Of a stretch of 33,489 nt of DNA, positions 1-33,489 are shown piece after piece. The DNA lies in NCBI GenBank assembly GCA_024710805.1, contig JANJUB010000144.1, positions 1 to 33,489 of the forward strand. The letters run 5' to 3'. The translations under genes and the position numbers were made by a program. Origin of the DNA: Fimbriimonadaceae bacterium. GTDB lineage: Bacteria; Armatimonadota; Fimbriimonadia; Fimbriimonadales; Fimbriimonadaceae. The notes beneath the pieces are model-generated. The model was not told the DNA's origin. It was given only the letters and a program-made list of their open reading frames with translations, and ran no database searches. Positions within the stretch are counted from its first letter, which is position 1, and every line of letters begins with the position of its first letter.

Positions 1-221
1 CGGCCGTTCTGAAGGAGAACCTTGTAGGTGTTCGGCTTGTCGCTGGTGCGAAGGACGAGATACTCAAACGGCTTTGCGGTGTAATACGCGCGTCCGCCCG
101 GCTTGCTGAGAATCTTGGTCTCCTTGATTGCCTGGCCCAACTTGCCCAAGACAACCCGCTCTTGAGCCGCGCTCAAGGCGAGCGAACTCATAAACACCAA
201 TCCCGCAATCAAAATTCTCAT
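1..221 (-). CDS. Small exported protein, N-terminal part (window edge)
   Basis: The reading frame starts at an ATG at 221 and runs off the left edge of the window after 73 codons. It begins with Met-Arg, a hydrophobic stretch and an Ala-rich end (about residues 1-19), as expected of a Sec signal peptide. After that come a short Lys/Gly region and the motifs KPGG and EYLVL, which look like the start of an SH3-like domain of the kind found before NlpC/P60 or other cell-wall domains. That family guess is inference from about 50 mature residues. The gene follows purQ on the same strand with a 75-base gap. I see no good -10 element or Shine-Dalgarno site directly before the start. Confidence 0.6.
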   Translation of the reverse strand, partial: MRILIAGLVFMSSLALSAAQERVVLGKLGQAIKETKILSKPGGRAYYTAKPFEYLVLRTSDKPNTYKVLLQNG

Positions 222-296
222 GTTTCCGCTTGGCTCTCTCTTTCTTATCGGTCGATTGGGCTCCCGTATTCAGACGAGGGTGACCCCATCATACGT

Positions 297-980
297 TCAG
301 GCCCGAACTCGACACAGCGCCGCCAAAATCTGGCGGCCATCGTCCGACCCCAGAAGCTTCCGCGTGGCGCGCTCCGGGTGCGGCATCATTCCTAATACGT
401 TTCCGGCGTCGTTCAATACTCCCGCAATCGAATCTACCGATCCATTTGGATTAGATTCTTCCGTTTGTCGGCCCTCAGAATCCACGTAACGAAACGCGAT
501 TCGGTCCTCACTGGTCAATCGAGCAAGGGTCAGGTCGTCGCAGACGTAGCGGCCCTCTCCATGGGCGATCGGTATCCGCAAAATGTGATCGACAGCTTCG
601 GTCCACGGCGAAGTCCGATTCTCGGCTCGCAGGTACACGTCTTGGCAGAGAAACTTCTGATCCTTGTTCAGCAACAAGGCACCCGGCAACAATCCGGCTT
701 CGCACAGCACCTGGAATCCGTTGCAGACCCCAATGACGTACCGCCCTTCCTGGGCAAACCGAGCTACCTCGGTCATGATCGGCGCGCGGGCGGCAATCGC
801 CCCGCACCTCAGGTAGTCGCCATAGCTGAAGCCCCCGGGCAAAATGACCGCGTCGAACCCAGCGAGGCTGGTGTCTTCGTGCCACACATACTCGGCACCC
901 AGTCCAAGGTCGTCCCGCAACGACCACAGGGCATCCTGATCGCAGTTGGCACCTGGAAATCGAACGACAGCGACCTTCAA
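297..980 (-). CDS. purQ: Phosphoribosylformylglycinamidine synthase, glutaminase subunit
   Basis: PurQ is the class I glutamine amidotransferase subunit of FGAM synthase. It hydrolyses glutamine and passes ammonia to PurL in the fourth step of de novo purine synthesis. The 227-residue length is normal. The start shows the KVAVVRFPGANCD motif, the nucleophile is Cys86 in the GVCNGFQ turn, and the triad is completed by His201 and Glu203 in MMPHPERA. The start codon is TTG at 980; its last two bases and the next A form the TGA stop of purS, a 4-base TTGA overlap that implies coupling. With PurS this indicates the three-subunit (small PurL) type of enzyme. purL is not in the window. Confidence 0.95.
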   Translation of the reverse strand: MKVAVVRFPGANCDQDALWSLRDDLGLGAEYVWHEDTSLAGFDAVILPGGFSYGDYLRCGAIAARAPIMTEVARFAQEGRYVIGVCNGFQVLCEAGLLPGALLLNKDQKFLCQDVYLRAENRTSPWTEAVDHILRIPIAHGEGRYVCDDLTLARLTSEDRIAFRYVDSEGRQTEESNPNGSVDSIAGVLNDAGNVLGMMPHPERATRKLLGSDDGRQILAALCRVRA

Positions 981-1210
981 CCGGCCACCTCGATACGGAA
1001 GTTCTCGATGACGGGATTGGCGAGCAGGCGCTCACCCATTTCTCGAACGCGAGCCTCGTCGTAAGGCTCGACGACCATCTCGATCACCTTGCCGATCCGG
1101 GCGTCCTTCACCTCGTCGAAACCCAGCTTCTGCAATGAATCCGTCACGGTTCTCCCGGCCGAATCGAGGAGCGAGGGTTTGAGGGTGACGTAGACGCGCA
1201 CGGTGGGCAT
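977..1210 (-). CDS. purS: Phosphoribosylformylglycinamidine synthase subunit PurS
   Basis: PurS is the small dimeric subunit that bridges PurQ and PurL in the three-subunit FGAM synthase. The protein is 77 residues when started at the ATG at 1210. It begins with the typical VRVYVTLKPSLLD strand, carries the GRTV and LGFDEV segments, and ends in the NPVIENFRIE strand. Two in-frame TTG codons lie upstream, but the ATG sits exactly where PurS homologues begin and a TACAAT hexamer ends five bases before it. It overlaps purQ by 4 bases. A hairpin just upstream separates it from rpsR. Confidence 0.93.
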   Translation of the reverse strand: MPTVRVYVTLKPSLLDSAGRTVTDSLQKLGFDEVKDARIGKVIEMVVEPYDEARVREMGERLLANPVIENFRIEVAG

Positions 1211-1215
1211 AGCCA

Positions 1216-1221
1216 ATTGTA
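1216..1221 (-). promoter_or_regulatory. Putative -10 element for purS (TACAAT)
   Basis: TACAAT on the minus strand ends five bases before the purS ATG, and no Shine-Dalgarno site lies between. Transcription would begin at or just inside the start codon, so the spacing is one base shorter than ideal for a leaderless message. It lies directly after the rpsR hairpin, as expected for a new transcription unit. Confidence 0.45.
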
Positions 1222-1225
1222 GCAA

Positions 1226-1254
1226 AGCCCCCTACCGCTAGGCGGGAGGGGGCT
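1226..1254 (-). terminator. Hairpin terminator between rpsR and purS
   Basis: AGCCCCCT (1226-1233) pairs perfectly with AGGGGGCT (1247-1254), and an inner CCGC/GCGG pair (1235-1238 with 1242-1245) extends it after one mismatch. The hairpin lies 20 bases past the rpsR stop. Read on the minus strand it is followed by only three T residues (CTTTGC), so the U-tract is weak. It could terminate rpsR partially or act as an mRNA-stabilising hairpin. Confidence 0.6.
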
Positions 1255-1274
1255 CGTTATTGCGGTAGAAATCC

Positions 1275-1685
1275 CTACTCGGTTGCCGTCGTTTCGGCGG
1301 CCGGAGCGGCTTCGACCGGCGCAGGAGCGTGCGAAGGAGTGTGCTCTCGCGGTGCGCGGCGCGGCGTGAACTCGCGTCGATCGGCGCTCATCTCGGTCAC
1401 CACGAACGGCAGAAGGGCAAGCTCTCGGGCCCGCCGAATCGCACGAGCGATCATGCGCTGCTGCTTGGCCGTGTTACCGGTCTGGCGGCAAGGGAGCATC
1501 TTTCCTCGATCGTTGATGAACTTGCGGAGGATGTTGACATCCTTATAATCCACCACTTCGATCTTGTTGATCGTCAGGTAGCTCACCTTGCGTCGCTTGC
1601 GACCGCGGAACTTGCCACCCGTCTCCGCGGCAAAGTCTTTATCCATTCGCGCCCCAACGACGCCTGTCTTCAAATCTTCACTCAT
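1275..1685 (-). CDS. rpsR: 30S ribosomal protein S18 with terminal extensions
   Basis: S18 binds the platform of the 30S subunit next to S6. The core (about residues 28-102) shows [28 protein letters not shown] and [14 protein letters not shown]. At 136 residues it is longer than the usual 75-90. It has about 27 extra residues at the N-terminus and a C-terminal tail of about 30 residues rich in Pro, Ala, Glu and Thr. The ATG at 1685 is preferred over an in-frame TTG at 1697. An extended -10 lies 31 bases upstream, so this gene, unlike its neighbours, has a real leader. It stands alone, without rpsF or ssb beside it. It is divergent from hisI. Confidence 0.95.
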
Positions 1686-1716
1686 ATGCTGATCCAAAAT
1701 CGGAGTTCGAACAAGG

Positions 1717-1722
1717 ATTATA
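1717..1722 (-). promoter_or_regulatory. Extended -10 promoter for rpsR (TGCTATAAT)
   Basis: A perfect TATAAT preceded by TG one base upstream forms an extended -10 element on the minus strand. No clear -35 is present, which fits extended -10 promoters. It predicts a leader of about 25 bases before the rpsR ATG. Confidence 0.65.
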
Positions 1723-1772
1723 GCACGGCAGACCCATTCCGAATCTACCAGCAGGGCGGCCCCGTGCCGTCC

Positions 1773-1778
1773 TACAAT
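1773..1778 (+). promoter_or_regulatory. -10 element for hisI (TACAAT), leaderless
   Basis: TACAAT ends seven bases before the hisI ATG (intervening bases TGAGCCA). The spacing puts the transcription start at or next to the A of ATG, so the mRNA would be leaderless. Confidence 0.6.
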
Positions 1779-1785
1779 TGAGCCA

Positions 1786-2139
1786 ATGATCGATCAGCTC
1801 AAGTTCAACCGCGACGGCCTCATCCCCGCCGTGATCATCGATGCCGACAACGGCGAAGTTCTGATGATGGCTTGGATGAACACCGAGTCGCTCAGGCGAA
1901 CGATCGAAACCGGGCGCTGTACGTATTGGAGCCGCTCGCGCCGAGAGTTCTGGGTTAAGGGTGAGACGAGCGGCCACACGCAGAACGTGAAGCGCATCCG
2001 AGTCGACTGCGATCTCGACACGATTCTGATCGATGTCGAGCAAGTCGGGGCCGCCTGCCACGACCAGTATCGGTCATGCTTTTACCGCGACCTGACCCCC
2101 GAGGGCCTGCAGGTCAACAGCGAGCCGATCTCAGACTAA
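1786..2139 (+). CDS. hisI: Phosphoribosyl-AMP cyclohydrolase
   Basis: HisI opens the purine ring of phosphoribosyl-AMP in the third step of histidine synthesis. The 117-residue protein is the single-domain form without the HisE pyrophosphohydrolase. Landmarks are the N-terminal LIPAVIID and VLMMAWMN segments, [21 protein letters not shown], the metal-binding DCDLD, and the zinc cysteines in [14 protein letters not shown]. The ATG at 1786 is fixed by the family start and by the TACAAT just upstream. No other his genes are nearby. It converges on the alkaline phosphatase gene with a 7-base gap. Confidence 0.95.
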
Positions 2140-2146
2140 ATCCAAG

Positions 2147-3649
2147 TCAGTCGCAGTCGCACGCGTCGGCATGCCAATGGACGACCAGTCCGCCGTCGTC
2201 GTCCTTGACCTTCTTCGCGTCTCGAATCTTCTTGGCTTCTTCGTAGGTCATCTTGGGGTTCTCATGACGGATGTCGTAATGCGCCAAGATGCTGTCGAAA
2301 GAGGCCACGTTGGGCGTCAGGCCGTGGAACGCCTCCTTGCCTGGGCCGAATGCTGTGCACAGCACGTGATCTGAGGTGTGGTTGCCGCTCGTCCACGTAA
2401 CCTTGGTGTAGTTGCCTAGAATCACCGACAGCGTGGCGTTGCGTCCGCCGTAGAAGATCGAACTCGCGAAAGGCGACTTGCCCGCCAGCAGCTCGGCTTC
2501 CTCGGGCTTGATCGCAATGCCGAGGTGAGCCTCAATCGTCTCTCGGATTTTTGTCGCCTTGGGCTCCGCCCCCAACTCGGCAAAGAGTCGGTCGTAGCTG
2601 GATTTCATCTTCGCCACCCGAGCGAGTCCGGCCTCGGAGTCTCCGTAACCGGCACCCGCACCATTGAGCGTCGGACTCGCGTTGCCGTGGTCGGTGGTGA
2701 TCACAACCAGCGTCTCCCCATCCTCGATGGCGAAGTCAATGGCGACCTTGACCGCCGCCTCGAAGGCAATCTGATCGTAGATGAGTCCGGCCAGGTCGTT
2801 GCCGTGAGCAGCATGGTCGATCTTAGCCCCCTCGATCTGCAGCAGGAATCCTCGATCGCTGCCCTTCAGCAGGTCGATCGCTTTACGGCTCATGTCGGCG
2901 AGTGTCGGCGTGCTCCGCAACAGCACCGACGAGTTCATGTGATCCACCCAATACGGCAAGTGCGAGTTCGAGAAGATCCCCAGAATGCGGGAGCCATCGG
3001 CAGCCATCATCTCCTCGCGCGTCTTGGCCACCGTATAGCCCGCTTTGGCGAAGTCGGAGAACAAATCGCGCTTGTCGGTTCGCTTGGCCGCGTCGAAGTA
3101 CTGTGTGCCACCGCCCATGAGCACGTCCACGCCCGAAGTCAGATATTGAGTCGCGATGAAAGGCTGGTCGTCCCTCGTGGGGGCATTTACGCAGAAGCCG
3201 GCGGGGGTTGCGTGGGTGATCGTTGCCGTCGTAACCAAGCCCGTCCTCACCTTTGCCTCACCAAGAAGCTGAGTCAGCGTTCGCAGCTTCGTGCCGTCTG
3301 GATACTCGTTCAGCGCTCCATTCCAGATTCGCCGGCCACAGCCCCATGTGGAAGCGGCCGCGGCAGAGTCCGTGACCACCGAGTTCAGCGACCGGGTCTC
3401 TTGGAAGCCATTGACAACGTACTCCTGGTTCAACAGTTCCGCCCAGTAAGATGGGCGACCGTGCAACAGTCGGCTCAGTTGATCGACCATCGAGAACGTG
3501 CCTAGGCTCATCCCATCGGTCACGCAGAAGATCACGTTCTTTGCCCGGCGGGCCACGCCGTCAGATTGCCCCAGTCCCAGATTCGGCAGAGCAAGACCAA
3601 GGGCACCCAGTGCACCGGCACCGAGGACGGATCGACGGGAGATAGCCAT
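2147..3649 (-). CDS. Alkaline phosphatase, Tat-exported
   Basis: This is a PhoA-superfamily alkaline phosphatase, a zinc/magnesium phosphomonoesterase that works outside the cytoplasm. The 500 residues begin with a Tat signal (ISRRSVLGAG followed by a long Ala/Leu/Gly stretch to about residue 28). The catalytic parts visible are the metal ligand in VTDGMS (Asp45), the phosphorylated Ser95 in VVTDSAAAAS, the EGAKIDHAAHGND metal loop, TTDHGN, and the C-terminal GNHTSDHV histidines. The tail ends in an unusual His/Cys-rich stretch (HWHADACDCD). Export by Tat fits folding with metals in the cytoplasm. A -10-like TAAAAT sits six bases before the ATG. No pho-type operator is evident. Confidence 0.93.
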   Translation of the reverse strand: MAISRRSVLGAGALGALGLALPNLGLGQSDGVARRAKNVIFCVTDGMSLGTFSMVDQLSRLLHGRPSYWAELLNQEYVVNGFQETRSLNSVVTDSAAAASTWGCGRRIWNGALNEYPDGTKLRTLTQLLGEAKVRTGLVTTATITHATPAGFCVNAPTRDDQPFIATQYLTSGVDVLMGGGTQYFDAAKRTDKRDLFSDFAKAGYTVAKTREEMMAADGSRILGIFSNSHLPYWVDHMNSSVLLRSTPTLADMSRKAIDLLKGSDRGFLLQIEGAKIDHAAHGNDLAGLIYDQIAFEAAVKVAIDFAIEDGETLVVITTDHGNASPTLNGAGAGYGDSEAGLARVAKMKSSYDRLFAELGAEPKATKIRETIEAHLGIAIKPEEAELLAGKSPFASSIFYGGRNATLSVILGNYTKVTWTSGNHTSDHVLCTAFGPGKEAFHGLTPNVASFDSILAHYDIRHENPKMTYEEAKKIRDAKKVKDDDGGLVVHWHADACDCD

Positions 3650-3655
3650 GCTCTG

Positions 3656-3661
3656 ATTTTA
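3656..3661 (-). promoter_or_regulatory. -10 element for alkaline phosphatase gene (TAAAAT), leaderless
   Basis: TAAAAT on the minus strand ends six bases before the ATG at 3649, with CAGAGC between and no Shine-Dalgarno site. A -35 box is not recognisable. Confidence 0.55.
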
Positions 3662-3672
3662 CTGGCAGGATG

Positions 3673-4254
3673 TTAGAAACGGGTTAATCGCGCTTCCAGA
3701 GCGGCCCGGAGGCTTGGCCACTCCTCGTCGGTGATGCTGAACATCACCGTATCGCGAACGAATCCATCGCGGCAGATCATATGCTTCCGCAGGGTCCCTT
3801 CATAGACCGCTCCGAGCTTTCGCAAGGCTGCTTGACTCCGCAGGTTACGGGCGTCGGTCTTGAGTTGGACCCTCAGGCAGCCAAGCGAGCCGAAGGCGTA
3901 CTCCAGCATCAAGTGCTTCATTTCCGGATTGACCCGCGTGCTGCGAGCGGACTCCCCCAGCCATGTGTTGCCGATCTCCAGCCCTCGATGCGCGGGCCGC
4001 AGGTCAAGGTAGCTCGTCGAGCCAACTGCCTGATTCGTTCCCTTATCGACGACCGCGAAGAAGTGGGTGTCTCCATCGGCGATGATTCGCGTAAGTTGAT
4101 CGGCCATCGCCCCTTCTGATTCAACGGGCGCCCAGAGGTTCAGATACCGCAGGGTAGCGTCATCGGCAAGCGGAAACAAGGCCGCCGCATGCCGCGGATG
4201 GAGAGGTTCAAGTCGGACGGATTCGCTCTCGAGAATCAGATTGCGGTAGATCAC
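3673..4254 (-). CDS. GNAT-family N-acetyltransferase (RimJ/RimL-like)
   Basis: The protein has the fold of the RimJ/RimL branch of GNAT acetyltransferases, which move acetyl from acetyl-CoA to an amine. Typical parts are RLEPLHPRHAAALFPLAD at the N-terminus, GSTSYLDLRPAHRGLEIGNTWLG (strand 4 and the family's G.tW motif), MKHLMLEYAFGSLGCLRVQLKTDARNLRSQAALRKLGA (CoA side), and a closing strand RDTVMFSITDEEW. The frame is open as far as 4335, but that would overlap the divergent ATPase gene. I chose the GTG at 4254, because it precedes the first conserved strand and a CAGAAT lies six bases upstream. It gives 193 residues, normal for the family. The substrate is unknown. Confidence 0.88.
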   Translation of the reverse strand: MIYRNLILESESVRLEPLHPRHAAALFPLADDATLRYLNLWAPVESEGAMADQLTRIIADGDTHFFAVVDKGTNQAVGSTSYLDLRPAHRGLEIGNTWLGESARSTRVNPEMKHLMLEYAFGSLGCLRVQLKTDARNLRSQAALRKLGAVYEGTLRKHMICRDGFVRDTVMFSITDEEWPSLRAALEARLTRF

Positions 4255-4260
4255 ATCCGC

Positions 4261-4266
4261 ATTCTG
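4261..4266 (-). promoter_or_regulatory. Possible -10 for the GNAT gene (CAGAAT)
   Basis: CAGAAT on the minus strand lies six bases before the chosen GTG start at 4254. The match to TATAAT is only moderate, so support comes mainly from the same spacing at other genes in the window. Confidence 0.35.
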
Positions 4267-4288
4267 CCCGATCGAAACCAGGAGTGGA

Positions 4289-4294
4289 CATAAT
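4289..4294 (+). promoter_or_regulatory. -10 element for the metal ATPase gene (CATAAT), leaderless
   Basis: CATAAT ends six bases before the ATG at 4301 (CCAGCT between). There is no Shine-Dalgarno site. It sits in a 46-base divergent region shared with the GNAT gene. Confidence 0.5.
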
Positions 4295-4300
4295 CCAGCT

Positions 4301-6193
4301 ATGGGGTCGCTCCGCAACGTCCAGGCAGTTCTCACCGCCCTTTGCGGAGTCTTTCTCGTGCTTGGCTACGCTCTGGGTCCAGCTTGGGCCTACGCTAGCG
4401 CAGCATTCGGCTCTGTCTTTGCGCTGCGCACCGCGTGGGACTCTCTGCGCGAACGATCGCTCGATGTTAACTTCCTGATGATCCTCGCCGCGGCTGGAGC
4501 GGTCATCGTCGGCAGACCTGCGGATGCCGCGGCCCTGCTCTTCCTGTTCAGTCTGTCCAACACGCTTGAGACCTACGCGATGGCCAAGACCAGGTCCGCG
4601 ATCGAGGGGCTGATCAAGTTGCGTCCTGACCGGGCAACGTTGCTTACCGGCGAGGGTGACCGTTGGGTATCCACTCACGAACTTGTGATCGGCGACCGGG
4701 TGCGGGTTGCCGCCTTCGAGAGCATCCCCGTCGATGGTGAGATCGAATCTGGCATCACCAGCGTCAATCAAGCCGCCATGACCGGCGAGAGCGTCCCCGT
4801 CCCCAAGAGCATTGGAGAATCTGTGCTGGCCGGCACGCAAAACCTCGACGGCATGTTCGTCATGCGCGTCACGGCTCCCGCGGGCGGCACCATGCTCGAC
4901 AAAGTTGTCGATCTCGTCCGCGATGCTCAAGAGAACAAGGCGAGCGGCGAGCGCATCAGCCAGTGGTTTGGGCAACGCTACACGTTCTTCGTCATTGCCG
5001 TGTTCGTCGTGGCGCTCTTGATCCGCCTCGGCCTAAGGCAGCCCATCCACGAGGCCCTCTACGGGGCGCTCGTCCTGCTCGTCGCCCTTAGTCCGTGCGC
5101 CCTGGTGATCTCAACCCCCGCAACGACCCTCAGTGCCCTCGCCTGGGCGGGTCGACGTGGCATTCTCGTGCGCGGGGGCCAGTTCCTCGAGCGGCTCCGC
5201 GACATCAAGGTGATCGTCATGGACAAGACCGGCACGCTCACCGCAGGGACGCCGCATCTTGCTGAGATCTGTGTTTGCGCTCCCGTTGCCGCAGGCGCGG
5301 TCTGTCGGGAAGATGAAGCCTGTTGGCACGGTTCAGGCGACCTCTCCGAAGAGGCCCAACGCATGCTGCGCGCGGCCGCGGCCGCCGAGCAGTACAGCAG
5401 CCATCCTCTCGCCGTCGCCATCACTCGTGCCGCAAGAGACAACGGAATCGAAGTCCCCGAGGCCCATGAGCAAACCGACCACCCAGGGCTTGGGATCGAA
5501 GCGCGCCTCGTCGAGGGCACGGTTCGCATCGGGCAGCGGCGCTTCTTCGACCACCTGCCCACCGAGTTCGCAACTCATGTGGAAGAACTTCAATCGCGCG
5601 GCATGACCGTGGCGATCATGGAGTTCCAAGGCAAGCACGCCGCGCTCGGATTGCGCGACGCCCCCCGACCCGAGGCCCCCGAGGTCGTCCGCCACTTGAA
5701 GGCGTCGGGACGGCGGGTGATCATGCTCACCGGCGACACCGTTCCGACCGCCAAGGCCGTCGCCGAGGAAGTTGGAGTCGAGGAATACCACGGCGGACTG
5801 CTTCCCGCGGACAAGACCCAGCGAGTCGCCGAACTGGAGGACTCCGGATTCCCCGTGATGATGGTCGGCGATGGCATCAACGACGCACCTGCGCTGTCGC
5901 GCGCATCCGTTGGCATCGCTATGGGTGGCCTCGGCAGCGATATCGCCCTCAATGCCGCCGACATCGTCCTCATGCAAGATCGCCTCGCGCGCGTCCCTCA
6001 GGTCATCGCTTTGGGTGAGAGAACCTCACGGATCATCACCGCCAACCTCGTGTTCGCCGCCGGGGTCATTCTCACCCTCACCGTCAGTTCGCTCTTCTTC
6101 GAGTTGCCGCTGCCCCTCGCGGTCATCGGCCACGAGGGAAGCACGGTCATCGTAATCTTGAACGGACTGCGACTCCTGCGCGGAAGTGAATAG
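4301..6193 (+). CDS. P1B-4-type heavy-metal-transporting ATPase
   Basis: This is a metal-exporting P-type ATPase. The transmembrane metal motif is SPC (residues 264-266, SPCALVIST) rather than CPC, and the last membrane helix carries HEGSTVIVILNGLRLL. Both mark the P1B-4 group, whose known members export Co, Zn or Fe(II). Other motifs are the TGES loop (161-164), phosphorylated Asp308 in DKTGTLT, the N-domain SHPL (367-370), MLTGDT and VGDGINDAPALS. There is no N-terminal metal-binding domain and the first helix pair is missing, as usual in this group. A Cys-containing insert (Cys324, 326, 335, 341) follows the phosphorylation site. The end overlaps the next gene by 8 bases. The exact metal cannot be told from sequence. 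Confidence 0.93.
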   Translation: MGSLRNVQAVLTALCGVFLVLGYALGPAWAYASAAFGSVFALRTAWDSLRERSLDVNFLMILAAAGAVIVGRPADAAALLFLFSLSNTLETYAMAKTRSAIEGLIKLRPDRATLLTGEGDRWVSTHELVIGDRVRVAAFESIPVDGEIESGITSVNQAAMTGESVPVPKSIGESVLAGTQNLDGMFVMRVTAPAGGTMLDKVVDLVRDAQENKASGERISQWFGQRYTFFVIAVFVVALLIRLGLRQPIHEALYGALVLLVALSPCALVISTPATTLSALAWAGRRGILVRGGQFLERLRDIKVIVMDKTGTLTAGTPHLAEICVCAPVAAGAVCREDEACWHGSGDLSEEAQRMLRAAAAAEQYSSHPLAVAITRAARDNGIEVPEAHEQTDHPGLGIEARLVEGTVRIGQRRFFDHLPTEFATHVEELQSRGMTVAIMEFQGKHAALGLRDAPRPEAPEVVRHLKASGRRVIMLTGDTVPTAKAVAEEVGVEEYHGGLLPADKTQRVAELEDSGFPVMMVGDGINDAPALSRASVGIAMGGLGSDIALNAADIVLMQDRLARVPQVIALGERTSRIITANLVFAAGVILTLTVSSLFFELPLPLAVIGHEGSTVIVILNGLRLLRGSE

Positions 6194-6701
6194 CGGTGAA
6201 TCGTCGTTTGTTGTCCGCCCGTATCAACCTCTGATCGTGGACACGTTCGTACCTTCCGATAGCGACTTGGTGTTTCGCCGCAAAGAGCGGTGGATTCTCG
6301 CGGGCGTGCTCATCTTCGACTCCCTACTCTTCACCTCCCTGTTCATCTTCTTGATGATGCGAAACACGCCGGACCTGATCTTGCTGGGCGGCATCTTCGC
6401 TGTGGCAATCTTGGGTTTGGCGTTGCTTGCCGCTTGGATGTGGACCTACGAGGTACGGCTTACGCCCTACGAGTTGGTGATCCGCAGCCTGTTCGGCACA
6501 CGCACGATCAGCTACTCGAACATCAATGGGCTGAGACGAGAACGAGTTCCCGGGAAGCACCCTCCCGCGTTCCACCTCAAGCTCGTGCTGAACGATGATC
6601 GGCGGCTGGTGGTCCCGAATGTCCACCACCCGGAGGCCGATGTCTTCGGCGAACTGCAGCGGCGCTGCCCCCGAGCCGAGATCGAAGATCGCAAACCTTA
6701 G
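6186..6701 (+). CDS. Two-helix membrane protein with PH-like domain
   Basis: The 171-residue protein has two adjacent membrane helices (about 34-55 and 61-82) followed by a beta-rich domain starting with YEVRLTPYELVIRSLFGTRTISYSNI. That is the pattern of bacterial PH-fold (bPH) membrane proteins of unknown function. I placed the start at the GTG at 6186, which overlaps the ATPase stop by 8 bases and suggests co-translation. A later GTG at 6236 is possible. Its position after a metal exporter hints at a shared role, but nothing in the protein supports metal binding. Two other proteins in this window have a similar layout. Confidence 0.75.
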   Translation: MNSGESSFVVRPYQPLIVDTFVPSDSDLVFRRKERWILAGVLIFDSLLFTSLFIFLMMRNTPDLILLGGIFAVAILGLALLAAWMWTYEVRLTPYELVIRSLFGTRTISYSNINGLRRERVPGKHPPAFHLKLVLNDDRRLVVPNVHHPEADVFGELQRRCPRAEIEDRKP

Positions 6702-6713
6702 CCGTCAATGCGG

Positions 6714-6719
6714 CAAAAT
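6714..6719 (+). promoter_or_regulatory. Possible -10 for the ABC permease gene (CAAAAT)
   Basis: CAAAAT ends eight bases before the ATG at 6728. The intervening GAGGG could also be read as a Shine-Dalgarno site, but it is only three bases from the ATG, too close to work well. Confidence 0.3.
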
Positions 6720-6727
6720 GAGGGCGG

Positions 6728-7603
6728 ATGCAGCGCAATCGCCCCATTGCATATGCCTTTGTCGCTCCGGCCACGCTTCACCTTCTGGTGTTTGCGCTCA
6801 TCCCGATGGGCTACGCGTTCTACGTCAGCCTGTACCAATGGCAGCTCTTCAAGACCGAGCGCACCTTCGTCGGCTTCGGCAACTACGCCCTCGCCTTTGG
6901 TGAGTCCCCGTTTTGGGCGTCCCTGTGGCACTCGTTCCGCTTCGCGATCATGGCGGTTCCGCTCGGCATGGCGATCGCACTCGCGGTGGCGATCCTCGTC
7001 AATCAGAAGTTGCGCGGCGTGACGGTGTTCCGCACCCTCTTCTATGTGCCGGCCATCGCCTCGGGCGTCGCGATTTCGATGCTCTGGATCTACATCTATC
7101 TGCCCGAAACGGGCCTGATCAACCTCACGCTGCGAGCGTTCGGCCTGCAGAGCATCGACTTCCTCAACCGGCCGGAGTGGGCGATGCCCGCCCTCGCGTT
7201 CATGTCGGTATGGACCGGGCTCGGCCCGCGCATGGTGCTTTTCCTGGCGGGTTTGATCGGCATCCCGTCCTCGCTCTATGAAGCGGCGGAGCTCGACGGC
7301 GCGACCCGCTGGCAGTCGTTCTGGAACATCACGCTGCCCATGCTCACCCCCACCACGCTGTTCGTTCTGGTGACGAGCACGATCGGCGCAATGCAAGTGT
7401 TCACGCCGGTCTACATGATGACGAAGGGAGGCCCGGAGGGTACGACCGACGTGGTCGGCTACCACATCTACTCTGAGGCTTGGCTCAACTTCAACACGGG
7501 GCTGGCTTCCGCCAAGTCGTTCATTTTGCTGGCGGTCATCGTGCTGATCTCGCTCGTCCAGTTCCGACTCATGCGCAACTCGACGGCGGGCTCGTTCGCT
7601 TAG
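6728..7603 (+). CDS. ABC transporter permease, MalF/UgpA-like
   Basis: The 291-residue protein is an inner-membrane permease of the carbohydrate-uptake CUT1 type. Six hydrophobic segments are visible. The cytoplasmic EAA loop reads EAAELDGATRWQSFWNITLP (about residues 186-205), the site that docks on the ATPase. The segment YVSLYQWQLF after the first helix and the motif MTKGGPEGTTDVVGYHIY near the end are typical of MalF-type partners. Such permeases normally work with a MalG-type partner, a binding protein and an ATPase, but none of these is beside it. The following gene is on the other strand with a 3-base gap. The substrate is not predictable. Confidence 0.93.
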   Translation: MQRNRPIAYAFVAPATLHLLVFALIPMGYAFYVSLYQWQLFKTERTFVGFGNYALAFGESPFWASLWHSFRFAIMAVPLGMAIALAVAILVNQKLRGVTVFRTLFYVPAIASGVAISMLWIYIYLPETGLINLTLRAFGLQSIDFLNRPEWAMPALAFMSVWTGLGPRMVLFLAGLIGIPSSLYEAAELDGATRWQSFWNITLPMLTPTTLFVLVTSTIGAMQVFTPVYMMTKGGPEGTTDVVGYHIYSEAWLNFNTGLASAKSFILLAVIVLISLVQFRLMRNSTAGSFA

Positions 7604-7606
7604 CCC

Positions 7607-7951
7607 TTACGAGGCGATTTGGGAAACCGATGGCGATACGGGCGTCACGACGTACCGCTTGACCTCAAGCTCGCCCACCGCGAACTGCTTAGCGGACTCA
7701 CGGAACTGGGTCATATGGAACGTTTGGAAGTTGCGGGTCATGGTATCGACTCCGCTCCACTGCTCGAAGAAGACGATCAGGTAAGGGTCCGCGGCGTCGC
7801 TGCAGACACGAAACTCCAGGCACCCGGGCTCCGTCCGAGACGCCTCGGCGAGCGCTAAGGCTGCGGCCAGGGCCGCATCGCGCCGATCCGGACGCACCTG
7901 CAAGCGTCCCGTCACCATCAAGGTTGTTCCTTCCATTCCGCTACGCGCCAT
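7607..7951 (-). CDS. ABM-domain (YgiN-like) putative monooxygenase
   Basis: The protein has the small alpha/beta dimeric barrel of the antibiotic-biosynthesis-monooxygenase (ABM) family. It starts with VTGRLQVRPDRRDAALAAAL, then TEPGCLEFRVCSDAADPYLIVFFEQWS, and ends with a strand in YVVTPV. Members include quinol monooxygenases and proteins with no known reaction. Here only the fold can be claimed. At 114 residues it matches the family. The true start may be Met6 (7936) or Met12 (7918), since the family usually begins close to the first strand. It is a single gene, convergent with the permease. Confidence 0.82.
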   Translation of the reverse strand: MARSGMEGTTLMVTGRLQVRPDRRDAALAAALALAEASRTEPGCLEFRVCSDAADPYLIVFFEQWSGVDTMTRNFQTFHMTQFRESAKQFAVGELEVKRYVVTPVSPSVSQIAS

Positions 7952-8184
7952 TGCTCAAGTAACTATCGGTCGGGCCCGGCGATCGGCTCAGGGGAACTGG
8001 AGGCAATCTTGCTGCGAGTTAGGCATCAGTCGAAGTCCATGAGTTTCAGAGCTACATATGGTCGCGTTCCTTGTGGACGAGGGATGGTCTGGTGCCTTCG
8101 TTGAGATGCCGGGACGGCAACCGTTTTGCCGCGCAGCACAACTTGAGTCGGCATAGACCGAGCCCGCGCCTATAATGTCCTCAT
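7952..8184. other. Intergenic region without a recognised gene
   Basis: This 233-base stretch lies between the starts of two divergent genes. It holds the TATAAT of the downstream gene at its right end. A 32-codon open frame (8058-8156) is present, but it has no recognisable features. I see no tRNA, hairpin terminator or repeat in it. Confidence 0.5.
8171..8176 (+). promoter_or_regulatory. -10 element TATAAT, leaderless
   Basis: A perfect TATAAT ends eight bases before the ATG at 8185. There is no room for a Shine-Dalgarno site. No TTGACA-like -35 occurs 16-18 bases upstream. Confidence 0.65.
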
Positions 8185-8793
8185 ATGCGGACCGAGGGCA
8201 CGCTGATCAAGTGGGACGATGCCCGCGGATTCGGCTTCATCAAGCCCTATGATGGAGGCGAGGATGTCTTTGTGCACATCACGGCATTCCCGGTTGGAAC
8301 AGGCCGCCCGAGTCTCGGAGAGGAGGTCTCGTACGAGCTCGAAACAGGCGACAAAGGACCACGCGCCAACCACGTGATGTCGATGCGGACAGTACGAACT
8401 GTCGCGCAACTGCCTGAGGTCGAGTTGCCTGGCCCCTCCGCATCTCGCGCCGAGCTGTTCCTTATTCCGTGCTTTCTGATCGTCATGATCGTGCTCAGCA
8501 TCCAGTCAGTGCTTGCGCAAATGGCGCTCTTCGGATATGGGGTGGTCAGCCTGTGGACGTTCTTTCTCTTTGCGCACGACAAAGCAAGTGCTCGGAAAGG
8601 GAGATGGAGGGTCGAGGAGGCAATGTTGCTACTCTCCTCTTCGCTCGGTGGATGGCCGGGGGCCCTACTCGCCCAGCACGTCGTTCGCCATAAGACTAGC
8701 AAGCGCTCATTCCGGTCGATGTTCTGGGCCACAGTGACCATAAACCTGATTGCACTCGGAATGTTGCTTTGCTTAGAGTCCTGGCTTGACTAG
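8185..8793 (+). CDS. Cold-shock domain / DUF1294 membrane fusion protein
   Basis: The 202-residue protein has an N-terminal cold-shock (OB-fold) domain of about 65 residues with RNP1 (GFGFIK, 15-20) and RNP2 (VFVHI, 28-32), which bind single-stranded nucleic acid. The C-terminal half is a DUF1294 membrane domain, with hydrophobic segments at about 92-110, 112-130, 145-165 and 180-199, and the family motifs FFLFAHDKASARKGRWRV and GGWPGALLAQHVVRHKT. This CSD-DUF1294 pairing is a known architecture of unknown function. It would place an RNA-binding domain at the inner membrane. The ATG at 8185 is supported by the TATAAT directly upstream. No partner genes are nearby. Confidence 0.9.
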   Translation: MRTEGTLIKWDDARGFGFIKPYDGGEDVFVHITAFPVGTGRPSLGEEVSYELETGDKGPRANHVMSMRTVRTVAQLPEVELPGPSASRAELFLIPCFLIVMIVLSIQSVLAQMALFGYGVVSLWTFFLFAHDKASARKGRWRVEEAMLLLSSSLGGWPGALLAQHVVRHKTSKRSFRSMFWATVTINLIALGMLLCLESWLD

Positions 8794-8835
8794 GACGTTC
8801 CCATGTAGGTCCCTGAGCCGGACGAGGAGGAACGC

Positions 8836-9681
8836 CTACTCGTCGCCCGCGACGATGCGCTGGATGTCCGCCCAGGCGCTCTGCAGGTCCGAGGTGAGTG
8901 GGATCTGCGATCGTGCGATCGCAATCTGGTCGAGGTCGACGGGCGCCACCGCAAGATGGTCTTCGAGCAGTGGAGCCTGCACCAGCACCTGGCCGAAGGG
9001 ATCCACCACCGAGCTGCCGCCGACAAATCCCTTCCCCCCTTCGAATCCGCACAGCTGCGCATTCACACAGTAGACGCCGTGCTCGTCGCTCACCGAACGA
9101 AGCATGCGCCCATACCGCTCTAGGTTGCCCACCGATTCGCCTTGGAATCCCCGAGCCGGGGACGCGGACGGCACGAGCATCACCTGAGCCCCACGAACCG
9201 CGCACAGCGACGGCAAGATCGAGTGCCAAACGTCCTCGCAGATCAGCACGCCCATCCGTCCCAGGCGCGTGTTGAACACGCCCAGTTCGTGCCCACGCGC
9301 GACAAACCGCTCCTCGTCGAACACGCCGTAGGTCGGCAGGAAGAACTTGCGGTACACGTGCACCACGCGCGGCTCGTTGCCGAGCTCGATATACGCCGCC
9401 GAGTTGTAAAGGTTGTCTTCGAACCGCTCGTAGAACCCGATCAGCACGTCCATGCGGGGACTGCTCCGCCGCACAATCTGCCGCAAGAGTTCATCGGCGG
9501 TGAGCGCTGATTCGAGCACCCCGCCCTCCAAGAAGTAGCCGCTGGTGATCGTCTCAGGAAAGACCATCAGGTCGACGCCCTCTTGGGCGCCCTGCTCCAT
9601 AAACTCGGCGATCCGGTCGAGGTTCGACGGAACCTGGGCCTTGCGGGGGGTGAACTGAGCCGTGCCGACCGTGAAGGTCAT
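8836..9681 (-). CDS. Carbon-nitrogen hydrolase, nitrilase superfamily
   Basis: The 281-residue protein is a nitrilase-superfamily amidohydrolase. The catalytic triad is visible: Glu43 in VFPE, Lys112 in YRKFFLPTYG and Cys148 in LICEDVW. The CEDVW form and the GESVGNLERYGRMLRSVSDEHGVYCVNAQLCG region resemble the glutaminase-type branch related to the amide-hydrolysing domain of NAD synthetases. No synthetase domain follows, so the substrate is open (an amide or N-carbamoyl compound is likely). The ATG shares an ATGA overlap with the helicase gene upstream, which indicates translational coupling. A role in DNA repair is not obvious, so coupling may only mean shared expression. Confidence 0.9.
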   Translation of the reverse strand: MTFTVGTAQFTPRKAQVPSNLDRIAEFMEQGAQEGVDLMVFPETITSGYFLEGGVLESALTADELLRQIVRRSSPRMDVLIGFYERFEDNLYNSAAYIELGNEPRVVHVYRKFFLPTYGVFDEERFVARGHELGVFNTRLGRMGVLICEDVWHSILPSLCAVRGAQVMLVPSASPARGFQGESVGNLERYGRMLRSVSDEHGVYCVNAQLCGFEGGKGFVGGSSVVDPFGQVLVQAPLLEDHLAVAPVDLDQIAIARSQIPLTSDLQSAWADIQRIVAGDE

Positions 9682-12068
9682 GGTTCGAGTTTACCGACCC
9701 CGTACTCCCGGACAGTGAGACCCGCCGGACGGAAGTCGGTATCCACGCGCAGAATGTTGGCCAGCTTCCCTCCGATCGAGTTGTGAGATCGCTGTTCGTG
9801 GATCACCACGCAAAGCCGCTCGCGCGCTCGCGTCATCGCCACATACATGACCCGCCACTGCTCATCTCGCTCCCGCTCCGCCTCTTCGTGCAGCAGCCAC
9901 GCCGCCGTTAAACCGATCTGCTTCCGGAAGCACGTGGCGACCAGGCCCCGACGGGGATCGAGAGCGACTTCTTGCTCGCGCGGCTTATCCGGCTTGAGCG
10001 TCTCCGGTACGATGACCACGGGAAACTCCAAGCCCTTCGACTTGTGGATGGTCATGATCTTCACGACGTCGGCATCATCGTCCAGGGTCGAAGCCTGGCT
10101 CTCGCGGTGGGCCATCCGCTGGATATCTCGCACCGTCTCAGCAAACTCCCGAGCGCCGACTTCGGGCCGCTCGGCCGCCAGCATCAGCAGCTTCCGCACG
10201 TTGGCCAGGAGCTGCTCCTTGGCGTCGCGACGGGCGAGCGCCTCCAAGAACCCGGTGCGCGCAAAGAGCTCGCCGATGACCTCCCATGCGCTCAGGCGAT
10301 CCGCGTGGGTGCAAAGGTCGTCGAACCACCGCCGCAACCCCCACAGCTTCGCGATATCCTCGTCGGGCAGCCCGGACGCCGCCGGATGCGCGGTCACCTC
10401 CAAGACTTGCTCGTACACGCTCGGACCCGACTGGCGCCGCTTGGCTAAGATGACGAACGCATCGGCCGAGACATCGACGAACGGACTCCTCAGAACCGCG
10501 AGCGCGGTGTTATCGTCGTGGGGGTCGCACAGCCACCGCAACGCGTTTGCCACATCCCGGACCTCGAGCCGAGTGTAGTAGCGCTCATTCGAACCGATCA
10601 CCTGCGATTCGATACCCACGCGGCCAAGTGCCTTCTGCGTCGCGAGCGCCTGCTCGCCTGTCTTGACGAGCACGCACACGTCCCCCCGTCGGATCGGCTG
10701 ATTGTCCTTCCGAGTCGTCTGCTCGATCACGATCTTCGTCAACTCGGCCACGCGCTGGTGGTCGGGTTGTCGCATCGGCCACACCTCCACGCCTTCGCAG
10801 GCCGTATCCGGAAAGTGGAGCGTCAAGACGTTGTCCGACTGGGTGGTCTCCGGGGTCGACGCGGTCATCGGCACGTAGTCGCTCAGCCACTGCTGCGAAA
10901 ACACCTTGTCAACGAAGTTGAGGATTCCCGTGGTTGATCGGTAGTTGCGTGTGAGGGTCAGGCTCGTATGCTCGCCGCTGTCCTTCCGGTCCACGAACAG
11001 CTGCCGATCGGCAAGCCGAAAGCCGTAAATCGACTGTTGGGCGTCCCCGACCATCAGCTCCGTCTCGATGCCGAGCCCGGTCAGCAACCGGTATTGGACT
11101 GGGTTGAGGTCCTGCGCTTCGTCCACAAACACCACGCGGTACTGATCGCGCATCCGCGCCCGGACCGACGCGTTCTTCTCAACCAAATCGACCGCCAGCT
11201 GCTCCAACAGCGTGAAATCCAGTTCGCCTCGCCGCCGCATCTCCGATTCCAGCCGCCGCCACACCGCGACCACCAGCCGCACAAACGCCGAGGTCTGCCA
11301 GGCCGCATCCGTGTCCTCTTGCCCTTTCTTGAGCCACGCTGGCTTCTTGATCTTGAGCTGACTGAATAGCCCGAACAGTTGCTCCTCGAGCGGCTGCTCG
11401 GGATCGATCTCGGCAACGATGCGGGCGTCGAGAGTCTCAACCAGGGCCCGATTCCAAGTCTCGCGCGTTGCCTCTGGCGTGGCGTATCGCCGCTCGAGTT
11501 CTGCGGCGGTAATGCCGGTCCCTCGCAGGTTGCTGAGCGCCCGTTCGATGGCTCGTTGCAGCGCGGCTTGCGGCCCGGATGTGCCGTACACCTGGTTTCC
11601 CGCAAGCATCTCCAGGAGCGCGGCGATCTCGGGCTCATCGTCATAGGAATCGGCGAGCACCTCGAGCACAATGTCCCGCTTCAGCCGGGCGCTGTCGGCG
11701 TCGGCCATGATGCCGCAGTCGGGGTCGAGACCCGCCGCCAACGAGTTCTCCTTCAGCACCCGCTGGCAAAAGGAGTGGATGGTCTGGATGGGGCCCGTCT
11801 CAGCGATCTGGGCGTCGTGCTCCAGCCCCGCGTCATGCAATCGCGTGACGATGCGGCTCTTCATCTCCGCCGCGGCCTTGCGCGTGAAAGTGATCGTCAA
11901 GATGTGATCAGGCCGCAGGGCATCCGCGTGCGGGCGTTCCTGGAGAAGCCGCAAGTAGCGCTCGACGAGCACGTACGTCTTCCCTGCTCCCGCCGCCGCC
12001 GACACGACGATACGGCTGGCGTCCGATCCGATGACGAGTTCCTGTTCGCCGGAGGGCTCAAGCCTCAT
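9678..12068 (-). CDS. AddA-like UvrD-family helicase without nuclease domain
   Basis: This is a superfamily 1A helicase of the UvrD/AddA type, which unwinds DNA from ends during break repair. All motifs are present: Walker A SAAAGAGKT (23-31), TITFTRKAAAEM (Ia), QTIHSFC, VVFVDEAQDLNP (II), VGDAQQSIYGFR (III), LTRNYRS (IV), KIMTIHKSKGLEFPVV (V) and MYVAMTRARERL (VI). The protein stops about 40 residues after motif VI at 796 residues, whereas classical AddA has about 1,200 and a C-terminal RecB-type nuclease. The start is the ATG at 12068; the frame stays open to 12191, but that part lies in the upstream gene. It overlaps the AddB-like gene by 11 bases and the nitrilase gene by 4. Confidence 0.92.
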   Translation of the reverse strand: MRLEPSGEQELVIGSDASRIVVSAAAGAGKTYVLVERYLRLLQERPHADALRPDHILTITFTRKAAAEMKSRIVTRLHDAGLEHDAQIAETGPIQTIHSFCQRVLKENSLAAGLDPDCGIMADADSARLKRDIVLEVLADSYDDEPEIAALLEMLAGNQVYGTSGPQAALQRAIERALSNLRGTGITAAELERRYATPEATRETWNRALVETLDARIVAEIDPEQPLEEQLFGLFSQLKIKKPAWLKKGQEDTDAAWQTSAFVRLVVAVWRRLESEMRRRGELDFTLLEQLAVDLVEKNASVRARMRDQYRVVFVDEAQDLNPVQYRLLTGLGIETELMVGDAQQSIYGFRLADRQLFVDRKDSGEHTSLTLTRNYRSTTGILNFVDKVFSQQWLSDYVPMTASTPETTQSDNVLTLHFPDTACEGVEVWPMRQPDHQRVAELTKIVIEQTTRKDNQPIRRGDVCVLVKTGEQALATQKALGRVGIESQVIGSNERYYTRLEVRDVANALRWLCDPHDDNTALAVLRSPFVDVSADAFVILAKRRQSGPSVYEQVLEVTAHPAASGLPDEDIAKLWGLRRWFDDLCTHADRLSAWEVIGELFARTGFLEALARRDAKEQLLANVRKLLMLAAERPEVGAREFAETVRDIQRMAHRESQASTLDDDADVVKIMTIHKSKGLEFPVVIVPETLKPDKPREQEVALDPRRGLVATCFRKQIGLTAAWLLHEEAERERDEQWRVMYVAMTRARERLCVVIHEQRSHNSIGGKLANILRVDTDFRPAGLTVREYGVGKLEP

Positions 12069-14949
12069 CGCCACCTCCGAAGTCGAACGGATCATCGATA
12101 TCGCTGAACTCGCGTGAGCGGCGGCAGAGTTCGCCGAACTCGCACGTCCGGCACGGATCGCCGGGCGTTGGGTTGATCCGCCCTTGCGCAACCCGTTGAG
12201 TCGCTTGCTCGAGCTGCTGGATCACATTGCGCCGCACCTCGATCTGCTCGGCGGGCTCGACTCGTGAACTCACGAGCGTCCCGAAGTTCGGCGCGAAGTG
12301 GCCGTCGCCCTCGCGGAAGATCATGCGCCGCCGTCCGGTCGCCGCGCAGTCGATCTCAAGCGCGGCGTTGGCCCGAGCGGGCCGAATCGCGAGCATCGCC
12401 AACCCAAGTTCGAGTTGGTCTTCGGGGGCCATCTCGCTGAAGACACCATGGTCGGATTTGCGGGTGACCGGATCGGTCTGCCGAAACACGTGGAGCACTC
12501 GATAGCCCTGCTGAACCGTCATCGCCGGGTACTCGCCCCGGAACCGGATCGTCCGGCCATCCTCGAACTTGATGGACGAGCGCAAGTGCTCATCGTCGAA
12601 ACCCACGCCGTGGCCGACGACCTCATCCCGCGGCCACCGCTCCCTTGCCTCGAACTCGCGCTCGACCCATTCGCGGATCAGCCGCTTGCCTCCCGCCCGC
12701 ATCAGCGCGAGGTCCGCCGCCGTGCTGTCGCTGTACAGGTCGGTCAGCATCGTGTCGAGTTCTTCAAGCAGCCTGTTCGAGGCCGACTCGCGGTCCGGCT
12801 GGCTCGCGAGCGCCGCCACCTGGGGCAGGTTCAGCAGCCGATTCCAGCGCGTCGTCATTCGGGGCGCATTCACTCGCAAACGCGACGATGCCGCATAGCG
12901 GAAAGGGCACTGGAGGACGTACACCAACTCCCGCATCGAGAACGGCTCTTCGAGGTCTCGCTGGATCGCAAGCTTCGCCTCCTCGGAAGCGAGATCGAGG
13001 GGCGTCGGTTTGGACCTCGGCCCCGACAGGGCCTCGGCAAGCTGCACATCATTCGGTAGGGTTGGCGACTCGGGCACAAACTGCTGCCGCGAGTAGGTCT
13101 GCTCGGTAACCGCCATCAGCCGTTGCACCTCCTGCAGATAGTAGGCGGGGACATTGTCGCGCTCCTCGCCGGTCTGGGGATAGCTCAGCAAGAGCCGGCG
13201 GCGCGGCGCGCAGGCCACGCGGTAGAACTCGTCGCGCTCTTCCCTCGCTTGCCGATGGCTGTCGGGGAGCGTAACTCCGAAGTGACCGCTCATCCATTGC
13301 AGGTCGGCGTCAAACAAGATCGGGTTCTCAGAGCGCCGCCGCGGGAAAACCCCTTCGAGCATCCCCAGCACCCAAACGACCTCCACGTCGCCCAGCGACT
13401 CCGCGGCGCTGACCACCGCCACGCCATCCGGGTCGTGCGGCAGCGAGACCTCGGTTGCCTCCCACAGCCGAAGCGCGTCGTGAACAAAGCGTTCAAAGGT
13501 CCTAGCCCGTCCGCCTCGGAGGCGTTCGACCGTCGCCGCATCCGCCAGGGCACGCTGCATCGCATTCTGCGCGTAACCATCGCGCTCTTGAGTCGGGGTC
13601 TTCGCCTCGAGCGCCGCCGCGAGCCAAGCCTGATCCCCCAAATCGCGAATCCGCTCGGCCCATTCGTCGAGCGGCTTGGCGCCGGTTCGAGACTCGGTCC
13701 GCCACTCCAAGACCGGCAACAGCCACAGCGCGATCTCGGCCGAACTCTCCGTGCGAATCGCATCTTCAAGAGCCTGCCACTCGTCGGAGCGCACCCGATG
13801 CGCCTCCCGGATCACCGACTCGATTTCTCCCACCACGCGCCGTGGCATCCGCAGGTAGCTGCTCGTCAGCAGCGGCAGCAACCCTCTCACATCGCGGGCG
13901 GCGAGGGCACGCAACAGATCCACAAAGAAGCGCACGAAGCCATTCGACAGCAGCGGCACCGATCGGCCGCACCGCAACGGCAGGCCCAGCCGCTTGGCCG
14001 CCGCTTCGATTAGTGGCGCATAGTCGGGCAGACTCCGGGTCAAGATCGCGATCTTTGAGGCGGGAGTGCCTCGGTTCACTTCGTCGAGCAGGGCCCGGAT
14101 CGCCCACTCGACCTCCGCCAACTGATCGGGCGCAACCGTAACTTGAACATCGAGGTCGGGCGTACTCCCCGCAAACTCGCTCTCGGCAAACAGTTGGGCG
14201 GTCAGGCGGTTGGCTCTCGGCAGACTGGCAGGCTCCGACCCCAAGCGCAGCAACGCATTCTGCGCCCCTTCAAAGAGCGTCTGGTTCGTTGGGTGGGATT
14301 CAACCAGGATCGTCACCCGGACTCCCTGATCCGCCGCCCACTTCAGCCAATCGAGGGCGAGAGGCGCATCGTCGGATCCGGCCCACACGAGCACGTCCAG
14401 ATCGAGTTCACCCTCTCCCTCGATCTCAAAACACGCCTCCATCCGCTCGCGGTTGAACCGCTTGCCAAGCATGGACATCGAGTGCGCGACCGCAGCTTGA
14501 AGCTGAGCGAGGTCGCGAAGCTTGGGAGCAAGTTCCTCTGGCGCGTGGGGCACCGCACCGCGCAGTTCGGCGGCCTCGAGTCCGTACGCCCTCAGGTCGT
14601 CGAGCAGTCGCCCCGCATACCTCTGGAATCCCGGCGTAAACGCAGTTGCCGCGAACGGGGAGTCTTCAGGCAGGTCCTCGCACGCTTGCGCCAGAGCCGC
14701 GCGCAGATGGCCCTGATTCGGCAGACCAATCGGGTGCCCACCCAGATGCGAGAGGCAATGACCCACAAACTGGCCAAACTCGACCACTTCCAGCGACGGA
14801 TCATCGTTGTCGAGTTCGCGGAGCGCACTGACTCTCGATCCCGAGAACGCAGTCAGATAGAGCTGATCCCCATGGCGCAGCTTGCCCAAGACCACGCGCA
14901 CGGCATCGAGGCCGGGGGTCGCGAGGATCACCTGAAGCCGCGATGCCAT
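12058..14949 (-). CDS. AddB-like protein with Fe-S cysteines and degenerate nuclease site
   Basis: The 963-residue protein has the layout of AddB: an inactive helicase-like body and a C-terminal RecB-family (PD-(D/E)XK) domain. The four cluster cysteines are kept: CPFRYA, and CRTCEFGELC at 933-942 in the exact C-x2-C-x5-C spacing. The nuclease catalytic motifs are not. Where AddB has GRIDRID this protein has GEYPAM (805-810), the DYK motif reads HVF (820-822), and the QLxxY motif reads QLELG. The N-terminus (ATPGLDAV) also lacks the Walker A motif that many AddB proteins have. It is likely a structural partner of the AddA-like helicase next to it. The ATG at 14949 has a TACACT seven bases upstream. 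Confidence 0.85.
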   Translation of the reverse strand: MASRLQVILATPGLDAVRVVLGKLRHGDQLYLTAFSGSRVSALRELDNDDPSLEVVEFGQFVGHCLSHLGGHPIGLPNQGHLRAALAQACEDLPEDSPFAATAFTPGFQRYAGRLLDDLRAYGLEAAELRGAVPHAPEELAPKLRDLAQLQAAVAHSMSMLGKRFNRERMEACFEIEGEGELDLDVLVWAGSDDAPLALDWLKWAADQGVRVTILVESHPTNQTLFEGAQNALLRLGSEPASLPRANRLTAQLFAESEFAGSTPDLDVQVTVAPDQLAEVEWAIRALLDEVNRGTPASKIAILTRSLPDYAPLIEAAAKRLGLPLRCGRSVPLLSNGFVRFFVDLLRALAARDVRGLLPLLTSSYLRMPRRVVGEIESVIREAHRVRSDEWQALEDAIRTESSAEIALWLLPVLEWRTESRTGAKPLDEWAERIRDLGDQAWLAAALEAKTPTQERDGYAQNAMQRALADAATVERLRGGRARTFERFVHDALRLWEATEVSLPHDPDGVAVVSAAESLGDVEVVWVLGMLEGVFPRRRSENPILFDADLQWMSGHFGVTLPDSHRQAREERDEFYRVACAPRRRLLLSYPQTGEERDNVPAYYLQEVQRLMAVTEQTYSRQQFVPESPTLPNDVQLAEALSGPRSKPTPLDLASEEAKLAIQRDLEEPFSMRELVYVLQCPFRYAASSRLRVNAPRMTTRWNRLLNLPQVAALASQPDRESASNRLLEELDTMLTDLYSDSTAADLALMRAGGKRLIREWVEREFEARERWPRDEVVGHGVGFDDEHLRSSIKFEDGRTIRFRGEYPAMTVQQGYRVLHVFRQTDPVTRKSDHGVFSEMAPEDQLELGLAMLAIRPARANAALEIDCAATGRRRMIFREGDGHFAPNFGTLVSSRVEPAEQIEVRRNVIQQLEQATQRVAQGRINPTPGDPCRTCEFGELCRRSREFSDIDDPFDFGGGDEA

Positions 14950-14956
14950 GGCATGC

Positions 14957-14962
14957 AGTGTA
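14957..14962 (-). promoter_or_regulatory. -10 element for the addB-like gene (TACACT), leaderless
   Basis: TACACT on the minus strand ends seven bases before the ATG at 14949. It overlaps by two bases the opposing -10 of the plus-strand gene at 14974. Confidence 0.5.
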
Positions 14963-14966
14963 TCAT
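14961..14966 (+). promoter_or_regulatory. -10 element for the membrane protein gene at 14974 (TATCAT), leaderless
   Basis: TATCAT ends seven bases before the GTG at 14974 (CGGAAAC between). The first two bases are shared with the minus-strand TACACT, so the two promoters are back to back on one melted region. Confidence 0.5.
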
Positions 14967-14973
14967 CGGAAAC

Positions 14974-15561
14974 GTGGCGTCCACCCCTCCCCCGTCAGGC
15001 CCGCCGGTGTGGACAGTGCGGCGACGCGTGATCGGCAACCTGCTGCCGATGCTCATTGCCGCTCCCTTTGGCGTGATCGGACTCATCGCGATGTACCGAA
15101 GCGGTGAGGTGCTCGGTCCGGGTTTGGCCGTCTTCGCCATCAGCCCGGTTGCGCTCTGGCTCGCGGTGAACTGGCTCGGACTGTTCGAAAACGTGGCGAT
15201 GAAGCGCACCCTTGAGCGGCGAACGGAAGGTCTGCCAGACACCCGGTGGTTCGTAGGAGCCGCGACTCCGACCTTTGTAGGCTGGATCGATCCCCACGAA
15301 GACGTTGGGTTTCTCTGGATGGATGCAAGGAGAATCGGCTTTACGGGAGAGCGATTCCGAATCGAGATCCCGAGGGGTGCGATCACCGCGATCCGCTTTC
15401 GCCCCAACATCCACACGATGATCGGCCTCGGCCGCTGGGTGGTGATCGAGGCCATTATCGATGGGCGTCCTGCTCAGCTGCGCATCGAGCCACGGGAAGC
15501 CCGGACGCTGTGGGGTAACCGCCGCCTCAGCCGCGTTATTCGCGATCGACTGCGCAGCTAG
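14974..15561 (+). CDS. Two-helix membrane protein with PH/GRAM-like domain
   Basis: The frame is open far to the left, but the upstream part is antisense to the AddB-like gene. I chose the GTG at 14974, which follows a TATCAT at seven bases and gives 195 residues. The protein has two membrane helices (about 20-40 and 46-67), then a soluble beta-rich domain with DARRIGFTGERFRIEIPRGAITAIRF and WVVIEAIIDG, the pattern of PH/GRAM-like domains. The function is unknown. It ends in a 4-base CTAG overlap with the convergent gene at 15558. Its layout is like those of the proteins at 6186 and 15558. Confidence 0.75.
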   Translation: MASTPPPSGPPVWTVRRRVIGNLLPMLIAAPFGVIGLIAMYRSGEVLGPGLAVFAISPVALWLAVNWLGLFENVAMKRTLERRTEGLPDTRWFVGAATPTFVGWIDPHEDVGFLWMDARRIGFTGERFRIEIPRGAITAIRFRPNIHTMIGLGRWVVIEAIIDGRPAQLRIEPREARTLWGNRRLSRVIRDRLRS

Positions 15562-16133
15562 GGATCGATCTCGCCCACTTCGGCCGTGCGTCGAGCTCTT
15601 GCGGCCTCCAGCGTCGCGTAGACGGAGGCGGCATCGGAGACCGACTCTAGGGATAACCGCGAGAGCGCGTCGATACGCTGTTGCTGGATCAACCGATCCA
15701 TATCGCGGCGGCTGATCGTAAAGGTGATCGTGCCCACCCCATCGCTTCCCGCTTGAAGCTCGGTCGATTCGATGCGCTCCAAGTTGAAGCTCGTGACCTC
15801 ACGGCTGCCCTTCTCGGAAACGATGATGATCCGCCGCTCCGTGATCGCATAAGCCGTATGTCGGCCACTTCTGGCCCGGCGAAAGGCGCCTCCAAACAGC
15901 ACCATGAGGCCCACGGCCACGAACGGAAGCCCAAACAAGGGAAACACAAATCGAAAGAACGGCGGCGCGTCGCCCGCCCACGTCATCAAGAAGGCTGCGC
16001 TCGTCCAAAAGACCGCAAATCCAGTGAACACGCACCCACCCGCCCAGTTCTTGCGATCTCCCTTGGCCAGCCGAAAGCCCGGTACCGGACGGCCTGACCA
16101 GAGCACGCGCTCTCCAGGGGTCAGGTCGTGCAT
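15558..16133 (-). CDS. Membrane protein with bacterial PH-like domain
   Basis: The protein begins with the sequence LTPGERVLWSGRPVPGFRL, a common opening of bPH2-type membrane proteins. Two hydrophobic helices follow, then the strand AYAITERRIIIVSEKGSREVTSFNLERI that defines the PH-like domain. The frame is open to an ATG at 16226, but that start would overlap the upstream gene by 68 bases. The ATG at 16133, just before the conserved opening, gives 191 residues and a 25-base gap. The function is unknown. The upstream gene on the same strand is probably co-transcribed. Confidence 0.78.
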   Translation of the reverse strand: MHDLTPGERVLWSGRPVPGFRLAKGDRKNWAGGCVFTGFAVFWTSAAFLMTWAGDAPPFFRFVFPLFGLPFVAVGLMVLFGGAFRRARSGRHTAYAITERRIIIVSEKGSREVTSFNLERIESTELQAGSDGVGTITFTISRRDMDRLIQQQRIDALSRLSLESVSDAASVYATLEAARARRTAEVGEIDP

Positions 16134-16158
16134 CCGAACTTCGGGCGGAATCTCCAGA

Positions 16159-16554
16159 CTAGGATCCTCCGGGAACAGCGAGTCCGTGCTCCCAAGCAGA
16201 AACCGCCGAGAGTTCGAGCGCTTCATCGCGATCCGGCCAAATCTCGAACTCTCCCATTTCCGTAAAGAACTCGTCGTGAAGGGTCCACTTCCCGTAGATC
16301 ATGTTGCCGTCCCACTGGCCCGCGTATTCGACGGAGTGGGTCCGGTACTGCTGGGTAAACATCACCCGCTCACCGTCTTCACACAGGATGCCGTTGATCT
16401 CAAAGCTGCCGATGGGGTCGTTCCCCGTGCCGCTCAGATTGGCCTCGCGAAACTGAAGCTTGAGCCGCATGTAGCCGCGCACACGTTCTTGGGTCCAGAA
16501 CCCCTTCCACGGTCCGCTCAACTCCTCTAGCCTACGCGCCAACCTCGACCTCAC
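16159..16554 (-). CDS. Hypothetical protein
   Basis: I do not recognise this family. The 131-residue protein is soluble, with no signal peptide or membrane segment. It has many aromatic residues and a beta-rich look (YMRLKLQFRE, GSFEINGILCEDGERVMFTQQYRT, YAGQWDGNMIYGKWTL), which resembles small lipocalin-like or beta-sandwich domains of unknown function. The listed start is a GTG at 16554. However, a TACAAT ends only four bases before it, so a leaderless message would begin inside this codon. In that case the TTG at 16542 (ten bases later) or TTG at 16521 preceded by GAGGAG is the real start. It is followed by the PH-like membrane protein on the same strand. Confidence 0.6.
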   Translation of the reverse strand: MRSRLARRLEELSGPWKGFWTQERVRGYMRLKLQFREANLSGTGNDPIGSFEINGILCEDGERVMFTQQYRTHSVEYAGQWDGNMIYGKWTLHDEFFTEMGEFEIWPDRDEALELSAVSAWEHGLAVPGGS

Positions 16555-16558
16555 CCCG

Positions 16559-16564
16559 ATTGTA
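16559..16564 (-). promoter_or_regulatory. -10 element for the hypothetical gene at 16554 (TACAAT)
   Basis: TACAAT on the minus strand lies four bases before the GTG at 16554. A weak TTGTGG stands 18 bases upstream as a possible -35. The position decides against the GTG as the start if this promoter is used. Confidence 0.45.
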
Positions 16565-16573
16565 CGGGCATTT

Positions 16574-16597
16574 GGCTCGATTCCACAATATCGAGCC
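16574..16597. repeat. Inverted repeat GGCTCGA / TCGAGCC
   Basis: Perfect 7-base arms (16574-16580 and 16591-16597) are separated by ten bases. The repeat sits between the T2SS terminator and the promoter of the hypothetical gene, covering the possible -35 of that promoter. It could be an operator or a second weak hairpin. There is no T-run on either side. Confidence 0.4.
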
Positions 16598-16599
16598 TC

Positions 16600-16637
16600 A
16601 AAAAGACCGCAAGCCTCCCAGAAATGGGAGGCTTGCG
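16600..16637 (-). terminator. Strong intrinsic terminator of the T2SS operon
   Basis: A 13-base perfect stem (16608-16620 with 16625-16637) encloses a 4-base loop. Read on the minus strand it is followed by GTC and then TTTTT (16600-16604), a standard rho-independent terminator. It lies 23 bases after the stop of the LTXXQ gene, the last gene of the operon. Confidence 0.85.
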
Positions 16638-16659
16638 TTAGCGACAGGTGCGCTGGACG

Positions 16660-17391
16660 TTACCCTCCGCCACCGCCGCCGCCGCGACCCTGCTGCGGGG
16701 CTGCTTTGAACGGAGCACCGCCCATGGCCTTCAGCTTTGCCGCTTGATCTTCCTTCATGATCTTGCCCAGTTCGGCAAGCATCACTTCGTCGTTCTTGCG
16801 GGAAATCTCGGTCATCTGCTCACGGTCGATTTCCTGATTTCGCATCTTCTCCATCAGGCTCATTGCCGCTTCTTGCTGCTTGGCTTGGAGCGCCTTCACG
16901 GCATCCTTCTGACCCTGATCGAATCCGAGCTCATCTTGAATCTTCGCATCCATGATCGCCCGGTTGCCCTGGAGCTGGACCCAAATCTCCTTGAGTCGCT
17001 TCTGCTGCTCAGCGGTGAGAATCTCGTTGACGGCCTTCTCGTTCTTGGCCTGATTCTCCTGAATCATCTTGGTCATAGCCTCGCGATCGAAACCGCCGCC
17101 ACCACCGCTATTTCGGAGGTTCTCCATCATGGCCCGCTGATCTTCCTGCTGCTTCTCTCGAAGCTTGGTCAGCGATTCTTTCTGAGCTGCGGTGAGCTTC
17201 AGATCTTCTTGCACGTCGGCACGATTGACGAGAGCCGAAGGGCCACCCATCATTCCACCACGGCCCTGCATGCCAAACTGGCCGCCACGACCGCCGCCTT
17301 GACCTCGACCCTGACCTTGACCCTGAGCCACCGCTGCCACGCTAATTGCGAGCAGTGAAGCCAGGAGAACTGACTTGATTACGTTCTTCAT
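16660..17391 (-). CDS. Exported Gly-rich Spy/LTXXQ-like protein
   Basis: The 243-residue protein has a signal peptide (Lys-rich start, hydrophobic core, cleavage near AVAQG at about residue 23). Next is a Gly/Gln/Arg-rich stretch (about 23-50), then long charged helices with two LTXXQ-type motifs (LKLTAAQKESL and ILTAEQQKRL). It ends with a Gly-rich tail that closes in a run of seven Gly. LTXXQ proteins such as Spy and CpxP are periplasmic chaperones or stress sensors. The gene starts four bases after the gspD stop, and GGAGGGGG lies about 11 bases before its ATG within the end of gspD, so the two are coupled. Its role in secretion is inference. Confidence 0.85.
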   Translation of the reverse strand: MKNVIKSVLLASLLAISVAAVAQGQGQGRGQGGGRGGQFGMQGRGGMMGGPSALVNRADVQEDLKLTAAQKESLTKLREKQQEDQRAMMENLRNSGGGGGFDREAMTKMIQENQAKNEKAVNEILTAEQQKRLKEIWVQLQGNRAIMDAKIQDELGFDQGQKDAVKALQAKQQEAAMSLMEKMRNQEIDREQMTEISRKNDEVMLAELGKIMKEDQAAKLKAMGGAPFKAAPQQGRGGGGGGG

Positions 17392-17395
17392 GTGA

Positions 17396-19786
17396 TTAGT
17401 TGCCCCCTCCAGTTTGGGACTTGTTGGTTTTGTCGCCGAATACCCCCGACTTGTTCAGTTGATCTTGCGTCGGCAAGCTCAACTTCTTCCTTTGCTCGTC
17501 GGTGAGTTTTGCGGCCTCGGCCGGGTCACGGACGACTCGCGGCGTGAGGAAAACCAGCAACTCCGTCTTCTGGTCGGACTTGTCCGTGGAACGGAACAGG
17601 TTGCCGAGAATCGGAATGTCACCAAGCAGAGGAATCTTCTTCGTGGTCGTCGAGACCGTGCTGCGAATGATTCCGCCAAGGATGATCGTCTCGCCGTCCC
17701 TCACCGCAACCGTGGTTTGCGCCTGGCGCTGGTTGACGATGGGAGCGTTGAAGCTCGTAAATCCTTGCAGATCGTTCGCGGTCTGGTTGACATCCATCGT
17801 CACATAGCCGCCGGCGGTAATCCGCGGCGTCACCGTGAGAACGATGCCGACGTCCTCGAAATCGTAGTTGAACGTGATGTTGCCATTGGCATCAGCCCGC
17901 TGGCTGACCACGAACGGAACGCGCTGGCTGATGTTGATCTGAGCCTCGACGTTATTGCTCGTGAAGATCCGCGGCGTGGATAGCACGTTGAACTTGGTGT
18001 CGGTCTTCAGCGCGTTCATGAACGCGGTGAGCGCGCCACCCGTGAGCGTATAGCGGAATCCCTGTGGCAGGGTGTTGTTCGGTCGCAGGCCGAAGTCCTG
18101 AGCTGCCGTACCGGTTCCTGCGGTCCCAAACACCTTGCCGTGAGCGTCCTGCCACTCGATGCCAAGTTTGCTCGACGAATCCAGCGAAGCCTCGACGATG
18201 ATCGTCTCAATCATCACCTGCTCAGGGATGCGGTCAAGCTGGCCAAGAAGCGAGCGGATCAACTCGGCATTCTCCGGTGTAGTGACAACGATGAGGCTAT
18301 TGGTGTTCTGGTCCGGAATGACCGTCACCTGGTTGGTCAGGTCCTGGACTGGCACCAATCGGCCCTGAGCGTCTCGCCCTAGCGGAACGTTCTGGCGGTT
18401 CTGCTGATTCTGCTGACCGCCGCCGCCAAAGAACTGGCCAAAAATGCCGCCCTGAACCGCGACATTCGTCATCAGCTCACCGGCCGTCAAGTTCTCATCC
18501 TCGAGCAGCAACTCGAGTTCCGTTGCGTTCGGGTCGATGTTGTTGGCTCCAAATCCGCCGCCACCGAACTGGCGGTTCTGGTTGTTGCGGTTCTGGTTAT
18601 TACGATTCTGATTCGTGGTTCCGGTGTTGCGGTTCTGATTATTGCCCGCGTTGCCAGCGCCTGATCGGTTGCCAAACGCCTGGCGCAGGAGATTCGCAAC
18701 CTGATCAGCACGCGCATTCTCCAGCGGAAAAACGAAGGTGTTCGACTCGAGTTTGACCTCGGTGTCAAGTTCCTTGATGACCTGTTCGACCAGCAGCTGA
18801 TTCTCGTCGGTCGTCGTCACGATGATCGAGTTCGTTCGCGCTTCGGCGATGGCCGAGCCCTGCGTCTGGTTTCGGTTGTTGCCGCCGAATCCCATGAAGC
18901 TGAATCGTCGATCCACCGGCTGCTGGCTGGCGCTCTGCCCGCCGCGGCCCAACGGCTGATTCGCCACGAGCAAGTTCTGGATGATCGGCTGCATCTCTTG
19001 GGCCGTCGCGTAGTTCAACTTGTAGACCTTCGCCTTGGTGGGATCGTCGGTCTGCTTGTCGATCTGCTTGATGAGATTTTCGACCTGCGAGTGCGTCGTG
19101 CGGGGAGCGTTGACAATCACGGTGTTGCTGAAGTCGTCCGAGGACGCCCGGACGACCGTCTGGTTCCCGCCCATCATGCCCGGGTTAAAGCCGCCACGGC
19201 CACCCCGACCACCCTGCATACCCGCGAACATCCCCATGAGGCCCTGAAGCGGGTTCTGGCCGCTCTGCGCGAACACTTCGTTCACGACTCGCGCGACCTG
19301 GCTAGCGTTGGCAAACTGAATCTGGTAGACCTTCAGTTCGGTGCTGCTGTTGCCCATGTTGCGCATCATCTCGCCGATCTGGTCCTGAGACATGCCGCCA
19401 AATCCACCGCGGTCGCCACCGCGCTGCTGCTGTCGGGGCCGAACAACCAGGAGATTGCCTTCCTTCTTCAGCTCGAAGTTGCGCACCGATAGGGCCGCGT
19501 TGAGGATCTCAAACGCCTCCTTCAGCGGCACTTCCTTTGCCGTGGTCAGGGTCAACGGGGCGGTAAGGCCCGGATCCTTCACGATGGTAATGCCCGATGT
19601 TCGCGTGAACAACGACAGGACCATATCGACGTTGGCGTTTCGGAAGTCCAGCTTCATCTTCTTGCTGGGCAACGTAAAGCTCTCCCATGCCGGCCTCTGC
19701 GCCGCCGCACCGCCAAAGTCAAACTGCGCCATCGCGCTAAAAGGCACGATAGCGGCAAAAGCCAGCAATGCTAGTCTTGTTTTCAT
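17396..19786 (-). CDS. gspD: Type II secretion secretin GspD-like
   Basis: The 796-residue protein forms the outer-membrane channel of the secretion system. It has a signal peptide (1-20), an N0-type domain (about 40-115: LDFRNANVDMVLSLF and ITIVKDPGL), repeated N1-N3 domains (VYQIQFANASQVARVVNEVF, VYKLNYATAQEMQPIIQNLL, and NTFVFPLENARADQVANLLRQ), and the C-terminal secretin domain. The latter shows VMIETIIVEASLDSSSKLGIEW, VPFVVSQRA, VGIVLTVTPRI, ETIILGGIIRSTVS, KIPLLGDIPILGNLF and TELLVFLTPRVV. A low-complexity Asn/Gln/Arg insert lies at about residues 380-405 and Gly/Arg-rich segments in the N-domains. It sits in the operon between gspC and the LTXXQ gene. Confidence 0.93.
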   Translation of the reverse strand: MKTRLALLAFAAIVPFSAMAQFDFGGAAAQRPAWESFTLPSKKMKLDFRNANVDMVLSLFTRTSGITIVKDPGLTAPLTLTTAKEVPLKEAFEILNAALSVRNFELKKEGNLLVVRPRQQQRGGDRGGFGGMSQDQIGEMMRNMGNSSTELKVYQIQFANASQVARVVNEVFAQSGQNPLQGLMGMFAGMQGGRGGRGGFNPGMMGGNQTVVRASSDDFSNTVIVNAPRTTHSQVENLIKQIDKQTDDPTKAKVYKLNYATAQEMQPIIQNLLVANQPLGRGGQSASQQPVDRRFSFMGFGGNNRNQTQGSAIAEARTNSIIVTTTDENQLLVEQVIKELDTEVKLESNTFVFPLENARADQVANLLRQAFGNRSGAGNAGNNQNRNTGTTNQNRNNQNRNNQNRQFGGGGFGANNIDPNATELELLLEDENLTAGELMTNVAVQGGIFGQFFGGGGQQNQQNRQNVPLGRDAQGRLVPVQDLTNQVTVIPDQNTNSLIVVTTPENAELIRSLLGQLDRIPEQVMIETIIVEASLDSSSKLGIEWQDAHGKVFGTAGTGTAAQDFGLRPNNTLPQGFRYTLTGGALTAFMNALKTDTKFNVLSTPRIFTSNNVEAQINISQRVPFVVSQRADANGNITFNYDFEDVGIVLTVTPRITAGGYVTMDVNQTANDLQGFTSFNAPIVNQRQAQTTVAVRDGETIILGGIIRSTVSTTTKKIPLLGDIPILGNLFRSTDKSDQKTELLVFLTPRVVRDPAEAAKLTDEQRKKLSLPTQDQLNKSGVFGDKTNKSQTGGGN
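18572..18645. repeat. Asn/Gln/Arg-coding repeat inside gspD
   Basis: Degenerate short tandem units encode repeats of the type NQNRN within the N3-domain region of the secretin. The units are imperfect at the DNA level (CAGAACCGCAAC against CAGAATCGTAAT), so the repeat is conserved as protein rather than freshly duplicated. A similar QNQNRN tract is in the gspC-like gene next to it. Confidence 0.7.
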
Positions 19787-19813
19787 GGTCTTGCTCTACT
19801 TATTCTACGCCGA

Positions 19814-20515
19814 TCACTCACCCGGGGCGAAGAAGAACTCACTATTGTCATTTCCCGAAGGAATGGTCACAACGCCGGCACCAGGTCCAGGCATCACGCC
19901 AAATCTCTGATTCCCTGTTTCCGCGTTCCGATTCTGGTTCTGACGGCCCTGGTTACGAATCTCGGGGGAGACCGCCACGGGCAACGGAGCGAATCCGCCC
20001 GTCATCTTGGGCCGCTCTTCGTTCACCAATGAGAAAGTCTTGGTTCCCGACGGCCCCTTCATGACCACGCTATCCGGCATGATCTGGGAAACCATGGCGC
20101 TCTTCCACCTTTCGCCCGCCTTGAGGAAGACGCCCTCGCCCGTCGAGCGATTCTCCAAAAGCGCGGTCGGAACGCCGTCGATCTCGGCGTTTCCGGTGAA
20201 GAACCAACCCGAATCACCACCCGCAAACTCGGCCGGGATCGAGTTTGCCTGGCCCTCGCCAACGCCGAGTCCTGCCCCCTTCCGAGCAATGATCGGTTGG
20301 AACGAGTTCTTGAGTTCGATGTTCACGGGCTCAAAGGTCGCGTTGTAATCCTCTTCAACATAGGCAACCGTGGTCTTCTTCGATGGGGCCTTCTTCTTGG
20401 TCACGCGCGTCGTCGCGAGCGAGGAACCCGTCTCTTCCGGAGCTGTCGCCATCCAACCGACAACACCTACCGCCGCTACCCCAATCCAGAAAATCGGTTT
20501 CTTAATAAGACTCAT
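19814..20515 (-). CDS. GspC/PilP-like inner-membrane connector
   Basis: The 233-residue protein has one N-terminal membrane helix (about 7-24), a Lys/Thr-rich linker, and a periplasmic domain resembling the HR/PilP domain that touches the secretin. Its pattern is GVPTALLENRSTGEGVFLKAGERWKSAMVSQIMPDSVVMKG. There is no PDZ domain, unlike classical GspC. The C-terminal 60 residues are low-complexity with an NQGRQNQNRN tract and a Gly/Pro segment. The ATG at 20515 overlaps the gspM-like stop (ATGA). A longer frame to 20980 exists but lies over that gene. Its place between the PilO-like and secretin genes matches pilP. Confidence 0.75.
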   Translation of the reverse strand: MSLIKKPIFWIGVAAVGVVGWMATAPEETGSSLATTRVTKKKAPSKKTTVAYVEEDYNATFEPVNIELKNSFQPIIARKGAGLGVGEGQANSIPAEFAGGDSGWFFTGNAEIDGVPTALLENRSTGEGVFLKAGERWKSAMVSQIMPDSVVMKGPSGTKTFSLVNEERPKMTGGFAPLPVAVSPEIRNQGRQNQNRNAETGNQRFGVMPGPGAGVVTIPSGNDNSEFFFAPGE

Positions 20516-21033
20516 TTCTTCTCCGCATCCATCTCGCGATACGCCACGACTCCAATCGTCGCAGTTACTTTGTCGCTCGCACCGTCGGATGACGCAATCT
20601 GAACTGTAGATACGATGGCTCGGAACTTCGAAGTTTCCAAATCCTGGAGAAAGCCGATGACCTGGGGAAAAGGACCTTCGAGGGTCGCTTGATAGGGCAA
20701 TCGGACCACCCCGTCGTCGTCTTGGGTGCGTTGGGGACGAAAAGCGATGACTTTCAGATTGCGAGCTTGAGCAAGCGAAGTGACCTTTGCCATGGTCGCG
20801 GCGGCCACTTCGTCCGCCGGCTGCGTCCAAAGCCGCAGCAGGTTCTTCGCCCGCAACGTGGAAACCTCGGTGCGGAGCGTCTCGATCGAGGCATCGAGTT
20901 TGCGATCCTCTTGGGCTCGAGTCGCCACCACGGCACCCGCCGATTTGACCGGAAACGCAAAACTGGCGACAAGCATGCATGCTGCGACGACTACGGCTAG
21001 GTATCCGAGGGCAATCCAGTTCTTCTCGTTCAT
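20512..21033 (-). CDS. GspM/PilO-like protein
   Basis: The 173-residue protein has a membrane helix near the N-terminus (about 7-27), then a coiled-coil (RAQEDRKLDASIETLRTEVSTLRAKN) and a ferredoxin-like periplasmic domain with LPYQATLEGPFPQVIGFLQDLE, the signature segment of PilO proteins. PilO/GspM dimers connect the L (PilM/N) protein with the C/PilP protein. Both ends overlap neighbours by 4 bases (ATGA), so it is translated as part of a coupled chain. Confidence 0.82.
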   Translation of the reverse strand: MNEKNWIALGYLAVVVAACMLVASFAFPVKSAGAVVATRAQEDRKLDASIETLRTEVSTLRAKNLLRLWTQPADEVAAATMAKVTSLAQARNLKVIAFRPQRTQDDDGVVRLPYQATLEGPFPQVIGFLQDLETSKFRAIVSTVQIASSDGASDKVTATIGVVAYREMDAEKK

Positions 21034-22295
21034 GGCTTGTAATCCTCCGAATCGAGGCCGAAGTTGCCCACGATGTGGAGCGTCATCGAGAACTGAACGA
21101 CACTCGTCTTCTCGATCTGTCCGTTGTTGGCGAAGACGAGCTTCACATCGCGGAACCTCGGGTTCGCCGAGAGCTGCTCAAGATAATTGGTGACCGATTC
21201 ACCGGTCAGCGAGGTGCCGCGGATCGTGGCTGGCTTTCCACGCTCGAGCGTCATGCCGGTAACCCAGAGCCCCTCGGGGGTGAGTTTCGTCACGATCGCT
21301 GCCACATCGACAAGACGCTGTCGCGGTTCAAATCCAAGATCCAGCACGGTCGCAACCTTCTGGATGTCGGTGAGCCGAGATTGCGCTTGCGACTGGGTTT
21401 GACGCTTCGCGGTCAGGATTTTCGCCCACTTGGCCTCGCCGCTCTTCACGTCTGCTTGTTTGGTTAGTCGTTCGTCGAAGATCACCGCGGCGAGCATGAT
21501 CGTCGCCACCCACAACCAAATCGCGACGCGTTGGAACCGCTTCGACTTCGAGTACGCGCGCCGGGCGACGACGTCGGGCGGCTCGAGATTGATGGCGAGC
21601 ACCGCGCCAGACAAAGCGGCGAGCGGCGATCGTGGATCGTCGGCATCTGCCTTGGCCGGAATCAGCCCCCCTGCTCCGATCACCGGGGCCGGGTTCATCT
21701 TGGCTGAAGCAAAGCTCCGGGCAACTTCGGCGGGCATCTGCGGGCCTCCGGGCATCGGCACGACGCGCGCCGCCTTGAGTTCGCCGTCTTCCACAAGGTC
21801 GATGGCTAGACCCTCGGGCGTCTCGTGGAGGACCGCCGCGTCCTTGAAACCAAGCGAGCCCGCCAACAACGACGACCCAAGCGCCGCAGGAACGATCGCT
21901 CGCGACTTGAGTCCGCTCGATTGCAGTTCAGCAAGGACCGTTTTCAGCGTGTCGCTTTTGACCGCGGCAACGACGGCGAGCCTGCCTTCCCCGTTTCGAT
22001 TATCCGTCAGAAAGAAGTCGACCGCGGTTTCAGCGGGATTGACCGGGAACAGCGTTCCCACCTGCAAGTTGAGGATCTTCTGGACTTCCGACTTGCTCGC
22101 ATCGGGCAATCGCGTCGTCCGGACAAACGAGCTCCTCCGCGAGAGGGCCACGACGATTTCGTCACCTTCGATCTTCGAGCGCAGACTCGCCAGCGAGTCG
22201 CCTTGAATCAGCTTCTGACTCGCCGGATCAAACAGGACGACGCCCGTGGGAGACCATTCGACAACCGGAATCGGAGGGTGGTCGTTACGACTCAT
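21030..22295 (-). CDS. GspL-like protein (PilM-PilN fusion)
   Basis: The 421-residue protein has a cytoplasmic PilM/GspL actin-like N-terminal part (about 1-245; IVVALSRRSSFVRTTRLPDASKSEVQKILNLQV is the PilM-type pattern). A single membrane helix follows at about 255-273, then a coiled-coil and a periplasmic PilN-like ferredoxin domain (VTKLTPEGLWVTGMTLERGKPATIRGTSLTGESVTNYLEQL). This is the GspL architecture that recruits the GspE ATPase to the membrane. The N-terminal domain is shorter than PilM, and I cannot see a clean ATP-binding set. It overlaps gspM-like and gspK-like genes by 4 bases each. Confidence 0.82.
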   Translation of the reverse strand: MSRNDHPPIPVVEWSPTGVVLFDPASQKLIQGDSLASLRSKIEGDEIVVALSRRSSFVRTTRLPDASKSEVQKILNLQVGTLFPVNPAETAVDFFLTDNRNGEGRLAVVAAVKSDTLKTVLAELQSSGLKSRAIVPAALGSSLLAGSLGFKDAAVLHETPEGLAIDLVEDGELKAARVVPMPGGPQMPAEVARSFASAKMNPAPVIGAGGLIPAKADADDPRSPLAALSGAVLAINLEPPDVVARRAYSKSKRFQRVAIWLWVATIMLAAVIFDERLTKQADVKSGEAKWAKILTAKRQTQSQAQSRLTDIQKVATVLDLGFEPRQRLVDVAAIVTKLTPEGLWVTGMTLERGKPATIRGTSLTGESVTNYLEQLSANPRFRDVKLVFANNGQIEKTSVVQFSMTLHIVGNFGLDSEDYKP

Positions 22296-23521
22296 TCATC
22301 CTCCCCGAGCACAATCTCGTTCGTCGTCTCTTCCGCCCAACCCCATAGTGCATTCATATTGCGATAAACCGGTTCACTGACCTTCAAAACTTGCGCTCGG
22401 CTATCCGCCACTCGAACCATCGCTTCGAGTGTGTACCGGGACGTCCCCGCCTGACCTTCGATGCGGACGATGAAGACCTCGGAGTCGGTCGTCAAGCGAT
22501 CGACCATTGACGCCATCGTCTGCACGGTAACTCCCGGCACCTGGAACATCTCACTCAGCGCATTGATCCCCGCGCTCTGCCGCGAAACGATCGCCTGTGC
22601 GATGTCCGTCGTGAGTTCAGGGATCGTCACCAGCACGTCTTCACGCGCCGTGTTGACATTGATCCGCCCCTCGTTCCTCGGCTGCCCCCCCACTTGAAAT
22701 CGATCGATCACCACTCCGGCAGCTTCGGGGGTCATTCCGGCAACGGTGAGCACGTCCCCCATACGGGTGAAGGTGCCCTGCGTGTTCCGCCGCAAAATGA
22801 TCGCCGCCGCAATCGGAGCCGGGACCCCCGCTTGAGTCAGCGCCCCTTGATTAACGGTGTTGATATTGCCTTTCGTCTGGCCGTCGGGAGTAAGGCTCGG
22901 GGAGAACGAATCGACGGTTGCCAGCGAGTAAATCGGCTGTGGCGTCGCGCCCGTTGTGTTCTGAGTTTCGGGGGTCTGAAAGAGGCTCGCCGGCTCAAAG
23001 CCCTTGATCAACAGGAGTTCGTCGATATGGTCCAGGCGACCGAGCTTGGCGTTGTAAGGCTTTTCGAGTGTGTTGTAGAACTCGTCTTTCGCGCCTTCGG
23101 GCCGGGGCGTGAATCCCTCCTCGCGCCAGTCGAGCAGCGAGTCGATCTGTTCCGAGGTCAAACCCATGTTCTGCAGCTGCGTCTCGTCGGCGACGTTCAA
23201 GTTCACAAGACTCGCGGCATCGATAATCTGCATGCGGAATCGGATTCGCCCGACGGTAAAGGAGTCGTTGGCCTGGTTGCCCAAGGTGTACCACTCATCG
23301 AGTTGGGTGACCGGCGAATTGACCTGAAACTGCAAGGTCGCAAGGGCCCGGGCAAGGCCCGATTGCGCGGCAAGGCGGGCGCGCTGGGCGTCGATTCGCT
23401 GCACCGCCGCCCGGAACTCACTCCGTTCCACGGCAAGCGCCGAAACCAGCATCGCCGTCACCGCAAAAACCACGACCATGGCGAGGATCATGACCGCGCC
23501 CCGGCGTCGACACCGGTTCAT
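22292..23521 (-). CDS. gspK: Type II secretion minor pseudopilin GspK-like
   Basis: The 409-residue protein begins with a prepilin-type leader (RRRG then AVMILAMVVVFAVTAMLV) but lacks the usual Glu at +5, which is the hallmark of GspK. Three helix-hairpin-helix-like repeats are seen: LVNLNVADETQLQNMGLTSEQIDSLLDWR, INTVNQGALTQAGVPAPIAAAIILRR, and INVNTAREDVLVTIPELTTDIAQAIV. GspK caps the pseudopilus tip with GspI and GspJ. It is encoded directly after gspJ with a 4-base overlap. Confidence 0.9.
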   Translation of the reverse strand: MNRCRRRGAVMILAMVVVFAVTAMLVSALAVERSEFRAAVQRIDAQRARLAAQSGLARALATLQFQVNSPVTQLDEWYTLGNQANDSFTVGRIRFRMQIIDAASLVNLNVADETQLQNMGLTSEQIDSLLDWREEGFTPRPEGAKDEFYNTLEKPYNAKLGRLDHIDELLLIKGFEPASLFQTPETQNTTGATPQPIYSLATVDSFSPSLTPDGQTKGNINTVNQGALTQAGVPAPIAAAIILRRNTQGTFTRMGDVLTVAGMTPEAAGVVIDRFQVGGQPRNEGRINVNTAREDVLVTIPELTTDIAQAIVSRQSAGINALSEMFQVPGVTVQTMASMVDRLTTDSEVFIVRIEGQAGTSRYTLEAMVRVADSRAQVLKVSEPVYRNMNALWGWAEETTNEIVLGEDE

Positions 23522-24255
23522 GGTGTGCCGCCCTCCACCGTCGTGCCAAGCGGATTCGAAGCCGTAATGTCGCTCCCCAGCACCCGGACCACGAACGAGC
23601 GAGGCGTCTCCTCATCTTCCGTCAGCGTGTAGGTGATTCGCACTGCCGCCGGGAGCCGCCTCTCGAAGGTCTCAGTATCCCAATCAGGTTGCCAATCGAG
23701 CCCGTCCCAGAACTCAAAGGACAGGGATGAAATGCGCTCATCGAGCAGGGATTCGTAGCCACCCTGTTCGGGGTCATCGTCCGAGGGGGTCTGCTGGCGC
23801 AGGAATGCGCCGGTGAGGTTGCCCGCGTCACCGATTGGCGTCAGCCCGATCCTACGCTCGATCACGCCACCCACTGGCCCAATTCGCTCATTGCGATCCT
23901 CGAACGTCGAGCCATCAGAGGCAATCGCACCGCCGGGCAGCCTACTTCCCGCCACGGTGAACATCAGTTCCGTGGCCGCCTCTCCCGATCCGAGCGCGGA
24001 CGAGCCCGACGGGTCGTTGCGAGCGATGAAAAACGTGTGGGTGCTGTCCAGGCTGCTGTCGATGTACGCATTCTCGATCAGTGATCGAAGCTGATTTTCA
24101 ATCGCGAACTCCTGCAGCACCGCCTGGCGACGAGGAGCGACCTCGGTCTGATAGCGCACCGCCGAAGAGAACGCGACGGTAAGCCCCATCACGACGAAAA
24201 TCCCGATGACCAACGCCGTCATCAGCTCGATCAGCGTTATGCCGCGGCGTTTCAA
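23518..24255 (-). CDS. gspJ: Type II secretion minor pseudopilin GspJ-like
   Basis: The protein of 245 residues has a short leader (MKRRG) followed by ITLIELMTALVIGIFVVMGLTVAF, with Gly at -1 and Glu at +5 for prepilin peptidase processing. The large C-terminal domain and its place between the I- and K-type genes support GspJ. It contains SLSFEFWDGLDWQPDWD, resembling the GspJ segment in which fit-for-purpose strands pack against GspI. It overlaps gspK and gspI by 4 bases on each side. Confidence 0.85.
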   Translation of the reverse strand: MKRRGITLIELMTALVIGIFVVMGLTVAFSSAVRYQTEVAPRRQAVLQEFAIENQLRSLIENAYIDSSLDSTHTFFIARNDPSGSSALGSGEAATELMFTVAGSRLPGGAIASDGSTFEDRNERIGPVGGVIERRIGLTPIGDAGNLTGAFLRQQTPSDDDPEQGGYESLLDERISSLSFEFWDGLDWQPDWDTETFERRLPAAVRITYTLTEDEETPRSFVVRVLGSDITASNPLGTTVEGGTP

Positions 24256-24653
24256 GGCGTCTCGCCTCCCACGACCGTAGCCTGGGGCTCTTCGTAGGCA
24301 AGTGCGGTCGCATTCACTTCAGCACTCCTCCCCGAAGTCTCGGCCAGCCGCACTGACACCGTCAGCTGACTCAAGTTCTCGACGCCGGTTGTGGATACGC
24401 TCGCCTCCCACAGGAAGCGTTCGTCGCCCATTTCCTCGAAGGTGCCACCAACGTTCGTGATCTGCCCGGTGGCGATGAGGTCGTCGAGCTTCATCACCGC
24501 GAGGCGGCTCATGCGCTCGCGCTCGATCGCCAGGGCTTGCGCTTTCGTCAAAGAAGCCAAGCCATTGACCGATGCCGCCACGCCGATGCCGGTGAGAACG
24601 ACCGCGACCAACGCTTCCACGATCGTGAAGCCACGCTTACGACCGACGGACAT
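24252..24653 (-). CDS. gspI: Type II secretion minor pseudopilin GspI-like
   Basis: The 133-residue protein has a prepilin leader (MSVGRKRG) and FTIVEALVAVVLTGIGVAASVNGL, with Glu at +5. The short size and SRLAVMKLDDLIATGQI resemble GspI (the A.A...l.e....g pattern). An in-frame GTG at 24659 is also possible. I prefer the ATG at 24653 because AGGTGA, a good Shine-Dalgarno site, ends two bases before it in the region where gspH still reads. The overlap with gspH is 17 bases. Confidence 0.83.
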   Translation of the reverse strand: MSVGRKRGFTIVEALVAVVLTGIGVAASVNGLASLTKAQALAIERERMSRLAVMKLDDLIATGQITNVGGTFEEMGDERFLWEASVSTTGVENLSQLTVSVRLAETSGRSAEVNATALAYEEPQATVVGGETP

Positions 24654-25158
24654 AGTCACCTGCTTCCCATTCGGTCAACGTGGTGTCAGGAAGTTCTCCG
24701 CGCTGAATCCGGCCACGCCCCGTCTTGGGCTCGATCACCAGCGCCCAGGTCTCGTTAGCCTCGGTGAGCAACACGCCGCCCGGGTCCGCCGTGCCGTCCT
24801 CGTAGAAGCGAAGTTCCCACTCGTCGGCTCCGATGTCATCGGCACCCAAGCGAAAGCTCGTCGCGCTAATCCCTTGGACGGGCGCAATCTGCTCGAACAC
24901 CTGTCCCTCGTCCGACTCCTCCGAACTCGCGCGAATTTGGAAGCTTCCTTCGCCATCGCTGACCAAGCTCACGGTCTGACCCGTCTGCACCGCGATCCCC
25001 CGGGCGTCGGTCGTCAACCGCTCGACATCCTGGAGATAGGACCGGATGCGCTGCGACTTAACCACTGAGGCGAGACTCGGATACGTGATGGCCGCGATCA
25101 TCGCCAAGATGACGACGATCGTGGAAATCTCGATCAGGGTGAAGCCGCGGCGTCGCAC
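24637..25158 (-). CDS. gspH: Type II secretion minor pseudopilin GspH-like
   Basis: The 173-residue protein begins with MRRRG then FTLIEISTIVVILAMIAAITYPSLASVV, a complete prepilin peptidase site. The rest is a beta-rich domain with RFYEDGTADPGGVLL and EPKTGRGRI, close to the GspH/FimT family (the F.pdGt...g motif). The start is a GTG at 25158, nine bases after the gspG stop, with no clear Shine-Dalgarno site. Its order after gspG agrees with gspH in known systems. Confidence 0.85.
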   Translation of the reverse strand: MRRRGFTLIEISTIVVILAMIAAITYPSLASVVKSQRIRSYLQDVERLTTDARGIAVQTGQTVSLVSDGEGSFQIRASSEESDEGQVFEQIAPVQGISATSFRLGADDIGADEWELRFYEDGTADPGGVLLTEANETWALVIEPKTGRGRIQRGELPDTTLTEWEAGDYVRRS

Positions 25159-25167
25159 GAAAACGGG

Positions 25168-25614
25168 CTAACCCAACTCCTCGTCGTTCCCAACGTCAGC
25201 GGCGTCACCCTCTCCACCCGGGGCTCCGTCCGACCCGTATGAGATGAGGAAGAACGAGTCATCTCCCGTCGATCCCGGATACTCATACACGTAAGGATTC
25301 TGCCAAGGGTCCGGCGGAATCGCCTTCTCGATATAGGGGCCACGCCATCCGCGCACGTCGCCTGGCTGAACTCGAAGAGCCTCCAGGCCTTCTTCCGACG
25401 TCGGGAACCGATCGCAATCGAGGCGGAAGTTGTTGAGCGCGTTCGTGAGCGCAGCGATATCGGAAGCGGCTTTCGCCCGCTTCGCGTCGCTGGTTCGACC
25501 CACGACGCGCGGCACGATCAGCGCCGCCAAGATCGCCAAGATCAAGATAACGACCAGCAACTCGATGAGCGTAAACGCCGATCGTCGCCGCATAAACACC
25601 GTTCTTTGATTCAT
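25168..25614 (-). CDS. gspG: Type II secretion major pseudopilin GspG
   Basis: GspG builds the pseudopilus shaft. The 148-residue protein carries RRRSA then FTLIELLVVILILAILAALIVPRVV, followed by FPTSEEGLEALR, GWRGPYIEKAIPPDPWQNPYVYEYPG and SYGSDGAPGGEGDAAD, the calcium-binding loop typical of GspG. The residue before the cleavage site is Ala, not the usual Gly. The ATG at 25614 is chosen because AGGAGA stands six bases upstream. Further in-frame ATGs exist upstream (to 25638) and one downstream at 25593. Confidence 0.93.
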   Translation of the reverse strand: MNQRTVFMRRRSAFTLIELLVVILILAILAALIVPRVVGRTSDAKRAKAASDIAALTNALNNFRLDCDRFPTSEEGLEALRVQPGDVRGWRGPYIEKAIPPDPWQNPYVYEYPGSTGDDSFFLISYGSDGAPGGEGDAADVGNDEELG

Positions 25615-25620
25615 CCCTGT

Positions 25621-25626
25621 TCTCCT
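25621..25626 (-). promoter_or_regulatory. Strong Shine-Dalgarno site for gspG (AGGAGA)
   Basis: AGGAGA on the minus strand lies six bases before the ATG at 25614. It decides the gspG start and shows that this genome uses Shine-Dalgarno initiation within operons. The major pseudopilin needs the highest translation in the system. Confidence 0.7.
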
Positions 25627-25640
25627 CATCATTACCAAAC

Positions 25641-26855
25641 CTATTTCACCAAGTCCTGTGCCTGGAAGATCGGCAGCACCACCGACAGCACCACGAATCC
25701 GACGAAAACACCCATCGTGAGCAGGATCGTCGGCTCGACGAGGGCCGTCAGCCGTCGCATACCGTTATCGACTTCGAAGTCCAAACTGTCCGAGACGCGC
25801 CCCAACATCTTGGGGAGATCGCCCGTTTCTTCGCCGATCGCCACCATGTGCACCAGTACGGGCGGAAAGCCCCCCGAATCGCGCATCGCCTCGGCGATCG
25901 GACGTCCTTCGCGCACATCCTGCGCGACCTTCTCACTGGTGACTTTGAACAGCCGATTGCCCGCGGACATGCCCGCGATCTGGAGGGCTTCCAAGATCGG
26001 AACGCCGCCGTAAACCAGGGTGCCCAACACCCGCGCGAAGCGAGAGACGATCGCCTTCGTGATGACCGGGCCGGCGGCGGGAAGGCTCATAAAGAACTTA
26101 TCGCGTGCCATGGCACCCGGCTCCGTGGCCGACCAGATTCGATAAAGCACCACCGTACCCGCGATTCCGAGCAGAACCAGAAGGGCGTTCTCGGTCAAGA
26201 AGCCAGTCGTAGCGAGCAAGATCTTCGTCGAAGCCGGCAGATTGTCGCCCAGATCCTCAAAGACGCCGGACAAGCGGGGCACGACAAACGTGAGCAAGAA
26301 GACCACGACCATCACCGCGGTGAACGTCAGGACGCCCGGGTAGATCAGCGCCGACACGATCTGCGATCGCCGCGCGACTTCCGTCTCCTGGAACTCGGCG
26401 AGCCGCGTGGCGACTTCGGGAAACTGGCCGCTGGCTTCGCCGGCTCGCAACGTCTGGGTGTACACCTCGTTGAAAACCCTGGGATGCTTCGAAAGCGCCT
26501 GCGACACGCTGAGTCCGCTTCGGACATCCTCGAGCGCCTCTTCGGCGATCTGAGTCAGCCGTGCGCTCTCTGACTGCTCGGCCACCACCTGCAGGCCGCG
26601 ATCGAGCGGCAAACCCGCAGAAGACAGATCGGCCAGACGTCGCGTGAACAGCGCGATGTCTGCCTTGTTGATCTTGCCGCCACGCCCCGGGGCGTGATCC
26701 TTGTGCTCTACCGTGCGCCCTTGAGGGCGAATGTCGACGACGAACCGCCCTTCCGCCACGATCTTGGCGATCGCCTGATCTTGATCGGCGGCCTCGACGA
26801 AACCGGACCGTTTCTTCCCGGCTGGATCGAGTGCGGTGTAGGCGAACGTCGTCAT
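25641..26855 (-). CDS. gspF: Type II secretion inner-membrane platform protein GspF
   Basis: The 404-residue protein is the polytopic platform that couples GspE to pseudopilus growth. It begins with FAYTALDPAGKKRSGFVEA, the family opening. Two T2SF domains are visible: ALFTRRLADLSSAGLPLDRGLQVV (about 70-93) and SRFARVLGTLVYGGVPILEALQIAG (about 272-296). Three membrane helices lie at about 169-190, 218-240 and 374-396. It starts ten bases after the gspE stop. A GGAGGAG within the end of gspE is about 15 bases from the ATG, rather far. Confidence 0.95.
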   Translation of the reverse strand: MTTFAYTALDPAGKKRSGFVEAADQDQAIAKIVAEGRFVVDIRPQGRTVEHKDHAPGRGGKINKADIALFTRRLADLSSAGLPLDRGLQVVAEQSESARLTQIAEEALEDVRSGLSVSQALSKHPRVFNEVYTQTLRAGEASGQFPEVATRLAEFQETEVARRSQIVSALIYPGVLTFTAVMVVVFLLTFVVPRLSGVFEDLGDNLPASTKILLATTGFLTENALLVLLGIAGTVVLYRIWSATEPGAMARDKFFMSLPAAGPVITKAIVSRFARVLGTLVYGGVPILEALQIAGMSAGNRLFKVTSEKVAQDVREGRPIAEAMRDSGGFPPVLVHMVAIGEETGDLPKMLGRVSDSLDFEVDNGMRRLTALVEPTILLTMGVFVGFVVLSVVLPIFQAQDLVK

Positions 26856-26865
26856 AGCGAGCTAG

Positions 26866-28413
26866 CTAGATCTCCTCCCGCTGGCAAACCCGGAGGACTT
26901 CATGCGGCGTCGTCTTGCCGTTCAGAACATTGAGCTTGCCATCGCCAATGAGCGTCCGAAGATGGCAGCTCTCGATGCCGTACTGCTTGATCGCGCCAGC
27001 GGATTCCCGCTCGACCGTCATGTGGCGGATGTGGTCGTCAATGACCAGAAGTTCGTAGATGCCTTGTCGACCCTTGTAGCCCGAGCCACCGCATTTGTCG
27101 CAACCCTTGCCTTCTCGGAAGTTGGCGGTCGCGGCTTCTTCGGGCGTGATGCCAACCGCGCGGAGAGCGTCGGCGTCATACTCGGCCGGCTGACTGCAGA
27201 ACGGACAGTTCCTTCGCAGCAGCCGCTGGGCAACCACGCCCACCAGGGACGACGCCGCGAGGAAGGGCTCGACGCCCATGTCGAGGAGTCGAGTGATCGC
27301 GCCCGCCGAGTCGTTCGTGTGGAGCGTGCTGAAGACGAGGTGTCCCGTAAGTGCCGCATGGATCGCGATTTCCGCCGTCTCGTGGTCACGAATTTCACCA
27401 ACCATGATGATGTCGGGGTCTTGGCGGAGGAAGGACCGCAGTCCATTGGCGAACGTCAACCCGATCTGCGGGCGAACCTGAACTTGGCCGATGCCGGAGA
27501 CCTGATACTCGACCGGGTCTTCGATCGTGAGGATGTTCGTCGTCGGCGACCAGATTTCCTGCAAAGACGCGTACAGCGTGGTCGACTTACCCGAACCGGT
27601 CGGGCCCGTAACAAGGATGATGCCGTACGGGATACTGATGACCCGCCGGAACCGCTCAAGTGTGTCGGGGAACATGCCCAACTCTTCGAGGCCGAGCATG
27701 GCCGTGCCCTTATCGAGGATACGCATGACCGCACGCTCGCCGAAGACGGTGGGCACAATCGAAACGCGGACGTCAACCGAACGCCCTGCGATGGTCAGCT
27801 TGATGCGGCCATCCTGCGGCAGCCGCCGCTCCGCGATGTTCATCTCGCCGAGAATCTTCAGGCGCGAGACCAACGCCGCGTGCATTCGCTTCGGCGGGCG
27901 CATCATCTCGCGCAGGAGTCCGTCGATTCGGTAGCGCACTTTGACATCGCGCTCGTACGGCTCGATGTGGATATCCGAGGCGCCGTCTCTCACTGCCTGG
28001 GCGAACAGCAGGTTGACCATCTGGACGACCGCGGTCTCGCCGGCCATCTTTTGCAGGTCGGCAAGGTCGGTCGAGTCGTCGATTTCGGTGACGGTTCCGT
28101 CGTCGCTAGGAATCTGCGACAGGATGTCCTCGAGGAACCGCTCTTCGATCCGATCGCGGATCAGCTGCGGATCGGCCAGCACCGGAGTTACCGGCATACC
28201 CAGCAGGATGCCGAGGTCATCGACCGCGGCCAAGCTGTCGATGGTGCCGATCGCACACACGAGCACGCCACCTTCCTCGTCGACCGGCAGAATCTGATGC
28301 TTAAGCGCGTAGTCGCCCGGAACCCGGTCGATGGCGACGGGGTCAGGTTTGCGCTCGGCTAAGTCGAAGAAAGGCAGGCCGTATTCGGACGCGGCAGGAT
28401 GCAGGGCACTCAT
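26866..28413 (-). CDS. gspE: Type II secretion ATPase GspE
   Basis: GspE is the hexameric cytoplasmic ATPase that powers assembly. The N-terminal third is a T2SSE_N-type domain (ILPVDEEGGVLVCAI and the following helices) without an evident c-di-GMP motif. The core has SDIHIEPYE, Walker A GPTGSGKST (270-278), the Asp box TIEDPVEYQV, Walker B DIIMVGEIRD (334-343) and the His box TLHTNDSAGAITRL. A four-cysteine zinc motif (CPFC at 403-406, CDKC at 438-441) is present, as in GspE and PilB. The C-terminal HMTVERES region is usual. It is the first gene of the operon on the minus strand. Confidence 0.95.
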   Translation of the reverse strand: MSALHPAASEYGLPFFDLAERKPDPVAIDRVPGDYALKHQILPVDEEGGVLVCAIGTIDSLAAVDDLGILLGMPVTPVLADPQLIRDRIEERFLEDILSQIPSDDGTVTEIDDSTDLADLQKMAGETAVVQMVNLLFAQAVRDGASDIHIEPYERDVKVRYRIDGLLREMMRPPKRMHAALVSRLKILGEMNIAERRLPQDGRIKLTIAGRSVDVRVSIVPTVFGERAVMRILDKGTAMLGLEELGMFPDTLERFRRVISIPYGIILVTGPTGSGKSTTLYASLQEIWSPTTNILTIEDPVEYQVSGIGQVQVRPQIGLTFANGLRSFLRQDPDIIMVGEIRDHETAEIAIHAALTGHLVFSTLHTNDSAGAITRLLDMGVEPFLAASSLVGVVAQRLLRRNCPFCSQPAEYDADALRAVGITPEEAATANFREGKGCDKCGGSGYKGRQGIYELLVIDDHIRHMTVERESAGAIKQYGIESCHLRTLIGDGKLNVLNGKTTPHEVLRVCQREEI

Positions 28414-28441
28414 TAGCTGGGTTGGTGTCGGTAGAGACGTT

Positions 28442-28456
28442 CAAACCATCGGTTTG
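28442..28456. promoter_or_regulatory. Inverted repeat CAAACC-N3-GGTTTG before gspE
   Basis: Perfect 6-base arms flank ATC, 29 bases upstream of the gspE ATG. A TAGAAT hexamer on the minus strand (28478-28483) could be the operon's -10, which would put this repeat in the leader. Operator, small hairpin or chance are all possible. Confidence 0.35.
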
Positions 28457-28477
28457 TTCGCCCTTCGTCGCCGCGTC

Positions 28478-28483
28478 ATTCTA
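28478..28483 (-). promoter_or_regulatory. Possible -10 of the T2SS operon (TAGAAT)
   Basis: TAGAAT on the minus strand lies about 64 bases before the gspE ATG. There is no convincing -35. No -10-like hexamer is found at the close position seen before other genes, so gspE seems to have a real leader. Confidence 0.3.
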
Positions 28484-28524
28484 CGCAACTCGGAGCCCGC
28501 CGGGTGCCCGGGGCCTGCATTTGC

Positions 28525-28530
28525 TACAAT
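28525..28530 (+). promoter_or_regulatory. Extended -10 for the lipoprotein gene (TGCTACAAT), leaderless
   Basis: TACAAT with TG one base upstream ends seven bases before the ATG at 28538. An earlier in-frame ATG (28529) lies inside the hexamer and so cannot be the start of this message. Confidence 0.6.
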
Positions 28531-28537
28531 GCCGGAT

Positions 28538-28918
28538 ATGCGCAGGTTCTGGTGGATTCCAACAATGCTGATCATCGTCGCGTGCGGCGGGAGCGGTCTC
28601 AACCTCTTCTTTCCCAACCCCCGCGAACTCGCGATCGAGTTCCAAAACAACTCTACGGACGAACTCGACATGTGGATGTTGCCCGAGACCCCCGGCGCAG
28701 AAACCCGTCTGGCCGCCAACGGACGCCGTACGATTCGCCAGACGCGGGTCTGGACCCGAGAAGACCAAGAGGAGACCTTCATCTTCCAGTGCACTCCTAC
28801 CGGTCTGGCCCTTGCAACAGTAGAAATCAAGATCAATGGTCGGGAGAGCCACGCCGAGAACTTCGGCGGCTTCCTGGTGACCTGGGACGGAACGCGTTTG
28901 CGCGCGGTGACTCGCTAG
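28538..28918 (+). CDS. Small lipoprotein of unknown function
   Basis: The 126-residue protein has a lipoprotein signal: MRRFWW, a hydrophobic stretch, then the lipobox IVAC with Cys15 as the lipidated residue. The mature part is beta-rich ([52 protein letters not shown]). It looks like a small immunoglobulin-like or DUF-type sandwich domain that I cannot name. The following enzyme gene starts one base after its stop, so the two are probably co-transcribed, though a shared function is not evident. Confidence 0.75.
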
Positions 28919-28919
28919 C

Positions 28920-30023
28920 GTGAAGATCACTTCCATCCGCGCATTCCGAGTCGAACTCCCTCTGGTCGAGGGTAGCTACAACTGGTCGGGCGGCAAGTCG
29001 GTTTCGGTGTTTGACAGCACGGTCGTCGCGGTCGACACCGATGCCGGACTCACCGGCTGGGGCGAGGTTTGCCCGCTTGGCCCGTTCTACTTACCCGCCT
29101 ACGCCGACGGCGTCCGCGCGGGCATCCGCGAGTTGGGTCCGCACCTGATCGGCTGGAATCCCCTCGACATCGGGGTCATCAATGATCGGATGGACTCGGC
29201 GCTGCTCGGGCATCCCTACGTGAAATCGGGCATCGACATGGCCTGCTGGGACCTTCTCGGCAAGGCCACCGGACAACCCGTTTGCCGTCTCTTGGGCGGA
29301 CGATTCGGCGACAGCGTCACCCTCTACCGCGCGATCTCCCAAGAGGATCCCGAAACCATGGCCCGCAAGGTGGCCGGCTACCGAGCCGAGGGCTACCGGC
29401 GATTCCAGCTGAAGGTCGGCGGTGATCCCGACGTGGACATCGAGCGCATCCACGCCGTTGCCGCAATGCTCAAGCCCGGGGACCGACTTGTGGCGGATGC
29501 GAACACCGGCTGGATCCAGCATGAAGCGATCCGCGTCGCCGCCGCGGTCAAAGATGTCGACGTGTACATCGAACAGCCGTGCCGAACCTACGAAGAGTGC
29601 CTGAACGTGCGCCAACACACGAACCGACCGTTCGTGCTCGACGAAAACATTGACTCGCTCGCCGCGCTCATGCGCGGGCATCACGACCGCGCGATGGATG
29701 TGGTGAATCTGAAGATCAGCAAGTTGGGCGGCCTGACCAAGATCCGGCAGCTGCGCGACTTGTGCGTCTCGCTCGGCATCGGGATGACCCTCGAAGACAG
29801 CTGGGGCGGCGACATCGTCACCGCCGCGATCGCCCACCTCGCCCACAGCACGCCCGAACTCAACCGCTTCACCTCCACGGACTTCAACAGCTACGTGACC
29901 GTCAGCATCGCCGATGGCGCCCCGCAACGCCAGAACGGCGTGATGCGGGCTTCCGAGGCTCCGGGGCTTGGGGTCGAGCCGAAGATGGACGTGTTAGGCG
30001 AGCCGGTCGTGGTCGTGGCGTAA
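28920..30023 (+). CDS. Enolase-superfamily enzyme, mandelate racemase/muconate lactonizing type
   Basis: The 367-residue protein has the enolase-superfamily capping domain and barrel. Catalytic and metal sites are Lys165 (FQLKVGGD), metal ligands Asp193 (VADANTGW), Glu218 (YIEQPC) and the acidic pair Asp241-Glu242 (LDENI), and a Lys in NLKISKLGG (265 or 268). The opening [15 protein letters not shown], the stretch [18 protein letters not shown] and the [17 protein letters not shown] end resemble cis-3-hydroxy-L-proline dehydratases, which suggests hydroxyproline or related amino-acid use. That assignment is from memory of the family and should be treated as tentative. The start is a GTG one base after the lipoprotein stop. 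Confidence 0.88.
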
Positions 30024-30032
30024 GAACCGGGC

Positions 30033-30038
30033 CATAAT
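30033..30038 (+). promoter_or_regulatory. -10 element for the ferritin gene (CATAAT), leaderless
   Basis: CATAAT ends six bases before the ATG at 30045 (CCAACC between), without a Shine-Dalgarno site. Confidence 0.5.
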
Positions 30039-30044
30039 CCAACC

Positions 30045-30536
30045 ATGCCACGACTCATCTCCGACCGACTTGCCGACATGTTGACCGCGCAGATCGCGAG
30101 CGAGCTTTCGGCGCACATGAACTACCACGGCATCGCGATCTGGTTCCGGCGGCAAAGCCTCGACCGCTGGTCGAAGCTGTTCTGGAATCAGGCGACCGAA
30201 GAGGCCGAGCACGCGGCCAAGATCATGCGGTTTCTCGACGACAACGATGTCGAGTACGACTTGCCCGCAGTCGGCCCGGCGACGACCAAGTTCGCCAACG
30301 CCGCCGCGTGCATTCAAGCGGCGGCGAGCAGCGAAGCGAAAGTCACTCGCGAGTTCAAGGCCATGGCCCAAGCCGCGATTGAAGAGAACGACGCCGTAAC
30401 CCACCAGTTCCTGCAGTGGTTCCTCGAGGAACAGCTCGAGGAAGAGAGCAAGATGGCGAAGCTGACCGACCTCGTCGCCAGCGGCATCAACCTCTTCCAG
30501 GCCGAGCCGCTGCTGGACGCGTTCGAGGAAGGCTAG
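30045..30536 (+). CDS. Ferritin-like iron storage protein
   Basis: The 163-residue four-helix-bundle protein belongs to the non-heme bacterial ferritins (FtnA type). Helix motifs and likely ferroxidase ligands are Glu20 (IASELSAHMNY), Glu and His in EEAEHAAKIM (about 53-56), the Glu in ASSEAKVTREF region (about 97), and QWFLEEQLEEES (about 127-134) near the last helix. No heme-binding Met typical of bacterioferritin is evident. It would store iron as a mineral inside a 24-mer and limit oxidative damage. No iron-box sequence is evident upstream. Confidence 0.9.
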   Translation: MPRLISDRLADMLTAQIASELSAHMNYHGIAIWFRRQSLDRWSKLFWNQATEEAEHAAKIMRFLDDNDVEYDLPAVGPATTKFANAAACIQAAASSEAKVTREFKAMAQAAIEENDAVTHQFLQWFLEEQLEEESKMAKLTDLVASGINLFQAEPLLDAFEEG

Positions 30537-30543
30537 GCGAGGA

Positions 30544-30610
30544 GTGTCGAATGTAGGATGTGGGATGTCGTTTGGGCTTCCAGCGACATCCGACATTCAA
30601 CACTCGACAC
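30544..30610. repeat. Imperfect long inverted repeat (REP-like element)
   Basis: Two 27-base arms (30544-30570 and 30584-30610) pair at 23 of 27 positions around a 13-base loop. Each arm itself holds short direct repeats of GATGT/AATGT type. It lies in the gap between ferritin and the zinc-ribbon gene, and no T-run follows, so it is not a standard terminator. The form fits a dispersed palindromic (REP/MITE-like) element, but only one copy is in the window. Confidence 0.65.
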
Positions 30611-30624
30611 CCCGTTCCGCCCGG

Positions 30625-30630
30625 TAGACT
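30625..30630 (+). promoter_or_regulatory. Possible -10 for the zinc-ribbon gene (TAGACT)
   Basis: TAGACT stands 21 bases before the ATG at 30652. A start six or seven bases later gives a short leader that contains the strong Shine-Dalgarno site. Confidence 0.4.
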
Positions 30631-30637
30631 GCCCAAC

Positions 30638-30644
30638 AAGGAGG
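30638..30644 (+). promoter_or_regulatory. Strong Shine-Dalgarno site (AAGGAGG)
   Basis: AAGGAGG lies seven bases before the ATG at 30652, a full match to the anti-Shine-Dalgarno sequence. It rules out the in-frame TTG at 30646 as the start. It contrasts with the apparently leaderless genes around it. Confidence 0.8.
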
Positions 30645-30651
30645 ATTGAAA

Positions 30652-30918
30652 ATGACAATCCCTCAGAACATCTGCCAAAGCTGCGCCATGCCCCTGTCGC
30701 AAGACCCGAAGGGCGGTGGCACCGAGGCCGACGGCAGCATCAGCACCGACTATTGCAGCTACTGCTACGAAGGCGGCAAGTTCCACGACGAGGGCGCCAC
30801 GCTTCCCGAGTTTGTCGAGAAGCTGAAGGGCATCATGGGCAATATGCCGATGCCGCCACAAGTCGTCGAGAGCACGGTTGCGATCCTGCCGACTTTGAAG
30901 CGCTGGAAAGCGAACTAG
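30652..30918 (+). CDS. Small zinc-ribbon protein (zf-ribbon_2-like)
   Basis: The 88-residue protein has two cysteine pairs, CQSCAMPL (about 8-15) and DYCSYCYEGGKF (about 34-44), around GGGTEADGS. This matches the small putative zinc-ribbon family whose members are often single proteins of unknown function. The C-terminal half is helical (LPEFVEKLKGIMG). The start is set by the AAGGAGG. Downstream, directly after its stop, the frame of a broken gene begins. Confidence 0.85.
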   Translation: MTIPQNICQSCAMPLSQDPKGGGTEADGSISTDYCSYCYEGGKFHDEGATLPEFVEKLKGIMGNMPMPPQVVESTVAILPTLKRWKAN

Positions 30919-31127
30919 CCGCCGCTTACTGGTTTGATATTTACGGACTTGCTTGGTACAAGCCGGGATACGACTGGCACACGAACGTTTACTGGCAGAA
31001 TCCAGCGGGAGGTGGAGTCTTTTACGGACTTTGCTACGACGACGCAACCCCTGCGGTTGCGCCATGGGCTGACAATACCGAGCAAGGAGTCACGAAGGAG
31101 ATTCTTGATCCCTATTTGTACGAGTGA
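30919..31127 (+). pseudogene. Coding-like fragment without a start codon
   Basis: From just after the zinc-ribbon stop to the TGA at 31127 one frame reads without a stop. It encodes a convincing protein tail rich in Tyr and Trp (AYWFDIYGLAWYKPGYDWH, then VYWQNPAGGGVFYGLCYDD). No ATG or GTG is in this frame, and the only TTG is near the end; further left the frame lies over the zinc-ribbon gene. I read it as the 3' remnant of a gene joined here by deletion or recombination. The base composition is somewhat richer in A and T than in the neighbours. Its last codons hold the Shine-Dalgarno site of the next gene. I do not recognise the family. Confidence 0.55.
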
Positions 31128-31131
31128 GGAG
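31126..31131 (+). promoter_or_regulatory. Shine-Dalgarno site for the gene at 31136 (GAGGAG)
   Basis: GAGGAG lies four bases before the ATG at 31136 and overlaps the stop codon of the broken frame upstream. It favours the ATG over the in-frame GTG at 31124 and suggests that the gene was once downstream in an operon. Confidence 0.6.
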
Positions 31132-31135
31132 AACT

Positions 31136-31903
31136 ATGTTTATTTACTTCTATCAGCATATTGGGGACTTCATCCCGGTCAGCAAGATCGAGGAAGCTGG
31201 GTACCGAGGCACGGTGGCCTCAGATCCCGCTCGAAGTGAGACGGCAATCTTGGTTGGAAGACAGCCGGGCGGCAGATCCTTAATGGTGAGAGTTGACCCT
31301 GAGGAAGCCACACCCAATGGACGATTGATCGAAGGGCCGCATTCCGCGAGCTATAAAGATGGGACGACACCGCCATCGGGCATGTCCATGGAAACCGACA
31401 GCTACTTTGTCATCAGGAACGGTCGACTGTCTCTGAGCGCAATCACCCGGTATGAATGGGTTCAGTTCTCGATGACTGGCCCCAATCGCACTACTTCAGA
31501 GGGCTATCGTGAGAAGCTCGAACATGACTGGACGAACGACCAGAAGTTCGCGGAGCGTATTGTCCGCCGTAGCCTCGCGATGACGGCTGGACAGCGCATT
31601 GGCGACCTGAAGAGCCGAACCGTGGCCGGGTCAAGTGTTTCCGCCGGCGTGTGCCGGAAGAGCGATCGGGTGTTTGGCGACCTTGCCGCATGGTGCTCCG
31701 CTCGCGGGTGGAGCATGACCCACAGCGACGATTACGACTACTACACGTTGCGCAAGGGTGGCAACTACGCCGTGGTGCCGCTCGGCAGCGCCAAGGTCAA
31801 AGTCAACGGTGTCTGGAAGGACGGGGTCGATACGGTCGCGCTCTTCGGCGGCAAGTGGTTCCTCACCCAGCAGGCGTTGGAAGCGATCAAGCAAGGAGAG
31901 TAA
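31136..31903 (+). CDS. Unknown protein with copper-amine-oxidase-N-like C-terminus
   Basis: The 255-residue protein has no signal peptide. I do not recognise the first 165 residues (opening MFIYFYQHIGDFIPVSKIEEAGYRG without a clear fold). The last 70 residues, with SDDYDYYTLRKGGNYAVVPLG, AKVKVNGVWKDGVDTV and FGGKWFLTQQALEAI, resemble the copper-amine-oxidase N-terminal-like domain (PF07833 type). That domain is normally found in exported proteins and does not itself hold copper. The combination could be a recent fusion, because its left neighbour is a broken gene. The start follows a GAGGAG site. Confidence 0.7.
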   Translation: MFIYFYQHIGDFIPVSKIEEAGYRGTVASDPARSETAILVGRQPGGRSLMVRVDPEEATPNGRLIEGPHSASYKDGTTPPSGMSMETDSYFVIRNGRLSLSAITRYEWVQFSMTGPNRTTSEGYREKLEHDWTNDQKFAERIVRRSLAMTAGQRIGDLKSRTVAGSSVSAGVCRKSDRVFGDLAAWCSARGWSMTHSDDYDYYTLRKGGNYAVVPLGSAKVKVNGVWKDGVDTVALFGGKWFLTQQALEAIKQGE

Positions 31904-31978
31904 GCGGGACGGATCGATTCTCTGGGCCGGGACAACACCCCGAACCGACGTTCTCGGCGCGCCCGTCCTAACCGTATC

Positions 31979-33466
31979 GTGATCCTCTCCCTCCTTCTCG
32001 CCGGAACTTGGTTCATAGAGCCAGGCTATGTCACCCGAGACGTCGCCGGATGGCAACTGCATATCCACGACTCTTTCGCGAAGGAGGAGCCCACGACCAA
32101 GGCGGTCGAACTCCTTGAGCGACAACTCAAGGAAGTCGAGCGCGTCGTCCCCGCCAAGGCCGTAGCCGAACTCAAGAAGGTCAAGATTTGGATTTCGCCC
32201 GAGTACAAGGGCATCCCTCCGCGGGCGGAGTACCACCCTGGCGCGCAGTGGCTTCGCGACAACAAGCGGAATCCGGCGATGGCCAAGGGCATCGAGATCA
32301 CCAACGTGAGGATCTTCGAAGCCGAAACTCGGCGGATGCCGAACTTCGCGCTCCACGAACTCGCCCACGCGTACCACGACCGGGTGCTTGAGGGTGGATT
32401 CGGCAACGACGACATCAAGACCACCTACGGCAAGGCATTTGCTGGTGGAAAGTACGACCACGTCGAGCGGCGCGACGCCGAGGGTAAGCGCTCCTTTGAC
32501 CGCGCCTACGCGATGACCACCCCTCAGGAGTACTTCGCCGAACTCACCGAGGCGTACTTCACCACGAACGACTTCTACCCCTTCAAGTGGAGCGAACTCC
32601 TCGCTCACGACCCTGAGGGCTACGCGATGATTCGGCGAGCGTGGGGCGTGACGGACATCTCCGTACCGCCTAGCTCGATCACCTCGAACCCGTTCTATGG
32701 CAAGTTCTTCGACGCCGACGGCTACCCCGTCGTCTCCTCAGCCAAGGTCAACGACTACGCGCTGAAGGAGACCGGCTACCTCATCAATCTGCTTCTCGCC
32801 CGACGGCCCGACATCAAGGCCGCGATGGTGAAGAGCGGATCGCGGATGATCGTGATCGGCCACAACGAGTTCACCACCGACATCCCTGAATACACGTGGC
32901 TTACGCCGAAGGACTTCTGGGATGCCCGCGCCCGAGGACTTGGCGGATCGCGCACCGATCCGGTGTGCAGCTGCGCCGAGGAGAACGTGCTCGGCTACGA
33001 GGGCGACCCCTACTCGACCGAGAGCATCGTGATCCACGAGTTCGCCCACAACATCCACCTGCGCGGGCTGGTCAACATCGACCCAACCTTCGACAAGCGG
33101 CTGCAGGAGACGTACGACGCGGCGATGAAGGCGGGACTGTGGAAGGGCAAGTATGCCAGCACCAACTCCGCCGAGTACTTCGCCGAGGGCGTGCAGTCGT
33201 GGTTCGACAACAACCGCGAGAACGATCACGACCATAACCACGTGAACACCCGCGTCGAGCTCATTGCCTACGATCCCGGTCTGGCCGCGCTTTGCCAAGA
33301 GGTGTTCGGCACCACCGAGCTGAAGTACACGAAGCCGGTCACGCGACTCACAGGCCACCTCGCGGGCTACGACCCAACCACGGCGCCGAAGTTCGCGTGG
33401 CCGGAGCGGCTCGTCAAGGCGCGCGAAGAGATCCGCCGACAAGCGGCTCAACGCGGCGGCGGCTAG
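31979..33466 (+). CDS. Putative secreted tandem zincin metallopeptidase
   Basis: The 495-residue protein contains two zincin-type sites. The first is HELAH (126-130) followed by EYFAELTEAYF (184-194), the second HEFAH (353-357) followed by EYFAEGVQSWF (399-409). In each, HExxH would give two histidine ligands and the later Glu the third, as in gluzincin-like peptidases. The shared order and the repeated YFAE suggest internal duplication. Whether both sites are active is not known. The start is a GTG at 31979, followed at once by a hydrophobic stretch that may be a signal peptide. It has no basic n-region in this form. The gene ends 23 bases from the window edge. Confidence 0.78.
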   Translation: MILSLLLAGTWFIEPGYVTRDVAGWQLHIHDSFAKEEPTTKAVELLERQLKEVERVVPAKAVAELKKVKIWISPEYKGIPPRAEYHPGAQWLRDNKRNPAMAKGIEITNVRIFEAETRRMPNFALHELAHAYHDRVLEGGFGNDDIKTTYGKAFAGGKYDHVERRDAEGKRSFDRAYAMTTPQEYFAELTEAYFTTNDFYPFKWSELLAHDPEGYAMIRRAWGVTDISVPPSSITSNPFYGKFFDADGYPVVSSAKVNDYALKETGYLINLLLARRPDIKAAMVKSGSRMIVIGHNEFTTDIPEYTWLTPKDFWDARARGLGGSRTDPVCSCAEENVLGYEGDPYSTESIVIHEFAHNIHLRGLVNIDPTFDKRLQETYDAAMKAGLWKGKYASTNSAEYFAEGVQSWFDNNRENDHDHNHVNTRVELIAYDPGLAALCQEVFGTTELKYTKPVTRLTGHLAGYDPTTAPKFAWPERLVKAREEIRRQAAQRGGG

Positions 33467-33489
33467 CGCGGTTCGAGGATGCGGACTTC

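Follow-up and report, generated by a model that had tools for sequence, protein, structure and literature searches.

Two adjacent genes of the window (the whole 33,489-nt stretch that was analysed, contig JANJUB010000144.1) are, as judged from their sequences, AddAB orthologues in which two defining features of a helicase-nuclease are missing: AddA ends without a nuclease domain, and the RecB-type domain of AddB has lost its active site. The explanation that we find most convincing, and consider probable, is that the pair constitutes a nuclease-free AddAB that unwinds DNA ends, with AddB acting as a RecC-like Fe-S scaffold and resection taking place in trans. The features on which this reading turns are as follows, in coordinates of the 33,489-nt stretch:

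8836..9681, minus strand: carbon-nitrogen hydrolase (nitrilase family) gene (PF00795), its start overlapping the AddA stop
9678..12068, minus strand: AddA-like SF1A helicase, 796 aa, without a C-terminal nuclease domain (motifs I-VI; PF00580/PF13361, no PF12705)
9825..9845, minus strand: motif VI (YVAMTRA) of AddA, the final catalytic motif ahead of the stop (motif reading)
11976..11999, minus strand: Walker A (AAAGAGKT) of AddA (motif reading)
12058..14949, minus strand: AddB-like subunit, 963 aa, its N-terminus without Walker A (AF2 model compared with B. subtilis AddB and RecC)
12121..12942, minus strand: degenerate RecB-type (PD-(D/E)XK) nuclease domain of AddB, residues 670-943 (PF12705, 26 bits; AF2 domain model)
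12124..12153, minus strand: Cys933, Cys936 and Cys942 (C-x2-C-x5-C) of AddB, the other putative Fe-S ligands (invariant)
12403..12417, minus strand: QLELG replacing QLxxY, AddB residues 845-849 (alignment)
12484..12492, minus strand: HVF replacing the catalytic DYK, AddB residues 820-822 (alignment)
12520..12537, minus strand: GEYPAM at the catalytic GxxDRxD position of AddB, Asp replaced by Pro808 (alignment)
12907..12909, minus strand: Cys681 (CPFRYA) of AddB, the first putative Fe-S ligand (invariant in all families aligned)

The layout is that of an AddAB pair, with addB and addA adjacent, both subunits homologous to their namesakes and the reading frames overlapping by 11 bp; a further overlap of 4 bp (9678-9681) joins AddA to the nitrilase-family gene, and no RecD-like partner is linked to the pair. 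The AddA open reading frame extends mechanically from 9678 to 12191 (TTG start), but its start is likely the ATG at 12068, giving 796 aa, because an RBS-like GGAGG lies just upstream and the resulting gene overlaps the AddB stop (12058-12060) by 11 bp. The nitrilase-family gene is a conserved neighbour, adjoining AddA in about 30 genomes of the family.

The window AddA retains every helicase motif from Walker A to motif VI, and its closest solved structure is the AddA of B. subtilis AddAB (3u44_A, E 1.7e-47). Only 41 aa follow motif VI and Pfam finds no PF12705 match in the protein, matching PF00580 and PF13361 instead, so that the first-pass annotation was right to describe an AddA-like helicase with all of its motifs and a missing C-terminal nuclease. 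Its score against the NCBIfam equivalog is 283 bits, where 708 are required. A frameshift, a truncation or an assembly break was considered as the cause of the short C-terminus and ruled out, since the stop overlaps the next gene and relatives look alike. Within the order, all AddAs that were read through to the C-terminus stop after motif VI; AddAs from several families elsewhere in the phylum are 1044-1276 aa long and carry a nuclease with the GxxD...D[YF]K signature.

The loss in AddB is of another kind, in that the domain is still there. PF12705 (PDDEXK_1) matches residues 670-943 weakly (26 bits, cut-off 22), the B. subtilis chain 3u44_B is recovered at E 2.8e-5, and the NCBIfam equivalog score is 41 bits against 904. 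In an alignment of the window protein with the C-termini of 13 AddBs from named genomes, its four cysteines (681, 933, 936 and 942) fell in register with those of active AddBs and proved invariant. The window protein lacks the catalytic His of the GxxxH helix, the Asp of GxxDRxD is Pro808 (within GEYPAM), DYK has become HVF (820-822), and in QLELG the Gln of QLxxY is retained and the Tyr is gone. The Pfam match and the alignment thus agree with the first-pass annotation both on the retention of a C-terminal RecB-type domain with its full Fe-S cysteine set and on each of the three substitutions that it had listed.

Structure prediction, which had been proposed as a check, points the same way. 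The AF2 models have modest confidence, with a pLDDT of 58 for the domain and 68 for the whole of AddB, because only remote homologues were used. Nevertheless, the domain model matches residues 752-1138 of AddB (VIA Z 13.5) and the nuclease domain of AdnA (Z 13.0), and residues 4-945 of the whole-protein model give VIA Z 32 in the alignment to B. subtilis AddB and Z 22 in that to RecC. The RecB-type fold therefore appears, in these models, to be retained without its chemistry, as it is in RecC: the fold is present and the metal-binding residues are absent. Taken together, the pair has the SF1A motifs and the four-Cys Fe-S site of an AddAB and lacks the AddA nuclease and the AddB catalytic residues, from which we infer that it probably has no nuclease activity of its own.

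This conclusion would fail if AddB had rebuilt its active site elsewhere in the domain, and a few residues might be thought to hint at this: Glu765 is near-invariant, and acidic residues often occupy positions 844, 865 and 867 in the family. Across 42 family members, no charged residues of the domain other than Glu765 and Arg943 are near-invariant; Glu765 is common to active AddBs as well, and Arg943 lies beside the last cysteine. Since Glu765 and Asp867 are both conserved in active AddBs, they are not replacements for what was lost, whereas positions 844 and 865 are acidic in just 69-77% of sequences, and no conserved Lys accompanies any of the partly conserved acidic positions near the old site. 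The alignment of these 42 members holds no conserved set of Asp/Glu and Lys that could take over from the catalytic positions, where the His, both Asp and the Lys are all gone. A rebuilt site is unlikely on this evidence, and we regard a still-active AddB nuclease as a very slim prospect.

The distribution of the losses among relatives, whose AddA and AddB sequences were chosen by BLAST/HMM, indicates that they are old. AddB is present in 70/70 near-complete genomes of the window's family (f1), and an intact GxxD...DYK is found in 0/71 of the family's AddBs. All four cysteines are nonetheless kept in 70/71, the exception (G007) having an assembly gap. The sister family f5 presents the same picture (GxxD...DYK in 0/7, four cysteines in 7/7), with mere traces of the first motif left. 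Because the catalytic residues are gone from all 71 family AddBs while the cysteines are kept, the losses are more than chance, and because the double loss is common to every family member examined, it is a long-standing, selected state rather than a broken gene.

Elsewhere in the same order, the AddB site GxxDRxD...DYK is intact in f2 (8/8), f3 (1/1) and f4 (1/1), and AddA is nuclease-less in all three families despite it. The N-terminal Walker A of AddB is likewise seen in f3, f4 and some members of f2, and is absent in f1 and f5. Further out in the phylum, both subunits carry nuclease motifs in f10, f13, f14 and f38, f6 has lost only the AddA nuclease (A-B+) and f25 only that of AddB (A+B-); f25 had been a candidate for a second full nuclease loss, which was ruled out by the VDFK that its AddA keeps. 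As f1 and f5 form one group in the AddA tree (support 100/100), the simplest reading is that the AddA nuclease was lost first and that a single later loss, in the common ancestor of these two families, removed the AddB site. The homologue alignment thereby goes beyond the original observation: the loss is inherited and stepwise, and relatives with an active AddB survive in the same order.

Selection on the domain was gauged by comparing the window genome with one congener (two genomes, Nei-Gojobori). The congener, at 95% identity, is in the same nuclease-dead state. dN/dS is 0.061 for AddB, 0.068 for its dead domain, 0.033 for residues 791-900 and 0.04 for AddA. By this measure strong purifying selection acts on the dead domain, which is kept for something other than the known catalysis. 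The window comes from a draft-assembly contig, which could in principle invite the view that the lesions are sequencing errors or mark a recent pseudogene confined to this genome. That view is already refuted by the same state in 70 further family AddBs and by the dN/dS of 0.06 relative to the 95%-identical congener. The fold, the clade-wide loss and the purifying selection together support the earlier picture of a helicase with a structural Fe-S clamp and, most probably, no nuclease of its own.

How might such a machine work? We suggest that AddA would be an ATP-driven 3'-5' SF1A motor and AddB a wholly non-catalytic partner in which a putative 4Fe-4S cluster would hold the dead RecB-type domain together. 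The dead domain may bind the broken end and channel the unwound 5' strand, in the manner of RecC's own dead nuclease domain, so that the AddAB pair, if it assembles as predicted, would bind a double-strand end and unwind it but make no cut. RecJ is the likeliest enzyme to trim the unwound 5' strand in trans (a stand-alone RecB-type nuclease being the other candidate), and RecA would be loaded by RecO/RecR. In RecC an inactivated nuclease domain serves as a strand channel (PMC1185551), and Yeeles et al. (2009), going by the title listed in PMC4824097, describe the Fe-S cluster as essential for AddAB end binding. The helicase-only RecB1080CD enzyme offers a precedent: it has lost both nuclease and RecA loading, so that resection falls to RecJ and RecA loading to RecFOR (PMC3375238). 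Seen as a whole, the pathway would be a naturally occurring form of the "hybrid" pathway of E. coli recB1080. Such mutant strains have lower fitness than the wild type (PMC3375238), and a stable natural version therefore needs explanation.

The window genome encodes RecJ, RecO, RecR and PcrA; no RecQ scores above the cut-off in it, two helicases matching far below. Among good genomes of the order, RecJ is found in 50/50 and RecO in 48/50. In families with an active AddB they are likewise near-universal, and their presence is therefore permissive rather than specific. A second candidate emerged from a search for another RecB-type nuclease, as had been recommended: a 262-aa stand-alone RecB/Cas4-like protein (G000:C133:5623-6408) with an intact GRADRI...DYK and four Fe-S-type cysteines, which, AddB aside, is the genome's sole PF12705 protein. 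The suggestion that cutting falls to a separate nuclease accordingly has two candidates encoded in the same genome, and the stand-alone protein is as present a candidate cutter as RecJ. With AddA lacking a nuclease and the other PF12705 protein standing alone, the genes do not add up to a RecBCD, with its active-nuclease RecB and RecD.

One alternative is that cutting has moved specifically to this stand-alone nuclease, making a split machine of AddA, AddB and nuclease. Its intact site, its cysteines and its status as the sole other PF12705 protein fit such a role. The protein is found throughout the order and tracks nuclease-less AddA, occurring in 28/33 genomes with a nuclease-less AddA versus 2/24 with a full-length AddA in a phylum sample, an approximate tally in which the sampled genomes were judged from handle numbers; two of the five nuclease-less-AddA genomes left over have a strong match of stand-alone size. 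This association follows clades, however, and may reflect few events. Linkage is seen in two genomes only, G039 (1.2 kb from AddB) and G049 (about 3.8 kb from AddA), and the gene is unlinked in the window genome. The order-wide distribution includes families with an active AddB, so the nuclease did not arise with the AddB loss, and a newcomer that triggered that loss was ruled out on the same ground. We hold the split machine to be possible but a good deal less likely than our main reading.

It is also conceivable that the pair no longer takes part in resection and acts as a translocase or as a fork- or end-protection factor, leaving resection to PcrA and RecJ alone. Both of these proteins are present, and with the two nucleases and the AddB Walker A gone, the hallmarks of Chi-regulated resection are gone as well. 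Against this stands the strong selection on the AddA motifs and on the Fe-S cysteines, which, going by the title of Yeeles et al., AddAB needs for end binding. We think this alternative improbable and continue to favor an AddAB that unwinds ends for a nuclease in trans.

AddAB and RecBCD are described as helicase-nucleases, regulated cutting being their point. A clade that has kept the machine without its cutters for the age of the family would show that what selection preserves is end binding and unwinding alone, and that the function of the Fe-S domain is separable from catalysis. The more specific proposal that the window's family and its sister family use a nuclease-free AddAB with a dedicated stand-alone Fe-S RecB-family nuclease in trans is one that we put forward tentatively, as the less likely case; if true, it would amount to a bacterial split helicase/nuclease resection system assembled stepwise in one phylum (A+B+, A-B+, A-B-; also A+B-). 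Living intermediates, with AddA truncated and AddB active, exist in sister families, and the group would offer natural material for testing a recB1080-type pathway and for asking what the Fe-S domain does and where RecC-like subunits came from. The literature searched contained no account of an AddAB that is naturally free of nuclease, the phylogenetic survey of Cromie (2009) lying outside its scope, and priority is not certain.

Set beside known systems, the pair resembles B. subtilis-type AddAB (RexAB) in its adjacent addB-addA genes, single SF1A motor, AddB fold (VIA Z 32) and four Fe-S cysteines. It differs in lacking the AddA nuclease domain, the AddB catalytic residues and the AddB Walker A, and its chains are shorter, AddB by about 200 aa and AddA by about 430 aa. 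The mycobacterial AdnAB also has two UvrD-like subunits, and the AdnA nuclease-domain fold matches the dead domain (Z 13). Both Adn subunits carry nuclease domains, though, and AdnAB combines motor and nuclease in each, whereas the window AddA is nuclease-less and its AddB is without Walker A and an active nuclease. RecC is an AddB homologue (VIA Z 22) whose helicase-like and nuclease-like domains are inactivated, as in the window AddB, but it is not known to carry the Fe-S cysteines, and it partners RecB, with its active nuclease, and RecD, whereas the window motor is nuclease-less. Stand-alone RecB-family/Cas4-like nucleases supply the partner candidate, with its PD-(D/E)XK site and Fe-S-type cysteines, and are unfused to AddAB and usually unlinked. 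Finally, RecB1080CD is, like the proposed pair, an end-binding helicase without a nuclease that works with RecJ and RecFOR (PMC3375238), but it is a laboratory point mutant of reduced fitness, whereas the window pair is natural, clade-wide and selected.

Full-length nuclease-bearing and nuclease-less proteins can occur together in the window's family: in one genome (G189), a full-length AddA-like protein coexists with a nuclease-less AddAB pair, and this second helicase-nuclease was probably acquired. The features concerned, together with two others in the window, are as follows.

G189, contig C1, 183500-196500 (locus L237): an additional AddA-like helicase-nuclease of full length (1097 aa)
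Window 8836-9681: gene of the nitrilase family (PF00795), whose start overlaps the stop codon of AddA
Window 17396-28413, minus strand: type II secretion/type IV pilus-like cluster encoding secretin, PilN, GspK-like, GspF-like and GspE-like proteins

The nitrilase-family gene is a conserved neighbour of the repair helicase AddA: roughly 30 genomes of the window's family carry a homologue immediately downstream of AddA. Within this family, AddA and AddB lie on separate contigs in two genomes (G014 and G029; loci L051, L052, L067 and L068), in contrast to the usual adjacent pair, and one AddA reading frame (L063, G025) contains an internal TAG that may reflect either a sequencing error or a disruption.

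AddB motif changes also occur beside an intact AddA nuclease. At a locus of family f25 (L227, G084), AddB has IYR instead of the catalytic DYK while AddA retains VDFK, which, judged by these motifs, places an AddA-only nuclease state inside the window's own phylum. The Thermoflavimicrobium dichotomicum AddB (L128:2825-5980) has HYK at the expected DYK position and adjoins an AddA with an intact nuclease; it may represent an independent state resembling RecC, the AddB homologue of RecBCD with an inactivated nuclease domain.
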